A stretch of DNA of 64,000 bases, taken from Pseudomonas hefeiensis. Lineage in GTDB: Bacteria; Pseudomonadota; Gammaproteobacteria; Pseudomonadales; Pseudomonadaceae. The stretch is from positions 4,030,001 to 4,094,000 of the forward strand of contig NZ_CP117449.1 of assembly GCF_030687835.1 (NCBI RefSeq), given 5' to 3'. The notes beneath the pieces were generated by a model. That model saw only the letters and a program-made list of their open reading frames with translations, was not told the DNA's origin and searched no databases. A program made the position numbers and the translations under genes. Below are positions 1 to 64,000 of the stretch, one piece after another (position 1 is the stretch's first letter; each line of letters opens with the position of its first letter).

Positions 1-168
1 CAGCAGGATTTGCAGGACCTGCCTTTTGAGCTGATCCCGTCACTGATCATCGGTTCGGCGGAGAGCTATTGTCGCGCCTGGCTCTCGGCCCGAGTCAAAC
101 GCAGCCCTGAAAGCTACCGGCAGCAGCTGGCCGAGGCCGCCTGGCGCGCCGTGGGCGCTGGCGGCTGA
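1..168 (+). CDS. C-terminal end of a TetR/AcrR-type regulator (partial)
   Basis: The frame is open from the first base and ends with TGA at 166-168, so only the last 55 residues are present. The segment LPFELIPSLIIGSAESYCRAW resembles the helical C-terminal dimerisation and ligand domain of TetR-family repressors, where a small residue run followed by a Tyr/Arg/Trp-rich helix is common. The DNA-binding N-terminus is outside the window, so the family call rests on this short tail only. No operon partner can be judged. Confidence 0.5.
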   Translation, partial: QQDLQDLPFELIPSLIIGSAESYCRAWLSARVKRSPESYRQQLAEAAWRAVGAGG

Positions 169-301
169 GCAGTTCGTCCTGCGTTTCTCCCGGTTCCGCA
201 ATACTCACCACTTATCAATAAATCTCAAAAATGGAGAAGAACGGCCGATACCAAGGATAAGACCCTGCAACTGGGGCGCAGGACAGAACGGTAGGTCAGT
301 C

Positions 302-565
302 ATGACAGAGATTTATTTGCTGATAGCGCACGGCACGGACCAGGGCGAAGCTTATGTTCTGGGCTGGTTCGATGACCGGAGCAAAGCCCGGGAAGTGGCC
401 GAGCAGAAAGAATGGGAGGCGTACCGCGCCAGCCTGAAGGAGAAACATCCATGGTCAAGCCACAAACCCCTGGCGCCGGACCAGACCGACTATCGCCGCT
501 ACTGGATCAAGACCGTTTCGAAGTTTGATCAGGTGCCTGTTCCGAGGTCCTGGGCAGTTCATTGA
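302..565 (+). CDS. Small hypothetical protein, 87 aa
   Basis: I do not recognise this protein. It begins with ATG preceded by an AGGT at a fair distance, and is a soluble, charged protein with many aromatic residues and no signal peptide or membrane segment. The N-terminal strand-like stretch (IYLLIAHG) followed by a helix rich in Lys, Glu and Arg suggests a compact alpha/beta fold. It stands alone between the TetR tail and a 28-aa membrane peptide. Codon use looks like the GC-rich surroundings, which supports a real gene. Confidence 0.55.
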   Translation: MTEIYLLIAHGTDQGEAYVLGWFDDRSKAREVAEQKEWEAYRASLKEKHPWSSHKPLAPDQTDYRRYWIKTVSKFDQVPVPRSWAVH

Positions 566-646
566 TCACCGGTAGGTGAAATTCAACGAAACGAGCGTTG
601 TCGAGGGTGGTCTAGAAAATTAAGCCCATCCGATGAGAGCATCATT

Positions 647-733
647 ATGTTGAAATTTCTTGGCGGCACCGTAGGTATCATTTTCATAATCGGCCTGATC
701 GTGGTCATCGCCCTGTTCAAGCTCGTCTTCTGA
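647..733 (+). CDS. 28-aa hydrophobic small membrane protein
   Basis: This open frame encodes 28 residues: a short MLKF start, one hydrophobic helix (about residues 9-24, rich in Ile, Val, Leu and Gly) and a C-terminal KLVF. The composition is that of a single-pass inner-membrane peptide. A purine-rich GATGAGAG stretch lies about 10 bases before the ATG. From memory, near-identical short peptides occur in other Pseudomonas genomes, but I could not check. The function is unknown. Confidence 0.5.
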   Translation: MLKFLGGTVGIIFIIGLIVVIALFKLVF

Positions 734-787
734 CGGCGACAGTGTCAACCACAGGCCTGGGGAACAGCGTTTCTCAATGCGTGAAAA

Positions 788-811
788 AGCCCAATCTTTT
801 CAGATTGGGCT
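788..811. terminator. Rho-independent-type hairpin
   Basis: A perfect 10-bp stem (788-797 with 802-811) closes a 4-base loop. A run of five A precedes it, giving a U-tract when read on the minus strand. On the plus strand, where the upstream small genes lie, no T-run follows, so in that direction it may only be a weak terminator or an mRNA 3'-end structure. Confidence 0.5.
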
Positions 812-943
812 GAGCCGCTCCGGGAACACGCTAACGGGCAAATGCATAATAGCTCTTTGCCACTTATTTCAACCGCCCCGCTTTCAATCGGGTGGTGAAT
901 TCACTACATTGAGCGTAACTCTGCTCCTTCGACACGGACTGTC

Positions 944-2527
944 ATGACTACCCTATCCCCGATCAGCCCTGCCATTCCCATCCAGATCCAGACTCGCTCT
1001 GCCGTCGCGGCATCGCCTGCAACAGTGATAGAGAGTGCTGATGCCTTCCCGGCTCGACCTTCGGCAATCGTCAGCCTGGGTAATCCTGTGGCCGATGTCG
1101 AATCACAGACCTATTCCCGACTCGGGCAACTGCCCGGCCAGGAGATTGTTCGTGTCTGGGAAAAGACCAGTCAGGATGCCGTCACTCGCGTCATGGGGAC
1201 CAACCCCAGATCGCTGTCGATCGCCAACCGTTTCCACGGCCTGGGCGCAGCCTTGGTGGAGCAATTCGCCAAGAATGGTTCAAGCATTTCCCAGTCAGTG
1301 CTCCATACCACCACGGACAGGGCTTACGACGTCGCCGGGATAAAATCCGAACAGACGCTGCTGCACAATAAAGCCGACAACCTGATCAGCCTCAGTATCA
1401 AGACCGCCAGCGGCAAGACGGTCACCTTCAGTCTGACAAGCCAGGACGATGGTCTTGGTGTCCAGGCTACGGTGGATGGTGGCCCGCTGAGCGAGGATGA
1501 ACTCAAGGCGATTGGTGCTCTGGGCAATGCCTTTCAGGCGGCTGTCGACGGGTTGACCGCCGAGCCGCCCAAGCTTGATCTGGGCAAGCTGACGCAGTTT
1601 GACTCCAGCGTATTGGCATCCATTGACCTGAACGCCAAGCTAAAGGGCGTGGACGGTGAGGATCTGACCCTCGCCTTTAGCGCCGACGACCAACGCCGCA
1701 CCACGCAAATGAGCGGTCCGGATGGCAAATTAAACCTGAGCGTGGACCTGAAGAACAGCGCAATCCTGGGCGATGCCAAGCAACAGGCCAACGCTCTGAA
1801 CAGCTACCTGGCCCAGTTTGACCGGGTGCAGGAGCGCGGCAGCGCCAAGGCGGCCCTGATGGAGATGTTCAAGGATGCGTTCAGCGCCATGAACAGCCAC
1901 TATCCACAGGGCACCACTCTACCTGAGCGATTGACCCGTAACGCGACGGACAAAGGCCTGTTGACCGGACTGGCAGACTTCGAGGCGTCCATCACTCAGA
2001 CGAACAACGCGTCTAACCCGATGCACCTGTCTGAACTCGATAGCTTTGCCTATACCCTCTCGCAAAAGACTGTCGTCGCAGGTTCCATCATGCGTGACCG
2101 CAAGATCGATCAAACCCAGCAATCGAGTCTGTCGGCCAGCTTTCACAAAACCCTGAAGGGCGGCAAAGCACCTGCGCTAGGCAAAGATAACGAATCGCAG
2201 AACTACCTCTACGTACAAGTGAATGACAAGGCCAGCAGCTCGGCCAGCCTCGCCTACAAGGACGGCCGCCTGACCAAAGCCTCCGTCACACAATCCGCCA
2301 GCCAGGACACCCGGACACAGAAGTATGTCATGGGCAAACTGATTGAAGAGACCGTGGTGCCCAAGCAAGCGTCAGCCAGCCGCAGTCACTTGGTATTGCT
2401 GGAGTACGCCGCCAAGGAAAGCAAGAAATCCAAGGATGCGTCGGAGCAAACCTTACTGAAGGAAGCGCTCGCTACCCTCCACAGTTCGGTGATGCTGCAG
2501 GAAAACCCTTCGGCGTTGATGCGTTGA
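944..2527 (+). CDS. Uncharacterised 527-aa protein
   Basis: I do not recognise this family. The first 60 residues are low-complexity, rich in Ala, Ser, Pro and Thr, without a typical signal peptide. The rest is a soluble protein with many Ser, Gln and Asn and predicted helices, such as the stretch around residues 285-315 (NALNSYLAQFDRVQERGSAK). The disordered start and polar body could fit an exported or surface-associated protein, but there is no motif to prove it. Its last 56 bases overlap the end of the convergent AAA+ gene. Three-base periodicity and GC-rich third positions support it as coding. Confidence 0.7.
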   Translation: MTTLSPISPAIPIQIQTRSAVAASPATVIESADAFPARPSAIVSLGNPVADVESQTYSRLGQLPGQEIVRVWEKTSQDAVTRVMGTNPRSLSIANRFHGLGAALVEQFAKNGSSISQSVLHTTTDRAYDVAGIKSEQTLLHNKADNLISLSIKTASGKTVTFSLTSQDDGLGVQATVDGGPLSEDELKAIGALGNAFQAAVDGLTAEPPKLDLGKLTQFDSSVLASIDLNAKLKGVDGEDLTLAFSADDQRRTTQMSGPDGKLNLSVDLKNSAILGDAKQQANALNSYLAQFDRVQERGSAKAALMEMFKDAFSAMNSHYPQGTTLPERLTRNATDKGLLTGLADFEASITQTNNASNPMHLSELDSFAYTLSQKTVVAGSIMRDRKIDQTQQSSLSASFHKTLKGGKAPALGKDNESQNYLYVQVNDKASSSASLAYKDGRLTKASVTQSASQDTRTQKYVMGKLIEETVVPKQASASRSHLVLLEYAAKESKKSKDASEQTLLKEALATLHSSVMLQENPSALMR

Positions 2528-3578
2528 ACACAGTGCTTTGCGCTGGAACAACCGTCAGCCGGTTCGATTCGACCGTCGCAGTCATCTGCATTGTCTGCGG
2601 ATTAGCCAGCAAACACTCAGCGATGGCAGGCTCCAGCTCGACCCGCACTCGCCTTGTCAGGGCCCGAGCACCAAAGCGTGGGTCATGCTTTCGGCACAGC
2701 CAGTCGCTTGCCGCAACGTCCAGGACCAGCGTACGGCGATGCTGACCGAGACGTTGGTTGAGTTTGTTCAGTTCGATCTGCAACAACGCTTCCAGCCATT
2801 GGCTTTCGATGCGTTGGAAAACCAGGATGCGATCAATACGGTTTAGAAATTCCGGTTCGAACCAGGCGTGCAACGCTAGCTCCAACATAGCCTGCTCACC
2901 TTGTGGGGCGATGCCGAGCCAGCGCCGCCAACCGCGTGAAAAACGTTCCCTGTAGGTGGTCGCTTGCCGGGCTCCAATGTTGCTGGTCATGAAGATCAGG
3001 CTATTGCGAAAATCCAGCGTTCGGCTACCGCCCGCCAAGGTCAGTTGGCCGTTCTCAAGAATGCCCAACAAGCTGCGCACCACTTCCTTGCTGGCCTTCT
3101 CCAGTTCATCGAACAGCACGATGCCTGGGCGACTGTAGGTGCCTTGAATCAATTCACTATCGAACAGACTGACGCCCTCTTTACTCCCCACATAACCCGG
3201 TGGTGCTCCGGTGAGCGCCGCCGAGTAATGCTCCTGGGCCAAGGTGTGCATGTCGATGCGACAAAAAGCATCGGCGCGACCGTGTATGGCCAGTGCCAGC
3301 AGACGGACGATTTCGGTCTTGCCGACACCGGTCGGCCCCATGAACAGGTTCACCGTCAACGGCCTCTCACGTTCACCAATATCGACCTTAACCACGTTTA
3401 GCAACGCCTCGACCGCGCTCATGGCTTGTTCCTGGCCGACAATTCGACTGCGCAACAACGCCATGACCTGGGCGGGATTGAAGACGAAGCGTGAGGTCAA
3501 CACATCTGCTGCCTGTGATGCGCTGGTCAGGCCAGGCTGTGGGTGGTTTGGGTCGATGCGATCATTCACCAAAGGCAT
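2472..3578 (-). CDS. amiB: AmiB-like AAA+ ATPase (ClpA/B D2 type)
   Basis: A 368-aa single-ring AAA+ protein of the ClpA/ClpB D2 class. Visible motifs are Walker A GPTGVGKT (about 81-88), a GYVG pore loop (128-131), Walker B IVLFDELE (about 153-160), sensor 1 MTSN (197-200), the arginine finger in FLNRID (R247) and sensor 2 FGAR (302-305). In P. aeruginosa the gene directly after amiE is amiB, a Clp-like ATPase of about this size; here too it follows amiE, three bases after its stop, which supports the symbol. It lacks the ClpB N-domain and middle domain, so it is not a general disaggregase. The C-terminal tail of about 30 residues, overlapping the convergent gene, looks like a non-conserved extension. 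Its client is not known to me. Confidence 0.8.
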   Translation of the reverse strand: MPLVNDRIDPNHPQPGLTSASQAADVLTSRFVFNPAQVMALLRSRIVGQEQAMSAVEALLNVVKVDIGERERPLTVNLFMGPTGVGKTEIVRLLALAIHGRADAFCRIDMHTLAQEHYSAALTGAPPGYVGSKEGVSLFDSELIQGTYSRPGIVLFDELEKASKEVVRSLLGILENGQLTLAGGSRTLDFRNSLIFMTSNIGARQATTYRERFSRGWRRWLGIAPQGEQAMLELALHAWFEPEFLNRIDRILVFQRIESQWLEALLQIELNKLNQRLGQHRRTLVLDVAASDWLCRKHDPRFGARALTRRVRVELEPAIAECLLANPQTMQMTATVESNRLTVVPAQSTVFNASTPKGFPAASPNCGG

Positions 3579-3581
3579 GGT

Positions 3582-4625
3582 TTAGCCTGCGTGTTTTTCT
3601 TTACCGTCGTGGGGAAGCTCTCCCACCGGGCAATGAGCCACGCCGACGCTGCTACGGGTAAGTTTTTCGACGTTTTCCCGGGCTTTCTGCGCATCCAGTA
3701 CCCAGGTGCGGTAAAAGTCGAACGGGCAGTCAGCCACTCCCTTGTCGCCGTCCCCGGAGTTATAGACCCCGGTGTAACCGCGATGCAGCAGCTTGAACAA
3801 ATGATTCTGTGATTGGTCGTTCGCTCGCGCATCGCGGATTTGCGAAACGGATAATTGTGCGTACTGAATGCCCATTTCCTCTTCACCGCATTCGCCCAGG
3901 GTGCGACCGTCGAAGCCAATAATCGCCGAGTGGCCAAAGTAGGAATAAACCCCATCGAAGCCGGCCGCATTGGCCACTGCCACATAGCAATTATTGGCCC
4001 AGGCCATGCTCTTGGACATCATCACCTGCTGCTCTTTGGCCGGGTACATATAGCCCTGGCAACGGACGATCAACTCCGCCCCTTTCATTGCACAGTCGCG
4101 CCAGATCTCCGGGTAGTTGCCGTCATCACAAATGATCAAGCTGATCTGCAGGCCCTTCGGCCCCTCGCAGACATAGGTCCGATCACCCGGATACCAGCCT
4201 TCTATGGGGCACCAGGGAATGCACTTGCGGTACTTCTGGACGATTTCGCCCTGGTTATTGATCAACACCAACGTGTTGTAAGGCGCTTTGTGAGGATGCT
4301 CCTCATGCCGTTCACCGGTCAGTGAAAACACCCCCCACGTGTCTGCCGCACGGCACGCGGCGGAAAAGATCGCCGTCTCTTCGCCTGGAATACTGGCGGC
4401 AGTTGCCATCATCTCATCGTGGTCGTACATGATGCCCATGGTGCTGTATTCAGGAAACACCACCAGGTCCATGCCGGGCAGACCGCTTTTCATACCGGTG
4501 ATGATGTCGGCGATCTTGCGGGCGTTTTCAATGACCTCGGCTTTTGTATGCAGCCGCGGCATTTTGTAATTGACGACCGCGACACCCACGGTGTCCGGGC
4601 TGCTGGAAATATCACCATGACGCAT
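3582..4625 (-). CDS. amiE: Aliphatic amidase
   Basis: This 347-aa nitrilase-superfamily enzyme hydrolyses short-chain aliphatic amides (acetamide, propionamide) to the acid and ammonia in the cytoplasm. The N-terminus [20 protein letters not shown] is the hallmark of AmiE. Catalytic residues are visible: Glu59 in FPEYST, a Lys in the [13 protein letters not shown] segment and the nucleophilic Cys in ICDDGNYPE. The start chosen is the ATG at 4623-4625, with GAGG eight bases upstream; an in-frame extension exists upstream but has no homology feel. It lies between fmdB and amiB and appears to be the eighth gene of the amide operon. Unlike in P. aeruginosa, amiC, amiR and amiS are not next to it. 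Confidence 0.95.
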
Positions 4626-4639
4626 GAGATTTACCTCTG

Positions 4640-4987
4640 TTAATGGCTGATCATCCAAGGTCTGGAGCCGGTTTTACTCTTGAGCCCCTGTGGATTTTCT
4701 TTGGTCGGGGCCAGCGGTTTGCTCGGTGCGCAACAACTGCACCCACTGGGGTGACGACGGTTCTGCTGGTACTCACCAAGGGTCTGCGGCGCGTGGGCAC
4801 TTCGCTCGTTGGTCGCCATGGCCAGGCGTTGACTGCTCGACAACGTCGTCAGCGCCGGCGCAGACAACAGCAACCGCCCTCCTGGGCCCGCGCAAGACGG
4901 GCACTGGCACGACTCGTGCCGTTGGGCCATGGGCCGCAACATTGTGAAAGAGCCACAGGTTTGGCATTCGTACTCATAGGTCGGCAT
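4640..4987 (-). CDS. fmdB: FmdB-family zinc-ribbon protein
   Basis: A 115-aa protein starting [12 protein letters not shown], the signature of the FmdB (CxxC_CXXC_SSSS) family. It has paired cysteines at 8/11 and 29/32, expected to bind one zinc, followed by a low-complexity tail with another CSCC cluster near residue 85. FmdB was first described as a putative regulator next to formamidase genes; its biochemical role is not settled. The start has a good GGAGAG site. It sits between formamidase and amidase genes in the same direction, which fits the family context. Confidence 0.85.
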
Positions 4988-5023
4988 GGCGCTCTCCGGA
5001 CATTGATCGGGCTCGGGCGTGTC

Positions 5024-6253
5024 TCACAGGTCCGGGGCGATCGGCAGATCGATACTGCCGTCGAGGTGTTTGATGGGGCCGTTGGCGTTGGGGTTGATGT
5101 CGAACTCGAAGATTTCGGTGGGTAACCAGAGGGTCGCGCAGGCGTTGGGGATGTCGACCACGCCGCTGATATGCCCCTGCACCGGCGCAGAGCCCAACAG
5201 TGCATAACCCTGGGCGGGCGAATAGCCAAACTTGGTCAAGTAGTTGATCGCATTCAGGCAGGCCTGGCGGTATGCGATATTGACGTCCAGGTAGTGTTGT
5301 TTGCCGGCTTCATCCACCGAGATACCTTCAAAGATCAGGTAGTTCTGGTAGGTCGGGATAATCGGGCTGGGTTTGAACACCGGGTTCTTGATCCCGTACT
5401 TGGCCATGCCGCCCTTGATCAGCTCGACTTTCATATGCACCCAGCCGGCCATCTCGATGGCACCGCAAAAAGTGATCTCGCCGTCGCCCTGACTGAAGTG
5501 CAGGTCTCCCACCGACAACCCGGCGCCGTTGACGTAGACCGGGAAGAAAATCTTCGAGCCCCGGGACAGGTCCTTGATATCGCAGTTACCACCATGTTCA
5601 CGCGGCGGCACCGTGCGTGCGCCGGTGGCCGCGGCATCATCCCGGGCCTGGCCTTTGAGCTTGCCCATGTGCGCGGTGGCGGCCAGCGGGGCGTTGGCCA
5701 GGGGCGGCACGCGGGTCGGGTCGGTGTCGATCAGCTCCTGCTCACGGCGGTTCCAGTCGCCGAGCATTACCGGGTCGGGCAGGCAACCGATCAATCCGGG
5801 GTGGATCAGGCCGGCAAAGTTGACCCCGGGAATGTGCCGCGAACTGGTGAACATGCCTTTGAAATCCCAGATGGCTTTCTGCGCGCTGGGAAAGTGATCC
5901 GTGAGGAATCCGCCGCCGTTCTGCCGCGAGAAGAAGCCGTTGAAGCCCCACATCGATTCGGCCTTGGCGCCGATGTCCAGCAGGTCGACCACCAGCAGAT
6001 CCCCCGGCTCGGCGCCATGCACGCCCACTGGACCGGACAGGTAGTGCACGGTGGACAGGTCGACGTCACGCACATCCGAGGCATCGTCGTTGTTCTTGAT
6101 CGCGCCGGCGGTCCAGTCGTAAGTCTCAAGAATAAAGTCATCCCCTGGCTTGACCCAGCAAGCCATGGGAATGTCCGGATGCCAGCGGTTATGGATCTGC
6201 TCGTTCTCTGTGGCGGGCTGGTTGAGGTCGACTTTGATCAAGGTATCGGTCAT
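5024..6253 (-). CDS. fmdA: Formamidase (acetamidase/formamidase family)
   Basis: A 409-aa member of the FmdA_AmdA family, which hydrolyses formamide or acetamide to ammonia and the acid. Characteristic segments include MTDTLIKVDLN at the start, HNRWHPDIP, the GPVGVHGAEPGDLLVVDLLDI core, HPGLIGC and the PPREHGGNCDIKDL motif. I placed the start at the ATG at 6251-6253 because AGGAG lies ahead of it; the frame stays open 36 codons further upstream without a ribosome site. It is the sixth gene of the operon, after the transporter genes. Having both FmdA and AmiE suggests handling of formamide plus longer amides. Confidence 0.93.
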   Translation of the reverse strand: MTDTLIKVDLNQPATENEQIHNRWHPDIPMACWVKPGDDFILETYDWTAGAIKNNDDASDVRDVDLSTVHYLSGPVGVHGAEPGDLLVVDLLDIGAKAESMWGFNGFFSRQNGGGFLTDHFPSAQKAIWDFKGMFTSSRHIPGVNFAGLIHPGLIGCLPDPVMLGDWNRREQELIDTDPTRVPPLANAPLAATAHMGKLKGQARDDAAATGARTVPPREHGGNCDIKDLSRGSKIFFPVYVNGAGLSVGDLHFSQGDGEITFCGAIEMAGWVHMKVELIKGGMAKYGIKNPVFKPSPIIPTYQNYLIFEGISVDEAGKQHYLDVNIAYRQACLNAINYLTKFGYSPAQGYALLGSAPVQGHISGVVDIPNACATLWLPTEIFEFDINPNANGPIKHLDGSIDLPIAPDL

Positions 6254-6406
6254 GGCGAAGCTCCTGAACATTAGGGATGTACCGCGTTGGAACCAGTCTC
6301 GAATGGCGGCACGAATCGGCCAATACGTTGGATGACGTACCCCTGTGAGCTGGCTTGCCAACTGCTACAAAGGGAGCCGATAAACCATCGCGCCGCCCAG
6401 CCGCAC

Positions 6407-7096
6407 CTACACTGAGAGGTAGCGACTGATGGTGGCTTCGTCGACCTTGTCCCGGGTCTCTTCAATCACGAAGCGGCCCTTCTCGATCACCAGGAAGCGG
6501 TCGGCGATTTCCAGGGTGAATGACAGCACCTGCTCGGAGACCACAATGGTCAGGTCGCGCAGGTTGCGGATCTCTTTCAACGTGCGGGCGATGTCCTTGA
6601 TGATCGACGGCTGGATGCCTTCGGTAGGTTCATCGAGCAACAACACCTTGGGATTGGTCGCCAGTGCCCGGGCAATGGCCAGTTGCTGTTGCTGCCCGCC
6701 AGAGAGATTGCCGCCCTTGCGCGAGCGCATGTCGTGAAGCACCGGAAACAACGCATAAAGATCTTCGGGGACCTGGCCCCGGGCCGATGCCGGCAGGCCG
6801 GTCTGAATATTTTCCAACACCGTCATGCTGGGAAAAATCATCCGCCCCTGAGGCACATAGGCAATGCCGTGCTCCACCCGCTCGTGGGTTTCCAGGTTCG
6901 AGACGTCCTGGCCATCGACGCTGACCTGCCCCCGCCACTGCGGAAGGATGCCCATCAAGCTCTTGAACAGCGTGGTCTTGCCCATGCCGTTGCGTCCCAT
7001 CACGGCGACAATTTCGCGTTTGGCCACGGCCAGGTCGAGGTCGTGGAGGATCTGACTCTGGCCGTAACCACAGGACAGCTTGTCTACGTTGAACAT
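6407..7096 (-). CDS. urtE: Urea/amide ABC importer, ATP-binding subunit UrtE-like
   Basis: A 229-aa ABC ATPase of the branched-chain amino acid/urea (LivF/UrtE) class. Walker A is GRNGMGKT (34-41), the signature is LSGGQ (130-134), and Walker B is LLLDEPTEG with the QPSIIKDI sequence typical of UrtE. A strong GAGGAAG ribosome site precedes the ATG. It is the fifth transporter gene, ten bases after urtD. In this operon the substrate could be urea or a short-chain amide, because the downstream enzymes are amidases and no urease is seen in the window. Confidence 0.9.
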   Translation of the reverse strand: MFNVDKLSCGYGQSQILHDLDLAVAKREIVAVMGRNGMGKTTLFKSLMGILPQWRGQVSVDGQDVSNLETHERVEHGIAYVPQGRMIFPSMTVLENIQTGLPASARGQVPEDLYALFPVLHDMRSRKGGNLSGGQQQQLAIARALATNPKVLLLDEPTEGIQPSIIKDIARTLKEIRNLRDLTIVVSEQVLSFTLEIADRFLVIEKGRFVIEETRDKVDEATISRYLSV

Positions 7097-7106
7097 GCCT
7101 GCTTCC

Positions 7107-7865
7107 TCAATGGCCTAAATAGACTTCGATGACTTTCGGGTTGTTCTGCACCGACTCCATGCTGCCCTCGGCCAGGACCTTGCCCTGGTGCAGCACCGTG
7201 ACCTTATGGGCGATGCTCTTGACGAACTCCATGTCGTGTTCGATCACCAGCACCGAGCGTCCCTGGCTGATGCGCTTGAGCAGTTCTGCGGTCTGGACGC
7301 GTTCGTTGACGCTCATCCCTGCGACCGGTTCATCGAGCATCAACAGGTCAGGGTTCTGCATCAGCAGCATGCCGATCTCCAGCCACTGCTTCTGGCCGTG
7401 GGACAGCAGGTCGGCCTGTTGCTGCAAAAGCTCGCCGAGAAATATCTCCCGCGCCACCTCTTCTACCCGGGCAATCACCGCGGCACTGCGTTTGAAGAAC
7501 AACGCGCCAAACACCTTGCGCCCCGCCGGGTAGGACATCTCCAGGTTCTCGAACACCGTGAGGTTTTCGTAGATCGACGGGTTCTGGAATTTGCGCCCGA
7601 CACCGGCACGGACGATGTTGTACTCGCGCATCTTGGTCAGTTCCTTTCCATCGAACTGAATGCTGCCGCTGGTGGCGCGGGTCTTGCCGCAGATCAGGTC
7701 GAGCACCGTGGTCTTGCCTGCGCCGTTGGGCCCGATCACCACCCGCACTTCATTGCGGTCGATGTACAGGTTGAGGTTGTCCACGGCCTTGAAACCGTCG
7801 AAGGACACCGTCAACCCCTCGATAACCAGCACCGGCTTGTTCATTTGAAAACCTACGGCGGTCAT
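7107..7865 (-). CDS. urtD: Urea/amide ABC importer, ATP-binding subunit UrtD-like
   Basis: A 252-aa ABC ATPase of the LivG/UrtD class. It shows Walker A GPNGAGKT (about 44-51), the modified signature LSHGQKQW typical of UrtD rather than LSGGQ, and Walker B LLMLDEPVAGMS. Its ATG overlaps the stop of urtC by four bases, a sign of translational coupling, and GGAG lies eight bases upstream. It would form the heterodimeric motor with UrtE on the cytoplasmic face of the membrane. Confidence 0.9.
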   Translation of the reverse strand: MTAVGFQMNKPVLVIEGLTVSFDGFKAVDNLNLYIDRNEVRVVIGPNGAGKTTVLDLICGKTRATSGSIQFDGKELTKMREYNIVRAGVGRKFQNPSIYENLTVFENLEMSYPAGRKVFGALFFKRSAAVIARVEEVAREIFLGELLQQQADLLSHGQKQWLEIGMLLMQNPDLLMLDEPVAGMSVNERVQTAELLKRISQGRSVLVIEHDMEFVKSIAHKVTVLHQGKVLAEGSMESVQNNPKVIEVYLGH

Positions 7866-9049
7866 GGCTGCGTCTCCAGCGAAGGACGTTCAGGAGCCGA
7901 GGCTGGCGGTGCGGTGCGCGGCGCCTCTGGCAGGGGTTCGGCAACGGCAGCTTGCTGCGAGGGACGCCGCAATAGTCGACCAAGGGCCTGGCGGCCATGA
8001 CTGTCCCAGAGTCCGGCCAAGCCATTGGGGAAGTACATGACCACGGCAATGAACAGCCCGCCCATCAGGTACAGCCACAATTCGGGGAACGACTCGGAGA
8101 AATAGGTCTTGCCGTAGTTCACCAGCAAGGCCCCATACACCGCGCCGAGCAGCGACATGCGCCCGCCGACAGCAGCAAAGATCACCATCTCGATGGACGG
8201 CACGATGCCGACGAACGAAGGCGACATGAAGCCCACCTGCAAGGCGAACATGGCGCCGCCACTGGCCGAGAAGGCAGCGGCGATGCAGAACACGAAAATC
8301 TTGAAACTGGCTACGTCATAACCGGAGAAGCGCACCCGTTCCTCTTTATCGCGCATCGCCATCAGCAGCCGCCCGAGCTTCGACGCGAGGACGAAACGGC
8401 CGATGAAAATGCAGCCGAACAACAAGGCCGCGTTGATGAAGTACAGCAGCAGCTTGGCGCTGTCACTGCGCAGGTCCCAGCCGAGCAGAGTCTTGAGATC
8501 GGTGATGCCGTTGACCCCGCCGGTCAGGCCCTGCTGGCCGACGATCAGCACCGTGAGAATCAGCGCGATGGCCTGGCTGACGATAGAGAAATAAACATCC
8601 CCCACCCGCCGTTTGAACAGCGCCATGCCAATGATGAAGGCCAGCACCACCGGCACCAGGATCACCGCTAACAGGGTGAAGCTGAAACTGTGGAACGGCA
8701 CCCAGAGCCACGGCAGTTCGGTGATCTGGTTCCAGTCCATGAAATCCGGAATGCCCGGCGTCGACTGGATTTTGGTGCTCTGCGGGTCGGAGGCTTCGAG
8801 CTTGAGAAACATCGCCATGCAGTAGCCGCCGACGCCGAAGAACACTCCTTGCCCGAGGCTGAGAATGCCGCCATAGCCCCAACACAACACCAGGCCGACA
8901 GCGACGAAGGCATAGGTCAGGTACTTGCCCACCATGTTCAGGCGAAAGGCATCCAGGGTCAGCGGGAAGACCACGAAAATCAGCAGCGCCAACAGGGCCA
9001 CGCCCAACAGGTTCTGCTTGCCCGCCAGCATCTTGTCTAAAAGCTTCAT
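7862..9049 (-). CDS. urtC: Urea/amide ABC importer, permease UrtC-like
   Basis: A 395-aa LivM/UrtC-type permease with about ten membrane segments. Diagnostic stretches are LCWGYGGILSLGQGVFFGVGGYCMAMFLK near the N-terminus and the AVGGRMSLLGAVYGALLVNYGKTYFSESFPELWLYLMGGLF block. The last 45 residues are a Pro/Ala-rich cytoplasmic tail, longer than I would expect for the core fold. GAGGCGAG precedes the ATG. It follows urtB by ten bases. Confidence 0.9.
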   Translation of the reverse strand: MKLLDKMLAGKQNLLGVALLALLIFVVFPLTLDAFRLNMVGKYLTYAFVAVGLVLCWGYGGILSLGQGVFFGVGGYCMAMFLKLEASDPQSTKIQSTPGIPDFMDWNQITELPWLWVPFHSFSFTLLAVILVPVVLAFIIGMALFKRRVGDVYFSIVSQAIALILTVLIVGQQGLTGGVNGITDLKTLLGWDLRSDSAKLLLYFINAALLFGCIFIGRFVLASKLGRLLMAMRDKEERVRFSGYDVASFKIFVFCIAAAFSASGGAMFALQVGFMSPSFVGIVPSIEMVIFAAVGGRMSLLGAVYGALLVNYGKTYFSESFPELWLYLMGGLFIAVVMYFPNGLAGLWDSHGRQALGRLLRRPSQQAAVAEPLPEAPRTAPPASAPERPSLETQP

Positions 9050-9059
9050 TGGCTCGCCT

Positions 9060-9977
9060 CTACTTGCGCACTTTGATGGAGAACAACCCTTGAGGGCGCA
9101 ACATCAGGATCAGAATCACCCCGGACAGGGTCAGCACCTTGGCCATCGAACCACTGAGGAAAAACTCCGAGATCGATTGGGTCTGGGCAATGACGAACGC
9201 CGACGCAATAGTGCCGAACAGGCTTTGTGCGCCGCCGAAGACCACCACCAGGAAGGTGTCGACGATGTACTGCGATCCCGCGGTGGGACCGGTGGAGCCG
9301 ATGGTGGTAAAGGCCGCGCCGGCCACCCCCGCGACACCACAACCGAGGGCAAAGGTCATCCGGTCGACCTTGCGCGTGTTGATGCCCACGGCACGGCTCA
9401 TCAGTCGGTTTTGCACCGTGGCCCGCACTTGCAGGCCCCAGCGTGAGCGGTAGAGCAAGAGAAAAATGGCTGCGGTGAGCAGCAGGGTCAGGGCCATCAT
9501 GAACAGGCCGTTGCGCGGGATCTCGATGGCCTCGGTGAAGTTGAACGAGCCCATCAGCCACTCCGGCGGCGTGGCGCTGACTTCACGGGCGCCGAACACC
9601 GAACGGAAGGTCTGCTGCATCACCAGGGACAGCCCCCAGGTCGCCAGCAATGTGTCCAGCGGACGCTTGTAGAGCCGGCTGATCATCGCCCACTCCACCA
9701 GCCAGCCGATGGCCCCGGCCACCAGAAACGACAAGGCGATGGCGATAAAAAAATAATAGGGTTGAAACCATGGGGCGAAATGACTGGTCAGGCTCGAACA
9801 GACATAGGTGGTGTAGGCGCCGATCGTGAGGAACTCGCCGTGGGCCATGTTGATGACCCCCATCTGGCCAAAAATGATCGCCAGCCCCAATGCCATCAAC
9901 AGCAGCACGCAGAACACGGACAAGCCGTTGAACCCCTGCATCGCCGCGATGGCACCAAATTCCGATAGCCATTCCAT
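9060..9977 (-). CDS. urtB: Urea/amide ABC importer, permease UrtB-like
   Basis: A 305-aa LivH/UrtB-type permease with about eight membrane segments. The segment GLAIIFGQMGVINMAHGEFLTIGAYTTYV and the conserved GWLVEWAMISRLYKRPLDTLLATWGLSLVMQQ are typical of UrtB. The protein lacks the long periplasmic N-terminal domain present in many UrtB proteins (about 500 residues or more), so it is of the short form. A strong AGGAG site precedes the ATG. It is the second gene of the operon. Confidence 0.9.
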   Translation of the reverse strand: MEWLSEFGAIAAMQGFNGLSVFCVLLLMALGLAIIFGQMGVINMAHGEFLTIGAYTTYVCSSLTSHFAPWFQPYYFFIAIALSFLVAGAIGWLVEWAMISRLYKRPLDTLLATWGLSLVMQQTFRSVFGAREVSATPPEWLMGSFNFTEAIEIPRNGLFMMALTLLLTAAIFLLLYRSRWGLQVRATVQNRLMSRAVGINTRKVDRMTFALGCGVAGVAGAAFTTIGSTGPTAGSQYIVDTFLVVVFGGAQSLFGTIASAFVIAQTQSISEFFLSGSMAKVLTLSGVILILMLRPQGLFSIKVRK

Positions 9978-10017
9978 GATGATGGACTCCTGCTTGGAGG
10001 GAGGATGTGGAAAAACG

Positions 10018-10081
10018 ATGGCGCTCCATCGCCGGCAAACCAGCTCCTACAGAGTGTTGGAGTCGGCTTGCCGCGATAGGC
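10018..10081. repeat. REP-like inverted repeat between urtA and urtB
   Basis: The 110-base gap between urtA and urtB holds a GCCGGCAAACCAGCTCCTAC arm and a partly complementary GAGTCGGCTTGCCG arm. This is the usual look of Pseudomonas REP elements. In an operon such a structure often stabilises the upstream message, which would favour a high level of binding protein. Assigned by eye. Confidence 0.5.
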
Positions 10082-10088
10082 CCAGACC

Positions 10089-11333
10089 TTACTGATAGCC
10101 TTTAGGGAACGGGTTCGGTTCGATCAGATCGGACTCGTACACCACTTTGAACTGGCCATCGGGCTGCACTTCACCGATGCGGGTCTTGCTCCACAGGTGA
10201 TGGTTTTCATGCACTTTGACGTAGCCTTCAGGCGCGGTTTTCAACTCGATGCCCGGCGAGGCTGCAACCACTTTGTCGATATCGAAGCTGCCGGCTTTTT
10301 CCACTGCAGCCTTCCACAGCCATGGGCCCAGATAGGCGGCCTGGGTCACGTCGCCGATCACCGAATCCTTGCCGTACTTGGCCTTGAAGGCGTCGACGAA
10401 GGCTTTGTTGTTGGGGTTGTCCAGGCTCTGGAAGTACTTCATCGAGGCATAGAAACCGGCCATGTTCTCACCGCCGATGCCCAGCAATTCATCCTCGGTC
10501 ACCGACAGGGTGAGCAAGGTCTGCTTGGCTGAATTGACGCCCGCCGCATTGAGTTGTTTGTAGAAGGCCACGTTGGAGCCACCCACTACGGCGGCGAACA
10601 CCACGTCAGGTTTCTTCAGCTTGACTTTGTTGATCAGCGAGCCGAACTGGGTGTTGCCCAGCGGGTAGTAGTCTTCGCCGACCACGGTGCCGTGCAGCAC
10701 GTTTTCAATGTGTTTGCGCGCAATCTTCATCGAGGTGCGTGGCCAGATATAGTCCGACCCCACCAGGTAGAAGCTTTTGGCGCCTTTGGTCTTGGCGATC
10801 CAGTCGAGGCTGGCGAGGATTTGCTGAGTGGCTTCCTGGCCGGTGTAGATCACGTTCTTCGACTGCTCCAGCCCCTCGTAGAAAGTCGGGTAGTAGAGCA
10901 GGCCGTTTTCTTTCTCGAAAATCGGCAGCACAGCCTTGCGCGAGGCCGAGGTCCAGCAACCGAACACCGTGGCCACCTTGTCGTTGACCAGGAGCTTCTT
11001 GGCCTTCTCGGCGAAGGTCGGCCAGTCAGAGGCGCCGTCTTCCTGGATCACCTTGATCTGCCGACCGAGGATGCCGCCTGAAGCGTTGATCTGCTCGATG
11101 GCCAGGCGTTCGGCCTGGATCGAGCCGGTCTCGGAAATCGCCATGGTGCCGGTGGCCGAGTGCAACTGGCCGACCGTGACTTCAGTGGCGGTCACCGCCA
11201 GGCCGGTGCTGTTGGCCTCGTCCGCCCATACACCCTGGCTGAATACACTGGCAGCCAGTAACGACAGGGCCGCCGCCCCCAGCGCCAGGCGGCGCGGCAA
11301 CAGGCCTTTAGTCCGAATCAATCGTGGTTCCAT
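10089..11333 (-). CDS. urtA: Urea/short-chain amide-binding protein, UrtA/FmdD-like
   Basis: A 414-aa periplasmic binding protein of the amide/urea branch of the Leu/Ile/Val-binding family. An N-terminal signal peptide (RRLALGAAALSLLAASVFSQGVWA) is followed by the GQLHSATGTMAISETG segment characteristic of urea- and amide-binding members, and by VFGCWTSASRKAVLPIFEKENGLLYYPTFYEG. AmiC of P. aeruginosa belongs to the same superfamily. GAGGAG lies seven bases before the ATG. As the first gene of the amide operon it faces the divergent permease-kinase gene. Urea versus amide preference cannot be read from the sequence. Confidence 0.9.
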   Translation of the reverse strand: MEPRLIRTKGLLPRRLALGAAALSLLAASVFSQGVWADEANSTGLAVTATEVTVGQLHSATGTMAISETGSIQAERLAIEQINASGGILGRQIKVIQEDGASDWPTFAEKAKKLLVNDKVATVFGCWTSASRKAVLPIFEKENGLLYYPTFYEGLEQSKNVIYTGQEATQQILASLDWIAKTKGAKSFYLVGSDYIWPRTSMKIARKHIENVLHGTVVGEDYYPLGNTQFGSLINKVKLKKPDVVFAAVVGGSNVAFYKQLNAAGVNSAKQTLLTLSVTEDELLGIGGENMAGFYASMKYFQSLDNPNNKAFVDAFKAKYGKDSVIGDVTQAAYLGPWLWKAAVEKAGSFDIDKVVAASPGIELKTAPEGYVKVHENHHLWSKTRIGEVQPDGQFKVVYESDLIEPNPFPKGYQ

Positions 11334-11436
11334 GCTGCTACTCCTCTGCGGTGACGCTGACAGCTCGCCTTGGGGCGGCCGGCAACGGTGGTGGCATCAG
11401 CATGGCGGCGCGGATCGGTGACGGGTATACGCAGCC

Positions 11437-11465
11437 TGACGTAAGCGCATACGTCATTTGACGTA
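11437..11465. promoter_or_regulatory. Triple TGACGTA operator-like site
   Basis: The divergent intergenic region between urtA and the permease-kinase gene (11334-11654) contains TGACGTA at 11437-11443, its exact inverse TACGTCA at 11450-11456, and TGACGTA again at 11459-11465. This is a perfect inverted repeat with 6-base spacing plus a third direct half-site, typical of binding sites for LuxR/NarL-type response regulators. The response regulator at 15022 is the natural candidate. I see no other gene in this 321-base gap. Confidence 0.55.
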
Positions 11466-11654
11466 GGGATAAATGCACCAAGGCGGCGCAGGCTGTCGCT
11501 CCAGGCCCCGCCTGAACGGCACTGCGCGCACGCGCGCGCAGGCAACAGCTGGCGCAGCAAGACGGCGTGGTGCAGGGCATGAAAATTGCTCCGCTATCCG
11601 CCACGGGCACACCCGCCAGGCACGGAGCGCCTTGACCCCCAGGAGTCTTTCACC

Positions 11655-14600
11655 GTGCTTCCACCTGGCACCCAGCGCATCGCCAAGATCCGTCGCGACT
11701 ACAACAGTTGGGTCGCCGACGAAACCATGGAAGACTACGCCCTGCGTTACACACCAAAGTCCTTTCGCAAGTGGTCGGAGCTGCGCATCGCCAACACCGC
11801 CCTGGGTGCGGTGTCGTTCCTGGCCCTGGAGGCGATTGGCGGGGTGTTGGCCCTGAGCTACGGCTTCACCAACACTTTCTGGGCGATCCTCGCCGTGAGC
11901 CTGATCATCTTCCTCACCGGCCTGCCCGTCAGCTACTACGCGGCCCGCTACGGCGTCGATATGGACCTGTTGACCCGCGGTGCCGGCTTCGGCTACATCG
12001 GCTCGACCATCACCTCGCTGATCTACGCCAGCTTCACCTTTCTGTTCTTCGCCCTGGAAGCAGCGATCATGGCCCTGGCCTTGGAGTTGTACTTCCATAT
12101 CCCATTGGCCTTTGCCTATGTGATCTGCTCTGTGCTGGTGATCCCCCTGGTGGCCTATGGGGTGACCCTGATCAGCCGACTGCAACTCTGGACCCAGCCG
12201 TTGTGGCTGGTGCTGCTGGTGCTTCCCTATCTGTTTGTGCTGCTGAAAAACCCCGAGGCCTTCAGCGACTGGACCAGTTTCCAGGGCCGTGATGCCAGCG
12301 GCGACTTCAATCTGCTGGCGTTTTGCGCAGCCTGTACCGTCGCCCTGTCCCTGGTGACGCAGATCGGCGAACAGGTCGACTACCTGCGCTTCCTGCCGGA
12401 AAAAACCGCGGCCAACCGCAAGCGCTGGTGGGCCGCCCTGCTCTGCGCCGGCCCTGGCTGGATCCTGCCCGGCGCCCTGAAAATGTTCGCGGGCGCCTTC
12501 CTGGCGTTTCTCGCCCTGCAACACGAGATCCCCATCGAGCGCGCTGCGGAACCGACCCAGATGTACCTGGTGGCCTTCGGTTATGTGTTCGCCTCGCCGG
12601 AATGGGCCCTGGCGGCCATGGTGCTGTTCGTCTTCGTCTCGCAGATGAAGATCAACCTGACCAACGCCTACGCCGGTTCTCTGGCCTGGTCGAACTTTTT
12701 CGCCCGCGTCACCCACAGTCACCCCGGCCGTGTGGTGTGGCTGGTGTTCAATGTGGCCATTGCCCTGATGCTGATGGAGCTGGGGGTATTCGACGTCATC
12801 GACCAGGTGCTCGGTCTCTACGCCAACATCGCCATCGCCTGGATCGGCTCGGTGGTCGCCGATCTGGTGATCAACAAACCCTTGGGGTTGTCACCGAAAT
12901 ACATCGAGTTCAAGCGCGCTCACCTCTACGACATCAACCCGGTGGGCGTCGGCTCCATGCTGATTGCCTCGCTGCTGTCGGTCCTCGCCCACTTCGGTCT
13001 ATTTGGCGCACTGGCCCAGGCCGCTCCGCCCTTCGTCGCCCTCGGCACCTCGCTGGTCATGACCCCGCTGCTGGCCTGGGCCACCCGCAGCCGCTATTAC
13101 ATCGCCCGCACCAGCGATCCGTTACTGCTGCAACCGGTGGCACCGAGCACGCAGATCACCTGCGGCCTGTGCAGCAACCCGTTCGAAACCGCCGACATGG
13201 CTTTCTGTCCGGCCTACAGCACGCCCATCTGCTCACTTTGCTGTTCGCTGGACGCGCGTTGCGGCGATCGCTGCAAACCCCACGGGCGTCTGTCGGCGCA
13301 ATTCGAAGCGCTGTTGCATTGGTTGTTGCCCAATGCCACGGTGCCACGCCTGCACACCCGGCTAGTGCATTACTTGGGCCTGCTGCTCGCACTGATCCTG
13401 ATGCTCAGCGGCGCTCTGGCGCTGATCTATGGCCAGGCCTCCCAGGGGCTGCCCCACTCGCCGCAAGCCCAGGCGACGCTGTACCAGGCATTTTTCCAGG
13501 CCTTCCTGACGCTCTCGGTACTGGCGGCCATCCTCGCCTGGTGGGTGGTTCTGACGCGGGAAAGCCGCCGCGTGGCCCAGGAAGAATCGGACCGCCAGAC
13601 CCTGCTGCTGATGCAGGAAATCGAAGCCCACCGCTTGACCGATCAGGCCCTGCAAGATGCCAAGGAGGCTTCCGAGGCGGCCAACGCGGCCAAGAGTCGC
13701 TACGTCACCGGACTTTCCCACGAACTGCGTACGCCGTTGAACAGCATCCTCGGTTTTACCCAGATCCTGCAGCGCGACGCGGCCATGCCGGAGCAGCATC
13801 AGGATGCCCTGGCGACCATCCTGCGCAGCGGCTCGCACCTGCTGTCGCTGATCGACGGCCTGCTCGATGTGGCCAAGATCGAGGCCGGCAAATTGCGCCT
13901 GGAACCGACGGAAATCCCCTTCCCGGAACTGATCCACGATCTGGAGCTGATGTTCACTCCACAAGCCCGGGACAAAGGATTGCGCTTTCGCCTGGAGCTG
14001 ATCGGCAAGATGCCGGCGGTGGTGCGGGGCGACGAAAAGCGCGTCCGGCAGATCCTCATCAACCTGTTGGGCAATGCGGTCAACTTCACCGACAGCGGCG
14101 AGGTCTGCCTGCGGGTCAGTTACATGCGCGAGACGGCAACCTTCGACATCATCGACACGGGTATCGGCATCGACCCCGAGCACATCGAGCGAATCTTCCA
14201 GCCTTTCGAGCGCGGTGATCTGATGCGCCAGGACAAGGGCGTTGGCCTGGGCCTGACCATTACCCGCATGCTCACCTCGCTGATGGGCGGCGAGTTGCAG
14301 GTCAAGAGTCAGCAGGACAAAGGCACCTGTTTCCAGGTGCGCCTGTTTCTCTCGCAAGTACGGGTGCCGCAAGCGGTGATCCATGTCGAACACGACATCA
14401 TCGGCTACCAGGGGCCGCGGCGTCTGGTGCTGGTAGTGGACGACCATGTGGACCATCGCAAGGTCCTCAGCGGCATGCTTACGCCCCTGGGCTTTGAAGT
14501 GGTCCAGGCCAGCAACGGCCAGGAAGCGATTCGCCAGGTCGCCCTGCTGGGGCCGGACCTGATCCTCATGGACCTGTCGATGCCGACGATGGATGGCTGG

Positions 14601-15047
14601 GAAACCAGCCGGCTGATCCGCCGCAATGCGTTGTCCACGGCACCGATCATCGTGATATCGGCCAATGCCTTTAACGACGAGCGCGAGCGCAGCCTGGCCA
14701 GTGCCTGCAACGACTACCTTGCCAAGCCGGTACACACCCCGGAGCTGCTCGAACGGATCCAGCAGCAGCTCGACCTGCACTGGCTGCGTCGCAAAAAACC
14801 AGCCCCTACGACATTCCCCGAACCGGGGATATTACCCTCACAGTCTGAGCTCATCGCCCTCGGAGAACTCAGCGCCATCGGCTACGTACGCGGTCTGCAC
14901 GAAAAACTTGACGCCATCCAGGCCGAGACGCCAGCCACCGCCCCTTTCATCAGTTCGCTACGCAAGTTGCTGAAAAACTTTCGCCTGGACGAAATCAACC
15001 GCACCCTCAAGGAGGCAGAAGATGAATGTATTGACCACAGTCGCTGA
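11655..15047 (+). CDS. NCS1-type permease fused to hybrid sensor histidine kinase
   Basis: A 1130-aa membrane sensor. Residues about 15-500 form a permease-like domain of the nucleobase-cation symporter (NCS1/PurR-like) type, with the RIAKIRRDYNSWVADETMEDYALRY entry segment and about 12 membrane helices. Residues 503-545 are a cysteine cluster with several CxxC-like pairs, possibly a metal site. Two more helices lie near 569-595 and 612-632, followed by a coiled coil and HisKA (SHELRTP, His689). HATPase motifs are NLLGNAVNFT, DTGIGI and GVGLGL; a receiver has its aspartate at about 973. The architecture parallels CbrA, where a transporter-like domain is fused to a kinase. I chose GTG at 11655 because AGGAG lies nine bases upstream; the frame opens at 11586. 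It overlaps the next gene by 26 bases and diverges from the amide operon. Confidence 0.85.
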   Translation: MLPPGTQRIAKIRRDYNSWVADETMEDYALRYTPKSFRKWSELRIANTALGAVSFLALEAIGGVLALSYGFTNTFWAILAVSLIIFLTGLPVSYYAARYGVDMDLLTRGAGFGYIGSTITSLIYASFTFLFFALEAAIMALALELYFHIPLAFAYVICSVLVIPLVAYGVTLISRLQLWTQPLWLVLLVLPYLFVLLKNPEAFSDWTSFQGRDASGDFNLLAFCAACTVALSLVTQIGEQVDYLRFLPEKTAANRKRWWAALLCAGPGWILPGALKMFAGAFLAFLALQHEIPIERAAEPTQMYLVAFGYVFASPEWALAAMVLFVFVSQMKINLTNAYAGSLAWSNFFARVTHSHPGRVVWLVFNVAIALMLMELGVFDVIDQVLGLYANIAIAWIGSVVADLVINKPLGLSPKYIEFKRAHLYDINPVGVGSMLIASLLSVLAHFGLFGALAQAAPPFVALGTSLVMTPLLAWATRSRYYIARTSDPLLLQPVAPSTQITCGLCSNPFETADMAFCPAYSTPICSLCCSLDARCGDRCKPHGRLSAQFEALLHWLLPNATVPRLHTRLVHYLGLLLALILMLSGALALIYGQASQGLPHSPQAQATLYQAFFQAFLTLSVLAAILAWWVVLTRESRRVAQEESDRQTLLLMQEIEAHRLTDQALQDAKEASEAANAAKSRYVTGLSHELRTPLNSILGFTQILQRDAAMPEQHQDALATILRSGSHLLSLIDGLLDVAKIEAGKLRLEPTEIPFPELIHDLELMFTPQARDKGLRFRLELIGKMPAVVRGDEKRVRQILINLLGNAVNFTDSGEVCLRVSYMRETATFDIIDTGIGIDPEHIERIFQPFERGDLMRQDKGVGLGLTITRMLTSLMGGELQVKSQQDKGTCFQVRLFLSQVRVPQAVIHVEHDIIGYQGPRRLVLVVDDHVDHRKVLSGMLTPLGFEVVQASNGQEAIRQVALLGPDLILMDLSMPTMDGWETSRLIRRNALSTAPIIVISANAFNDERERSLASACNDYLAKPVHTPELLERIQQQLDLHWLRRKKPAPTTFPEPGILPSQSELIALGELSAIGYVRGLHEKLDAIQAETPATAPFISSLRKLLKNFRLDEINRTLKEAEDECIDHSR

Positions 15048-15714
15048 ACCCGGTGTCGTGCTGATTGTGGACGACACCCCGGACAACCTCGCCATGCTCT
15101 CCGACGCCCTCAACGATGCCGGCTACATGGTGCTGGTGGCGCTCGACGGGCTCAGCGCCCTGAACCGCATCGAACGCCGGCGTCCGGACCTGATCCTGCT
15201 GGATGCGATGATGCCGGGCCTGGACGGCTTCGAGACCTGCCGGCGGATCAAGGCGCAACCGGCCAACGCCGATATTCCGGTGCTGTTCATGACCGCGCTG
15301 ACGGAGAGCAGGCATGTGGTCCAGGGCTTTGAAGTGGGTGGCAGCGACTACGTGACCAAACCGATCCAGACCGACGAAGTGCTGGCCCGGGTCGCCGCCC
15401 ATCTGCGCACCTCGCGCATCCTGCTGTCGGCCCGAGCGGCGTCACAGCCCGCCGCGCCGAGCCTGGACGACGAGCCGGCGCAGAGGGTGCTGTCGGCACG
15501 CTTTCAGCTCACCGGTCGGGAAGTCGAGGTTCTGCGCTGGGTGGCCTGCGGCAAGACCAACCGCGACATCGGCACCATCCTTGATCTGAGCCCTCGCACC
15601 GTGAACAAACATCTGGAACATGTGTATGTGAAGTTAGGTGTAGAAACGCGCACAGCAGCGACCTCCGTGGCCTTGTCGGCCATGACCGATTCTCGCAATA
15701 GTGTTTCAAGGTAA
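15022..15714 (+). CDS. Response regulator, receiver plus LuxR-type HTH
   Basis: A 230-aa NarL/LuxR-family response regulator. The receiver has the acidic pair D17/D18, phospho-acceptor Asp61 (LLDAMMPG), a Thr in FMTAL and Lys in VTKPI. After an Ala/Pro linker comes the HTH (about 165-225) with LTGREVEVLRWVACGKTNRDIG and LSPRTVNKHLEHVYVKLGVETR. AGGAGGCAG directly precedes the ATG. The gene starts inside the end of the hybrid kinase gene, which strongly implies they are partners. It probably binds the TGACGTA sites ahead of the amide operon. Confidence 0.9.
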   Translation: MNVLTTVAEPGVVLIVDDTPDNLAMLSDALNDAGYMVLVALDGLSALNRIERRRPDLILLDAMMPGLDGFETCRRIKAQPANADIPVLFMTALTESRHVVQGFEVGGSDYVTKPIQTDEVLARVAAHLRTSRILLSARAASQPAAPSLDDEPAQRVLSARFQLTGREVEVLRWVACGKTNRDIGTILDLSPRTVNKHLEHVYVKLGVETRTAATSVALSAMTDSRNSVSR

Positions 15715-15881
15715 GCCGCGATAACCAGAGGTATTGTTGGATGAGCACCAGGGCCGTTTCGTCCATGACAGAATCTGGTGGATGAGGCAGGAACGTTGGA
15801 AACGGCTTTGAATCTTCAGCCCAGCCACCTAGGCATTGTTGACGTCGCTGACATCACCCGGATTGAGCATGCACCGGATGT

Positions 15882-16049
15882 TAGGCACGAAGAGTAATGT
15901 CGCAAACACCGCACAGCACAAGCTAACGAGACTATCGCGGCATAACTTTTCGCGGGTTTGTCGAAGCGCGTGACGATGCGGCGGTTCTCTTGCAGCCAGT
16001 CGAACATGCGTTCAATGATGTTGCGCTGCAGGTATTTCGGCTGACTTCG
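15882..16049 (-). pseudogene. IS5-family transposase, C-terminal remnant
   Basis: The minus-strand frame encodes YLQRNIIERMFDWLQENRR followed by IVTRFDKPAKSYAAIVSLACAVRCLRHY. This is the C-terminal catalytic block of IS5-family (IS427-group) transposases, including the IIERMF...R glutamate. The N-terminal two thirds are missing and the sequence beyond HYSSCLT is not transposase-like. It is a dead fragment at the left edge of the accessory region. The surrounding 15715-16294 shows no other gene. Confidence 0.8.
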
Positions 16050-16294
16050 AGAGGAACCTGCGCAGCCACAGCAGGCCGCCGAGAATGACGGTGGCACTAC
16101 CGGTCAGCCAGGTAGTTGGCCTGTGCCGAGGTCAGTAGGATCCATCGTTGCTCCAGATATAAAATGGCCTGCGTCGGCCTGGGCAATGCCCGAACAAAAA
16201 GCCCCTGCAAGTGCAGAGGTCCTGAATAGCTACGCAATGTCAGTGCACGAGGGATAATCCTCGTTTAAATTTCAGCGCCACATGGAAAAAACAC

Positions 16295-16675
16295 ATGAAA
16301 GGATCCAGTTTTTTTGCAGCGCTTCTCTTAGCTGCATGTCTTCCATTGCATGCGAATGAGAGCCACGAAGATTACATATTTCAAAGGAATCGTTGCGCCC
16401 TTGCCTACGGACTGGGAATCCACTCGGACCCGTCAATATCCAACAAGTCTATCGTGGCAACCGGCATGTACATGCGTGAGCGCGGCATACAGATGAGATT
16501 TGCAGAGCTAACAGTGATTAACGACAAGATCATGAAAGAAATAATGGGCGCCAAGACCATGAAAGAAATAACGGGCGCCCCCGACTCCCAAATTGAAGAG
16601 TGGGAGTCCCGCGCCCAAAAAATTACTGATTCTGATTTTTGCAAAACATACCTGAGCAGTCTGCAATCGAATTAG
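16295..16675 (+). CDS. Small secreted hypothetical protein, 126 aa
   Basis: An N-terminal signal peptide (MKGSSFFAALLLAACLPLHA) is followed by a polar helical domain with two cysteines (NRCALAYG and DFCKTY) that could form a disulphide. It may be exported; the AAC at the signal end could also be read as a weak lipobox. An internal 27-base tandem duplication repeats (I/T)MKEI(M/T)GAK. Base composition is more AT-rich than the left core, consistent with acquired DNA. No function is proposed. Confidence 0.6.
   Translation: MKGSSFFAALLLAACLPLHANESHEDYIFQRNRCALAYGLGIHSDPSISNKSIVATGMYMRERGIQMRFAELTVINDKIMKEIMGAKTMKEITGAPDSQIEEWESRAQKITDSDFCKTYLSSLQSN
16526..16579 (+). repeat. 27-bp tandem duplication inside a secreted protein gene
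   Basis: 16526-16552 and 16553-16579 are adjacent 27-base units differing at two positions (AAGATC/AAGACC and AATGGG/AACGGG). They add nine residues in frame (MKEI..GAK repeated). Confidence 0.85.
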
Positions 16676-16890
16676 GTTCGCAGTCTTTCCCGCTGTCTGC
16701 CGAAGACCATCACCGCGCCCCCCCATTGCATCGGTCTCGCTGATCCAGTCTCGCGCCACCTTGCTAACAGATGTGAGAACAGAGTGCGCGGGCTGCCGGG
16801 GCTGATTCCGTGCGTCGCACCGTCCGGCTATCGACCTCCAGGCCGTCCCGAGAGCTATCCTGGCTACAGGCGAATTTCAGGCAATAAAAA

Positions 16891-16908
16891 CCCAGCGTGA
16901 ATGCTGGG
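16891..16908. terminator. Hairpin with flanking A and T runs
   Basis: CCCAGC (16891-16896) pairs with GCTGGG (16903-16908) around a 6-base loop, with AAAAA before it and TGTGTTTTGTTT after it. It may act in both directions. It lies in the gene-free stretch 16676-17057, in which I see nothing else. Confidence 0.5.
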
Positions 16909-17057
16909 CATGTGTTTTGTTTAAATCTGTTAAATGCTTTTCCTAACCTTCACTCGCCATATTTTCAGTAACAGCAGGGCCATTGCTGCGCCGAGCGACG
17001 GCCAAAGAAGCTGACCTTGGCCGAGCGCAGGGCGCTTCGCAAAATGGCGGACGCACT

Positions 17058-17519
17058 ATGAGTAAGCGCAAACCATGTAATCGGCGGGTCCAAATCGAGC
17101 GCAGCATGCGGGCCCTGGTCAGCACAAACCACGCCGCCGTGATCAACATCGACCCGAGCGGTTTGCAGGTGATGATCAATTGGAAGAACGGCAAACAGAT
17201 CCTTTCAAAGCCGGTGTCTGACGCACTCTGTGATGTCGCGCACCGCTGGACGATCTACATCGCCGGCATCTGCGTTCGCCAGGATGGCGCCCAGTACATC
17301 AAGTCAATCGACATCAGGCCGGACGGCGTCCACATGGTGGAGAGGCTTTCAGATGTCCTCGAACATTTCTACGAAGAGGTGAAGGCCGACTGCAACCCGA
17401 ATCACCGGATCGGCATGGGCTGGCTGGCCGTGCCCGGCGACACGCCAGTACCAGAGGCGCGATTGTCTGCGCTACTGGATGCCGTCGGCGCATGGGGCCA
17501 AGTCAAGGAAGCAGCGTGA
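17058..17519 (+). CDS. Pseudomonas prophage-type early protein, 153 aa
   Basis: This starts MSKRKPCNRRVQIERSMRAL, which I recall from hypothetical proteins in the early region of Pseudomonas prophages, usually near a DNA methyltransferase as here. It is soluble, with no membrane segment. The segments NHAAVINIDPSG and NWKN, and the later NPNHRIGMGW, are the conserved-looking parts. The start was set at the ATG at 17058 where this pattern begins, although the frame is open further upstream. Its TGA overlaps a GTG of a downstream alternative frame. The function is unknown. Confidence 0.7.
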   Translation: MSKRKPCNRRVQIERSMRALVSTNHAAVINIDPSGLQVMINWKNGKQILSKPVSDALCDVAHRWTIYIAGICVRQDGAQYIKSIDIRPDGVHMVERLSDVLEHFYEEVKADCNPNHRIGMGWLAVPGDTPVPEARLSALLDAVGAWGQVKEAA

Positions 17520-17597
17520 GACGTTTCCGCACCCAACAACGCAAACGACAGACCTGGCTGGAGGACTTGCCGGCCAGCGGAATTGAAGGAGCAGGCC

Positions 17598-17957
17598 ATG
17601 GCCGAAACACAACAGCCAACGGCGGAAGCACTCAAGCAGCGCCGAAAGCGCGAGAAGGCAGCGGCGAAGGCTGCCGCACTGGGCGTCTAGAAGTTCACAG
17701 TTGAAGTGGCCGGAGTGTTCAAGCCGGACCTGAAGCGGATCATGAAAGCCCATGGGTTCAACAATCAGCAGGAAGTGCATCAGAACCTGATGCGGAATCT
17801 GATTGCCGCCGACTTCGAAACCCAGGCCTGGATGCTGCGATGTGTCACGACACCTTTTGTAGTAACCGAAAAAGTGTCGCGCCTCATCCGTGAGGCGGGC
17901 ATGAAGTCACTCGCTGACGATCCGCCAGAGCAGGAGGACAACATTGATATTCCATAA
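17598..17957 (+). pseudogene. Prophage small protein interrupted by an in-frame TAG
   Basis: ATG at 17598, with GGAG upstream, opens a frame encoding a Lys/Arg/Ala-rich basic N-terminus (MAETQQPTAEALKQRRKREK), then TAG at 17688-17690, then the same frame continues for 88 residues to 17957. The N-terminal stretch and the following VFKPDLKRIMKAHGFNNQQEVHQNL look like one small phage protein, possibly a ribbon-helix-helix-like DNA-binding protein. A restart at GTG 17706 is possible. Read either as a nonsense pseudogene or as a suppressible amber; the first is simpler. Confidence 0.65.
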
Positions 17958-18002
17958 TAGCCCTTGCTCGCGCCTAGCATAACGCCAAGGAGAGCGGCGC
18001 AA

Positions 18003-18536
18003 TCATGAGCTTAGTTTTATCTCTTGTACAAACTTGGCTTCAATAATTGCCCCCAACTCTGTCATCAACTTCAAGCGTTCCATTAGTTCTGATCGCGCTT
18101 TTTTAACCCCTTCTTCGGCGTTGGCTTGGTGAGCCTTTAAATCAATACCGCCTAAGCCAGTTTCTTCATTTGAAAACAGGCGAACATAGTCACGATTCAT
18201 ATCCAACGAAGTATGCAAATTTTCAACCTCAAAGCATCCGTGAAAGAACTCAAGCAGCTGCTTCGAAAGCGCGTCACTTACATAGATGGCCGATGATCTA
18301 AAAATCATTCCGTACGGAGCCAGGTCTTGCTGCTTCAGCAGCAGCCCCCTCCCGCTAAGCAGTCTACGAACTTCGAAGAAAGCTCTGTGTAACTCTTTCT
18401 GATACTGGTGAATCGAGATGTTATTTGCTCGCTTCGCCTGTGACACCGATCTCCAGGAAAAAAAGGCAGCAACGATCGAAACAAAGAATGCTGAACCAGC
18501 GATGACGTTCGCCCAAGTTGCAGAATCCAATTTCAT
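18003..18536 (-). CDS. Hypothetical protein with N-terminal membrane anchor
   Basis: If translation starts at the ATG 18534-18536 (MKLDSATWANVIAGS), the protein has one N-terminal membrane helix (ANVIAGSAFFVSIVAAFFSW) followed by about 150 polar, mostly helical residues. The AAGGAG is immediately adjacent to this ATG, which is too close, so an upstream start in the same frame is possible. The topology resembles small accessory genes carried by prophages. I see no catalytic motif. Confidence 0.55.
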   Translation of the reverse strand: MKLDSATWANVIAGSAFFVSIVAAFFSWRSVSQAKRANNISIHQYQKELHRAFFEVRRLLSGRGLLLKQQDLAPYGMIFRSSAIYVSDALSKQLLEFFHGCFEVENLHTSLDMNRDYVRLFSNEETGLGGIDLKAHQANAEEGVKKARSELMERLKLMTELGAIIEAKFVQEIKLSS

Positions 18537-18619
18537 CTCCTTGATCCGGCCCAGTGCCGACACCCAACGTAATACCCCAACCCAAACCAAATTGCCACCA
18601 CCGTTCACGGAGGCCGGCG

Positions 18620-18961
18620 CTATTGCTCGATCCTGATCTTTACGTTCGGTTCCGACTCCAGAGTTGGCCTGCGCAGCTCGGGATCGTTTTCACTGAGACA
18701 ACGGAACTGCAACTCCGCATTAGCATAACGACCGTATCCGGAATCCCGGGATGCCTCCTTAACTGGCATCAGATGCTTGCCTTTTCCCTCGCAGAACGTA
18801 TTGGCTTCCTGGTACAGCTCGGCCTTGACCGCACCGCCGCCAAAGGTGGTGAAGCTGCCGTCCTTCGCAATCATGTATGTGTCTCGCCCCATCGGTACGA
18901 CGCCTGGGCCTGAACATCCAGCAATCAGAAGGGCAATCGTTGTAACGAGCAAATGCCGCAT
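18620..18961 (-). CDS. Small lipoprotein, 113 aa
   Basis: MRHLLVTTIALLIAGCSGPG is a lipoprotein signal peptide with the lipobox IAGC, so the protein is expected to be lipid-anchored to the envelope. The mature part has two further cysteines (NTFCEGKGK and QFRCLSEN), probably a disulphide. AAGGAA sits nine bases before the ATG. Similar small lipoproteins occur on Pseudomonas mobile elements, from memory. It lies in a run of five leftward accessory genes. Confidence 0.65.
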   Translation of the reverse strand: MRHLLVTTIALLIAGCSGPGVVPMGRDTYMIAKDGSFTTFGGGAVKAELYQEANTFCEGKGKHLMPVKEASRDSGYGRYANAELQFRCLSENDPELRRPTLESEPNVKIRIEQ

Positions 18962-19147
18962 CGGTAGCGTTCCTTGCGTGATGGTGAGTCGTAGGGCCAT
19001 CACTCTGCCACACCTCGAATATCACAACCACAGCCGCATCCGGTCACGTAGGGCGGCGCGTGCACGGAGAACACCATGGCAGAGAGGCGAAGACGTTGGC
19101 ACGCAACATATTGTCGGCAGTTATGCTTCACTCCGAGATGGAAGCCA

Positions 19148-19402
19148 CTATCTTCGGCACGCTTGGGGGCAATTGAAATTTCTTTGACACTCTCCCGCGG
19201 AAGAGCCATCTCTCACGCAATAAAGTTTACAGGCCTGATCTGTTCCATTGGGCCTGCACGCGTTGTAGTCCGTACATTGTGGCTCGCCCTGACAGGCAAG
19301 TGGAGATGGACCTGGAGCCCCGGGGCTTGGAGTTTCATGATCAGAGGCGCACCCCGATAAAGCCAGGAGAAAAAAAGCCACGGCCATACTCACGTTTTTC
19401 AT
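19148..19402 (-). CDS. Small cysteine-rich lipoprotein
   Basis: Starting at ATG 19402 the product is 84 aa: a signal peptide MKNVSMAVAFFLLALSGC with an LSGC lipobox, a short Pro/Ser linker, then about 50 residues with seven cysteines (ACQGEPQC, NAC, ACKLYC and others) suggesting a small disulphide-stabilised domain. It is too small for me to assign a family. 19403-19666 has no other supported gene. Confidence 0.5.
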   Translation of the reverse strand: MKNVSMAVAFFLLALSGCASDHETPSPGAPGPSPLACQGEPQCTDYNACRPNGTDQACKLYCVRDGSSAGECQRNFNCPQACRR

Positions 19403-19666
19403 ATTCAATACCTGATAATTACACCTCATAAATCCTCATAGCAGGGGAGGCCCACGTATAGAAGGTAGCAGATCATCACCTGCAACGCTGACTCACCCTT
19501 TGAGCGCAACTCACCACCTGCACGGCCTTGGCCCGGGCGGTGCCCTTCCCCTACTCGCTCCGCCGCCGCGACACGCATACGTGATACCCGAAAACGTGTC
19601 GCGAAAAATGAGTCTTGCTTATGCAAAGGAAGCGCTCAGGATAACCAGCGATTAAGCGATGAGCGG

Positions 19667-20086
19667 TTACCGGACATAATTCTCAAATACTTTCGTGATG
19701 ATGAAGCAGACCAGGCCGGTGAATATGAAAATATTCCTCGCTCGATAGTAGAAACATGTTCGGCTTTGACACTTTTCTAGAGCTATACGATTTCCGAGAA
19801 AGCCAGCCTGATTTCTTTTTTCAATCGATTCAAGCATCGAGTGATTCTTTGCATACACCTGAATCGACCATTCAGTTCGCTTGAAAGCTGATATCCCCGC
19901 AAGCCCGAACAGCGTTAGCGCATAGAGATACATTGTCTCAACATTTAAGCCAAGCTTGCCGAACGGGATGGTTTGGACCAAAAAGCCAATGACCGCGACG
20001 ATGATTGCCAGAACCAGGTGATCAAACTTATCGCTGCTTTCTCTAAACGCGGCATGCGCGATCAGGCTTCTCCCGGCATCACTCAC
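19667..20086 (-). CDS. Hypothetical three-helix membrane protein
   Basis: I chose GTG at 20086 because AAGGAG lies seven bases upstream; the open frame extends further. The 139-aa product has two adjacent membrane helices (HLVLAIIVAVIGFLVQTI and YLYALTLFGLAGISAF) and a third near the C-terminus (IFIFTGLVCFIITKV), with a basic cytoplasmic loop between. The layout is reminiscent of small membrane effectors or SLATT-like proteins but I cannot show that. AT-rich relative to core genes. Confidence 0.5.
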   Translation of the reverse strand: MSDAGRSLIAHAAFRESSDKFDHLVLAIIVAVIGFLVQTIPFGKLGLNVETMYLYALTLFGLAGISAFKRTEWSIQVYAKNHSMLESIEKRNQAGFLGNRIALEKCQSRTCFYYRARNIFIFTGLVCFIITKVFENYVR

Positions 20087-20299
20087 AACATATCTCCTTG
20101 ATCTGGCTCCATGCCGGGCCGAACACAAATACCCCACTTCTACGAATCACGCCAGCCGGCGAGGGTGACGCCTGCACGCAAGGACTACGACATGATCCCG
20201 CAGCACCGCATCCTGTTTGGCTAGCGCATCGAGACGCCAAACAGATGGACGTATTTCTCGATCCAGTACCGGCCGCACTGATAATTGTGACAAGTGCGT

Positions 20300-20794
20300 T
20301 TACTGCATGACGACCAGAGCAGCCTGAGCAGACTCAATTCCATTAAGTCTTTTCTCAACTGAAAGACGCGTGTTCTCACTCCAATTTTTTTCTGAGCTAA
20401 TGGCCCTTACAAAAAGGGCGACGTCTTCAACTGCAACCCTTGTCAAAAATAACTGCGTATGAATTGCAGAATTAACCCCATCACTTGAAATAACTTCCGT
20501 CAAATGCTGAAGCGACTGGCTCAACCCTGTGGATATCAAGTCCATCTGATTAGGGGTTATGCCTTTATGCACGTCAATAGCTAACCGCACCCTTAAAGCA
20601 GCTTCACTCACTACGGCCTCCGCTCGAACAACAGCATTTTCTCTGATTTCGGCCTCCGCGTTTCGCCTCATTCTTGAATCACGCGATGCTATCCAGATCG
20701 CAGCCAGAATCGCCGCGATTGACCCAAACGCCTGCACCCAAGAAGCAAGCCCAGGGTGATGCTCAATCCAAAACGAAACACTCTCCCAACTCAT
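20300..20794 (-). CDS. Hypothetical membrane-anchored helical protein
   Basis: The 164-aa product has one N-terminal membrane helix (SWVQAFGSIAAILAAIWIA) followed by an Arg/Glu/Ala-rich coiled-coil-like region and further helices. GGGGAG precedes the ATG by six bases, supporting translation. Its topology is like that of the 18003-18536 product, suggesting two related accessory proteins. It diverges from the methyltransferase gene. No function assigned. Confidence 0.55.
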   Translation of the reverse strand: MSWESVSFWIEHHPGLASWVQAFGSIAAILAAIWIASRDSRMRRNAEAEIRENAVVRAEAVVSEAALRVRLAIDVHKGITPNQMDLISTGLSQSLQHLTEVISSDGVNSAIHTQLFLTRVAVEDVALFVRAISSEKNWSENTRLSVEKRLNGIESAQAALVVMQ

Positions 20795-20841
20795 AACCCA
20801 CTCCCCTGTAGATCCCGGAACTATACCGGCGAGGATCCCCT

Positions 20842-22551
20842 ATGTCCGCACAACAGAAGAAACACCCCTTCGATTTCAAAACTCAATACGGACTCGGCTT
20901 CAGCACTCAGGACGATGGGATCGTTGTCGACTTCTTCTGCGGTGGCGGCGGCGCCGGTACCGGGCTGGAAATGGGCCTGGGCCGCACGGTGAACGTCGCG
21001 AAGAACCAAAGCCCGCAGGCGATCAGCATGCACACGGTGAATCACCCGGGCGCGACGCACTTCACCACCGACGTGTTCGATGGTGACCCAGACACCGAGT
21101 GCGGTGGCAAGGCCGTTGGCTGGTTCCATATGTCACCGGACTGTACGCACTTCACACAGGCCTCCGCCGGCCAGCCACGCAAACGTGAAATTCGTAGCCT
21201 TTCGTGGATTGGCCTGAAGTGGGGCGGCAAGAAGAAGCCTCGGGTGCTCAGCCTGGAAAACGTGAAACAGATTCTTCAATGGGGGCCCCTCATTGCTAAG
21301 CGCTGCAAAACATCTGGCCGCGTGATTAAACTCGACGGTACGGTTGCTGAAGTTGGCGAGCGCGTGCCAGTGGAGCAGCAATACCTGGTACCGGATCCCA
21401 AGCGACGTGGCCGCACATGGCGGCGCTTTGTGGCTCTTCTGGAAGGCATGGGCTACGCCGTCGAGTGTCGCGTGATAAAGGCTTGTGACTTCGGCGCCCC
21501 AACCAGCCGGGAGCGCCTGTTCATGATCGTCCGGTGCGACGGACAGCCAATTGTGTGGCCGGAGCCAACCCACGCGAAGAACCCGGTCAAGGGCCAGCAA
21601 AAGTGGAAAACGGCCGCTGACTGCATCGACTTCAGCGACCTGGGAAAAAGCATCTTCGGCCGCAAAAAGGACCTGGCCCCGGCCACCCTGCGCCGCGTTG
21701 CCAAGGGCATGAAGAAGTTCGTCATCGACTCCCCGGCGCCGTTCATTGTTCCGATTGCCAACTGGTCAGGTGAGACGGTGCAATCGGCCTGTGAGCCGCT
21801 TCGTACCATCACCTCCTACCCGAAAGGAGGGGTGTTCAGCGTAGTCAGCCCGGTGATGGTCGGTACAGGAGGGCCTGCATACGGCGGAAATCCTGCGGCG
21901 GCAGATCAACCCGTCGGCACTTTGATGACCCAGAACCACCGCGCGGTAGCCACCGCCTTCGTGGCGCAAATGAACGGCGGTTTCAACACCACCGACGCCA
22001 AGGCCATGGACGAGCCGCTGACCACCGTTACCAACACTGGCAGCCAGCAGCAATTGGTGAGCGCCAGCCTAGCCACTCTGCGCCGGAACTGCGTTGGTCG
22101 GGGAGTAGATGAGCCGGTACCGACCATGACCGCCGGCGCTGAGCATCACGCATTGCTGCATTAAAAGCTGTCGCCGGAGCATGAAGACGGTGCCCTTCGC
22201 GTCGCGGCCTTCCTGATCAGCTACTACGGCACCGAGAACATCAGCGCTTGCGACGCTCCGGCGCCGACGATCACGACCAAGGATCGCTTGGCGATGGTAA
22301 CGGTGATGGTCAAGGGCGCGCCGTATGTGATCGTCGACATCTGCCTGCGGATGCTGAAGCCGTCCGAGCTGTACAAGGCTCAGGGCTTCCCTGCCGACTA
22401 CATCATCAGCCACGGCGCCGACGGCAAGCCGTTCACCAAGACCCAGCAAGTCCATATGTGCGGCAACAGCGTCAGCCCTCCACCGATGGCTGCACTCGCT
22501 CGAGCCAACGACCCATGGCAAGTTGGCGAACGACAGGCAGTAGCCGCGTAA
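20842..22551 (+). pseudogene. Phage-type DNA cytosine-C5 methyltransferase with in-frame TAA
   Basis: The frame starts with GAGG seven bases before ATG 20842 and encodes a C5-cytosine methyltransferase: VVDFFCGGGGAGTG (motif I, about 28-41), SPDCTHF (motif IV, catalytic Cys101), LENV (motif VI, 138-141) and SRERLFMI (motif VIII). TAA at 22162-22164 stops it at residue 440. The same frame continues to 22551 with the expected C-terminus, including CGNSVSPPPMAALA (motif X). About 129 residues carrying motif X are lost, which should inactivate it. It sits in the early region of the prophage remnant. Confidence 0.85.
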
Positions 22552-22575
22552 GCTGTCGGAAAAATATCTGTCCGC

Positions 22576-22779
22576 CTACCCGCCACCATCACTGGGACCG
22601 CTGGTTCCTTTGCAAAGCTCGAACCGAAGTTGCATCGGACCACCCGGCAGGCTGAGGTCTTCTACTTGAACGTGCTTCGCACCGCACGACGGGCACACCA
22701 CCGCGTAGGTGCCAAGGGATGGGTCATCGTGTGGCTCTGCTTTGAATTCCTTCCCGCACTTCCTTGACTGGCATTTCAT
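22576..22779 (-). CDS. Small zinc-ribbon protein, 67 aa
   Basis: MKCQSRKCGKEF followed by VVCPSCGAKHV gives two Cys pairs (CxxxxC and CPSC), a zinc-ribbon pattern seen in small phage and plasmid proteins. AGGAG lies seven bases before the ATG. It is convergent with the methyltransferase frame. Role unknown; such proteins are often nucleic-acid binding. Confidence 0.6.
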   Translation of the reverse strand: MKCQSRKCGKEFKAEPHDDPSLGTYAVVCPSCGAKHVQVEDLSLPGGPMQLRFELCKGTSGPSDGGG

Positions 22780-22963
22780 TTGGTTACTCCTAATGAAAAA
22801 TCCAAGGCGAGCGGTGGCTGCAGTTCACCGTCATTCGCTGGCAGGGGATGCAAAATTTGCGGCAGCTTCACTAATCAACCGGACTACCACCTTAGAACAC
22901 TCGAATGCTTTTATATAAAAACCGAAATCCGCACCAACTAAAAGCCCCCCTACAGAGCGCCAG

Positions 22964-23422
22964 TTACAGGCTATCAATTAACGCCTTCAACTCGGAATCC
23001 CGGATAGAGGCGAGTAACGAGCGAGCATTCGGATTATGCTGCTGCATGGAGTGATACTTACCTCTTATATCCCCAAACGAGCCGCTAGCACTCCACACCC
23101 TAAACTCTGGCATCCAGCCCTCGTGATAACAAACCCACCTAAAATGCTCTTTTAAATTATATATTTCTGGTATTTCCGCACAGGAACTTTCTATTACAGA
23201 GATCAAATCGTTATCATTGAGTCGAGTGATTAGCTGTTTTGCAGTGCCATTATGATCTTGGAAAGCCATCATTTGAGCTCGAATTGATTGTATGGACTCC
23301 ATCGGCTCAGGCACTAAACCGCCATCAAACAACGGCACGTAAACTGTACAACCTTCATGCCATATACACCAACTCACATGTGGTTTTGCATTTTGTAAAT
23401 GGGCCAAGCTTAAATCGTCCAT
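22964..23422 (-). CDS. Hypothetical protein, 152 aa
   Basis: I do not recognise this. It is a soluble acidic protein rich in Trp, His and Cys (HVSWCIWHEGC, RWVCYHEGWMPEFRVW), without signal peptide. The base composition is clearly more AT-rich than its neighbours, which suggests later acquisition. The ribosome site is weak. Upstream (23423-23629) I see nothing. Confidence 0.45.
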   Translation of the reverse strand: MDDLSLAHLQNAKPHVSWCIWHEGCTVYVPLFDGGLVPEPMESIQSIRAQMMAFQDHNGTAKQLITRLNDNDLISVIESSCAEIPEIYNLKEHFRWVCYHEGWMPEFRVWSASGSFGDIRGKYHSMQQHNPNARSLLASIRDSELKALIDSL

Positions 23423-23629
23423 ATCATTTACTCGAAGAGGGCGTAAGTGCCGCTAAGTCTGTATAGCATCCACTGAACAACCCCACCAATAACTAACCAC
23501 CATTTATTTCGGAATAACTAACCTAACAAAACATTCTCACGGCATGACGGTTGTGAATGCCCATGATCTGGTATCGATGGAGATTGCAGGATGAGCTGAA
23601 CAATCCTATTTGCTGTTGAAAGCCAGCGA

Positions 23630-24010
23630 TCACTCAGCCGAACGCCTCATCTCCTCCCGAGTAGGCATGGTCCAGTCCGAGGCGCGCCTTTCATAAATTG
23701 AATCGGGTTTATGGCCTTCATAGCTGAACATCAATAAATAAAATCCCAGCGCCACTGCAGCCAACAGTGCCCTGCCGACAGGGTTCGCATCCTTCGATAG
23801 ACCACCGGGCCCTATAGCTACCCAGCCACCACGAAGGTAACCAAAAACGGCCTGCGTAAACCACGCTTGCGCCGCCACACATGTCCAAAACTGCCTCCAC
23901 TCACCTGTAAAGCGCCAAAAAGCGCTCACTAGGGACACGATGACCATGACGCCCAGGATCAAGTAACGAAAACGCTTGAGAGCGCTAAGAGCGCAGCTTT
24001 CCTGCTCCAT
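23630..24010 (-). CDS. Hypothetical membrane protein, 126 aa
   Basis: With a start at ATG 24010 (MEQESCALSALKRF) the protein has a membrane helix at about 16-34 (YLILGVMVIVSLVSAFW), aromatic loops, another near 78-95 (ALLAAVALGFYLLMF) and a polar C-terminus. No domain recognised. It belongs to the leftward set of small accessory genes in the prophage remnant. Confidence 0.45.
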   Translation of the reverse strand: MEQESCALSALKRFRYLILGVMVIVSLVSAFWRFTGEWRQFWTCVAAQAWFTQAVFGYLRGGWVAIGPGGLSKDANPVGRALLAAVALGFYLLMFSYEGHKPDSIYERRASDWTMPTREEMRRSAE

Positions 24011-24127
24011 ATCTGCCCGACCCCAACTCCAAAAAAAGACCTGATTGCACTGTCGAGACTTCAAGTATCGGCCGAGGTGCGCTCAGCATGAACTTAAAGC
24101 CACCCATCCCCCCTTCAAAGTCAGCCG

Positions 24128-24385
24128 CTATAGCGGCGAATCCTCGACATCATAGAGAACGAAATCTCCTAACCACTCGCGGGCAATCGGGACTGCGTAT
24201 TCAAGCAGCTCTAGCGGAACATTTTGAGCGAAGAGGCTCACTTCAAAACGAAGCGTCTCGTCGTTCCGAAAGATTTCGAACAATGGTCCGTTGTTACCGC
24301 TCCAGCATTCCATCGCAAGGCCATCGTGACCTTCAACAACGCTAGAAGCGCAGCAAAACCGGTATTCAACTCCGTGTACGACCAC
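24128..24385 (-). CDS. Hypothetical protein, 85 aa
   Basis: The most plausible start is GTG at 24385, six bases after GGGAGG; the frame is open slightly further upstream. The product is a small soluble protein with VVHGVEYRFCCASSVVEG and a C-terminal acidic tail. Not recognised. Confidence 0.4.
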   Translation of the reverse strand: MVVHGVEYRFCCASSVVEGHDGLAMECWSGNNGPLFEIFRNDETLRFEVSLFAQNVPLELLEYAVPIAREWLGDFVLYDVEDSPL

Positions 24386-24467
24386 ATCGCACCTCCCTTT
24401 CTGAGGAGGCAACGATACCTCTCCCCTCTATGAATCTGAAAGCCGCTATAGCGGCAAGGACGAAGTG

Positions 24468-24875
24468 ATGTCTGAAGAAATCGAATTAATCCCGCCAGCC
24501 CCGGTCGTGCGAGACGAGAACGGCTTTTTCCAACACCCCGACCTACCGGACTTTGACGAGGGTGACGGCGACAATTGCAAAGTTTGGATCACTGCCCAGC
24601 GCTTACAGGTGAAGATGGTTAAACTCGAATACCACAGCAACGAAGCGATCTCTGAGCATTACTTCGAAGCGGGCGACCCGGATTGCAGCTACTGGGAGCC
24701 TGACCGGCCTGAAGGCGAAGGCTGGTTCTGCCTGGCCATTCACGACACCGACGACGGGCCTGTGTGCTGGTGGGCACTACAGCGACGATTGCGGTGGGTG
24801 GGATCTGATCTGCTGGCGTGGCGCCGTGTCATCGGCGTTGAAGGGCAGGAGCGACCAGGCCTTTCTACCGCGTGA
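24468..24875 (+). CDS. Prophage hypothetical protein with altered C-terminus
   Basis: MSEEIELIPPAPVVRDENGF and HPDLPDFDEGDGDNCKVW are features I recall from an acidic protein common in Pseudomonas prophages. In the forms I recall, the protein ends soon after the conserved GPVCWWA. Here the frame runs on for about 34 residues that instead overlap, in another frame, the coding pattern of the next gene. A small deletion or frameshift at about 24775 probably joined them. AAGGA precedes the ATG by seven bases. Confidence 0.55.
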   Translation: MSEEIELIPPAPVVRDENGFFQHPDLPDFDEGDGDNCKVWITAQRLQVKMVKLEYHSNEAISEHYFEAGDPDCSYWEPDRPEGEGWFCLAIHDTDDGPVCWWALQRRLRWVGSDLLAWRRVIGVEGQERPGLSTA

Positions 24876-25158
24876 GGCAATGGACGCGATGCCTAACAAG
24901 CGCCTGGTGGCGGACACGCTTGAAGCTGACGGGCAGTTCTGCACCCTCGGTGTTCTCGGTGCGAAGCGCGGAATCGAAATGAGCGCCATCGATGCGCATT
25001 GCCGAGAAACAGTTTCGGGCGCTTTCAGAATAGCGCCAGCCATGGCCGCCGAGGTCGTATTTGAGAACGACGAGTGCGGCTAGAACGAAACCCCGGAACA
25101 GAGCTGGCATCGGATGCGCAAATGGGTAGGCAGCCATATCAAAGAGGTGACGCCATGA
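24826..25158 (+). pseudogene. Prophage hypothetical gene with in-frame TAG
   Basis: From about GTG 24826 the frame encodes LPREAMDAMPNKRLVADTLE, then DGQFCTLGVLGAKRGIEM, and reaches FENDECG before TAG at 25081-25083. The same frame continues NETPEQSWHRMRKWVGSHIK to TGA at 25156-25158. The part after the stop is in keeping with what I recall of the family's C-terminus, so this is one gene broken by a nonsense codon. The true 5' end is unclear because coding-like sequence extends upstream without a start. Confidence 0.6.
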
Positions 25159-25200
25159 TCCTCCCCCTGCTTTACAGGGCCTGTCCCATCTAGAGGAGCC

Positions 25201-25347
25201 ATGGCAAAAAAAGCCCACCCTGACCAGTTGCGGCCACTCAGCATTTCTCTGAAACACCTGGCAGGGCGAGCTACAGAACCTTATTCGAGTGAGGCTTCCT
25301 CGTATATCAGCTATTCCCTGATACAAGCCCCCACCAAAGCCATCTGA
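25201..25347 (+). CDS. Short ORF of uncertain status, 48 aa
   Basis: ATG preceded by GAGGAG at only two bases opens a 48-codon frame beginning MAKKAHPDQLRPLSISLKHL. It has no motif and the spacing to the ribosome site is poor. It may be the remnant of a longer phage gene. Given at low confidence for completeness of the 25159-25406 stretch. Confidence 0.2.
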   Translation: MAKKAHPDQLRPLSISLKHLAGRATEPYSSEASSYISYSLIQAPTKAI

Positions 25348-25406
25348 CTACAAACCAAACCCTTACAACTCACAGCCTGCTGGTAAACGGCGGGCGGAGC
25401 TATGCC

Positions 25407-25551
25407 ATGAACAAAGAAGACCTTGCGGACCGTATATGCGGAATCACCTACCCTTGCCGCATCCATAAAGACCTGATCCAGATCGCCAAGGGCTCTGGCC
25501 TGGTGATCGTCTACGGCGCCGGCGATTCGATGGGGTTCGGGAAGCGGCGGG
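25407..25551 (+). pseudogene. Truncated prophage protein fused to integrase stump
   Basis: MNKEDLADRICGITYPCRIHKDLIQIAKGSGLVIVYGA matches my memory of the N-terminus of a Pseudomonas phage protein (…GLVIVYGASDD…). After about 40 residues the similarity ends and the sequence becomes the tail of an integrase gene in overlapping frames. A deletion between the two genes explains this. Confidence 0.5.
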
Positions 25552-25572
25552 TTGTCCAAGGGGTCGATAGAA

Positions 25573-25760
25573 GAGGAAATGCCGGGCTTCCACGAAGTGC
25601 GTGCGCTGTCGCTGCATCTGTATCAGAAAGCCGGAAAGGATGGGCAGAAGATCGCCGGCCATGCCAGCGAGAGCATGACCAGAACTACCAGAGGGATCAC
25701 GCGGATATCGTGTGGTCGGAGGCAATCCCCGACCTGAATATCAGCGAAATCACCGGTTAG
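25573..25760 (+). pseudogene. Phage tyrosine integrase C-terminus with one-base deletion
   Basis: In one frame the sequence reads FHEVRALSLHLYQKAGKDGQ then KIAGHASESMTR, with the catalytic Arg (HEVR) and the GHAS histidine. Near 25684 one A is missing, and the adjacent frame then gives NYQRDHADIVWSEAIPDLNI to TAG at 25760, carrying the nucleophilic Tyr (NYQ). Restoring one base yields a continuous integrase tail. The N-terminal part is gone. It lies 70 bases from the tRNA-Pro half-site, where a prophage integrase is expected. Confidence 0.75.
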
Positions 25761-25781
25761 TTTTGCGCAGGCACAAAAAAA

Positions 25782-25798
25782 CCGATCTAACTGATCGG
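25782..25798. terminator. Short hairpin terminator after integrase remnant
   Basis: CCGATC (25782-25787) pairs with GATCGG (25793-25798) with a 5-base loop, preceded by seven A and followed by a weakly T-rich stretch. It could terminate in both directions at the prophage edge. Confidence 0.5.
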
Positions 25799-25827
25799 CT
25801 TAAGTGTCTGATTTTACTCATGAATAA

Positions 25828-26027
25828 TGGTCGGGACGGAGTGATTCGAACACTCACCCCCTAGCACCCCATCTTCTTTTTCATACTTCTCGAAAGACTC
25901 CAAAATTTTACTCTGGATTTTTCTGAGCCAGTATCTGCTTGAGTTACAGCGATATTCTGCTCTACGAGAGTCCAGGAACGTCCATCCAGAGCCGACGTTT
26001 TTGTGGGGGGAAAAGTAGGGGGAGTCC
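25828..26027. repeat. 200-bp direct repeat copy A with tRNA-Pro(GGG) 3' half (att-like)
   Basis: The first 45 bases, read on the minus strand, are the 3' half of tRNA-Pro(GGG): anticodon-loop bases ATGGGGTGC, the GAGTG/CACTC T-arm with TTCGAAT, CGTCCCG acceptor strand and ACCA. The tRNA 5' half is absent. The whole 200 bases align without gaps to 32758-32957 with about 22 mismatches by hand count. In copy B this sequence leads directly into an integrase gene; here no integrase follows. The stretch 26028-26155 has no gene. Confidence 0.8.
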
Positions 26028-26155
26028 ATTAAAACACCGGCTGCGATAGCCCTCCGCGAGGAGCTCGCTCCTAGACCTTCAATGAGAATTGAAAGTCACT
26101 TCAAATGTCGTTACGGCCAATGACGCCTGGAGCGGCTCAAACGCCTCCTCCGTTG

Positions 26156-27082
26156 CTACAAATTCACCTCGCCCTGCCCTACGTATTCCCTGTCACCGTT
26201 TCGAGCTTCGTTAAGTAACCATTCCGTGAACGCCCTGACCTCCGGACGATGAATCGTTTCCTTCCTGCTGACAATGTAATAGGAAAATACGGCGGGCCAT
26301 GGGTTATCCAGCACCTTCACCAACCGTCCCGACTTTATCTCTGATTGCGCATGCAGTTCAGGCACCAGCGCCAGCCCCTGCCCCGATTCGGCAGCACGAA
26401 TGAGCAGCGCATCGTCCTCGAAGCTGGAGCCTCGCTCCGATCTAGCGTCAGGTGAAACCCCGTGGGCATTTAACCAAAGCGCCCAGTCAGCCCGATCAGC
26501 ATCGTGCAGTAATGGGTAATCAAGGCAATCCTGCGGCGTCTGCAGAGGACGCGTGTGGGCGAGCAGGCTCGGGCTGGCGACCGGGACCAACACCGGCGTG
26601 ACAAGCCGGGTGACATCCAGATCAGGGTAGTGCCCCAATCCATGACGCAAGGCAATATCGACGCGATCTCGGCGCAGGTCCACCAAGCAGGAAGTCGTCT
26701 CGACCCGAACTTCGATTTCCGGATACTGACGGTTAAAACTCCCCAGCCGTGGAACTAACCAAGTGGAGGCAAAGGCTGGCACGGTGCTCACGGTTAGCAT
26801 CAACTGGCTGCTGGCGCCTTTTAAGGTATCAACCACCTTTTCGATCTGAGCAAATGCCTCGAACAATAACGAATGCGCATTTTCGCCAACTTAAGTCATG
26901 CGCACACCATGCGGTTCACGGATCAGCAATAACGCTCCGACCCGTTCTTCCAGTAAGCGCATGTGCTGGCTGACGGCTCCCGGCGTTACATTTAATACTT
27001 TGGCAGCTGTTTTCACACTACCATAGTGCCCCACTTCAACAAAGGCACGAAGGGCAAGTAACGGAATAGAAGACTTATACAT
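26156..27082 (-). pseudogene. LysR-family regulator (GcvA-like) with in-frame TAA
   Basis: The 5' part encodes an HTH (PLLALRAFVEVGHYGSVKTA, LNVTPGAVSQHMRLLEERVG). TAA at 26891-26893 falls where close relatives have Glu (GVRMT-stop-VGENAH). The same frame then gives the full effector domain (LTVSTVPAFASTWLVPRLG onward) to 26156. A single G-to-T change (GAA to TAA) would explain it. It is a paralogue of the intact regulator at 31384, with the same gene layout at the other end of the module, and is divergent from the GST gene. Confidence 0.85.
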
Positions 27083-27453
27083 GGCTTGGATTTTTACTAA
27101 CCTCAGGATATAGAATTATTCGCTTGTTTTATTTTCATTGCGCAATGAGTCACTGCTCTTTACATCGCCACTGTGCGCATTCCGAAATTAAAAGGAAAGC
27201 TAGTTATTTGTTTTTTTCAGTCGGTAATTGCCGAAGGTGACTACTGGCAACGCACCCAAAAAAAGTAACTAATTATTTCTCTGGCACCACACTTATCCGA
27301 AGGTTCCGTCTTCTATGTGAAGAAGAAAAACCCGATCATGATTTAGAAATACTAATGCCACGAAATAAAAATCATCGTTTCTAAACCCGTTTTTTCTTGA
27401 CTACCATGACTATTAGCAACTCGACTAGTCCGTGGTTCCTCAAGGTTAAAACA

Positions 27454-28092
27454 ATGACGAAAACGCCTGACCTCATTCTCTATACCGACAGCTCACCCAA
27501 CGGTTTCAAAATCACCATTGCCCTGGAGGAATTGGGGCTCCCGTACACCTTGAAGCACGTCCATATTGAGCAGGGAGAGAACCGTCAACCTGACTTTCTC
27601 CAACTCAACCCGCATGGACGAATCCCCGTACTGATGGACACTGCGACAGGCATAACCCTGTTCGAGTCCGCCGCCATCCTGCTTTACCTGGCGCAGAAAA
27701 CAGCTCGCCTGTTGCCCGAGGAACCGCAGGCACACTGGTCGGCCATCACCTGGCTGATGTTCCATACCTCAAGCATGGGACCCTTGTTGGGCCAACGCGT
27801 GCATTTCGAGTTATTCGAAAGCTCAACAAACCCGGCAACCATCGCGCGCTATCGGGAATTGACTGAATCGACATTCAGCACACTCGATCAGCGCTTGGCA
27901 GAGCACACATGGCTGGCGGGCGACGAATATTCGATCGCCGATATAGCCACCTTCGGCTGGATGCACATCGCCCGCATCATCCATTTCGACTTCAGCCAGC
28001 ATCGCCATCTGACGGGCTGGTATGAGCGCGTCGCCCTGCGTCCAGCCGTGCAACGTGGCATTTCGCTGCCGCACCCGGCGACTGGCCCATAA
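27454..28092 (+). CDS. Glutathione S-transferase family protein
   Basis: A 212-aa cytosolic GST. The thioredoxin-like N-domain begins LILYTDSSPNGFKITIALEE, with PHGRIPVL (cis-Pro) and the SNAIL-like LFESAAILLYLA glutathione-binding segment. The C-terminal helical domain has the SIADIATFGWM N-capping motif. The ATG at 27454 has AAGG eight bases upstream; the longer frame from 27397 is less likely. It leads a rightward cluster with a luciferase-like oxidoreductase and MGMT. The 371-base upstream gap is AT-rich and would hold the promoter. The substrate is unknown. Confidence 0.85.
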   Translation: MTKTPDLILYTDSSPNGFKITIALEELGLPYTLKHVHIEQGENRQPDFLQLNPHGRIPVLMDTATGITLFESAAILLYLAQKTARLLPEEPQAHWSAITWLMFHTSSMGPLLGQRVHFELFESSTNPATIARYRELTESTFSTLDQRLAEHTWLAGDEYSIADIATFGWMHIARIIHFDFSQHRHLTGWYERVALRPAVQRGISLPHPATGP

Positions 28093-28114
28093 CCCCACCC
28101 ACCAAGGAACTGGT

Positions 28115-29161
28115 ATGAGCGAAAACGTAACGCACATTGCGCCTTCATCGATCCGGGGAGCGGATGCCGCGACTTTCGCCGGGCACCCTGGCTACCGCCG
28201 CATGTTCGAGCAACACCAACTGACGCTGGGGATCTTCTTGCCGCTGCGGTTTTACGAAGGTGATATGTCGGTACTCACCGGCCAGGCGGATTTAGTCAGT
28301 GAAATCGATCGGCTGGGCTTTGCCGCCACCTGGGTCCGCGATGTCCCCCTGTACGACCCTTCATTTGGTGATGCGGGGCAGTTGTTTGATCCGTTCACTT
28401 ACCTTGCCTATCTTGCCGCACGCACCAAGCAGGTCAGCCTTGTGACCGGTAGCGCGATTTTCTCGCTACGCCACCCCATAGACTTGGCCAAAGCCGCTGC
28501 GACCATAGACCAACTGTCGGGAGGAAGGCTGGTGATGGGCATCGCATCAGGCGATCGCCCAGTGGAGTTCCCCGCCTATGGGCTCGAGCATAGCGAGCGC
28601 GGTGAGCGCTTTGCCCATTCGGTGGATTACTTTCGGCAATTGCTGCAAGTAAAAGCGCCGATGATCCATTCGCCGCTTGGCCACCTGAGCGAAGCACAAC
28701 TGCTGCCAAAGCCCGTTACAGGCCGTATTCCGCTGATCGTTACCGGCTCTTCTCGGCAATCCATGCAATGGCTGGGCGAACACGCCGATGGTTGGCTGAC
28801 CTTTCCCGATTCCACCCAGAACATCATGGGGCCGCGCCGCCTGGCGGAAAAAATCCGCACCTGGCGCGCCAACATTCCGAGCGGTGGTTTCCGCCCGCAC
28901 ATGACCAATGAATGGATCGATTTGGCGCAGGACCCGGACTTCCCCCGCACGCCTCTTCGGGGCGGGTATGTGCTCAAGACCGGGCGTAACGGGCTGATCG
29001 AGTTGCTTGGCGAATGGCGCGATGCAGGCGTTAACCACGCCGCACTCGGTATCCAGATGGCGGAGCGCCCGGCAAAAGAGATTCTTCAGGAACTGGCAGA
29101 AGAAGTACTGCCCCTGTTCCCCTCACATAGCGGTCCTTTGCCCTTCCCTCAGCACTGGTAA
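28115..29161 (+). CDS. Luciferase-like (LLM class) flavin oxidoreductase
   Basis: A 348-aa member of the bacterial luciferase-like monooxygenase superfamily. Typical elements are LTLGIFLPLRFYEG at strand 1, GFAATWVRDVPLYDP, VSLVTGSAIFSLRHPIDLAKAAATIDQLSGGRLVMGIASGDRP and IPLIVTGSSRQSMQWLGEHADGWL, all in the expected order. Such enzymes use reduced FMN or F420; in Pseudomonas FMNH2 is likely. AAGGAA precedes the ATG at 28115. It follows the GST by 22 bases, so the two may act on the same xenobiotic or sulfur/aldehyde compound, which is inference. Confidence 0.85.
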   Translation: MSENVTHIAPSSIRGADAATFAGHPGYRRMFEQHQLTLGIFLPLRFYEGDMSVLTGQADLVSEIDRLGFAATWVRDVPLYDPSFGDAGQLFDPFTYLAYLAARTKQVSLVTGSAIFSLRHPIDLAKAAATIDQLSGGRLVMGIASGDRPVEFPAYGLEHSERGERFAHSVDYFRQLLQVKAPMIHSPLGHLSEAQLLPKPVTGRIPLIVTGSSRQSMQWLGEHADGWLTFPDSTQNIMGPRRLAEKIRTWRANIPSGGFRPHMTNEWIDLAQDPDFPRTPLRGGYVLKTGRNGLIELLGEWRDAGVNHAALGIQMAERPAKEILQELAEEVLPLFPSHSGPLPFPQHW

Positions 29162-29174
29162 GCGCTCGATACCT

Positions 29175-29195
29175 GGAGTGCCCGGCGGGCACTCC
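29175..29195. terminator. Hairpin between oxidoreductase and MGMT genes
   Basis: GGAGTGCCC (29175-29183) pairs with GGGCACTCC (29187-29195) around a 3-base loop. No T-run follows, so it may attenuate or mark an mRNA end rather than fully terminate. Confidence 0.4.
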
Positions 29196-29227
29196 CCTGC
29201 TCAGCCTCGTAACCGGAGACCGCTAAC

Positions 29228-29770
29228 ATGTCTATTGCCCAAACGCGCCTGTTCCAAGGCTATCTCGATAGCCGCCTGGGCATGATCCACATGCTGCTTG
29301 ACCAAAACGGTGCACTGATAAGGCTCGATTTCAGCGAAAGGCCTGAATACCGAGACGCCATCCTGGATCAGCAGGCTGGCGCTGCGGTTTGCCTGCAATT
29401 GCGTGAATACCTCTGCGGTACCCGCCAAACATTCGACATACCGCTCGCCCCCGCTGGCAGTGCGTTTCTCAAAGACGCTTGGGCGTTGCTCAGGGAGATC
29501 CCCTACGGAACCACTACCACGTATGGCGAGTTGGCAAAGGCAATGGGCAAGCCCTCCTCCGCTCGTGCTATCGGCATGGCCAACGCGGTCAATCCGATAT
29601 CGATCATCGTGCCCTGCCATCGCGTAATCGCCGCCACGGGTCACCTGACCGGCTACACCGGCGGCCTGGACAAGAAGCGAGGGTTGTTGGCACTTGAAGC
29701 CGAGTTTTCGCGTGACGATCAGGCCTTCGTGCCGCCGCGGAAAGTGCAACTGGAAGATCCGGCGGCCTGA
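29228..29770 (+). CDS. Methylated-DNA--protein-cysteine methyltransferase (Ogt-like)
   Basis: A 180-aa O6-alkylguanine DNA alkyltransferase. The active-site motif IIVPCHRVI has the acceptor Cys at 130; the helix-turn-helix segment ELAKAMGKPSSARAIGMANAVNP and the YTGGLDKKRGLLALE tail are canonical. It removes alkyl groups from guanine by a suicide reaction. There is no Ada regulatory domain. It lies downstream of a GST and an oxidoreductase, so the module looks like protection against an electrophilic or alkylating compound. Confidence 0.92.
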   Translation: MSIAQTRLFQGYLDSRLGMIHMLLDQNGALIRLDFSERPEYRDAILDQQAGAAVCLQLREYLCGTRQTFDIPLAPAGSAFLKDAWALLREIPYGTTTTYGELAKAMGKPSSARAIGMANAVNPISIIVPCHRVIAATGHLTGYTGGLDKKRGLLALEAEFSRDDQAFVPPRKVQLEDPAA

Positions 29771-29797
29771 TTGGGCAATCGCTGTGGCGCGTTACCC

Positions 29798-29834
29798 GGC
29801 TCGCCCTCGTCAGTTCAAAAGACGAGGGCGAGCC
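29798..29834. terminator. Strong bidirectional terminator hairpin
   Basis: A perfect 14-bp GC-rich stem (29798-29811 with 29821-29834) encloses a 9-base loop, with outer TTACC/GGTAA extending it. It lies between the convergent MGMT and MFS genes. Confidence 0.75.
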
Positions 29835-29857
29835 AGGTAAGCGGTTGACGGGTGTGC

Positions 29858-31255
29858 TTACGTTGCAACAGCCACGCTTTGGACCTTGCCGGGCAAGATG
29901 AGTGCGGCACATACAGCGCCGACCACCACCATGCAGGCGGAAACCAGGATGGCGTAGCTGAAGCCTTGTACTTCAGTGCCGCCGCCCGCCAAAACAGCGA
30001 TGCTCACCGCCACCCCCACGGCCAAGCCAACTGCCGAACCCACCTCCTGGGTCGTGGTCAGCATGCCTCCCGCCAAGCCATGGTCGACGGCATCCACGCC
30101 TTCAATACCCGCCACTGTCCAGGCAGGAAACGCGATGCCATACCCAATGCCCGCCAGCAACGTGCCGGGAAGGATAGAGCCTGCCCAGGAAGTATCTGCA
30201 GCCAAGCAAAGGCCAAGCAGTGCCAGGCCGCAGATGAACAACGCCATGCCCCCCAGAATGACCGGCTTGGTATCAACCTTGGCGATCAGGCTCGGGCCTA
30301 CCCAGGCACTGGAGAGGGTGAACGCAATCGCCATCGGCAGCAGCCCCAACCCTGTCTGGGTCGCGGTAAAACCGAGGACTTCCTGCATGTATAACGCCAC
30401 CACGACAAAGGTCGGGCCCAGTGCGGTGTTCGCGAGCAGCGACACCAGGTTCGCGCCCCCCGTCATGCGTCGCCAGAAAATCGGGATAGGCATCAACGGG
30501 TATTCCACCTTGCTTTCTACCCAGACGAACAAGGCGAGCAAACCCAAAGCCAGGGCAACCAGCCCAAAGGTGACTGGAGACGCAAGCCCGACGTGCTCGC
30601 TGTTGGCGAACGCAAACACCAGCGTCGCGGCGCCCCCGGCAACCAACACGGCACCGCCGATATCCAGACGCCTGCCCACCATGGCGACGTCACGCTCGCC
30701 TGCCGGCAAGTAACCTGACAATGCGATCACCAGCACGCCGACCGGTACATTGATCCAAAGGACCCAGCGCCAGCCCATGACATCGGTAATGACCCCACCC
30801 AGAATCAGGCCGGCGACAAAGCCACTCGCCGCCACCGCCGTCCAGGCACCCAGCGCTCGATTACGCGATGCCTGGTCGGGAAACAGTGCCAGCAGCAGCG
30901 AAAACGCTGCCGGTGAAAACAGCGCGGCGCCAAAGCCTTGCATGGCTCGGGTGGCGATCAGCATGGCGGGAGTTTGCGAGAAACCACCGAGCAACGAACC
31001 GAGGGTGAAAATCACCAGGCCAATCAGGAACACGCGGCGACGGCCAAACATGTCGGCAGCACGCCCGCCCAGCAGGAGGAAGCCTGCAATGGCGACACCA
31101 TACGCGTTGATCACCCACTGCAAGGCGCCAGGCGTGAAGCCCAGGCTTTCCTGAATTTGCGGCAAGGGAATCATGGTGATGGAAAAGTCGAGCAGTGCGA
31201 CGAACTGAGTCGTGCAGAGCAATATCAGGCAAAGGCGCCAGCGAGGGTTATTCAT
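29858..31255 (-). CDS. MFS drug exporter, DHA2 (14-TMS) family
   Basis: A 465-aa major facilitator with about 14 membrane helices. The N-terminus LCTTQFVALLDFSITMIPLPQ carries the LDxT-like motif D1 of DHA2 exporters (here LDFS). LLGGRAADMFGRRRVFLIG is motif A, followed by the ATRAMQGFGAALFSPAAFSLL motif. Such proteins extrude drugs by proton antiport. The start was taken at the ATG at 31255; one 12 bases upstream is possible. It is divergent from the intact LysR gene, the likely regulator. Confidence 0.9.
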   Translation of the reverse strand: MNNPRWRLCLILLCTTQFVALLDFSITMIPLPQIQESLGFTPGALQWVINAYGVAIAGFLLLGGRAADMFGRRRVFLIGLVIFTLGSLLGGFSQTPAMLIATRAMQGFGAALFSPAAFSLLLALFPDQASRNRALGAWTAVAASGFVAGLILGGVITDVMGWRWVLWINVPVGVLVIALSGYLPAGERDVAMVGRRLDIGGAVLVAGGAATLVFAFANSEHVGLASPVTFGLVALALGLLALFVWVESKVEYPLMPIPIFWRRMTGGANLVSLLANTALGPTFVVVALYMQEVLGFTATQTGLGLLPMAIAFTLSSAWVGPSLIAKVDTKPVILGGMALFICGLALLGLCLAADTSWAGSILPGTLLAGIGYGIAFPAWTVAGIEGVDAVDHGLAGGMLTTTQEVGSAVGLAVGVAVSIAVLAGGGTEVQGFSYAILVSACMVVVGAVCAALILPGKVQSVAVAT

Positions 31256-31271
31256 TGTGCATCCCATTTGA

Positions 31272-31286
31272 TTTAGTTTTGCTAAA
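31272..31286. promoter_or_regulatory. LysR-type operator candidate
   Basis: TTTAG-N5-CTAAA is a perfect interrupted palindrome in the divergent MFS-LysR promoter region, of the T-N11-A type bound by LysR proteins. Related CTAAA/TTAG half-sites follow nearby. It is about 17-31 bases upstream of the MFS start. Confidence 0.5.
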
Positions 31287-31383
31287 TTAACTTAGTACCT
31301 CTAAACACGATGTATCATCGCGTTGGCGTTTCGTAAGCGGAAACGATCATTTTTGCGTACCACATTTAGGAAAACTAAAGCCG

Positions 31384-32277
31384 ATGGCAACGTCACTGCC
31401 TCTTCTTGCACTAAGAACCTTCGTTGAGGTTGGCCAGCGAGGAAGTATAAAAGCTGCCGCTGAAGCCTTGAGCGTCACATCAGGCGCGGTCAGCCAACAG
31501 ATTCGGTTGCTGGAAGATCGAATCGGAATGGCGCTTTTTACGCGAGAGAGGAGCGGTTTGCGCCTTACTGAAGCGGGGGCCAGCGTGCATCCCGCGCTGT
31601 TCCAGGCTTTCGAACAAATGCAGGAGGCGTTGCAGTCCCTGGAAGAGATCAAATCCCGTCAAACCTTGACCGTCAGCACCGTCGCTACGTTCGCTGCCTC
31701 ATGGCTGGTGCCACGACTGGGCCGTTTCAACCTGCGACATCCGCACATAGAGGTCCGCGTCGAGGCGACTTCCGCCGTGGTGGATATGCGTCGGGACCGA
31801 GTCGATGTGGCACTGCGGCATGGGTTGGGAAGCTACCCTGGCTTGGCGGTCACACGATTGATGGCGCCCATATTGGTGCCCGTCGCAAGCTCCGCCTTCA
31901 TGGCGGCAAGCCCTGAACTCATGGAACCCGTGGATTGCCTGAACTTCCCGCTGCTGCACGACTCTGACCGCGCAGACTGGTCCTTGTGGCTCACGGCACA
32001 TGGCGTCGCAAAAGACCCACGCGCCGAACGCGGTACCGCTTTTGAAGATGACTTCCTGCTGATTCGCGCCGCGGAGGCTGGCCAGGGCCTCGCTTTAGTC
32101 CCTCAGGAGTACGCTCGCGAGGAAATCGCTGCGGGTCGCCTTGTGCAAGTCATGGACAAGCCTTGGCCGGCAAGATTTGCCTATTACGTCGTCACTCGGC
32201 CGGAAGCAGTGCAGAGGGCTGAGATCAAGGCGTTCGTGGAATGGATTCAGGAAGAAGCACGGGAAACGATCGAGTGA
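31384..32277 (+). CDS. LysR-family regulator (GcvA-like)
   Basis: A 297-aa LysR regulator. The N-terminal winged HTH runs LPLLALRTFVEVGQRGSIKA, ALSVTSGAVSQQIRLLEDRIG, LFTRERSGLRLTEAG; the effector domain includes LTVSTVATFAASWLVPRLGRF and LLHDSDRADWSLWL, features of the GcvA branch. It is intact, unlike its paralogue at 26156-27082. Divergent from the MFS exporter, which it probably controls, and possibly from afar the GST cluster. Confidence 0.9.
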   Translation: MATSLPLLALRTFVEVGQRGSIKAAAEALSVTSGAVSQQIRLLEDRIGMALFTRERSGLRLTEAGASVHPALFQAFEQMQEALQSLEEIKSRQTLTVSTVATFAASWLVPRLGRFNLRHPHIEVRVEATSAVVDMRRDRVDVALRHGLGSYPGLAVTRLMAPILVPVASSAFMAASPELMEPVDCLNFPLLHDSDRADWSLWLTAHGVAKDPRAERGTAFEDDFLLIRAAEAGQGLALVPQEYAREEIAAGRLVQVMDKPWPARFAYYVVTRPEAVQRAEIKAFVEWIQEEARETIE

Positions 32278-32320
32278 AAGCGACGCGGCTTTAGCTGCGG
32301 TCATCACTCACCCTTCTCGA

Positions 32321-32520
32321 TTATTGTTTCGGTGAACAGGGCCGGCGCGTTCGCAAGCGACTCGCCATGGACAGTACCCAGACAAAGAACACCGGTACCC
32401 ACAAAACACTGAGCAGCGTTGCCGCAAGCATGCCACCGATCACGCCGGTACCGATTGCCCGTTGGCTGGCGTCATCGGCCCGGAGGCCACCGCCAGCGGG
32501 ACCACGCCGGCTATTGGGGC
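32321..32520 (-). pseudogene. RND efflux pump permease, C-terminal fragment
   Basis: The minus strand encodes AIGTGVIGGMLAATLLSVLW then VPVFFVWV, the last membrane helix of AcrB/MexB-type pumps, ending at 32321. Just upstream the preceding motif (GVVPLAVASG) is found in a neighbouring frame, so there is also a frameshift. Nothing of the remaining thousand residues is present. It is a leftover of a lost efflux operon. The stretch 32521-32719 shows no gene. Confidence 0.7.
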
Positions 32521-32719
32521 TTCTTAGCGCGCCCCCACAGTCAGAGCTGGAGATTGCTGACGGGCCGTCATCAAGGTCCCCCTTATCCTCCATCGCCGAA
32601 ACATACTCCGAGGGGGACATTGGCACCCAGAAATCTCGCGTCCATTTTCTTCAAAGCAGACGAGGATTCCATCCAAAGCCAGCCGTTTCGTAGGGGTAAA
32701 AACACTTGAAAATAAAAAA

Positions 32720-32746
32720 GGGTCGCGAGATAAAATCTCGCAACCC
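32720..32746. terminator. Hairpin terminator before att copy B
   Basis: GGGTCGCGAGAT pairs with ATCTCGCAACCC with one mismatch and an AAA loop. A-rich sequence lies before and T-rich sequence after, so it can act in both directions. Confidence 0.65.
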
Positions 32747-32757
32747 TTTGAATTATA

Positions 32758-32957
32758 TGGTCGGGACGGAGTGATTCGAACACTCGACCCCTAGCACCCC
32801 ATCTCCTTTTTCATACCTCTTGAAAGCTTCCAGAATTTTACTCTGGATTTTTCTAAGCTAGTATTTACTTGAGCTCCAGCGGCGTTCTGCTCTACGAGAT
32901 TCCAGCAACGTCCATCAAGAGCCGACGTTTTTGTGGGGGTAAAAGTAGGGGGAGTCC
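32758..32957. repeat. 200-bp direct repeat copy B with tRNA-Pro(GGG) 3' half (att-like)
   Basis: This is the partner of 25828-26027, also starting with the tRNA-Pro(GGG) 3' half read on the minus strand. The T-arm is intact here (GTCGAGTG TTCGAAT CACTC) while copy A differs by two bases next to it. The repeat ends six bases before the integrase ATG, so it includes the integrase leader and its GGGGAG ribosome site. It marks the attachment end of an island. Confidence 0.8.
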
Positions 32958-32962
32958 GTTTT

Positions 32963-34417
32963 ATGGCTAAAATTACCATTAAAGAACTCGAAGCACTGAC
33001 CGCCAATGATGCCGGTCGCATCCTCCGCGAGGATGGTAATCTCGCCGGTCGAATCTCAGTTCGAAAGGACGGTGTTTCAGTCAGCTTTTTCTATCGCTAT
33101 CGGTGGGGCGAGCAGAATAAAGAGTACTCCTGCGGGTCCTGGCCGCGCAAATCCCTGACGGACATCCGCAAGGCACGCAACCAGGCACGTGCGCTCATCG
33201 ATGAGCAGATCAATCCCAACGAACACAAGAAAACCGCCAAGGCACAGGCGCATGCCGCAACGAACGCAGAGGCCGAGCAGGTAAAAACGGCGAAGGTGCA
33301 AACGCTGACCGTCCAGGATCTGGCCAAAGCCTGGCTGTTGGATGGCGTCGCGCGTAAAGACGGCAACGCGGAGTTGCAACGGCGCTTTAGTAAGGACCTT
33401 TACCCAGCACTCGGCAAGACCGCGGTGAACAATGTTTCCGAACACGATATTCGGGCGCTGATCCGCACCGTGGTCAACCGCGGCGCTCACCGTCAAGCCA
33501 TCAGCTTCTTCGCCGACCTCACCCAGATGTTCAGTTGGGCCAGAAAACGTCAGCCCTGGCGGGCCTTACTGGTTGAGGGCAATCCGACGGACCTGGTCGA
33601 CATCACCCCACTGATCCCTGCCGACTACGAAGCCGAAAGAAGCCGCATCCTACCACCGGCTGAGCTGTTGGAACTGCACAACCGCTTCCAGCAAATGACC
33701 GCCGATTACAACGCCCTCCCCGCGGGTCAAAAGTACGAGGGCATTCGGCCGTTAAAAAAAGAAACTCAACTCGCGCTTTGGATCAGCCTGGGCACCCTGT
33801 GCCGGATTGGCGAGTTGCTGCAGGCCGAATGGAAAAATGTCGATCTGGAGCGGCAGACGTGGTTCCTCCCCAGTGAAAACGTCAAAGGCACTCGCGGCAA
33901 GAAACAGGACCACCATGTCTTCCTCTCCCCCTTCGCCCTGCATTTCTTTCAGGAACTCAAGACCCTCACGGGCGACTCTCGGTGGTGCTTTCCGAACAAG
34001 CAGGATGATGGGCATGTGGACTTAAAGGTAGTGAGCAAGCAGGTCGGCGATCGCCAGGCCCGCTTCAAAAACCGCAAGGCCCTCTCCAGACGGCGTCACG
34101 ATGACACCCTGGTCCTGGCCGACGGCCAGAACGGCGACTGGACGCCCCATGACCTGCGCCGTACCGGCGCGACCATGATGCAGGCCTTGGGGGTCAGTCT
34201 GGACGTCATCGACCGCTGCCAAAATCATGTGTTGGCCGGCTCCCGGGTGAGACGCCACTACCTGCATCACGACTATGCCGAAGAGAAGAAACGCGCCTGG
34301 AACCTGTTGGGCGATCGACTCAGTGCTGTGTTGTCCTCGACCTACGAGCACACGCCAAACGAGTCGATGTTGTCTTTTCCAGCCTATGCCGTCACTGAAT
34401 CACTTCCTCCTTCATAG
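32963..34417 (+). CDS. Tyrosine recombinase/integrase of a genomic island
   Basis: A 484-aa integrase with an N-terminal arm-binding region (about 1-95), a core-binding domain (VQDLAKAWLLDGVARKDGN) and the catalytic domain. The catalytic residues are visible: Arg in LGTLCRIGELLQ, the HDLRRTGA box and the Tyr in SRVRRHYLHHDY. It is intact. The ATG at 32963 is nine bases after GGGGAG, which itself belongs to the att-linked repeat. Its target is most likely the 3' end of tRNA-Pro(GGG). The downstream stretch 34418-34598 has no gene. Confidence 0.92.
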   Translation: MAKITIKELEALTANDAGRILREDGNLAGRISVRKDGVSVSFFYRYRWGEQNKEYSCGSWPRKSLTDIRKARNQARALIDEQINPNEHKKTAKAQAHAATNAEAEQVKTAKVQTLTVQDLAKAWLLDGVARKDGNAELQRRFSKDLYPALGKTAVNNVSEHDIRALIRTVVNRGAHRQAISFFADLTQMFSWARKRQPWRALLVEGNPTDLVDITPLIPADYEAERSRILPPAELLELHNRFQQMTADYNALPAGQKYEGIRPLKKETQLALWISLGTLCRIGELLQAEWKNVDLERQTWFLPSENVKGTRGKKQDHHVFLSPFALHFFQELKTLTGDSRWCFPNKQDDGHVDLKVVSKQVGDRQARFKNRKALSRRRHDDTLVLADGQNGDWTPHDLRRTGATMMQALGVSLDVIDRCQNHVLAGSRVRRHYLHHDYAEEKKRAWNLLGDRLSAVLSSTYEHTPNESMLSFPAYAVTESLPPS

Positions 34418-34598
34418 GTCAGTTCTTGACTATGGAATCCATAATGGCTTCGTAGATACCACTGAGCGCTTGCTTGGAGTCGATTTCGGGCTATCTTGAC
34501 CGTCAGAAATCGGCCCAGAAGCAGTCGATGGACGCAGGGATTCCTGAAGCTCCTATCCTCCCCTTCAGTGGGCCACCAAAGAGCCCAGTAGATGATCG

Positions 34599-34629
34599 AG
34601 GGCGGGGGTACGATGCGTACCCCCGCCCT
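34599..34629. terminator. Strong 13-bp hairpin
   Basis: A perfect stem (34599-34611 with 34617-34629, GC-rich with a GTAC tip) and a 5-base loop lie between the convergent integrase and RibD-like genes. No long T-run is visible. Confidence 0.6.
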
Positions 34630-34659
34630 TGCCTTGGGTAGGACGTCCATTCGGGTGGG

Positions 34660-35196
34660 TTATGGGGCCAGCCGATAGGTGGACTGCACCAAACCCGAAG
34701 GAAAACAGCGGCTGGATAACAGTTTCAAGTCAACATCCCGCTGAAGGCCCCCGAACAATGGCCTACCCGACCCGATCAGCACGGGAACGGTGGTGATCAC
34801 CATATCGGCGACCAATTCATCGCGCAGGAATGATTGCACCAACTGCCCGCCATCGACATAGACCCGACGCATGCCTTGCCTCGCCAGTTCCTCCATCACG
34901 TCCCTAGGTGAGTGGTTGGAAAAACGCAGCTTGCCCTTCAGCGCCTCGGGCACCGGAGAGTCGGCCAACTGCTCAGACAGCACCACCACGGGCCGGTCAT
35001 AGAACCATGTGTCGAAGGTTAGCACCTTCTCATAGCTTCCCCGCCCCATCACGATTACATCCTTGTCGGCGATGAAATCTGAGTAGCCATGATCCTCGGT
35101 CTGATCATCGCGCTGCAAAAGCCAGTCGATGTCGCCATCGGGCCGGGCGATGAAGCCATCCAGACTGGTGGCGATGAAAACATGTGCAGTTGCCAT
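34660..35196 (-). CDS. Dihydrofolate reductase-like (RibD C-terminal family) protein
   Basis: A 178-aa protein of the RibD_C/DHFR-like fold: VFIATSLDGFIARPDGDIDW at the start, DVIVMGRGSYEKVLTF, VVVLSEQL and the VYVDGGQLVQSFLRDELVADM motif. Members are NADPH-dependent reductases of unknown substrate in most cases. GGGGGG precedes the ATG. It is probably cargo of the integrase island. Riboflavin biosynthesis is not implied. Confidence 0.85.
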   Translation of the reverse strand: MATAHVFIATSLDGFIARPDGDIDWLLQRDDQTEDHGYSDFIADKDVIVMGRGSYEKVLTFDTWFYDRPVVVLSEQLADSPVPEALKGKLRFSNHSPRDVMEELARQGMRRVYVDGGQLVQSFLRDELVADMVITTVPVLIGSGRPLFGGLQRDVDLKLLSSRCFPSGLVQSTYRLAP

Positions 35197-35379
35197 CAGG
35201 CCCCCCTTATTTATACGGTGTGTGTCAATGCACGATCATAAGCCTAATAAGGCTCGCCTTCGTTTGCTACCGCTCATAGGTACGGCCCTCAAAGAAGAGC
35301 AACACCCTTATGGGTTTGGGGTTTCATCAAACCCAGGGCAATTCACAAGCTCCCAAGATGGTGGTAAAGCCAAGACAAA

Positions 35380-35546
35380 ACCGCTTCCATGAGTTCCGAG
35401 ACCGCCTAGAGTGTTGGCGCCGACGCCGAATTGACCCAGTTACCGAGGTGTCACTGACCCATTCTAATTCCTCGCGAACCAATACCTGTGCTGGATTTGT
35501 GCCGACTTGAAGATGGGTCAGTCTTGCGTCGCCACGTGGGGCAATT
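35380..35546. mobile_element. Possible IS21-type terminal fragment with TGACCCA repeats
   Basis: TGACCCA occurs at about 35432 and 35455 and inverted (TGGGTCA) at 35514. ACTGACCCAT (35453-35462) is exactly inverted at 35513-35522. Repeated TGACCCA-type end motifs are typical of IS21-family elements. No istA or istB is present, so this is at most an end fragment, into which the IS66 element inserted. 35197-35380 shows nothing. Confidence 0.3.
35539..35546. repeat. 8-bp target site duplication, left copy
   Basis: GGGCAATT directly abuts the left terminal repeat of the IS66 element and is repeated exactly at 38502-38509. Eight bases is the standard duplication for IS66-family insertions. Confidence 0.85.
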
Positions 35547-35576
35547 GTAAGCGTCCGAGCTACACCGCCTTGCAAC

Positions 35577-36155
35577 TCAAACCTTAATCCGTTTAAACCA
35601 CTGGTTCACGCGCTCGCACTCAAATGTCGCCGGATCAAAAACATCGCCATGCCATTCAACCATGGCGTCATGCTCTGGATGATCGGGGTTGCCCATCGCC
35701 TCCAGAAACTCCTCGTAACCAGGCCCGCCACCCACGTCTTCCGGTGGGCAAGCATTGGCGCCGTCGATGCAGTACGGCACCTGAGGACAGGCAACAGCGG
35801 GTAGCGTTTTTTCGACCTTGATACTGTGATGCCAGCTGTCACCAAAGTCGTAGAGATAATTGAATGTCCGCTTTCCGCTTAGCGCCTTGATCAGCGTTTT
35901 ACGGGATTCCGGGTTCACCGTCGGCCCCCAACCATCAGGGTCGGGCATGCCGTAATTCTCACCAGCAATTTCAAACTCATGCAGATGGCTATCACTCCAG
36001 CCCATCACGACCTGGATGACATGGTGCAGCTTGCCCAAGGTGATGTTTTCAGGCACCGCGAACCGACGCCAAATCTTCGGAGTGATCCACTTCAGCTCGA
36101 TGTGCAGCAGTAACAGGTCGGGGGCGGGTTTGGGTAAACGGACAGTTTTAACCAT
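35577..36155 (-). CDS. pRiA4b ORF-3 family protein, passenger in IS66
   Basis: A 192-aa protein of the PRiA4_ORF3 family: LLHIELKWITPKIWRRFAVP, TLGKLHHVIQVVMGWSDSHLHEF, FNYLYDFGDSWHHSIKVEK and the Cys-containing CIDGANACPPEDVGGGPGYEEFL. These blocks are diagnostic. The molecular role of the family is not established. The ATG is three bases after the tnpC stop, suggesting it is translated with the transposase genes. It lies wholly inside the IS66 ends. Confidence 0.88.
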   Translation of the reverse strand: MVKTVRLPKPAPDLLLLHIELKWITPKIWRRFAVPENITLGKLHHVIQVVMGWSDSHLHEFEIAGENYGMPDPDGWGPTVNPESRKTLIKALSGKRTFNYLYDFGDSWHHSIKVEKTLPAVACPQVPYCIDGANACPPEDVGGGPGYEEFLEAMGNPDHPEHDAMVEWHGDVFDPATFECERVNQWFKRIKV

Positions 36156-36158
36156 GGA

Positions 36159-37663
36159 TCAGGTGGCCTCGCAGTGTTCAGTGTGATTCAAAGAAATGTT
36201 CCAAGGCAGCAACTCGCTCACCCGATTGATCGAGTGTTCGGCAATGTGCTCAAGTACGTAGGCCAGATAGGCCTGTGGGTTTAACCCGTTTAGCTTGGCA
36301 GTACCCACCAGGCTGTAAATCGCAGCGGCTCGTTCTCCGCCGACATCGGAACCGGCAAACAGGTAGTTTTTGCGGCCCAGCGCGACGGCGCGTAGCGCCC
36401 GTTCGGCGGCGTTGTTGTCGATTTCGATTCGGCCGTCATTGCAGTAGCGCGTTAAGGCCTGCCACCGGTTGAGGGCATAGAGGATTGCACCGCCCAATGC
36501 CGACTTTTTCGACAGTTGAGTCAGCGTCTGATTAAGCCATGTGTGCAGGTGCTCCAGCAGCGGACTGGCCCGACTTTGCCGAACCGTTTTTCGCAGGTTA
36601 GGCGGCTGCCCTCGGATCTCACTTTCGATGGCATACAGGGCTGCAATCCGTTGCAGCGCCTCGGCGGCAAGGGGTGAAGCCAAGTCTTTGTAGACATCGT
36701 AAAACTTGCGCCGGGCGTGAGCCCAGCATGCAGCTTCCTCAATAGTGCCCGTCGCATACAGCTGAGCAAAACCGGCGTAGCCGTCAGCCTGCAAGATCCC
36801 GCTAAAGCCCTTGAGATGAGCGCGCGGATGTTGCCCCTTGCGATCCGACGAGTAGGCAAACCAGACCGCCGCCGGTGTCGAGTCACCCGCAGGCCGGTCG
36901 TCCCGCACGTATGTCCACAGGCGAGCCGTTTTGGTCTTGCCGTTGCCCGGCGCGAGCACGCCAATCGGCGTGTCGTCTGCATGGACTTTGTGACCGCTCA
37001 TGACGTGGTGCTCAAGGGCGTTGATCAGCGGCCTGAGCAACTGACTGCTCTGGCCCACCCAGTCGGCCAGGGTTGAGCGCTCCAGCTCGACGCCCTCACG
37101 GGCGTAGATCTCGGACTGCCGATACAACGGCAAATGATCAACAAACTTGGAGACCAGCACATGGGCCAACAACCCCGGGCCTGCAAGGCCTCGGGCTATC
37201 GGACGACTCGGCGCCGGCACCTGGGCGATGTGCTCGCAGCAGCGACAGACCCACTTCGGACGGACATGGCAAATAACTTTGAAACGTGCCGGAACGTACT
37301 CCAGCACTTCGGACACATCCTCACCCAAATAGCGAAGCTTCCCACGCAGCCCGTGCATTGCGACTCGGGCTGATGCACGTGAGTTTCGCGAGGCAGGTGT
37401 TCGGGCAATGGTTTGCGGCGCGAAACTGCGCGAGGTGCCGGTTCGACTGGCGTTGTCATTTCGGCTTGGCTGACTTGCAGCTCTTCGAGGCTCAACTGGA
37501 GTTGATCGATCATCGCGTCCAGTTGCTCGGAGCTGCGACCGAACTGCGTACGACGCAGCTTGGCGATCATCATTTTCAAGCGCTCAATCTCTGCCCGCTG
37601 GGCAGAGACCAGAGTCTTCAAGGCTTGAAGATCGTTCGGCAGGGAGTCGGTCACGAGAGTCAT
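36159..37663 (-). pseudogene. tnpC: IS66 transposase TnpC, frameshifted
   Basis: The N-terminal part (MTLVTDSLPNDLQALKTLVS with a coiled coil, then HLPRETHVH) and the C-terminal DDE transposase part (WVCRCCEHIAQVPAPSRP, VHADDTPIGVLAPGNGKTKT, YALNRWQALTRYCNDGRIEIDNNAAERALR) are in different frames. The break is near 37343-37346, in the zinc-binding CTGCxGKLRYLGE region, and is explained by one missing base (TGCGGTGGG to TGCGTGGG). TnpC is normally one frame of about 500 residues, so this copy is inactive unless frameshifting restores it. Confidence 0.85.
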
Positions 37664-37700
37664 GACCGCATGTTACTGGGGATTTTTTCAGCGCGGCAAG

Positions 37701-38045
37701 TCAGACTGCGAGGACAGGCGCTGTACGAATTGGCCTGCGCCAATCAATGCCTTCCAACAGCATCGATAACTGCGCAGGCGTCAGCGACACGCTGCCGCTG
37801 GTTGCTTGCGGCCAGACGAAGCGCCCTTGTTCCAACCGTTTGCAAAACAGACACAAGCCGTCGCCATCCCACCACAACAGCTTGATCCGGTCACCGCGCC
37901 GTCCGCGAAAGGCAAATATCTGACCGGAAAACGGGTCGGCTTCCAACTGTGTCTGCACCAGTGCCGCTAAACCATCGAAGCCACGGCGCATATCCGTGAC
38001 GCCGGCGGCGATCCAGATACGGGTTCCAGCGGGCGGGGCAATCAT
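37701..38045 (-). CDS. tnpB: IS66 family accessory protein TnpB
   Basis: A 114-aa IS66 Orf2 protein: GTRIWIAAGVTDMRRGFDGL, FAFRGRRGDRIKLLWWDGDG, LCLFCKRLEQGRFVWP are the hallmark blocks. TnpB is needed with TnpA and TnpC for efficient IS66 movement. Its start overlaps the tnpA stop by four bases. Intact. Confidence 0.93.
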   Translation of the reverse strand: MIAPPAGTRIWIAAGVTDMRRGFDGLAALVQTQLEADPFSGQIFAFRGRRGDRIKLLWWDGDGLCLFCKRLEQGRFVWPQATSGSVSLTPAQLSMLLEGIDWRRPIRTAPVLAV

Positions 38046-38431
38046 CGCAGCAACTGCTGCAAGACGAATTGCAGCGTCTGCGGATCGGGTGCGCCCATGA
38101 TACGCAACTTGGCTTTTCCGACCTCAACTGCGATCTCGGAATGACACTCCGCCTGTGGCTGGACGACGTGCGGCAGATCGATTGGCGCCTCCATCACCTG
38201 GACGGGCAGAAGCGTTGCGCTCTGGCTGACGACGCCGAATACCCCTTCCTGATATTGATGCCGCCAGCGAAACACCAGGTTGGCATTGACGTCATGCTCA
38301 CGAGCGATCAACGACACGGAGGCGCCAGGCTGGAGGGTCGCCTCGACGACTTGGCGTTTGAACGCCAGCGAGAAGTTGGGGCGGCGGCCGGTTCGACGGG
38401 CTAGGGCAACGGTATCCAAGATAGTGTCCAC
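38042..38431 (-). CDS. tnpA: IS66 family protein TnpA (HTH)
   Basis: A 129-aa IS66 Orf1 protein with an N-terminal HTH of the IS3/IS911 type (FSLAFKRQVVEATLQPGASVSLIAREHDVNANLVFRWRHQYQ). The start is a GTG at 38429-38431, embedded in one arm of the palindrome 38416-38456, so its translation may be affected by that structure. Intact. Confidence 0.9.
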   Translation of the reverse strand: MDTILDTVALARRTGRRPNFSLAFKRQVVEATLQPGASVSLIAREHDVNANLVFRWRHQYQEGVFGVVSQSATLLPVQVMEAPIDLPHVVQPQAECHSEIAVEVGKAKLRIMGAPDPQTLQFVLQQLLR

Positions 38432-38456
38432 TAAAAAATGGTGTCCACTATCTTGG
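38416..38456. repeat. Palindrome over tnpA start
   Basis: CCAAGATAGTG (38416-38426) is exactly complementary to CACTATCTTGG (38446-38456). GTGTCCACT also occurs as a direct repeat at 38424 and 38441. It may be an operator for the element or an RNA hairpin over the GTG start of tnpA. Confidence 0.6.
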
Positions 38457-38501
38457 CTAATTTGGAGGGCTTTCAGGAGAGGGTGCTGGCCGGACGGTTA
38501 C

Positions 38502-38509
38502 GGGCAATT
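38502..38509. repeat. 8-bp target site duplication, right copy
   Basis: GGGCAATT follows the right IS66 end and is identical to 35539-35546. Confidence 0.85.
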
Positions 38510-38841
38510 TGGCATCGGCGTCAACAATTCAGGCCAGCATCACCTCCGAGGGGTTCAACCGTCTACCTGGTGTTTAAGCTGTAGGAGTTCCGCGAGCTTG
38601 GATATGGCCGTTTTCTAGGCAGTTTTGGCGCTGCACCAATCCATTAATACGTGAAGAGACGAGGGAAAGCCTCGTCGGCGAGATGTCGGCGGCCCTGCGT
38701 GAAACCAGGTCTTTGATAGGTGAAAAGTACTGAATACACCTTCTGCTGAATGGTTTGGCTCGTTGAGCGAGATCACCATTAAAGCTCTTTCAATGCTTAC
38801 TCCGGTGTGAGCGAAAACTACTTTTGTATCGACGTTGCTCA

Positions 38842-38985
38842 ATAAGTGAATTCATGTCCCAACTCACTTTCCTTCCACTCTAAAAAGCGTCTGAAACGCG
38901 GAAAGTTGGAGTGTGCCTTTGGAATTACCAGATGATGGGCGGCTATTCGACTAACGCAAACATGTTGCCCGCCCCTAACCTTGTT
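38842..38985 (-). pseudogene. Possible C-terminal fragment of a LysR-type regulator
   Basis: Within the gene-poor stretch 38510-39152 the minus strand encodes GGQHVCVSRIAAHHLVIPKA then HSNFPRFRRFLEW, resembling the final strand and helix of LysR effector domains (a 'LVxPK…FRxFxxW' ending). There is no upstream remainder. The call is by eye and weak. Nothing else is supported in this stretch. Confidence 0.3.
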
Positions 38986-39152
38986 TCCAGCCCCGCTTCC
39001 TGGGCGAACAGCAGGGAAAACCGAGCACTTGGTGGAAATGCTTTCTGGCCACTCGGCGACGCAGCTCAACGCACGGCGAATTGATCTGGCCAGACTGTTC
39101 CAGCTCGAAGGGGGTATACGCTGGAGCGTAACTCGCTACTGGATGAAAATAC

Positions 39153-41087
39153 TTACGTGCGGAAGTGACCGACCGCTGTATTCAACTCCTGATCCACTTG
39201 CTGGAGTTCGAGCGTCAACTGCTGCAATTTCACACTTTCCTGGGCGCTTTCCTCTGCCACCTCGCGCACCCGCACTATGTTCTGGCTCGCCTGTTGTGCC
39301 AAAACTTGTTGTTGCTCCGCTGCCGCCGAGATTTGTTTGTTCATCTGCTCAATGCTTGATACCGCGCGGGTAATACGCGTCAATGCCTGAGATGCCTGAC
39401 CAGCAAGGATCACTGTTTCTCCTGTTAGTACATGACTCCCTTGAAGCCGCTCAGTTGCCTGATGGGCAACCCCACGCAGTCGACTGATCAAGCCTTCGAT
39501 TTCCGCAGTAGAACGTTGTGTGCGGCGCGCCAATCCACGCACTTCGTCAGCAACTACCGCGAATCCACGACCATGTTCACCCGCTCGCGCAGCTTCTATG
39601 GCCGCATTTAATGCCAGTAAATTTGTCTGCTCTGCTACAGCCTTAATAACGTCAAGTACACCGCCTATGGCGGTACTTTCCAGCAGCAAAGATTGCATGG
39701 CATCAGCGCAGCCGGTCATTTCCAAAGCTAATTGATCGATCTTGGAACCCGCTTTGCGTACCAAATCGTCACCTTCGCGCGCCTGGCCATCGGCAAGAGT
39801 GACGGCAGCACTAGCCTCCTTGACATTATGCGAAACTTCGCTGGCCATCGCGGTCATTTGCTGCATTGCGGTTGCGGCGATTTCAGTCTCCTGTCGTTGT
39901 CTTTCAACACCCCGGCTGCTGCGCTGAATGACTTCTGCCAGACTCCCTGCCGTTCCATTGAGCAGGCCTACCCCGGAACCAATTCGACCCACCAAACCTC
40001 TCAAACTACCTAGCATGCCATTGACCGTATCCAATAGCTGCCCAAGCTCATCATGGCGACCGCTACTACCGTCAAGCGCGCAATTTAGGTCGCCTGCAGC
40101 AACCTGTTGCGCCAAATGAACAACCCGACGTAATGGCTGCAGTATCAAGTGGCGTATTAATAGACTGGCGCCAACACCCAACGCTAATGCCAGCAGGCTG
40201 ATAAGGCCAAGCTGAAGGAATGCACTGCGACTATCGCGTTGAATCGCCTGGCTCTGAAATTGGTTGGCCTTATCCAGCAACCCGCTGACTTGCTGGGTTT
40301 GCGTGTTCATCGCTTCGCTACTAAGTGCTATTTGCTTGCGGCTGGCAACGAACTGTTCGAAGGCTTTTCGATAATCTCCCAAAGCGTTGCTTGCAGCCTG
40401 CAGCGAAACCTTTTCCTGATCATCAAGATTGAGCACCTGCATTGAAGACAGCAGGTCGCTCATGCTCATCTCCCAATCGCTACGGAAGCGCTCCTCACCA
40501 TCCAACGAATAATAAAGTTCGCTGTCACGGAGCTTCGCCAGCTTGTCACGCAGAGCGGTGGTCTGTTCCAGCAACAACAGTTTCCCACTGCCTGGAGAGG
40601 CTCCTTGTTCTTGTTGCTCGCTCAATGCATCCAGCTGATCGAGAAATACCAAGGTGAAGCTCTCCCCCGCTGTCTGGGCGAGTATTTGCATGCGCAAGCG
40701 AGCCTCGCGTGCTCGCTGAAGAGACTCGGCATAACTCAGGAATTGCTTCAAATAGTCGCTGGACGCATCCCGCATCGCTATCTCAGCGCTGTTTTTTTGG
40801 GGGAGATCATCAAAATGGCGAATGAGCTGGTCAATTGCACTTCGCACTTGATCCTGCGCCAGAGGAGAAAGATTTAGCGCATATTCTTTTTCCGCGATTC
40901 GAGCCTGCAGGATCAACGTTTGAATCCAGTCCTCAGTACGGAGTTGTTCACCGCGTGCCCCCAACAAACTCAAAGAATGAAACGCGGTAATTCCCACCCC
41001 GAGAGTGAATAGCAGCACCAAGCCAAAACCGATCGACAGCTTAGCTCCTACCGAGAGATTACCCAGTAACCGGTTCACCAAAGACAT
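39153..41087 (-). CDS. Methyl-accepting chemotaxis protein
   Basis: A 644-aa chemoreceptor. A first membrane helix ([20 protein letters not shown], about 15-36) is followed by a periplasmic, all-helical domain of about 250 residues, the size of the helical bimodular (HBM) sensor. A second helix ([19 protein letters not shown]), HAMP, and the signalling domain follow, with the invariant hairpin [26 protein letters not shown] chose the second ATG (41087), six bases after GAGGG. It adjoins an aromatic-catabolism-type island, so it may sense the island's substrate, which is inference. 41088-41293 holds no gene. Confidence 0.9.
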
Positions 41088-41293
41088 ACCCATCCCTCTT
41101 CATGCTAGTGGTGGTGCGCCAGGGGACAGGGAAACATGTCCACTGAAGGAGCCGCTACGGCCTGCCCAACGTAGGCAGCGTCAATGGCCGGAAAAAAACC
41201 TGAACCAGGTCCAGGATTATCCGCGCACTATATTCCCCCGCCGCAGTTGTTATGAAAGCCCTTGATCAACCGTAATACGCCGTGGCGCGATGA

Positions 41294-43756
41294 TCAGGAG
41301 TTGGCGCTGTGCAGACGCAGTGGATGAGCTGAAGTGGGTTGTTCACTCAACGCCATCGGGTTGGCCACCTTGCTGCTGGAAGCATCGGTACGGGGGGTGG
41401 AAGGCAAAAGAAAGTAAGCCAGTGCCGGCAGCAGGAGAAGAGCCCCCACCATGTTCCAGACAAACATGAACGCCAGGAGAACACCCATGTCAGCCTGGAA
41501 CTTGATGGGGGAAAATATCCAGGTACCAACACCTATCGCCAAAGTTATCCCTGTGAGCATTACGACCTTCCCAGTGGAAACCAAGGCACGGTAGTAAGCT
41601 TCCGAGAGGCTTTTTCCTTCGCGCAAGAAACCCAGCATGATGGTCATTACATACAGCGCGTAATCAACCCCGATACCGACACCTAGAGCGATTACCGGCA
41701 ACGTCGCCACTTTTACGCCAATACCTAACCCGACCATCAATGCCTCACACAGTATCGACGTGAGCATAAGCGGAATTACGGCACACAAAGTCGCTCGCCA
41801 AGACCTGAAGGTGATGAGGCAGAGCAAAATAACCGCGCCGTACACCCAAAACAGCATTTCGCGGTTGGCCTCTTTGACCACAATGTTAGTTGCCGCCTCT
41901 ATTCCTGCAGAACCGGCAGCAAGCTGGAATTTGACTTCATCGGTGTCATTAGCCGCTGCAAAAGCTTCGACGTGATTAACCAGGCGCGAAAGGGTTTCAG
42001 CTTTATGGTCTTTGAGAAAAACGTAAAGCGTCAGCAGGCTGCAGGACTCGTTGTAAAGTCCACGTGGCGCGCTGGCGGTAATCATGTTGAGCATTGCCTG
42101 GTTGTTTTGCAGCTCGTACCACTTCGAGTTGCCCTCAGACAGGCCTACCAACATACGACGATTTAGCAGCGCCATGGAGTTGGTTGAATCTACACCGGGC
42201 AAACTACGCAACTGCCAATCTAAATCATCGACCTTGCGCAAGATGTCGTAGCGAGAGCAGGCACTCTTCGGCGTCTTCACCATTATGGCAAACAGGTCAC
42301 TGCTGGCCCCGTAGCTGCGGGTCATGAAGGCATCGTCCAGATTGTAACGCGAGTCTGGACGTAGCTCTGGCGCTCCCGCATCAAGATCGCCAATTGCCAG
42401 ATGCAAGCTGACCATAAAGCCCAGCACAGCAGCCACCAGGCTGACAACTACGCTGATCAAGGCCCATGGTTTTCGAGTAAATAGATCAAGGAATCGCCAA
42501 AAAACGTGTCGCGCTTGACCACTCTGCTCGGCCCGTTCGCTCTTGAGGCTTAGTTCGGCTGCGCAGCGATTGACGCCGACATAGGAGAGCAGGACGGGTA
42601 GCAAAATGAGGTTGGTGAAAATCAGCACCGCAACGCCGATGCTAGCGATAATGGCCAAATCTTGAATGACTTTAATCTGAATGATCATTAACACGGCGAA
42701 TCCCACCGCATCACAAAGCAGTGCAGTCAGACCGGCGAGAAACAGGCGACGAAACGTGAAGCGCGCGGCAACCACTCGGTGCATGCCGCGACCAATATCC
42801 TGCATGATGCCGTTCATTTTCTGGGCGCCATGACTCATGCCAATGGCAAACACCAGAAAGGGCACCAGGACCGAATATGGGTCAAGCTCATACCCCAGCA
42901 ACGGCAGCAAACCAAGCTGCCAGACAACTGCCACTACCGAGCAAAGCACGACCAGAAATGTGCTCCGCAGGCATCGGGTGTAGCCATAGAGCACTACTGT
43001 CGTGATAGCAATGGCGGCGGCAAAGAACAGCATGATTTGCCCCAGCCCATCTATCAGGTCCCCTACCTTCTTTGCGAACCCCGTGATGTGAATGTCAATG
43101 TTGTCGCTTTGAAACTCAGCGCGAAGCGCTTCCAACTGAGCAGAAAGTTTGGCGTAGTCGAGGGGCTGCCCCTCCGGCGTGCGTGAGAGCAAAGGAATGG
43201 AAATGATGCTGGACCGCTGGTCGAAGGCTACCAGTTGGCCTATCTCGTTGGACAACTGCACATTGCTTCGTAACTCAGCGAGGGATGCGGGGCTGCCGTC
43301 GTACTTGTCAGGAATGACCGGTCCACCATCAAGCCCATCCTCCGTCACCGAAACCCAGCGTGTGGAAGGCGTCCATAGCGACTTCATGTACACGCGGTCC
43401 ACGCCTGGCAGCAAAAAGATACGATCGTTCATGGACTGCAAAGTACGCAGGTAATCAGTGTCGTAGATATCCCCCTTCTTGTTTGCAACCGCGATACGCA
43501 CCGTATTACCGAGTCCGGAGAGCTCCTTTTGATTGGCTAGATAATTGGCAATATAGGGATGACCAGTCGGGATCATCTTCTCGAAACTAGCGTTCAATCC
43601 CAGTCGAGTGGATTGCCAGCCGAGCAGGACCGTCGTCAGCAGACATAGCAGAAGCACCCAGTGGCGATGGTTGAATAAAGCACGCTCAACCAAGGTCCCT
43701 GACCTTGGATCAAATATGCCTGACTCAGGCAGGGAAGGATGACGAGCGGAATTCAT
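41294..43756 (-). CDS. RND-superfamily (MMPL-type) transporter
   Basis: An 820-aa RND protein with two halves, each a membrane helix plus periplasmic loop plus five helices. FSPIKFQADMGVLLAFMFVWNMVGALLLLPALAYF at the C-terminus is the conserved last block. It lacks tripartite AcrB features and is closer to lipid/hydrophobe transporters (MMPL/HpnN-like). The ATG at 43756 follows GGAG by seven bases. It is the last of a four-gene leftward cassette (DUF1302, DUF1329, YCF48, RND) that recurs near steroid, terpene and aromatic catabolism genes as far as I recall; cargo unknown. Confidence 0.85.
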   Translation of the reverse strand: MNSARHPSLPESGIFDPRSGTLVERALFNHRHWVLLLCLLTTVLLGWQSTRLGLNASFEKMIPTGHPYIANYLANQKELSGLGNTVRIAVANKKGDIYDTDYLRTLQSMNDRIFLLPGVDRVYMKSLWTPSTRWVSVTEDGLDGGPVIPDKYDGSPASLAELRSNVQLSNEIGQLVAFDQRSSIISIPLLSRTPEGQPLDYAKLSAQLEALRAEFQSDNIDIHITGFAKKVGDLIDGLGQIMLFFAAAIAITTVVLYGYTRCLRSTFLVVLCSVVAVVWQLGLLPLLGYELDPYSVLVPFLVFAIGMSHGAQKMNGIMQDIGRGMHRVVAARFTFRRLFLAGLTALLCDAVGFAVLMIIQIKVIQDLAIIASIGVAVLIFTNLILLPVLLSYVGVNRCAAELSLKSERAEQSGQARHVFWRFLDLFTRKPWALISVVVSLVAAVLGFMVSLHLAIGDLDAGAPELRPDSRYNLDDAFMTRSYGASSDLFAIMVKTPKSACSRYDILRKVDDLDWQLRSLPGVDSTNSMALLNRRMLVGLSEGNSKWYELQNNQAMLNMITASAPRGLYNESCSLLTLYVFLKDHKAETLSRLVNHVEAFAAANDTDEVKFQLAAGSAGIEAATNIVVKEANREMLFWVYGAVILLCLITFRSWRATLCAVIPLMLTSILCEALMVGLGIGVKVATLPVIALGVGIGVDYALYVMTIMLGFLREGKSLSEAYYRALVSTGKVVMLTGITLAIGVGTWIFSPIKFQADMGVLLAFMFVWNMVGALLLLPALAYFLLPSTPRTDASSSKVANPMALSEQPTSAHPLRLHSANS

Positions 43757-43760
43757 ATGC

Positions 43761-44864
43761 TCACTCCGAAACTTCAGTGGCGGGATGTGAAAAACGTGAC
43801 AAACCAGCAAAACCGGAGGTAATCAGACTACCGTCGACCGCCTCAACAATGCTGCTCACGGGAATTCCCAGCGGATTGCCCACCGGGTTAAGTGCTAAAC
43901 CATTTGAGGTGGAGCTACTGAACACATCACCAGTTTGATTGGCTAGCAATACACTTCCATCTGGCAATCGAGCGGAACTACTGATTGAACTCGGCCTAGA
44001 CACCTTCAATTGATTAAAGCTGGCACCATCATCAGATGACAAATAGGCATGGCCTTTAAGTCCCGCGATCAGCAGAGCTCCGTCACCCCGTACATTCGCA
44101 GTGAAAAAGCTACCGTTATATGGGCTTGGCAATTGTGTGAAAGACTTTCCGTCATCTGTTGAGCGAGCTACATAACCTTGTTCACCGGCAAGAAACCAAA
44201 GGTGGTCTTTCCGAGCGATCGCGTAGATGTGCACAAGCGACGGATTTTCGATGCTGCCTATCAGCGATTGCCATGTTGCCCCACCATCCTGAGTAGAAAA
44301 AACCATTCCGTAAGAGCCGGCTACGAGGCCGTGGCTGGCATCAAGAAAATGCAGCGCCAGGAATGGTTTATCCGGCCCATCTGCTACCAGGCGTTCGGCA
44401 TTGGAAATGCGCATATCAGCCGCGTCGGCAGCGACTGCATTAGCCTTTATATCTTGAGCTGCCTTTAACTCAATCTCTGCAGCCTGTATACCCGTAAGCT
44501 GGAGGCTCCAGCGCTCACCACCGTCAGCAGTGGCCAACACTGTGCCACCGTGTCCGACCGCCCAGCCATGTTCGTCATCGATGAACTGAACCGCAACCAG
44601 ACTGACTGAGACCGGTACCTGCACCTGTCTCCAGGACTGGCCATTGTCATCGGAAAGTACAATGACGCCTCTTTCACCAACCGCAATCAGTCGATCACCA
44701 GCACGTGCCAAATCAATCAAAACAGCATGAGCGGGTGTGGCGATTTGCATCGCCGATGAGCTCAGGACAGAGCCTACGGCTCCACCCTCAGCACAAGCAA
44801 GCGAAGCTAAAGCAGACAAAGCCAAAGCTAACGCCAAGGCACTTAAACGACTGTTTATTATCAT
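43761..44864 (-). CDS. YCF48/BNR-repeat periplasmic protein
   Basis: A 367-aa exported protein with a signal peptide (RLSALALALALSALASLACA) and a beta-propeller made of BNR-like repeats: LSDDNGQSWRQV, ATADGGERWSLQL, STQDGGATWQS, STDDGKSFTQL, SSDDGASFNQL. This is the YCF48/HCF136-like arrangement. It is coupled to the RND gene (gap of four bases). It may be a periplasmic assembly or adaptor part of the envelope cassette. The start was placed at ATG 44864. Confidence 0.85.
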   Translation of the reverse strand: MIINSRLSALALALALSALASLACAEGGAVGSVLSSSAMQIATPAHAVLIDLARAGDRLIAVGERGVIVLSDDNGQSWRQVQVPVSVSLVAVQFIDDEHGWAVGHGGTVLATADGGERWSLQLTGIQAAEIELKAAQDIKANAVAADAADMRISNAERLVADGPDKPFLALHFLDASHGLVAGSYGMVFSTQDGGATWQSLIGSIENPSLVHIYAIARKDHLWFLAGEQGYVARSTDDGKSFTQLPSPYNGSFFTANVRGDGALLIAGLKGHAYLSSDDGASFNQLKVSRPSSISSSARLPDGSVLLANQTGDVFSSSTSNGLALNPVGNPLGIPVSSIVEAVDGSLITSGFAGLSRFSHPATEVSE

Positions 44865-44941
44865 TTTTATTATCTCTTGAACCGCGTGTCGCAAAAGCAC
44901 CGACAACTGAGATTGTCGGTGCTTTTCAGAGAGTCTTAGCG

Positions 44942-46303
44942 TTAACGCACACCCTGCCCCGCCATTACTGTTGGCGAGAAGTCAGACTTCTTGAAACGCT
45001 CGACAATCCCCCATTGCGAGGACTGTCCAGTGAGCAGGTCAAGTACAAACCAAGTACCGGACATAAAGTCATAGAACCCCGACGAGACAGAAGCCTGAGC
45101 AGGAATATCTGGCATGACTGCCGGTAGCGCCCACAGCGTTTTGGCCAATTGACCACTTGCATCCCAACGATCGCCCAACAGCGCTTGCCAGGTATCTTCA
45201 TCCAGGTAGTAACGGCTCTTAACCATTTGATGGCGCTCGCCAGGCTTCAGATTTGCCTCGACAACCCACACACGATGCAGTTCCCAGCGCAAGACGTCTG
45301 GATTAAGATGCCGCTTACCAAGTACGTCTTCCGGTTTGCCTGCGGTAAAGAATTTATTGGTGTTATAGGGAATATAAAGTTCCTTTTTACCTACTAACTT
45401 CCAATTGAACCGGTTGAGCCGCCCTTTATAAACGGACAGTTCATCATAGGCCATCACGCCTGCTGTTGAAGGCGCTGGCGTGTCGCAGCAGGAGTTAGGT
45501 ACCTTGCGCACTCGCCGTTGGCCGGCAAGGTAGATATGCGTCTGTGATTTATCGGCATTGAGATTGGCCCGATCCATCGCCTGCTCACCAGCACGAATCG
45601 GTGGGCCAATATTAAGCAGGCGAATCATCCAGTAATCGCCATCGAAATTCTGCGCCGAGCCATCCTGAAAGTAATACGGCATTTCTTGGATAGCCTTACC
45701 ATCGGTAGTCATTACCTGTTGACCATCGGCAGTCATCAAATAAAAGCGAGCGTCCCGCGTAATGGAGGTACCGCTCCAACTCAGCAGATGATTCCACATC
45801 GCCTCGTCACCATTTTTCGGAATCGGAAACGGGATACCGCCATAAGCCCCTTCGGGCATTGGACCCGCGCTACCCTCTACCAGCTTGGCATTAACCGCAT
45901 TCTTGGCTGTATTGTCATACACCCACTGCGGAGCCGCTGCTGTTCGACGTGTTGGGTAGATATCCATTCGATAGGTGTCTGGATACCGTTTGAACATTTC
46001 TTTAACACCATCGCTCAGCTTATCTGCGTATTGAGCCATGTTCTTCGAAGTAATACTGAACAGTGGTTTATCCGCGGCGAAAGGATCGCCACGCTTACCA
46101 CCCTTCTGATAAGACGAATCAACGGTGGTATATCCACCCTCCCATGCCGGGATAGTTTTATCCGCGTTACCAGCCCGCTCAGCGCCAAAGGGGGTCAGGC
46201 TTTTGCCTAAATCATCTACTCCGGTAGCCATCGCGGACGCACTAAAAGCAATAGCACTCATTATGAAAAAATAAGCAGCACTGAATTTAATTCGAGAAAT
46301 CAT
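44942..46303 (-). CDS. DUF1329 outer-membrane-associated protein
   Basis: A 453-aa exported protein of the DUF1329 family. The signal peptide ends near AFSASAMA; the mature start DDLGKSLTPFGAERAGNADKTIPAWEGGY is diagnostic. The LolA/LolB-like fold of this family suggests binding of a lipophilic ligand. AAGAGGA precedes the ATG by seven bases. It lies between DUF1302 and YCF48 genes, the usual order. Confidence 0.88.
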   Translation of the reverse strand: MISRIKFSAAYFFIMSAIAFSASAMATGVDDLGKSLTPFGAERAGNADKTIPAWEGGYTTVDSSYQKGGKRGDPFAADKPLFSITSKNMAQYADKLSDGVKEMFKRYPDTYRMDIYPTRRTAAAPQWVYDNTAKNAVNAKLVEGSAGPMPEGAYGGIPFPIPKNGDEAMWNHLLSWSGTSITRDARFYLMTADGQQVMTTDGKAIQEMPYYFQDGSAQNFDGDYWMIRLLNIGPPIRAGEQAMDRANLNADKSQTHIYLAGQRRVRKVPNSCCDTPAPSTAGVMAYDELSVYKGRLNRFNWKLVGKKELYIPYNTNKFFTAGKPEDVLGKRHLNPDVLRWELHRVWVVEANLKPGERHQMVKSRYYLDEDTWQALLGDRWDASGQLAKTLWALPAVMPDIPAQASVSSGFYDFMSGTWFVLDLLTGQSSQWGIVERFKKSDFSPTVMAGQGVR

Positions 46304-46315
46304 GTTCAAGTCCTC

Positions 46316-48019
46316 TTAGAAAGTGCTCTTGATAGAGAAGGCCAGGTAATCCCGATCTTTAAATGATTGCTTATAATTAAACTGGCTGGCCTCATTGAGC
46401 GTAGTGTCAGATGGACCGTAATAATGTGTGTACGTCAAACCACAAGTGACACGATCAAGGTAGGTGGCGGTTACACCGATATTGAAATCACCACCTTTAT
46501 CAGGACCGAAAGCGCCAACTACTGCCGACTTACCCATAGGGAAGTAGCTGACACCTAGCGGAACACCAAGATCGACGCCCGGGAAGACCTGACGATAAGT
46601 TGGTGTATACACCAACTTGAGCCCTACCCCGTCATCTGTAGCATTCGGATCCAGTGCTGATCGGTTTTCAGTAACCTTCAACAAACGGTTCCAGGCAATT
46701 TCACCGATCAAGCTGGCCTCATTGGATATGAAAGTTGGCTCGAGAGATGCGAGCACGTTCAAATTCACGTGGGCAGTCCGCCCGACCGCGTAAAGTGGAT
46801 GATTGTCATTGTCAGCGTCTACATCTGGCAGTACGACCTGACCATTCGATACCAGGGGCATATTCCAGCGCATAGACGCTTCCCCGGCAAAGTTATACTC
46901 ACCCACTGACGTGGTAAAACTTGCGCCCAGTGCGCGTATATCCTCCGGATACACCCAGAAGAACTCACCTACTTGTCCGGTTGCAAAATTAGGGGCGCCT
47001 ACGCCAGGACGGAGGTACAACTGCGGGGTTTTATCATGGTATTGGATAGCATAAAGCCCGTAATCAACAGTTTCAGCTGCATAGCGTAACTGCAGGCCAC
47101 CCTGTCCAGAACTCCGGGCTTTTTTGTCCTTACCATGAAAAAAGGCCGCAGGGCTGCTTGGATTACCACCGAGAAAATCAGGGAATGGCTCCCCGACAAT
47201 CAGGCGCTCAGCCCCCTCTCCCATCATGTCGAGGGTGGAAAAATAGCTACCCGCCGCAGGTAATCGTGTTTCTTCCCACTCAAACTGATAGAACGCACCC
47301 AACGAAAGCGCATCAGTAAGTTGGTAGGAAGTAGACAACTGACTAACTGGTCTGGTGATTTCCTTGAACTGGGTGTTGGGTACTGAGATAGCCTTTACCA
47401 CGTCCACCGGAGCCATTCCGCCAGCAATCCCGTTGGCCCCGAAAAACAGACTTTCCCCCCAAATCAGGCCATGCCGACCCAAACGAAAGGACAAAGCTCG
47501 ATCCGCAACTTCACCATTCCAATAGACGAATGCATCTAATAACTCACCATCACCGCCGTGCAGATGTCGAGTGTCATCAGTGAATTCATCATAGGCAACC
47601 GAAACCTGATTCGCGCGCGCGGGGTTGTTGTTATCGTTGTCCTTCTGGTATTCGGTGTCGAACCAGGCTGCTCCGCTTAGACGACCACCAAAATTACGGT
47701 AACCGATATCCATTTCCGAGAGCAGGTCAAAACGGTTAGAGATAAGGCCCTTATCAAAAGCACGGTCACCGTCATCCTGGTTCAGGCTAACTTCGCTTTT
47801 CGAAAGCTTGCTGCTTGGGTCCTTCAGACGCCATGCAGAACTATACTTGAGGGTGTTATCCCAGCGTGCACTAAGATCATTGTCGCCCGTATCAATTTGA
47901 AATGCACTGGCACTCATCGATATCACACTCAGCGCACCGCCTGCTAGAACGCATGATAGGAACTTTGGCCGCCCTGAAGGCGACGGATATGAGTACGCAG
48001 TAGACTTTATTACACGCAT
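46316..48019 (-). CDS. DUF1302 outer-membrane protein
   Basis: A 567-aa beta-barrel-like protein of the DUF1302 family. It has a signal peptide (LAGGALSVISMSASA), then FQIDTGDNDLSARWDNTLKYSSAWRL, and ends with aromatic KSTF typical of outer-membrane barrels. It probably forms the outer-membrane pore for a hydrophobic substrate with the DUF1329/RND partners. AAAGAGG precedes the ATG. It is the first gene of the cassette; the palindromes at 48156 and 48425 lie upstream. Confidence 0.88.
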   Translation of the reverse strand: MRVIKSTAYSYPSPSGRPKFLSCVLAGGALSVISMSASAFQIDTGDNDLSARWDNTLKYSSAWRLKDPSSKLSKSEVSLNQDDGDRAFDKGLISNRFDLLSEMDIGYRNFGGRLSGAAWFDTEYQKDNDNNNPARANQVSVAYDEFTDDTRHLHGGDGELLDAFVYWNGEVADRALSFRLGRHGLIWGESLFFGANGIAGGMAPVDVVKAISVPNTQFKEITRPVSQLSTSYQLTDALSLGAFYQFEWEETRLPAAGSYFSTLDMMGEGAERLIVGEPFPDFLGGNPSSPAAFFHGKDKKARSSGQGGLQLRYAAETVDYGLYAIQYHDKTPQLYLRPGVGAPNFATGQVGEFFWVYPEDIRALGASFTTSVGEYNFAGEASMRWNMPLVSNGQVVLPDVDADNDNHPLYAVGRTAHVNLNVLASLEPTFISNEASLIGEIAWNRLLKVTENRSALDPNATDDGVGLKLVYTPTYRQVFPGVDLGVPLGVSYFPMGKSAVVGAFGPDKGGDFNIGVTATYLDRVTCGLTYTHYYGPSDTTLNEASQFNYKQSFKDRDYLAFSIKSTF

Positions 48020-48155
48020 ATACGAACCTCTTTTGTTTTTGTATTAGGCTTCGCTAAACTTAAATTATGCTACTTAACCGCTCCTTCCGAAACGCATATA
48101 CCTATCCGGGTCTCACCGAGCACCAGCGATATGACCATCCCCATTAGATTTAACA

Positions 48156-48173
48156 ATACGGGACGTTTCGTAT
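48156..48173. promoter_or_regulatory. 18-bp palindrome, island operator site 1
   Basis: ATACGGGACGTTTCGTAT is a purine/pyrimidine-symmetric palindrome 137-154 bases upstream of the DUF1302 start. It shares 13 of 18 positions with site 2 by hand alignment. The gap 48020-48671 holds no supported gene, only these sites. Confidence 0.5.
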
Positions 48174-48424
48174 ACTTACAGCTATCAACCTGGTCTGTCA
48201 AGCCCAGGGTGATGTGTTTTGCCTACGGATCCCTGTTGGGGGGCTGGCATACCGTGACCCTGGCAGCGTATAAATCCGAGGATCCACCAACAGAAAGCCC
48301 TGTAAGGCAGATAGTTATGATTTTTTGAGGTTTGAAAGTTTCAGCCCCCTTTCCTGCCGGGTAAACAGACACGCGCAAGCGTAATCTTCACCGTTCATCT
48401 GCTAAGTGGCAACAATTACAAGAA

Positions 48425-48442
48425 AAACGGAACGTACCGTTT
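48425..48442. promoter_or_regulatory. 18-bp palindrome, island operator site 2
   Basis: AAACGGAACGTACCGTTT is symmetric except at the two positions flanking ACGT. It is the best example of the motif repeated in the promoters at 52114, 52255, 54521 and 56925. Confidence 0.6.
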
Positions 48443-48671
48443 AATACGTATCCATTTTTGTTATGTTCTGCAAGCTAACTTTCGAGAAAGTTAAAGTTTA
48501 GAGTTCAAACTGAAAGGCATAAAATAGCGTCAGGTATCGTTTCTCTATGCCTAAGAATCGATACGTGCTGAATGGCAGATGGCGTCGAGGGCAGTAAAGC
48601 TAAATCGCCACAATGATTTTATTAAAAAAAACGCTTGCACTAGAAGCCAAGCGTAAAATTGCAGCACCTAA

Positions 48672-49575
48672 TTAAAATTTAAACATTCCATTGAGCATCA
48701 CTGTGTCGCCTTCCGAAGTATTTCGAGCATAAACATCTTTTTGATAGCCGAGTACTACTCCAAAATCCCGACTTGCGTAACCCACTTGCGGGCCGACCTT
48801 TATGGATCTTGTTCGATTACCTATATCATCCCCCGTGGGACTGGTCATCATTCAACTGAGTCGACAAATATCCACCAATACCTGCCAGCCAATTCTGGGT
48901 CAGCCGATAGTTAAATCCATAGTCTGCAACGACCTGCACTCCAGATTTATAGTCAGTCTTTGGATTTTCGTAGCTATAGTTGACACTGATCTTCGAGCTG
49001 ACCTCAACTTGAGGCATTGGAAACCACGTAAAGGCGTAAGCAGCATAAATTGCCTTACTATTGTTTCCTGGATTAATCAAGGCGTGTTCATCATATTTCC
49101 CCCAAGGCGCTACAAAATCCAACTCCAGGTTATGAAGATAGGTTGGAGACTGCCAGCTGACCAAGGCACCGAATAATGGGTCGCCCATTCCATTCGAGGA
49201 GTCTCTACCAAATGCTCCCAATGCAGGAATATCCAGGTGACCAGCAACGTAAGGAACTGCGAGCTGCAATGAGACGTTCCCGCCAAGTAGTGTTGGCCCA
49301 TCAAGCGTGTGTACTAATCTCAAAGCATGCGAGTGAACTCTTCCTTTAGCCTTTTGAAATACCTTATTTCCTTGCCCATCTCGAATCGAATCTATGGCAA
49401 CGGTTTTATTGTATGTATAGGCATGGGTTTCACCTGGAGCACCTACTGCCCCACTCATGACAGTTACAATACCCAATGGATAACTGGAAGCACCTCCTTC
49501 AAGCGCCATCGAGTTGGCGGCAAGTAGCAATACACCCAAAAAAATCACCAGGCGAAAATCAGCTGGAGTCTTCAT
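48672..49575 (-). pseudogene. Phenol-degradation MetA/SphA-like outer-membrane channel, frameshifted
   Basis: The frame from ATG 49575 encodes a signal peptide (FLGVLLLAANSMA) then EGGASSYPLGIVTVMSGAVGAPG, characteristic of the MetA-pathway-of-phenol-degradation/SphA family of outer-membrane proteins. It stops early at 48826. A run of five C on the plus strand (48830-48834) with one base removed lets the frame continue through VGPQVGYASRDFGVVLGYQK and end NGMFKF at 48672, the aromatic end expected for a barrel. So the gene carries a one-base insertion, or the tract varies or was misread. Confidence 0.75.
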
Positions 49576-49652
49576 CACACGTTCCTTTCTTGTTTTTGTT
49601 TTTGGCAATGGAAATTGACGCAGTCAAATAACATAAGGATTTGCCAAAAATC

Positions 49653-50012
49653 CTATGGATGCGGCTCTTCCAGTAAAAATATTTCTTTCATCTCAGTAAT
49701 TTCCAAACTCACAGGTGTCAAACGCAAGCCGGTACAGGGGCCTTTTATGCACAAACCCGAACTAATTTCAAACAACGCACCATGACCACTACAAACGATA
49801 TGACTGGACTCGCTGTCGAGATATCGATTCTTGCGAACTGGCATAGTTGAACCGGGCCAATGGGGACAAGAATTTTTATAGCCATAGATATTTCCGCCGT
49901 CATTGACTAAAAATATGTCGTCGGGACCTGTGCTTTCCTTTCTAAACCCCAAAGATTGGCCTGGCGCAATTTGCTCGAGATGGCAAAGCCTGCGGCGATC
50001 AGATTTTGCCAT
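49653..50012 (-). CDS. Rieske-type [2Fe-2S] ferredoxin
   Basis: A 119-aa single-domain Rieske protein. The cluster motif is CPH (49-51) and CSGH (74-77), with GYKNSCPHWPG ahead. It is of the NirD/NdmA-like small ferredoxin class and could carry electrons to a ring-hydroxylating oxygenase or have a protective role beside the extradiol dioxygenase. The start was taken at ATG 50012; an upstream in-frame start would overlap the dioxygenase gene. It lies 20 bases after that gene. Confidence 0.85.
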   Translation of the reverse strand: MAKSDRRRLCHLEQIAPGQSLGFRKESTGPDDIFLVNDGGNIYGYKNSCPHWPGSTMPVRKNRYLDSESSHIVCSGHGALFEISSGLCIKGPCTGLRLTPVSLEITEMKEIFLLEEPHP

Positions 50013-50031
50013 CTTCAACTTACCCCCCTTA

Positions 50032-50958
50032 TTAATCAGACTTGCCGCCAGGAGCCCATTTTTCACGCCATTGGAACAGGAACACCTGGGAGTTATCCAT
50101 GATTGCAGGAGCTACGCGCGGCGACCAGTCATCGTCGTGCTGATCCATATCGGCGTCGTACTCGATGTGGCAGCCCAATGGGGTATTGAAGTACCAGAAC
50201 CAGTTAGACCCAAACTTATGTCGCCCCGGCCCCCAATATGACTCATAACCTTTAGCTGCAAACGCATAGCCGGCTTGCAGTACTTCCTGAGGCCCCCCCA
50301 TATGGAAGGTAAAGTGCTCGCATCCCTGCAAATGCGGCGGGGTTTGAATGAAGAAAAGCGTGTGGTGGTCGAAAGTACCCGCAGGACGCAGAAATGGACC
50401 CATCCCGACAAATTTGTCGGTGAGTTTGAAGCCCAGACGATCCGCATAGAAGCGCTCGGCCTTTTCGATATCTGGAACGAAATAAACAACGTGGGAGAGC
50501 GTTCGTGGCTTGGGGGCGAGCTCGGAACTTTCATCCACACCGGTTTTGTTCGCAGGACGGTGAATATCTCCCGGCGCGTTTACGCGCTCGGCGGGCAGTT
50601 TGTGCGGCTTTCTGATCGAAACTTGAAAGCCCAGAGCGAATCCGAGATCGTCCACTAACTCCAGCGAACCATCGGCCAGAACCTTGACTTCACGCTCGCC
50701 CTCGAATTCCTTCCGGATGCTCGCGAGAGTCGCGATGTCTTTTACGCCATACATTGTCTTGCGCAACATGTTTGCGGTCGGCAAATTCCAGGCAGGGAGC
50801 GACGGATCGTCACGATGCTTGATAACTACACCAGTTCCATCCAATGCTTCAAAGCGTCCGGCCCCTACCGGCTCAAGGCCGTAATCTTCCAAGAAGCGCT
50901 CACTGAGCGCGACATCGTCAACACCAAAATACAAAGTGTCCGGTCCAAGGATGTTCAT
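50032..50958 (-). CDS. Extradiol ring-cleavage dioxygenase (VOC family)
   Basis: A 308-aa two-domain vicinal-oxygen-chelate protein. The second half has RTLSHVVYFVPDIEKAERFYADRLGF (first metal His), FDHHTLFFIQ (second His) and GCHIEYDADM (Glu), the usual 2-His-1-Glu iron site of catechol 2,3-dioxygenase-type enzymes. The first half retains the fold but not the ligands. AGGT precedes the ATG at 50958. It is followed by the Rieske ferredoxin and preceded by an FAA hydrolase, as in a meta-cleavage pathway. Confidence 0.88.
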   Translation of the reverse strand: MNILGPDTLYFGVDDVALSERFLEDYGLEPVGAGRFEALDGTGVVIKHRDDPSLPAWNLPTANMLRKTMYGVKDIATLASIRKEFEGEREVKVLADGSLELVDDLGFALGFQVSIRKPHKLPAERVNAPGDIHRPANKTGVDESSELAPKPRTLSHVVYFVPDIEKAERFYADRLGFKLTDKFVGMGPFLRPAGTFDHHTLFFIQTPPHLQGCEHFTFHMGGPQEVLQAGYAFAAKGYESYWGPGRHKFGSNWFWYFNTPLGCHIEYDADMDQHDDDWSPRVAPAIMDNSQVFLFQWREKWAPGGKSD

Positions 50959-51053
50959 TTCAACACCTATCAAAGAATGCGTTTTTCTTATGTCAGGCCA
51001 GAACCATTGCCGGGCCTGAGATCTCTGATGCGCGCGTGAGTTTCAAATACACG

Positions 51054-52052
51054 TCACATGAATGGCTTGCGCTCTTCAGGCCACCATAGACCGGAAATAG
51101 GTTGTCCCATCTTGTTGCGCAGAGTTCCGACGCCATCAACGATAATTTCGACGACATCACCGGGCTGGAGCCTACGATCGAGCTCCAAAGCTGAACCACC
51201 GCCCATCGTACCCGAGCCGATTACATCGCCCGGCACGATGGCTTCACCAAGGCTAGCCCAGGCAATCAGCTCGCCAATTGTCCAAAGTTTATTGGAGCTG
51301 TCACCCTTACCCCAAGTCTCGCCATTGACGCGGACTTCCATGCCGATCCGGTCCAAATCTTTGAATTCATCGACGGTGGTAATCCAAGGCCCGATACCGT
51401 AGGCGAAGTCTTTACACTTGGTGGGACCCATCCCAATTGGCATTTCGACCGCCTGACAATCGCGGGCACTAAAGTCATTGAAGATGGTGATACCGAACAG
51501 GTGATCAAGCGCGTTTTCAGGGCGCAGACTTTCTCCACGCTTTCCGATGACGTAACCAAGCTCCAGTTCGTAGTCCATGTGCTGGATGTATCCTGGCCAC
51601 GGAACTTCCGCTTCATGCCCAATCACCGTATGCGGCGTACCTTTGAAATAGCCGGGCACCTTCAGAAGATTTGGAGTGGGCGGCTGGCCAATTTTTTCAT
51701 GGAAGCCTTTGATGTGGCCCACGAATGTCAGTCCATCTCGCACCACAGAAGGATCCGAGGCTGGCAACCACTGCACGCTATCGAATGAGATTGAATGTGC
51801 ATCTGGCCGCTTAGCATTGATCTTTTCTGCTGCCTCGATAAACGGCGTGCCCAATGCAATTGCCGCCGACATGCTGCCAGGGAAAACAGCATTTGCGTAT
51901 TGCAGAGCGCTTTCCCGGGAAGAACCGCCCTTGACCAGCTGCTCATGGAGCGCGCGCTTCAGGTCAATGACCCGATGCTCCTCTGGAACTACCAGCACCA
52001 AGCGGGCTTCCGCACCGTCGGGCCCGTTAACAGAAATTCGGCCTAGCTTCAT
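51054..52052 (-). CDS. Fumarylacetoacetate hydrolase (FAA) family protein 1
   Basis: A 332-aa FAH-superfamily enzyme with the N-terminal extension typical of the long form. Acidic metal ligands appear in YELELGYVIGKRG and FNDFSARDCQ, and the C-terminal GDVIGSGTMGGGSALELDR block is conserved. The family hydrolyses or isomerises C-C bonds of ring-fission products. It is directly upstream of the extradiol dioxygenase, so it probably processes its product. Palindrome site 52114 lies 62 bases ahead of its start. Confidence 0.88.
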   Translation of the reverse strand: MKLGRISVNGPDGAEARLVLVVPEEHRVIDLKRALHEQLVKGGSSRESALQYANAVFPGSMSAAIALGTPFIEAAEKINAKRPDAHSISFDSVQWLPASDPSVVRDGLTFVGHIKGFHEKIGQPPTPNLLKVPGYFKGTPHTVIGHEAEVPWPGYIQHMDYELELGYVIGKRGESLRPENALDHLFGITIFNDFSARDCQAVEMPIGMGPTKCKDFAYGIGPWITTVDEFKDLDRIGMEVRVNGETWGKGDSSNKLWTIGELIAWASLGEAIVPGDVIGSGTMGGGSALELDRRLQPGDVVEIIVDGVGTLRNKMGQPISGLWWPEERKPFM

Positions 52053-52113
52053 GTGATTTCCCTCTTTTTATTGACTTGAACGAGCCTGAATCAGCTTTGC
52101 AAGATTCAAAGCT

Positions 52114-52131
52114 AAACGACACGCACCGTTT
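52114..52131. promoter_or_regulatory. 18-bp palindrome, island operator site 3
   Basis: AAACGACACGCACCGTTT matches the 48425 motif at 15 of 18 positions. It lies 62-79 bases upstream of the FAA/dioxygenase operon start, in the divergent region shared with the TetR gene. Confidence 0.6.
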
Positions 52132-52254
52132 TGTAAAGAGCAAAAATCGGTACAATCTAGAAGATTTCGCTGCTACGCCAAGCTGTGGCGCAGACAGATC
52201 AGCAGGAGCCGGGAAGTGAAGCAGTCGGATTGATAATTTTGGCAGACAACAAAT

Positions 52255-52272
52255 ATACTAATCGTATCGTTT
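52255..52272. promoter_or_regulatory. 18-bp palindrome, island operator site 4
   Basis: ATACTAATCGTATCGTTT is a weaker match to the motif (13 of 18 to the 56925 site), 74-91 bases before the TetR start. This suggests autoregulation. Confidence 0.45.
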
Positions 52273-52345
52273 TGTTTCATTTATAAGTTCGTGCAATGAA
52301 TGATTGTCAGACCTTCTCCAGACCGCAGCGCCAAGGAACACATCA

Positions 52346-52942
52346 ATGCAGGTTAAGAAAACCTCAATGCCTACTGGACGCCCCCGTAGTGAAGCGACAC
52401 GCCGACTGATCCTGGATGCTGCTATCAGCCTCCTCCAGGACAAATCGATTCAAGCAATCTCTATCGAAGCGATAGCACGAGAGGCAGGAGTGAGTAAGGC
52501 GACCATTTATCGATGGTGGGAATCCAAGGCTTCCGTCGTGATCGATGCGTTTATCGAGCAACACTTGGTTAAAACAACGCTTCCTCGAGGCATGCGCCCA
52601 CGCGAGGCCATAACGCACCATTTCCGTTCTTTCGTAACGCAGTATTCAGGATGGCCCGGCCGGCTCGTCGCTCAAATTGTTGCTGAAGGTCAATCTGATC
52701 CAACCATCCATCGCGTCTTCCGTGAGCGATTTCATTACGGTCGAAGAGCAGTCGTCAGAGAGATGCTTGAAGAATGGAAAAAAAGCGGCGACATTTCAAA
52801 AGGTGCAGATGTCGAAGTACTCATGGATTTGATCTATGGGCCGGTTTATATGCGCCTGATGATAGGTCATGCCCCTCTGGACGAGTCCTTTGCTGAATCA
52901 CATATCAATTACATATGCGCATTGCTGGGCTCTAGATCCTGA
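52346..52942 (+). CDS. TetR/AcrR-family regulator of the catabolic island
   Basis: A 198-aa TetR protein. The HTH is clear: RRLILDAAISLLQDKSIQAI, SIEAIAREAGVSKATIYRWW, ESKASVVIDAF. The C-terminal half is a helical ligand-binding domain with GPVYMRLMIGHAPLDESF. ATG 52346 has AAGGAA nine bases upstream. It is the only plus-strand gene among the leftward catabolic genes and sits between two of their operons. It is the best candidate to bind the repeated 18-bp palindrome and respond to a pathway compound. Confidence 0.88.
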   Translation: MQVKKTSMPTGRPRSEATRRLILDAAISLLQDKSIQAISIEAIAREAGVSKATIYRWWESKASVVIDAFIEQHLVKTTLPRGMRPREAITHHFRSFVTQYSGWPGRLVAQIVAEGQSDPTIHRVFRERFHYGRRAVVREMLEEWKKSGDISKGADVEVLMDLIYGPVYMRLMIGHAPLDESFAESHINYICALLGSRS

Positions 52943-52967
52943 AAATCGCGATGATTACCATACTAAA

Positions 52968-52989
52968 AAGCCGGCCTTATGGCCGGCTT
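52968..52989. terminator. Bidirectional terminator
   Basis: A 9-bp perfect stem (AAGCCGGCC / GGCCGGCTT) with a TTAT loop, A-rich before and T-containing after, between the convergent TetR and BKACE genes. Confidence 0.75.
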
Positions 52990-53044
52990 GTGTATTTCAC
53001 AATACAGGGTGGGCCGTCTCTGGATGACCCTTATGAATACCGAA

Positions 53045-53971
53045 TTAGAAAGCAGTATTTGTCTTTCCTTTCAACGCGAGTATTTCCCTTGCCTCTTGAG
53101 GTGTAGCAATTTCAAACCCCAACTGTTCCACGATACTTCGGATTTTCCGCACTTGTGCGGCATTAGAAACCGCCAACTCACCGCGCCCGATGTACAAGCT
53201 ATCTTCAAGACCCACTCTGACGTTGCCGCCCATAATGGCCGCGAGAGTCGCTAGCGACATCTGGTCTTTACCTGCGCCCAATACTGACCAGTGATACTGA
53301 TCACCAAATAGACGATCTGCGGTTCGCTTCTGATGCATCACATCTTCGATATGAGCCCCCATGGCACCACGCAATCCAAAAATTGTCTGGATGAACAATG
53401 GCGGCTTAACCAGTCCTTTATCCAGGAAATACTTCAGCGTGTACAAGTGGCTGACGTCGTAACACTCGAACTCAAAGCGGGTACCGGTATCACCAATGGT
53501 TCGCAGGATCCATTCGATATCGGAAAAAGTATTGCGGAAGACCAGATCCTTTGTGGCATTAAGATGCTCCACTTCCCAGCTGTAACGCCACTCTCGATCC
53601 TTGCTGGCCATTTCGGAAAGGTTGAGGTTTATAGACCCCATGTTCAGGGAGCACATTTCCGGCTGTAGCGCTACACCCGCCGCCGCACGCTCGCTAATTG
53701 CCATTCCTGGGCCACCACCGCCCGTAGAAATGTTCACGATGGCATCCGTTTCGGCCTTAATTCTCGAGACGAATTGACGAAAGATTTCAGGGTCGCCAGT
53801 GGGACGACCATCCTCAGGGTTTCGGGCGTGAAGATGAACGATCGCCGCTCCCGCTTTTACCGCTTCGATCGCCTGATCGCCAATCTCCTGAGGAGTAACC
53901 GGGAGATGAGGAGACATCGACGGCGTATGTGCCCCGCCCGTAATAGCGGCGGTTATTATAATTTTTCTCAC
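53045..53971 (-). CDS. Beta-keto acid cleavage enzyme (BKACE/DUF849)
   Basis: A 308-aa TIM-barrel enzyme of the Kce/BKACE family, which cleaves a beta-keto acid with acetyl-CoA to give acetoacetate and a CoA ester. Diagnostic parts are KIIITAAITGGAHTPSMSPHLPVTP, the zinc motif VHLHAR (His46, His48), VNISTGGG and the GLEDSLYIGRGELA end. Start and stop overlap the cupin gene by four bases. In the context of ring-cleavage genes it may finish off a beta-keto product. Which substrate cannot be told from the sequence by eye. Confidence 0.9.
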   Translation of the reverse strand: MRKIIITAAITGGAHTPSMSPHLPVTPQEIGDQAIEAVKAGAAIVHLHARNPEDGRPTGDPEIFRQFVSRIKAETDAIVNISTGGGGPGMAISERAAAGVALQPEMCSLNMGSINLNLSEMASKDREWRYSWEVEHLNATKDLVFRNTFSDIEWILRTIGDTGTRFEFECYDVSHLYTLKYFLDKGLVKPPLFIQTIFGLRGAMGAHIEDVMHQKRTADRLFGDQYHWSVLGAGKDQMSLATLAAIMGGNVRVGLEDSLYIGRGELAVSNAAQVRKIRSIVEQLGFEIATPQEAREILALKGKTNTAF

Positions 53972-54510
53972 AGTTCTTCTCCTTCTTTCAGCGCTAACAG
54001 GACGAACAGCATTCGACAGTTACGCCCGGAACGATTCGACCAACTGTGGTTGGTTGCGCGCTGTACCAGTACGTCTCCTGGCCGCATAACGGTCTCACCG
54101 TGATCCATCATCGCGACAATCTCGCCCTCGAGTACCACGGCGTAATCAAGGGATTGCGTTTTGTGGAACCAGAAATGTCGAGGCTTTTTCTTGTCGCGCA
54201 CACCTTCACTTTCAAGAAATTCCACCAACTTTTCCTGGTCATAAACTTCATCTGGCGGGAAGTCGACTATTCGAAGAAGCGAACCCTCATCAGAATGAAA
54301 ACCAAATTTGTGTCCGGCTGGCGCTGGATCCAAACCGCCCGCACGCCCAACACCGGTTGCCCAGACGACCTGTGCAACCGGCTTACCAGCTTGTGCCAGA
54401 ACATTTGGTGTATTGGCGTCACTGGTGATAATCGACTCACCAGCTTCGTTGTGACCAGTGACAATCCTCCGTACTGGCTTATAAGCCACTTCGGTAATGT
54501 TATTCATCAT
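53968..54510 (-). CDS. Cupin-domain protein
   Basis: A 180-aa single cupin. The conserved barrel is visible as KPRHFWFHKTQSLDYAVVLEGEIVAMMD, GETVMRPGDVLVQRATNHSW and NRSGRNCRMLFVLL. Metal ligands His (HKTQSLDYA with a His-Lys-Thr turn) and His in NHSW fit a modified cupin metal site. It is coupled to the BKACE gene. It may be an isomerase, dioxygenase or regulator; the family does not decide. Confidence 0.8.
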   Translation of the reverse strand: MMNNITEVAYKPVRRIVTGHNEAGESIITSDANTPNVLAQAGKPVAQVVWATGVGRAGGLDPAPAGHKFGFHSDEGSLLRIVDFPPDEVYDQEKLVEFLESEGVRDKKKPRHFWFHKTQSLDYAVVLEGEIVAMMDHGETVMRPGDVLVQRATNHSWSNRSGRNCRMLFVLLALKEGEEL

Positions 54511-54520
54511 GCAACCTCAA

Positions 54521-54538
54521 AAACGGTTCGTTTAGTTT
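54521..54538. promoter_or_regulatory. 18-bp palindrome, island operator site 5
   Basis: The minus-strand reading AAACTAAACGAACCGTTT matches both the 48425 and the 56925 sites at 15 of 18 positions. It lies 11-28 bases ahead of the cupin start, so bound protein could block initiation from a promoter there. Confidence 0.55.
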
Positions 54539-54561
54539 CGGTATTAATCAAATTTTTTGAG

Positions 54562-55032
54562 TCATACCGCCTTTAGGCGACTCACTGGCATAACCACAAA
54601 TGTTGCTGACGAACTGGCGATCAGCACTTCTCGCTGAGGGTCATGAAGTTCGGCCCTGGCGAACGCAATTTGACGACCCACACGTTCAACTGTTGCCTTT
54701 GCTTTCAACAACGATGGCTTCGCAGCCGCCTGCATATTCACCGTAATGCTGGTAGTGGCACAGGTTTGCCCACAGGGCAGCGTGCTGAGTACTGCAAAAG
54801 CCATGGCATAGTCGAGCATGGTCATCAATGTGCCACCGGATACAACGCCATTTCCCTGAAGGGATGTTAATGGCGCTTCGAAACTAAGTTCGACAATGCC
54901 AAAGCCGCCATTAACCAACCTCGCGCCAAGTGCACTTAATCCAGCAGTCAATTCAAACGGGATGTCAAATTGGGCCTCTGAAATAGCACGCTCCAAAAAA
55001 GCTCGGTCTGGGTTGTCAATGATTTTTTGCAC
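54562..55032 (-). CDS. PaaI-type hotdog-fold thioesterase
   Basis: A 156-aa hotdog protein of the PaaI/YdiI type. The central helix and turn GNGVVSGGTLMTMLDYAMAFAV carries the usual Gly-rich GG…D active-site region, and ITVNMQAAAKPSLLKAKATVERVGRQIAFARAEL is the typical sheet. It would hydrolyse an acyl-CoA in the cytoplasm. It follows the FAA gene by 11 bases. Together with BKACE it suggests that CoA esters occur in this pathway. Confidence 0.88.
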   Translation of the reverse strand: MQKIIDNPDRAFLERAISEAQFDIPFELTAGLSALGARLVNGGFGIVELSFEAPLTSLQGNGVVSGGTLMTMLDYAMAFAVLSTLPCGQTCATTSITVNMQAAAKPSLLKAKATVERVGRQIAFARAELHDPQREVLIASSSATFVVMPVSRLKAV

Positions 55033-55043
55033 AAGACGTTACC

Positions 55044-56033
55044 TCAACCTGAATGACTGATGCAGTTCTGCCGTTGCGCACCCAGTCCGGCAATTGTGCC
55101 AACCATAATGTCGCCGTCGCGCAAGAAACGATTGTAATGAGTTCCATTACCTGCAGGGGAGCCTGTACAAATCACATCGCCGGGCAATAGCTTTGCGTAC
55201 TTCGTGATGTATGCGATTTGTTGTTCAATCCCAAAAAGCATATCTGCCGTCGTCTCATCCTGCATTGTTTTGCCGGACACTGTCAGTTGCATCGAGAGGT
55301 TGTGGGGATCTTCAACGAACTGCTTGGGAACCAGATACGGACCAAGCGGAAGAAAGCCTGGCTGCCCTTTCGATCTGAGCCAGTCAGTACCGAGCATCTT
55401 GTAATCAGTGCGTGGAATGAGGTCGCGAGCCGAAATGTCATTGACGATTGTGTAACCGGCTACATAATCCATGGCATCTTCCACACGGATATTGTACCCC
55501 TCCTTGCCTATCACTACGGCCAACTCTAGCTCCCAGTCAGGCTTGCTGGTAGTGGGAGGAAGAACCAAGTCGTCATAGGCTCCCGAAATGGCAGAGACGG
55601 GCTTGGTGAATACATAGGGTTCTCCATTAGCGACCCTGTCATCCATCATGTCTTCAGCCCAAGTCCTCAATTCTTCCTTGCTTAGCCCTTCTGGACCGAC
55701 ATTTGAATCGACGGTCAAATCCACTACATGCTTTCGATAGTTTGCGCCTGTGCAGAACACTTGACGCGGCAGATCAACTGCAGGGCGAAACGTGAGTTGA
55801 TTTTCATCATACCAGGACGACGTAATGACTTTATTGACAATCGATTCGAGCGCGGCGTAACTGGCATTCCAGTTTTCAAGTAGAGACAGCACACTTTTTT
55901 CTCGGAGAATATCAACTCCGAACTCCTCAGCCACGCGACTGACTGGGATAACCTTTGCGTCAATAACCAGGCCAGCAAAGCGTTGCTGTGGATTGGCTTT
56001 TAAAGAAAATGTACCGAGCGAGAACTTCTTCAA
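55044..56033 (-). CDS. Fumarylacetoacetate hydrolase (FAA) family protein 2
   Basis: A 329-aa FAH-superfamily enzyme. Acidic ligands lie in DWELELAVVIGKEG and NDISARDL; the catalytic-domain block PGDVICTGSPAGNGTHYNRFLRDGD is present. I favour a TTG start at 56031-56033, five bases after GGAGG and just past the stop of the upstream gene; a longer frame from ATG 56081 would overlap that gene by 35 bases. It is divergent in sequence from FAA protein 1, so the two probably act at different steps. Confidence 0.85.
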   Translation of the reverse strand: MKKFSLGTFSLKANPQQRFAGLVIDAKVIPVSRVAEEFGVDILREKSVLSLLENWNASYAALESIVNKVITSSWYDENQLTFRPAVDLPRQVFCTGANYRKHVVDLTVDSNVGPEGLSKEELRTWAEDMMDDRVANGEPYVFTKPVSAISGAYDDLVLPPTTSKPDWELELAVVIGKEGYNIRVEDAMDYVAGYTIVNDISARDLIPRTDYKMLGTDWLRSKGQPGFLPLGPYLVPKQFVEDPHNLSMQLTVSGKTMQDETTADMLFGIEQQIAYITKYAKLLPGDVICTGSPAGNGTHYNRFLRDGDIMVGTIAGLGAQRQNCISHSG

Positions 56034-56046
56034 GTGTACCTCCGAA

Positions 56047-56892
56047 TTATTGTAAGAATGAGCCGTCGACAACTTGCTCATAGGTAAAATCCGCGCCGGG
56101 CAACCCTAGCAACGCCCTCTGCCCAATAAGAAGCTCAAGACCCTCGCGAGAAGGCGTCAGCGTTTGAGGAAATGTATTCACCATTGCTTTTACTGCTTCG
56201 ACAGGCATGCCAAGCAGCTCCAAAGCCTCTGTCAGCTTTACCGTGTCGCCAGGCATGGTCGTAAGTGTTGCGCTGAGGATGCGTACCCACGCTTTCAGCG
56301 CGTCATTCGCCTGACTCGCCGACTTCCTCACGACCAGTCCTTGACCAGGAAAATTGGTAAATACACCCTGAATCGTTGCAATAGTCTTGAGTCCCCGCTG
56401 AACCGCCATAGTGTCGAACGGTGGCCCGAGCAAGGTCGCATCACCCTCCCCCGCAACAAGAGCCGCAAACCGCTCACGCACCCCGCCAACGGGTGTCAGG
56501 CGATAATCGTCAGCGCGGAGCCCTGCTTCCTTGAGTAGCGCTCGAAGGGCAATGACAAAACCGTTCTCGGGGGCGTCCACCAGAATGTTGGCACCGCGCA
56601 AATCTGCAGGAGCGGATAGTGCCGAGGAACCGACCAGTTGTAACGGCGTGGTGGTTTCAATCTGAGCAATCACCACGAAGTCTTGTGGACCTTGCCGGCG
56701 GTTCCAGTGCAAAACGTTGTCGATTGACGTTACGACCGCGTCGACCTCTCCTGCACAGAGTGACGAGTACTGCTCATCAGACGATTGAGTCATCGAAGAC
56801 TCGATACGCAAATCCGCCGGCGTTTGCCACGAGGCTGATACCGCAATAGCAGGAGGGACAAACCACATCACTCGAAGAGAGTCGTTAGACAT
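56047..56892 (-). CDS. Periplasmic-binding-fold (NMT1/SsuA-like) protein without signal peptide
   Basis: A 281-aa protein with the type-2 periplasmic binding fold: MWFVPPAIAVSASW, LCAGEVDAVVTSIDNVLHWN, IAQIETTTPLQLVGS, LRGANILVDAPENGFVIALRALLKEAGL, LVAGEGDATLLGPPFDTMA. The N-terminus MSNDSLRVMWF has no signal peptide, so it is expected in the cytoplasm, and no ABC permease or ATPase is nearby. 4,5-dihydroxyphthalate decarboxylase has the same fold, and the neighbouring oxygenase and reductase are of the phthalate type, so a decarboxylase is possible. Palindrome site 56925 precedes it. Confidence 0.8.
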   Translation of the reverse strand: MSNDSLRVMWFVPPAIAVSASWQTPADLRIESSMTQSSDEQYSSLCAGEVDAVVTSIDNVLHWNRRQGPQDFVVIAQIETTTPLQLVGSSALSAPADLRGANILVDAPENGFVIALRALLKEAGLRADDYRLTPVGGVRERFAALVAGEGDATLLGPPFDTMAVQRGLKTIATIQGVFTNFPGQGLVVRKSASQANDALKAWVRILSATLTTMPGDTVKLTEALELLGMPVEAVKAMVNTFPQTLTPSREGLELLIGQRALLGLPGADFTYEQVVDGSFLQ

Positions 56893-56924
56893 TTTTTATT
56901 CTCGTTGAAATTACCCCACATATA

Positions 56925-56942
56925 AAACTATACGTACCGTAT
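56925..56942. promoter_or_regulatory. 18-bp palindrome, island operator site 6
   Basis: AAACTATACGTACCGTAT matches the 48425 motif at 14 of 18 positions and lies 33-50 bases upstream of the binding-fold gene, overlapping where a promoter would sit. Confidence 0.6.
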
Positions 56943-56988
56943 TGTCAACGAGGCGACCATCACTTGATTAAGCCGTCAGAAGGGGGTA

Positions 56989-57948
56989 TTACAGGTCTAA
57001 CACCATACGAGGTGTCTTGCTTCCCGAGCAGCAGACAAAAAGCGTCTTGCCTGCCTGCTTTTCCGCCTCGCTGAGAATTGAATCGCGATGGTCTGGCGTG
57101 CCCTCAAGCACCCGCACTTCACAAGCACCACAGATGCCTTCGCGACAGGAATGCATCATCTCAACACCGTTTTCAATCAGCGCATCGAGTATGCTTTTGC
57201 CCTGCTCCATCCTGAGAGTCTTCCCGGTCCTCGCCAGTACGATCTCATACCCACCCGACGTCGCGGCTTCCTGCAGCGGTATAAAGCTCTCGAAGTGAAC
57301 CCTGCCATCAGAGATGGACAGCGCCTTTGCTTGCTCGGAATAGACCTGAATCATCCCAGCCGGCCCACAACAATAGTAATGTCGGGCTCCATCATCACCA
57401 CGGAAAACCTCCTGAATGTGAGCGACGGTAGCCTCCACGTCGTACCCCAACAGCAACTGGACCTTGTCCTGGGTGATGTGGCCTTGCATCGCGTCGATCA
57501 ACGCGGCGTGGTTAACACTACGAGCGAAGTAATGCAGCTCCCAGTCCATTTTTTTGCTATTCAAGTACTGCGCCATACACCAAAGCGGCGTAACCCCTAT
57601 CCCACCCGCGATCAGCACAGAACGGTGCTCGCCTTCAGCAAGGGGGAACAGGTTTCTTGGCTCACTGACCTGCAACCTGTCCCCAGGACGCAAGCGTTCG
57701 TGAATCATGATCGATCCACCACGACTTTTAGGGTCTTTGGCTACCGCTATGACGTAACGATTTCTCTCGGAAGGATCGTTCAGCAAGGAGTAACTACGCA
57801 GAGGAATACCCTCTGCAATGACGTCAATGTGCGCCCCTGGAGTAAATGCAGGAAGCGTCACACCCTCCAGCCCTTTTAGCTCATACGCCAGTACCCCATC
57901 TGCCTCATGGGTGACTGATTTGATGTACACCTGGAATGTGTTTGGCAT
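56989..57948 (-). CDS. PDR/VanB-type oxygenase reductase
   Basis: A 319-aa phthalate-dioxygenase-reductase-type flavoprotein with FMN, NAD(P)H and C-terminal plant-type [2Fe-2S] domains. FMN binding: PLRSYSLLNDPSERNRYVIAV. NAD: LIAGGIGVTPLWCMA, YYCCGPAGM. The cluster: CREGICGACEVRVL plus a later FVCC. It passes electrons from NAD(P)H to the oxygenase encoded 85 bases upstream. Electron-transfer order is that known for the family. Confidence 0.93.
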   Translation of the reverse strand: MPNTFQVYIKSVTHEADGVLAYELKGLEGVTLPAFTPGAHIDVIAEGIPLRSYSLLNDPSERNRYVIAVAKDPKSRGGSIMIHERLRPGDRLQVSEPRNLFPLAEGEHRSVLIAGGIGVTPLWCMAQYLNSKKMDWELHYFARSVNHAALIDAMQGHITQDKVQLLLGYDVEATVAHIQEVFRGDDGARHYYCCGPAGMIQVYSEQAKALSISDGRVHFESFIPLQEAATSGGYEIVLARTGKTLRMEQGKSILDALIENGVEMMHSCREGICGACEVRVLEGTPDHRDSILSEAEKQAGKTLFVCCSGSKTPRMVLDL

Positions 57949-58033
57949 TTCGCAACCTAGCCCGAACCATGGATTGTTAGTGGAGCGTTCGGCCGCCAGC
58001 TCATCGAGCTGACGGCCTGACGGGCTGACGGGC

Positions 58034-59281
58034 TCAGAGATAAGTCATTCTGCGTTCTTGACGCTTCTGCTCCGTGTAGTCCTGAATGACGGTCCCAACA
58101 GGAATCATGTCAGCCAACGCTCTCAATGAACGGTAGTCGCTCGCCTGCGCCTGGACGCTGTCTTCATTGGCTTCCGATTGACGAATCCGCTCCATCAATT
58201 CACGCCGTAAACGGACAATTGCGAGATCCCCGCTACCCAGGAACTCTCGCGTCCGATCGACAATGGGAATGCTCTCGGCAACGGCGTAATCCTCAAAAAT
58301 AACGCCCGGAACACCTGTCCAGCTCCGACCGGCACGCATTGCTTCGCGATCTTGCCCATAGTTGAGAAGACCTTGGCGGGACGCTGCGAAGTTGTCGTCG
58401 GACTCATCAGTACCATCCAGCGCGAAATCCGGGAGGTTTTCATCGATAGGTTGGCGCGAATCCCAATAGACATACCACTGAAGACTGCGCGTATTGTTAA
58501 CCGGCACTACGATGATCAGAAATCCCGCTTCTTGTTCGGTGGTACCAATGAACGCGCTCGCCGGTGCTACAAACTCGGTCACCCGAAGGTAGTCCTGCTC
58601 CTGACCCGTGGTGCGCAACGAATACGACCGTAAGCCATACGGCTTGCTCTCGAGCGTGTACTTGGGGGTGTCGTTGCCAGTGACGAGCTGGAGCCCGGCC
58701 TGGGGAAGCTCCGGGTTCGCCGTGGTGTCATGGTGCAGCAGTCCGATATGGGCCGAGTCCATTAACGTTTCGACGTTTTGCAACCAGTTCGCTTCGTTGT
58801 AGGAAGCCCGCGGTCTGGCGTGCTTACGATCAAAATAGGTGAATGCATAATCAGTGAAGGCCGGCGCTTCGCCCTCACCCAAGTACACCCAGACAATACC
58901 GCCACCCTCTCGCACCTCGAACCCTTGCCCCTTTACTTTTTTGCAAAAAGCCTGGTCCTTCTCGGTTGGCATTTTGGTGCAGTTGCCCTGCGTGTCAAAA
59001 CTCCAGCCGTGGAAGATGCAAGTCAGGCGGTTACCTTCATTTCTACCGAGCGCGAGCGAAACGCCGCGATGGGGACATGCCTCATGGAGGAATCCGACAT
59101 GACCATCATCCGCGCGAAAGGCGACATATTTTTCGCATAGCAATTCGACACGTTGTGGCGTTCCTCCCGGCTCAAGCGCCTCACTGCGCAGCGCTGGAAT
59201 CCATTGTCTTTTCCAATACCTGTGCAGAGGTGTGCCAGGGGAAACGTCCGTCAGCAGGCGGTTCTGTTCAGCGGTCAGCAT
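58034..59281 (-). CDS. Rieske non-haem iron oxygenase, phthalate-dioxygenase type
   Basis: A 415-aa single-component oxygenase subunit. The start MLTAEQNRLLTDVSPGTPLH is like the phthalate 4,5-dioxygenase group. Rieske ligands are ACPHRG and CIFHGW; the catalytic iron site is LMDSAHIGLLHHD (Asp, His, His). This subfamily performs ring dihydroxylation or O-/N-demethylation. It pairs with the reductase next to it. Palindromes in 59282-59400 precede it. The substrate is unknown, but hydroxylation to a catechol would feed the extradiol dioxygenase. Confidence 0.93.
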   Translation of the reverse strand: MLTAEQNRLLTDVSPGTPLHRYWKRQWIPALRSEALEPGGTPQRVELLCEKYVAFRADDGHVGFLHEACPHRGVSLALGRNEGNRLTCIFHGWSFDTQGNCTKMPTEKDQAFCKKVKGQGFEVREGGGIVWVYLGEGEAPAFTDYAFTYFDRKHARPRASYNEANWLQNVETLMDSAHIGLLHHDTTANPELPQAGLQLVTGNDTPKYTLESKPYGLRSYSLRTTGQEQDYLRVTEFVAPASAFIGTTEQEAGFLIIVVPVNNTRSLQWYVYWDSRQPIDENLPDFALDGTDESDDNFAASRQGLLNYGQDREAMRAGRSWTGVPGVIFEDYAVAESIPIVDRTREFLGSGDLAIVRLRRELMERIRQSEANEDSVQAQASDYRSLRALADMIPVGTVIQDYTEQKRQERRMTYL

Positions 59282-59327
59282 AGCGAGCCCCGTTCTTGTT
59301 TTTTAGAAGAGCCGCAGCTAGGCGGCC

Positions 59328-59372
59328 AAAACTATCTTAATAACAAAGTATCTCAGTCTTTAAGATAGTTTT
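59328..59372. promoter_or_regulatory. Inverted repeat AAAACTATCTTAA in divergent promoter
   Basis: AAAACTATCTTAA (59328-59340) and its exact inverse TTAAGATAGTTTT (59360-59372) are spaced by 19 bases in the region between the oxygenase and the MarR gene. It differs from the 18-bp island motif, so the oxygenase operon may be under the MarR protein instead. Confidence 0.6.
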
Positions 59373-59562
59373 AGGCTATTCTCGCTTTTAGAGCTCGTCA
59401 AGAAAATTCGTTAGCATGTTAACGCTTTGCCGTGAGCGCTCCGTCGACTTCCGTGCACTGAGGTTCATCGCCTCAATGACAGCCCTTGCAGCGCCATAGC
59501 TGCAGGGCACACCCGGTTCACACTGAGGTATGATCACCTCAAAGCCACCTGATGGATTTTGC

Positions 59563-60126
59563 ATGAGCGATTTATTGTTTCCTGCCGCCAGCCCTGAGGC
59601 CGTTGCGCAAGCATGGCGTAACGAACGTCCGGATCTGGATCACCATGGATTGGCGATTACACTCCGAATCCGAAGCCTCGCCATGTTGATCGATCACCAC
59701 ATAGAGGTAATCGCGGACGACCTTGAGCTGGGGATGAAGGATCTCATGCTGCTGTTCGCTTTACGGCGAAGCGGCCCGCCTTACTGCATGCGCCCTACCG
59801 ATGTCTTTCGTCTGCTGAAGGTGACGTCGGGCGCCGCCACCTATCGAGCGGACAAATTGGTAGAACGCGGCGTCGCCAACCGTATTCCCGATCCACGTGA
59901 TCGCCGAGGCCAATTGATTCAATTGAGTGAGGAAGGGATGCGTTTGGTAGATGTCGCTATCACCCGTCTGGCGGACTCGAGTTCAAAATGCCTCGATTCG
60001 CTCGATAGCAAAGAAGGTGAGCTTGATCAGATTGGCCATCTGTTGCATTCGTTGGAGGCCGGGTGGATGGAGATTACTCCCCTTAGTGAAAACCCGCTCG
60101 CACGCTCTGACGATTCTGGTCTGTGA
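59563..60126 (+). CDS. MarR-family regulator
   Basis: A 187-aa winged-HTH protein. MSDLLFPAASPEAVAQAW starts it; the DNA-binding part is LFALRRSGPPYCMRPTDVFRLLKVTSGAATYRADKLVERGVANRIPDPRDRRGQLIQLSEEG with the MarR wing DPRDRRG. It is divergent from the oxygenase gene and faces the 45-bp inverted repeat, a typical arrangement for local repression by MarR proteins. The ATG at 59563 gives a better start than the frame opening at 59530. Confidence 0.85.
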   Translation: MSDLLFPAASPEAVAQAWRNERPDLDHHGLAITLRIRSLAMLIDHHIEVIADDLELGMKDLMLLFALRRSGPPYCMRPTDVFRLLKVTSGAATYRADKLVERGVANRIPDPRDRRGQLIQLSEEGMRLVDVAITRLADSSSKCLDSLDSKEGELDQIGHLLHSLEAGWMEITPLSENPLARSDDSGL

Positions 60127-60185
60127 TGAGCAGTCCAAAACGGTGGATGAGTGGATGTCGCCGATTGGAAAAGCAGTCACCCCTT

Positions 60186-60608
60186 TCAGGGCTTGATCTT
60201 TTTAAGATCTTCGAGTAATTCGAGCAGTTTCTGCAATTTTTTCTCACCAAACTGCCGCTGGATCTCGAGGTAATTGCGCTCCATCCCTTCGCTCATCGAC
60301 AAAAAGCATTCATGCCCTTGCTCGGTCAGATTGAGGAAAATGCGGCGCTGATCTTCAGCCGATTTCCTGCGAATGACCAGGCCGTCGCGTTCCAGGCGCT
60401 TGAGCACACCACTCATGCTGGGCTTTAGAATACAAGCCTGATGTGCCAACTGATGACTTTCCAGTTCGCCCTGTTGGCGAAGAATTCGGATGACTCGCCA
60501 CTGCTGCTCGGTCAAGTCATGATCGTTCAGACCAGGACGGAAAAACGTCATAACCGCTTCGCGAGCCTGGAGCAAAGTGAGTGTCAGGGAAGGTCTGGGA
60601 TTGGGCAT
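60186..60608 (-). CDS. hpaR: Homoprotocatechuate operon regulator HpaR (MarR family)
   Basis: A 140-aa MarR protein. LTLTLLQAREAVMTFFRPGL then LTEQQWRVIRILRQQGELES is the characteristic HpaR/HpcR sequence, followed by the wing KSAEDQRRIFLNLTEQG. HpaR represses the homoprotocatechuate meta-pathway genes and is relieved by pathway aromatics. The start was set at ATG 60608. It is beside hpaA and the hpaG genes, as expected. Confidence 0.92.
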   Translation of the reverse strand: MPNPRPSLTLTLLQAREAVMTFFRPGLNDHDLTEQQWRVIRILRQQGELESHQLAHQACILKPSMSGVLKRLERDGLVIRRKSAEDQRRIFLNLTEQGHECFLSMSEGMERNYLEIQRQFGEKKLQKLLELLEDLKKIKP

Positions 60609-60733
60609 ATTGAGTGGACTATGTGAACCAGCCAACAGCTTACGGTTGGTGCTTCAGTAGCGCAACCGGCTGGAGGTCGCCGCGCACCTGTCCCCAGAAA
60701 CAACCCCGCGGCAGTCACCCTAAATACAGGTCA

Positions 60734-61636
60734 TTAGCGAAACCCCGAATGCCGCAGGCGATACTCTCCTGGCGTCATTTGTGCGTTGCGTTGGAAAAAA
60801 CGATTGAAATACGCCGGATCCCTGAAACCCAGCAGGTAGCAGATTTCATTTGCCGAGCTGCCCGTGAACAACAGCAAACGCTTGGCTTCCTGCATGACCC
60901 TTTCGAACACCAGGCGTTTGGACGGCAAATCGGCAATACGCCTACAGACATCGTTAAGCCGAGCTTCGGTAACGCCAATGGCCTGCGCATAACAGCCAAG
61001 CGCCCAGTGCTCCAGATAATGCTCTTCAATCAGTGCATTGAATCGATGAAAGATCTGCAAGTCTTCACGTCGCGTAGGCGTCGCTTCGAGAGGGTTTGCG
61101 CACAATCTTAATACGCTGACCATGATCAGTCGAGTCAGGCTTAGCACCGCTGCGCTGTGACCGGCGGCCCCACCGTTCATCTCCCCTCGCAGCTCTTCGA
61201 ATAAAAATGCCAGACGCCGCGATTCGCTTTGCTGCTCAGGCTTGAGGTGATCAAGCGCCACACAAGCTGCGGGAAGTTGCGGCCCCAATGCCAGCCCAGG
61301 ATCGCTTTCGATCAATTGCCAGATCAACTGCTGGCGAACAGTGAGCACGTGGCCATCGCTGTCCGCCTCCGTCACGAAGGAATGGGGAATCGTCGGTGGG
61401 GTGAGAAAAAACATGGGGCCAGACTCGACGTACTGCTGATCATCGAGATAAACCCTCACCGTTCCGCTCTTGACGTAATGCACCTGAAAAAATCGATCGT
61501 GGCGGTGCACTGGCATGTTGCGACCAAAGAAACCCGCCAGGTTGCCGAGCTTGTCGTAATGCACTTCGCTATCGCTGTAACGCTGATCGTAGACCTGGCC
61601 GATGTTGATGTTAGGAATTGGATACCGATCGTTCAT
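60734..61636 (-). CDS. hpaA: AraC-family activator HpaA of 4-hydroxyphenylacetate catabolism
   Basis: A 300-aa AraC/XylS regulator. The N-terminal cupin sensor includes VHRHDRFFQVHYVKSGTVRV, a pattern of HpaA proteins; the C-terminal double HTH has LGFRDPAYFNRFFQRNAQMTPGEYR. HpaA activates the 4-hydroxyphenylacetate hydroxylase genes in response to the substrate. I placed the start at ATG 61636 (MNDRYPIPNINIGQVYDQRY). It is divergent from hpaG1. Confidence 0.92.
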   Translation of the reverse strand: MNDRYPIPNINIGQVYDQRYSDSEVHYDKLGNLAGFFGRNMPVHRHDRFFQVHYVKSGTVRVYLDDQQYVESGPMFFLTPPTIPHSFVTEADSDGHVLTVRQQLIWQLIESDPGLALGPQLPAACVALDHLKPEQQSESRRLAFLFEELRGEMNGGAAGHSAAVLSLTRLIMVSVLRLCANPLEATPTRREDLQIFHRFNALIEEHYLEHWALGCYAQAIGVTEARLNDVCRRIADLPSKRLVFERVMQEAKRLLLFTGSSANEICYLLGFRDPAYFNRFFQRNAQMTPGEYRLRHSGFR

Positions 61637-61753
61637 CACACATTTCTCATTTTTCTTGTCCCGACATCCCCCGCCCCCATGGTGCACTCGTTGCGAGTAA
61701 ATCGCCATGACCGATAAGGCGCTTGACGATCATTAACATATTAATTATAACGA

Positions 61754-61763
61754 TAACATGTTA
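61754..61763. promoter_or_regulatory. TAACATGTTA palindrome in the hpaA-hpaG1 promoter region
   Basis: A perfect 10-base palindrome inside an AT-rich segment (61729-61770) with further TTAAC/GTTAA half-sites, about 51 bases before hpaG1. It is a candidate HpaR operator. The wider intergenic region 61637-61813 holds no gene. Confidence 0.5.
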
Positions 61764-61813
61764 ACAATAATTAGGCCGGAGACCTCCCGTCCCGCCACTG
61801 CCAGGAGAGAAGC

Positions 61814-62488
61814 ATGAGCCATGCCTTGCATGACATCGCGACCGGCACCTTGCTCGGTGTAGCGCTGAACTACCAGGGATTGCTGCTGAAGCGCCTTTCT
61901 GAATTCGAGCAATCGCCGTATCAAAAGCCGCCCGTCAAACCGGTTCTGTTCATCAAGACGCCCAATACGCGCAACGTACATGGCGGCGCCGTGGTGCATC
62001 CTGGTGCAGGAATTTCATTGCAGCCTGGGCCGGCTCTGGGGGTGGTGATTGGCAAAGATGCGAGTCGAGTCAGTGCTGACGAGGCTCTGGATCATGTTGC
62101 TGGCTATACCATCGTCAACGAATTCAGCCTTCCGGAAGAGAGTTACTACCGCCCTGCCGTGAAAGCAAAATGTCGCGATGGTTTCTGTGCCATCGGCCCG
62201 GAGTTCGTACCGCGTGAACAGCTTGCCAATCCTCACGACTTGACCCTGCAACTACGAGTCAATGGCGAGCTTCGACAAGAAGACTCCACCGCAAACTTCG
62301 TACGCAAGATTCCTCAGTTGATCGCCGAAATCAGCGAGTTCATGACTTTGTATGCCGGAGATGTGTTGATCACCGGCACACCTTTGGGTCGTGTCGATGT
62401 CCTGCCTGGTGACCGCGTAGACGTAGAAATCCAAGGTCTGGGATGCCTGACCAATGTCATCGTTGCCGAGCAGGAGGGCACCGTATGA
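61814..62488 (+). CDS. hpaG1: HpaG1, N-terminal subunit of the OPET decarboxylase/isomerase
   Basis: A 224-aa FAH-superfamily protein. In the homoprotocatechuate pathway HpaG decarboxylates 5-oxo-pent-3-ene-1,2,5-tricarboxylate and isomerises the product; in Pseudomonas the two halves are separate genes. Here PALGVVIGKDASRVSADEAL lacks the paired acidic ligands (ELxLxxVIGK) found in HpaG2, so this half is likely non-metal-binding or modified. NPHDLTLQLRVNGELRQEDS and GDVLITGTPLGRVDVLPGD are conserved. AGGAGAG precedes the ATG. Confidence 0.9.
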   Translation: MSHALHDIATGTLLGVALNYQGLLLKRLSEFEQSPYQKPPVKPVLFIKTPNTRNVHGGAVVHPGAGISLQPGPALGVVIGKDASRVSADEALDHVAGYTIVNEFSLPEESYYRPAVKAKCRDGFCAIGPEFVPREQLANPHDLTLQLRVNGELRQEDSTANFVRKIPQLIAEISEFMTLYAGDVLITGTPLGRVDVLPGDRVDVEIQGLGCLTNVIVAEQEGTV

Positions 62489-63255
62489 AACACGCTCGTA
62501 TCCGATTCGAAAGTCAAATACATTCCGTCACGGTTGATGCAGACAACATCGTGCATCTGAGGGACGGCCGCTCCCTCGGCGAAGACCAGGTCGAGTGGCT
62601 GCCACCGGCCAATGGCACTATGTTTGCCCTCGGCCTGAACTATGCCGATCACGCTGCCGAACTCGCCTTCGCGCCGCCAACCGAACCGTTGGTGTTCGTT
62701 AAATCAACGGGCACCTATACCGGCCACAATCAGATCACCTGGAGACCTGACAACGTTGCCTACATGCACTACGAGTGCGAACTGGTTGCGGTCATCGGCA
62801 AGCCTGCGTGCAACGTCAAGCGTGAAGATGCGCTGAGCTATCTGGCGGGTTACACCGTATGCAACGACTACGCGATCCGCGATTTCCTGGAAAACTACTA
62901 CCGCCCTAATTTGCGGGTAAAAAACCGTGACGCCACGACCCCGGTCGGTCCATGGATTGTCGATGTTGCAGATGTCCCCGAACCAGGCAATCTGAAACTG
63001 CGCACTTGGATCAATGGTGAGCTTCGCCAGGAAGGCTCGACCAAAGACATGATCTTCGATATCCCTTACCTGATCGAATACCTGTCCAGTTTCATGACCC
63101 TGCAGCCAGGCGACATGATCGCCACCGGTACGCCCGAAGGTCTTGCAGATGTAGTTCCGGGTGATGAGGTGATCGTGGAAGTCGAAGGCGTTGGACGCCT
63201 CGTCAATCGAATTGTCAGCGAAGCGGATTTTTTCTCCGCGCGTAAAGAGGCGTGA
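62485..63255 (+). CDS. hpaG2: HpaG2, C-terminal subunit of the OPET decarboxylase/isomerase
   Basis: A 256-aa FAH-superfamily protein with LGLNYADHAAELAF, the metal ligands in HYECELVAVIGK (Glu, Glu) and VCNDYAIRDFLENYYRPNLRVKNRDATTP, and GDMIATGTPEGLADVVPGD. Its ATG overlaps the hpaG1 stop by four bases, so the two subunits are made in step. It supplies the metal-dependent active site. Confidence 0.93.
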   Translation: MKHARIRFESQIHSVTVDADNIVHLRDGRSLGEDQVEWLPPANGTMFALGLNYADHAAELAFAPPTEPLVFVKSTGTYTGHNQITWRPDNVAYMHYECELVAVIGKPACNVKREDALSYLAGYTVCNDYAIRDFLENYYRPNLRVKNRDATTPVGPWIVDVADVPEPGNLKLRTWINGELRQEGSTKDMIFDIPYLIEYLSSFMTLQPGDMIATGTPEGLADVVPGDEVIVEVEGVGRLVNRIVSEADFFSARKEA

Positions 63256-63260
63256 ACATT

Positions 63261-64000
63261 ATGATCAAACATTGGATCAATGGCCGTGAGGTCGAAAGCA
63301 AAGACACCTTCACCAACTACAATCCGGCCACCGGCGAAGCGATTGGTGAAGTGGCCAGTGGCGGTGCCGAAGAAGTCGCACAAGCGGTGGCAGCGGCCAA
63401 GGAAGCCTTTCCTAAATGGGCCAATACTCCAGCCAAAGAGCGTGCACGACTCATGCGCAAACTTGGCGAGCTGATTGAGCAAAACGTTCCTCATCTGGCC
63501 GAGCTGGAGACCTTGGACACGGGCCTGCCGATCCATCAAACCAAAAACGTGTTAATTCCGCGCGCATCGCACAACTTCGATTTTTTCGCCGAAGTCTGCA
63601 CTCGCATGGACGGTCACAGTTATCCGGTCGACGACCAGATGCTCAACTACACCTTGTATCAACCGGTGGGCGTTTGCGGCCTGGTGTCACCCTGGAACGT
63701 GCCGTTCATGACGGCAACCTGGAAGACAGCACCGTGCCTGGCACTGGGCAACACTGCCGTGCTTAAAATGTCCGAGCTGTCGCCGCTGACGGCCAACGAG
63801 CTGGGTCGTCTGGCCGTCGAAGCCGGTATTCCGAACGGTGTGCTCAACGTCATCCAGGGCTATGGTGCGACTGCCGGTGACGCGCTGGTTAGGCACCCGG
63901 ACGTACGAGCGATCTCCTTCACCGGCGGCACCGCCACCGGCAAGAAAATCATGCAAACCGCCGGCCTGAAAAAGTATTCCATGGAGCTGGGCGGCAAGTC
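63261..64000 (+). CDS. hpaE: 5-carboxymethyl-2-hydroxymuconate semialdehyde dehydrogenase (partial)
   Basis: The first 246 residues of an aldehyde dehydrogenase, open to the window end. MIKHWINGREVESKDTFTNY, the NAD-binding VSPWNVPFMTATWKTAPCLA and AISFTGGTATGKKI, and the general-base segment MELGGK are present; the catalytic cysteine is further downstream. It oxidises the ring-fission semialdehyde of homoprotocatechuate. It directly follows hpaG2, six bases after its stop, as in known hpa operons. Confidence 0.92.
   Translation, partial: MIKHWINGREVESKDTFTNYNPATGEAIGEVASGGAEEVAQAVAAAKEAFPKWANTPAKERARLMRKLGELIEQNVPHLAELETLDTGLPIHQTKNVLIPRASHNFDFFAEVCTRMDGHSYPVDDQMLNYTLYQPVGVCGLVSPWNVPFMTATWKTAPCLALGNTAVLKMSELSPLTANELGRLAVEAGIPNGVLNVIQGYGATAGDALVRHPDVRAISFTGGTATGKKIMQTAGLKKYSMELGGK

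Follow-up and report, generated by a model that had tools for sequence, protein, structure and literature searches.

A TetR-Linked Gene Cluster of Pseudomonas hefeiensis as a Probable Flavonoid-Type A-Ring meta-Cleavage Branch with a BKACE

Results and Discussion

Gene Content of the Cluster

The piece under study (49653..59281 of the window, the whole 64,000 nt stretch of DNA analysed, on contig NZ_CP117449.1 of Pseudomonas hefeiensis) holds, with a probability of about 0.6, the TetR-linked core of an uncharacterised meta-cleavage branch of the fde/ifc kind, acting on the A-ring of a flavonoid or of a related compound of the 5,7-dihydroxychromone type, together with a BKACE. Every gene named in an earlier note was found open, complete and in place; its list was without the divergent TetR and MarR genes and the genes for the FdeA-position, DUF1302 and DUF1329 proteins, which are included in Table 1. 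In gene content, the core (VOC dioxygenase, Rieske carrier, outer-membrane protein, cupin and FAA hydrolase) agrees with the fde/ifc systems that cleave the A-ring of flavonoids, a kinship judged from gene context and published annotations. The claim that the set matches no nameable pathway is therefore not upheld.

Table 1. Positions of cluster features within the window and the matches or models on which their names are based.
Feature	Position	Strand	Basis or remark
MarR-family regulator	59530..60126	+	Pfam MarR_2/MarR; divergent from Rieske oxygenase gene
Inverted repeat AAAACTATCTTAA / TTAAGATAGTTTT	59328..59372		13-base arms; between MarR and Rieske oxygenase
Rieske non-haem iron oxygenase, LigXa/phthalate-dioxygenase type	58034..59281	-	LigXa_C 103.8 bits (cut-off 27), Rieske 66.5
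Oxygenase reductase, NAD-binding and C-terminal 2Fe-2S	56989..57948	-	Pfam Fer2, NAD_binding_1
Operator-like site, TetR-type, upstream of NMT1-FAA1-4HBT-cupin-BKACE run	56931..56943	+	Motif scan
NMT1-like protein, substrate-binding-protein (SBP) fold, without signal peptide	56047..56892	-	AlphaFold model
FAA-family hydrolase 1 (FAA1)	55044..56081	-	FAA_hydrolase 211 bits
Hotdog-fold thioesterase, 4HBT kind	54562..55032	-	Pfam 4HBT 43.9 bits; TIGR00369 43.9 bits (cut-off 36.6)
Operator-like site upstream of cupin gene	54520..54532	-	Motif scan
Cupin	53968..54510	-	Cupin_2
BKACE	53045..53971	-	NCBIfam NF053538 501.1 bits (cut-off 430)
TetR-family regulator, divergent from FAA2	52304..52942	+	TetR_N, TetR_C_11
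Operator-like site between TetR and FAA2, looser pattern	52261..52273	+	Motif scan
FAA-family hydrolase 2 (FAA2)	51054..52052	-	FAA_hydrolase 183.5 bits
VOC-superfamily extradiol dioxygenase	50032..50973, ATG at 50958	-	Glyoxalase/dioxygenase Pfam
Rieske-type ferredoxin, FdeD position	49653..50066	-	Pfam Rieske 33.7 bits
Outer-membrane "phenol meta-pathway" protein, FdeA position	48826..49608	-	Phenol_MetA_deg 126.8 bits
DUF1302 protein	46316..48019	-	Pfam 442 bits
DUF1329 protein	44942..46309	-	Pfam 410 bits
YCF48-related protein	43761..44906	-	41-46% to counterparts in L013, L015, L020
MMPL/RND-type transporter	41294..43810	-	65-68% to annotated MMPL transporters of L013, L015, L020

The counterparts of the YCF48-related gene are annotated as such in L013 and L020 and as hypothetical in L015. 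MarR, AraC and two FAA halves lie in the flank at 60186-63255.

Conservation of the Core

Gene order is kept across ten loci of Pseudomonas whose NMT1-like proteins span 99% to 52% identity, so the association of these genes goes beyond chance. The BKACE and thioesterase occur in nine of the ten loci, and the earlier description of a catabolic extradiol cluster with both enzymes as true members is borne out. The Phenol_MetA_deg gene follows the VOC region in eight loci, the ferredoxin adjoins the VOC gene in seven, and FAA2 is present in five. Among 398 Pseudomonas genomes, a window-type VOC (at least 78%) and the NMT1-like gene were found in the same six, and BKACE and an FAD monooxygenase share the contig of the core in all six core genomes. 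BKACE is not obligatory for the core, since the stretch fetched for L010 contains the NMT1-like, FAA1, VOC and monooxygenase genes but none for a BKACE, a cupin or a thioesterase. At L012 the BKACE block stands with no VOC in its flank, and in L018, where an NMT1-like and a BKACE gene both occur, the VOC falls outside the window clade. Nine plasmid regions around VOC relatives of 55-70% identity, from 227 matched records, contained FAD monooxygenase (8), FAA (8), Rieske ferredoxin (7), cupin (4), DUF1302/DUF1329/MMPL (3) and BKACE (2) genes.

The VOC dioxygenase, which shares its fold family and gene setting with FdeC and IfcB, contains the stretches LSHVVY, DHHTLF and HIEYD, and forms one clade (support 98/96) with nine other NMT1-linked VOCs. 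Its identity to six VOCs from loci of the fde/ifc kind (L013, L014, L015, the second copy of L019, L020 and L032) is 59-66%. The ferredoxin carries a CxH...CxxH motif; an ATG near 50012 is its likely start. The FAD monooxygenase gene (C1:4110394-4111503) is located outside the window, 16 kb beyond its end and some 29 kb away from the dioxygenase gene, and its product belongs to a distinct class, 34-37% identical to the monooxygenases of fde/ifc-like loci, for which reason its substrate may differ.

TetR Regulator and Shared Operator-Like Motif

The core is probably regulated by the divergent TetR, whose paralogues at L030:8531-9160 and 15689-16282 are 73% and 70% identical to it. A TetR-type operator-like motif matched five times in the window against 0.05 expected, and a looser pattern 18 times against 1.55 expected (ten loci left out of motif derivation). 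Sites equivalent in position to the one ahead of the NMT1-like gene occur in L003, L004, L007, L008, L009 and L011, and to the one ahead of the cupin gene in L003, L004, L005, L006 and L008. The site between TetR and FAA2 has counterparts next to this promoter region in L004, L005 and L006 and beside TetR/VOC in L009. The motif had no match at all in L012. Further operator-like sites, at 48167 and 48436, lie upstream of the DUF1302 gene, which probably opens an uptake/envelope operon. The motif is absent from the promoter region of the Rieske oxygenase. Thus, co-regulation is supported for the TetR part, by its shared motif, and is not supported for the Rieske oxygenase and reductase.

Candidate Enzymes Downstream of Ring Cleavage

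The BKACE exceeds the curated cut-off of the 3,5-dioxohexanoate-type family NF053538, as do those of L005, L009, L012 and L019, while the BKACE of L018 (230 bits) and the second one of the same genome (L002, 206 bits) fall below it. It aligns with BKACE15 over almost its full length (379 bits), and HLH 46-48 and glutamate 169, in a FEFECYD stretch, correspond to residues of BKACE15 that include E171, described as the catalytic glutamate (PMC11961710). The enzyme is proposed to use acetyl-CoA to capture a 3-oxo or 3,5-dioxo acid.

The AlphaFold model of the NMT1-like protein displays a periplasmic-binding-protein fold; its first strand starts at residue 4, too early for a signal peptide to precede it. 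This fold is shared with enzymes such as DszB and MqnD, and the earlier term "decarboxylase-fold protein" was a fair guess; the protein is a weak candidate decarboxylase. The name of Pht5 (4,5-dihydroxyphthalate decarboxylase), which has the same binding-protein fold, is absent from its Pfam/NCBIfam and PDB sequence matches. FAA1 is a candidate acylpyruvate/C-C hydrolase; its best NCBIfam match, 2,4-didehydro-3-deoxy-L-rhamnonate hydrolase (175 bits), is far under the cut-off of 500. A GTG start near 56039 would remove the overlap of FAA1 with the preceding gene. The cupin shares 35-37% identity with those encoded at three loci of the fde/ifc kind (L014, L015 and L033), and H112, H116, E128 and H155, invariant in an alignment of 12 rows, are likely metal-ligand positions. 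By analogy with IfcD, it is a candidate for opening the pyrone or lactone.

Proposed Pathway and the Nature of the Substrate

What the sequences show is gene content, conservation, linkage and a shared motif; from these we infer the substrate and all reactions of the following route. During the first step, the FAD monooxygenase and the ferredoxin would hydroxylate the A-ring beside an existing hydroxyl. The VOC dioxygenase would then cut the ring between C8 and C8a, giving a lactone or pyrone with an acylpyruvate-like chain. During the third and weakest step, one or both FAA hydrolases, perhaps aided by decarboxylation through the NMT1-like protein, would take off this chain as a C3-C4 keto acid. 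Subsequently, the cupin would open the leftover pyrone or lactone to a 3-oxo or 3,5-dioxo acid, BKACE with acetyl-CoA would cleave this acid to acetoacetate and an aryl-containing acyl-CoA, and the thioesterase would set free the aryl acid. The wider scheme is put forward tentatively, at slightly less than even odds: an aerobic polyphenol branch in which the C-ring remnant, a 3,5-dioxo or 5-hydroxy-3-oxo acid, is cleaved by BKACE and acetyl-CoA with neither decarboxylation loss nor activation by an ATP-dependent ligase, in effect the reverse of a malonate-derived chain extension as in type III polyketide synthesis, and in which a cytoplasmic binding-protein-fold enzyme serves as decarboxylase.

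The same ring-cleavage chemistry might act on a non-flavonoid substrate, such as a 2-alkylchromone (e.g., noreugenin), an alkylresorcinol or another acylated polyphenol. The remnant of noreugenin would be exactly 3,5-dioxohexanoate, the type to which the BKACE belongs, and the tested substrates of that type carry short alkyl groups. The distinct monooxygenase class points the same way, and a second, separate fde/ifc-like locus at 2.406-2.429 Mb of the genome suggests that the window cluster may serve another compound. However, the window VOC remains close to the six fde/ifc-like VOCs, and a non-flavonoid substrate is considered unlikely, at roughly one chance in a few.

The Rieske Oxygenase Unit

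The earlier note puts a phthalate-type Rieske oxygenase at the head of the set, which can be read as a phthalate or methoxyaromatic route in which this enzyme acts first, the NMT1-like protein decarboxylates a dihydroxyphthalate-like diol, and extradiol cleavage follows. The oxygenase does resemble phthalate dioxygenase and LigXa: it has CxH...CxxH and DSAHIGLLHH (mononuclear iron) stretches, and its best PDB matches are 7fjl (2.1e-54) and 7fhr, "Putative Phthalate 4,5-dioxygenase". The DszB/MqnD-like fold of the NMT1-like protein also fits such a route. The resemblance to phthalate dioxygenase and LigXa concerns a peripheral unit only, and not the core. The oxygenase accompanies five of the ten related cores and occurs in three of the six core-bearing genomes and once where there is no core (G497), whereas an FAD monooxygenase of the kind with which the published pathways begin is found on the core contig in all six of these genomes. 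Furthermore, a MarR gene adjoins it in L003, L004, L009, L011 and L012, and shorter, diverged forms (8-9 bases) of the inverted repeat occupy the corresponding place in L009, L011 and L012. Judged from sequence, the repeat is probably the MarR operator, and MarR probably regulates the Rieske unit only. The oxygenase and reductase are separable from the core, because a MarR gene and an inverted repeat belong to them alone and they occur with half of the cores; with MarR, they most likely form a peripheral add-on, an O-demethylase or extra hydroxylase. A phthalate or methoxyaromatic route, which also leaves the cupin, BKACE and thioesterase unexplained, is therefore improbable. More doubtful still is a role as a side branch of the breakdown of 4-hydroxyphenylacetate (hpa): the genes at 60186-63255, similar FAA pairs flanking L003, L004, L006 and L007, and a gene pair for p-hydroxyphenylacetate 3-hydroxylase, found shortly after the window end and in L007 immediately ahead of the core, place hpa-type genes beside the cluster, but the FAA pair is missing from six of ten flanks (L005, L008-L012), and the VOC scores 47.5 bits against the HpaD profile, whose cut-off is 321.4.

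Significance and Comparison with Known Systems

Published accounts of the known pathways leave gaps on which the proposed A-ring branch bears. According to PMC10755750, only FdeE and FdeC of the Herbaspirillum enzymes have been verified by experiment, and PMC11069340 names no gene for the conversion of ring-cleavage product to pyrone in Variovorax, describing it as unidentified. The window cluster gives named candidates for pyrone opening, β-keto acid capture and CoA release and, with the locus at 2.406-2.429 Mb, makes a pair of flavonoid-type loci within a single Pseudomonas genome. If the reading is true, BKACE would turn the leftover β-keto acid straight into a usable CoA compound with no loss of CO2. 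The earlier remark that BKACE and a thioesterase are unusual in a meta-cleavage setting agrees with a literature search by title and abstract, which returned no publication on the pair in an fde/ifc-like cluster.

The naringenin meta-pathway (fde) of Herbaspirillum seropedicae SmR1 has in common with the system proposed here an FdeA-type protein, a VOC-type ring-cleaving enzyme (FdeC position), a Rieske carrier and an FAD monooxygenase; FdeE is described as working with the carrier FdeD, and FdeA is linked to phenol-degradation proteins (PMC8552027). In contrast to fde, the monooxygenase gene of the window genome lies at a distance from the dioxygenase gene, and the fde regulator is described as the LysR activator FdeR (PMC10799723). 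Because TetR stands in its place, the window cluster is not filed as an fde operon. The available fde descriptions name no BKACE, thioesterase, NMT1-like protein or Rieske oxygenase, all four of which the window has; relative to those of fde and ifc together, the TetR genes, SBP-fold enzyme candidate, second FAA, thioesterase and BKACE over its cut-off are extra.

For the isoflavone system (ifc) of Variovorax sp. V35, PMC11069340 describes 8-hydroxylation by an FAD monooxygenase, a protein of glyoxalase fold with 65.8% identity to FdeC, and cupins whose substrate is 2-hydroxy-5-(4-hydroxyphenyl)-4H-pyran-4-one. The system proposed here likewise has an FAD monooxygenase, a glyoxalase-fold dioxygenase and a candidate counterpart of the cupin, which in ifc acts on the pyrone remnant. 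The ifc hydrolase resembling 2,6-dihydroxypseudooxynicotine hydrolase is absent from the window cluster and present in the second fde/ifc-like locus of the genome, and no BKACE is named in the Results and other passages of that paper covered here. By arithmetic, the IfcD product C10H10O3 equals substrate + H2O - CO2, that is, a decarboxylated β-keto acid, and naringenin is described as yielding a 3-oxo-δ-lactone, followed by opening and decarboxylation (PMC10755750). The published products, as excerpted, imply that opening of the lactone or pyrone gives a 3-oxo or 3,5-dioxo acid that is then decarboxylated.

BKACE15 of Paracoccus denitrificans (PDB 8RIO/8RIP/9HNF) is like the window BKACE in sequence and in the catalytic glutamate stretch. 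The excerpts of PMC11961710 give 3,5-dioxohexanoate and 5-hydroxy-β-ketohexanoate as its confirmed substrates, state its physiological role as unknown, and say that its genetic context suggests aromatic degradation; the window gene differs in sitting in an fde/ifc-like setting, which suggests such a role for this type. The anaerobic phloroglucinol degradation of Clostridium scatologenes, as excerpted (PMC10470551), differs in its reductive ring opening by a cyclohydrolase with no oxygenase, and its triacetate acetoacetate-lyase is likewise a BKACE-family enzyme, whose 3,5-dioxo acid substrate stems from the ring of a polyphenol.

Gene content and conservation of the cluster

Sequence and profile searches of the window confirmed that the named genes of the cluster are all present, open and rightly positioned, as an earlier note had listed them. 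On the minus strand the order is Rieske oxygenase, reductase, NMT1-like gene, FAA1, hotdog thioesterase, cupin, BKACE and, past the divergent TetR gene, FAA2, VOC dioxygenase and Rieske ferredoxin. Next come the gene of a Phenol_MetA_deg outer-membrane protein and the DUF1302/DUF1329 genes; a divergent MarR gene stands at the opposite end of the run. The BKACE scores 501.1 bits against the curated cut-off of 430 for NCBIfam NF053538 (3,5-dioxohexanoate:acetyl-CoA acetone transferase).

Coordinates of the features discussed (C1, own contig; L030/L031, own genome beyond the window end; L032/L033, its second locus)
Feature	Location	Strand
MarR	window:59530-60126	+
Rieske oxygenase	window:58034-59281	-
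Reductase	window:56989-57948	-
NMT1-like	window:56047-56892	-
FAA1	window:55044-56081	-
Thioesterase	window:54562-55032	-
Cupin	window:53968-54510	-
BKACE	window:53045-53971	-
TetR	window:52304-52942	+
FAA2	window:51054-52052	-
VOC dioxygenase	window:50032-50958	-
Rieske ferredoxin	window:49653-50066	-
646-aa ORF	window:39153-41093	-
hpa-type genes	window:60186-64000; L030:1-8023	
Genes between TetR paralogues	L030:8531-16282 (C1:4102531-4110282)	
FAD monooxygenase	C1:4110394-4111503	
OCD, DHDPS-family, SSADH-like genes	L030:17917-20000; L031:49-1563	
Second locus	C1:2406349-2428932 (L032:12349-18000, L033:1-16932)	
Bradyrhizobium elkanii locus L018	plasmid NZ_CP126035.1	
Paraburkholderia hospita locus L019	NZ_CP024940.1:606263-637186	

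A single scan with the NMT1-like protein as query, run over species-representative genomes, yielded ten loci (L003-L012), in which the NMT1-like gene is thus present by construction. All are from Pseudomonas, P. jessenii, P. batumici, P. ovata and P. inefficax among them. In L003 and L004 the 12 window proteins compared are 95-100% identical, except for the TetR of L003 (87%), on which the host would be a close relative of P. jessenii. FAA1 adjoins the NMT1-like gene in 10/10 loci; thioesterase, cupin and BKACE each occur in nine (missing from L010), VOC in eight, Rieske ferredoxin in seven, and FAA2 and Rieske oxygenase in five each. The stretch fetched for L008 breaks inside FAA2 at one end and inside a reductase-like gene at the other, and a VOC and an oxygenase may therefore be located beyond it; in L012 no VOC was found within the flank.

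With E 1e-60 as the limit, 70 of 398 Pseudomonas genomes gave a VOC match; these matches form two groups, at 78-100% identity (6 genomes) and at 65% or less (all others). The NMT1-like gene (E 1e-40 or better) is present in precisely those 6 genomes, on the same contig and 2.0-6.3 kb from the VOC. BKACE (best match 72-100%) is on the core contig in 6/6, in one genome (G440) at a distance of 32 kb. In a tree of 23 VOC rows, the window and nine others form one clade (support 98/96); the nine, each linked to an NMT1-like gene, are eight from Pseudomonas and one copy from a P. hospita plasmid. The 13 rows outside include another VOC copy from that plasmid stretch, the second VOC of the own genome (one gene, two rows) and that of L018. 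The cluster is thus a real, conserved catabolic unit, with an operator-like motif common to its core.

Outside Pseudomonas, L018 carries NMT1-like, VOC, FAA2, cupin, thioesterase and TetR genes inside 18 kb; its BKACE reaches 230 bits, under the NF053538 cut-off, and to judge from this score its substrate is perhaps a different beta-keto acid. On L019, a window-type core is located beside an fde/ifc-type cluster, and the adjacency of both types on a plasmid typed as conjugative suggests transfer between genera.

Two probable regulatory units

Co-regulation is supported for the core by a common operator-like motif, and is not supported for the Rieske oxygenase and reductase. The latter occur jointly with the MarR gene in L003, L004, L009, L011 and L012; the MarR-oxygenase intergenic stretch contains the inverted repeat AAAACTATCTTAA/TTAAGATAGTTTT, of which L009, L011 and L012 have shorter, diverged forms. 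L006 retains just a reductase fragment. The remaining genes share a separate motif, WACGNNCCGTWTT. It matches 5 times in the 64 kb of the window, where 20 simulated sequences predict 0.05 matches; counts in the window and L030 are not independent, the patterns having been derived from both. Sites precede the NMT1-like gene at 56931, the cupin gene at 54532 and DUF1302 at 48167 and 48436, and the fifth falls within the MMPL gene, where the match may be due to chance; one more, past the window at C1:4111810, lies between the monooxygenase and OCD genes. At 52261, between TetR and FAA2, there is a match to a looser pattern. A looser form gave 18 matches against 1.55 expected in ten other loci (L005-L012, L018, L019), L009 and L011 being near copies of one another, as L003 and L004 are of the window. 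L012 had no match to it. When 14 matches were checked against predicted frames, 5 fell inside a frame, 2 in real genes (L005:17125, L008:2853) and 3 in spurious or over-long frames. The second locus (L032 and L033) had no motif match.

A phthalate or methoxyaromatic route, in which the Rieske oxygenase acts first, was rejected as the core, since that unit has its own MarR and repeat and half of the loci lack it. At E 1e-100 or better, the Rieske oxygenase was found in 3/6 core genomes and in G497, a genome in which the same scans detected no NMT1-like gene, VOC match or monooxygenase.

The FAD monooxygenase and neighbouring genes

One reading was that the Rieske oxygenase substitutes for a monooxygenase, because the stretches fetched for L005, L006 and L010 have an FAD monooxygenase (PRK06847 kind) and lack a Rieske oxygenase. 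It was rejected, as the monooxygenase (best 57-100%) is on the core contig in all six core genomes, three of which also carry the Rieske genes. The own copy, the proposed first enzyme of the route and 80% identical to that of L005, is located 16 kb beyond the window end, divergent from an OCD-DHDPS-aldehyde dehydrogenase set and near two paralogues of the window TetR (73% and 70%). Within the window kind, five Pseudomonas proteins share 49-86% identity; to seven proteins of other loci they have 29-37%, and that of L018 is intermediate (41-43% to the window kind). IfcA and FdeE are 36.3% identical, similar to the gap between these two classes, and FdeE itself might therefore belong to the window class.

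The OCD/DHDPS/SSADH-like triple recurs by L005, L008, L009, L011, L018, Roseomonas L017 and in the second locus, and a DHDPS gene matching at 69% or above is found in 5/6 core genomes; for 5-deoxy A-rings, this member could act as hydratase-aldolase. Between the two TetR paralogues are encoded an OYE-type reductase, an SDR, an MFS transporter, a c-type cytochrome and FAD_binding_4 oxidase resembling a flavocytochrome pair, and a 153-aa protein lacking a Pfam match; these genes may act in an upstream step that oxidises a flavan or an alkylphenol. The 646-aa ORF is 39% identical over 135 residues to a chemoreceptor beside the Azospirillum cluster L013, and a chemoreceptor also adjoins the core in L010; chemotaxis towards the substrate is possible from this similarity.

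Past the window end, a p-hydroxyphenylacetate 3-hydroxylase pair of the two-component type comes after the hpa-type genes (MarR, AraC, two FAA halves). A pair of this type immediately precedes the core in L007, where it probably belongs to hpa genes too. A homoprotocatechuate accessory role was rejected as the main reading on profile scores and the ten-locus comparison. Coumarin catabolism follows another route, xenA plus mhp (PMC13181038, in excerpt), the orcinol/2,4,6-trioxoheptanoate literature offered nothing applicable in the matches listed or in the excerpt of PMC12442788, and for catechin/taxifolin no aerobic gene cluster was recognised among the literature matches listed.

Proposed mechanism around the BKACE

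The bond cleaved in atom terms, the C4-unit bookkeeping and the noreugenin structure are our own chemical reasoning, based on formulae and structures in print. In the masses given by PMC11069340, 8-hydroxydaidzein plus O2 gives a 301 ion. By arithmetic on these numbers, loss of a C4 unit gives the 4-pyrone, and pyrone plus H2O minus CO2 equals C10H10O3, one of two IfcD products; this arithmetic alone leaves the other, C10H10O4, unexplained. For naringenin, a 3-oxo-delta-lactone is formed, hydroxylated, opened and decarboxylated (PMC10755750, in part). The mass arithmetic and the lactone route each imply that a 3-oxo or 3,5-dioxo acid arises. Such acids are cleaved by BKACE enzymes with acetyl-CoA. 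The closest characterised relative found is BKACE15 (379 bits), with two uncharacterised structures scoring above it. As excerpted, PMC11961710 gives it activity on 3,5-dioxohexanoate and 5-hydroxy-beta-ketohexanoate and a physiological role described as unknown, with a context said to suggest aromatic degradation; in Clostridium, a homologue turns triacetate into acetoacetate and acetoacetyl-CoA (PMC10470551, in part). The flavone or flavanone remnant would be an aryl analogue of BKACE15-type substrates, and the thioesterase would release the aryl acid after the BKACE step. Among named relatives, FAA1 matches a 2,4-diketo acid hydrolase best, at 175 bits and so far under the cut-off of 500; kinship with this enzyme would suit an acylpyruvate chain. 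The binding-protein fold of the NMT1-like protein lies near both transport proteins and enzymes (Thi5, MqnD, DszB), from which a decarboxylase is our guess; the fold matches name no Pht5, an absence that is no evidence against Pht5.

Comparison with known flavonoid ring cleavage

Among the literature matches listed (title and abstract level, subscription papers mostly falling outside), none describes an aerobic cluster for flavonoid ring cleavage that contains a BKACE; two concern anaerobic routes (PMC10470551, PMC13134046). As far as searched, no description of a BKACE exit from a pathway of the fde/ifc kind (naringenin, Herbaspirillum; isoflavone, Variovorax) was found.

Nine plasmid regions were fetched around VOC relatives of 55-70% identity. 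FAD monooxygenase and FAA were each present in 8/9, Rieske ferredoxin in 7/9, cupin in 4/9, DUF1302/DUF1329/MMPL in 3/9 and BKACE in 2/9, gene sets which resemble those reported for flavonoid A-ring cleavage. FdeB might be annotated as an NMT1-like protein, which would place the window closer to fde than claimed here. In the accessible parts of PMC8552027 and PMC10755750, the monooxygenase FdeE partners the Rieske carrier FdeD, FdeC has a part in ring cleavage and FdeA matches phenol-degradation proteins. In Variovorax, according to PMC11069340, IfcA performs isoflavone 8-hydroxylation and is followed by IfcB, which is 65.8% identical to FdeC and in whose assay substrate remained, and IfcD cupins act on 2-hydroxy-5-(4-hydroxyphenyl)-4H-pyran-4-one.

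The second locus of the own genome is itself fde/ifc-like, with genes for a DHPON-hydrolase-like protein, VOC, DUF1302, DUF1329, YCF48, MMPL, MFS, cupin, FAA, epimerase, two LysR, OCD, DHDPS, aldehyde dehydrogenase and FAD monooxygenase, and a TetR just outside. Its VOC is 59-61% identical to that of the window, and the best solved relative of its hydrolase is 2,6-dihydroxypseudooxynicotine hydrolase, a resemblance also reported for ifc. The own genome has two BKACE genes only, neither in this locus.

The earlier view that the set fits no nameable pathway is thus not supported by gene content and neighbourhood comparison: set against the published descriptions of FdeC, IfcB, FdeE, IfcA and IfcD, the cluster appears to be no orphan but a distinct branch of the published kind. 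An uncharacterised branch of flavonoid A-ring cleavage of the fde/ifc kind, joined to a BKACE, is the best explanation, with a probability of about 0.6.
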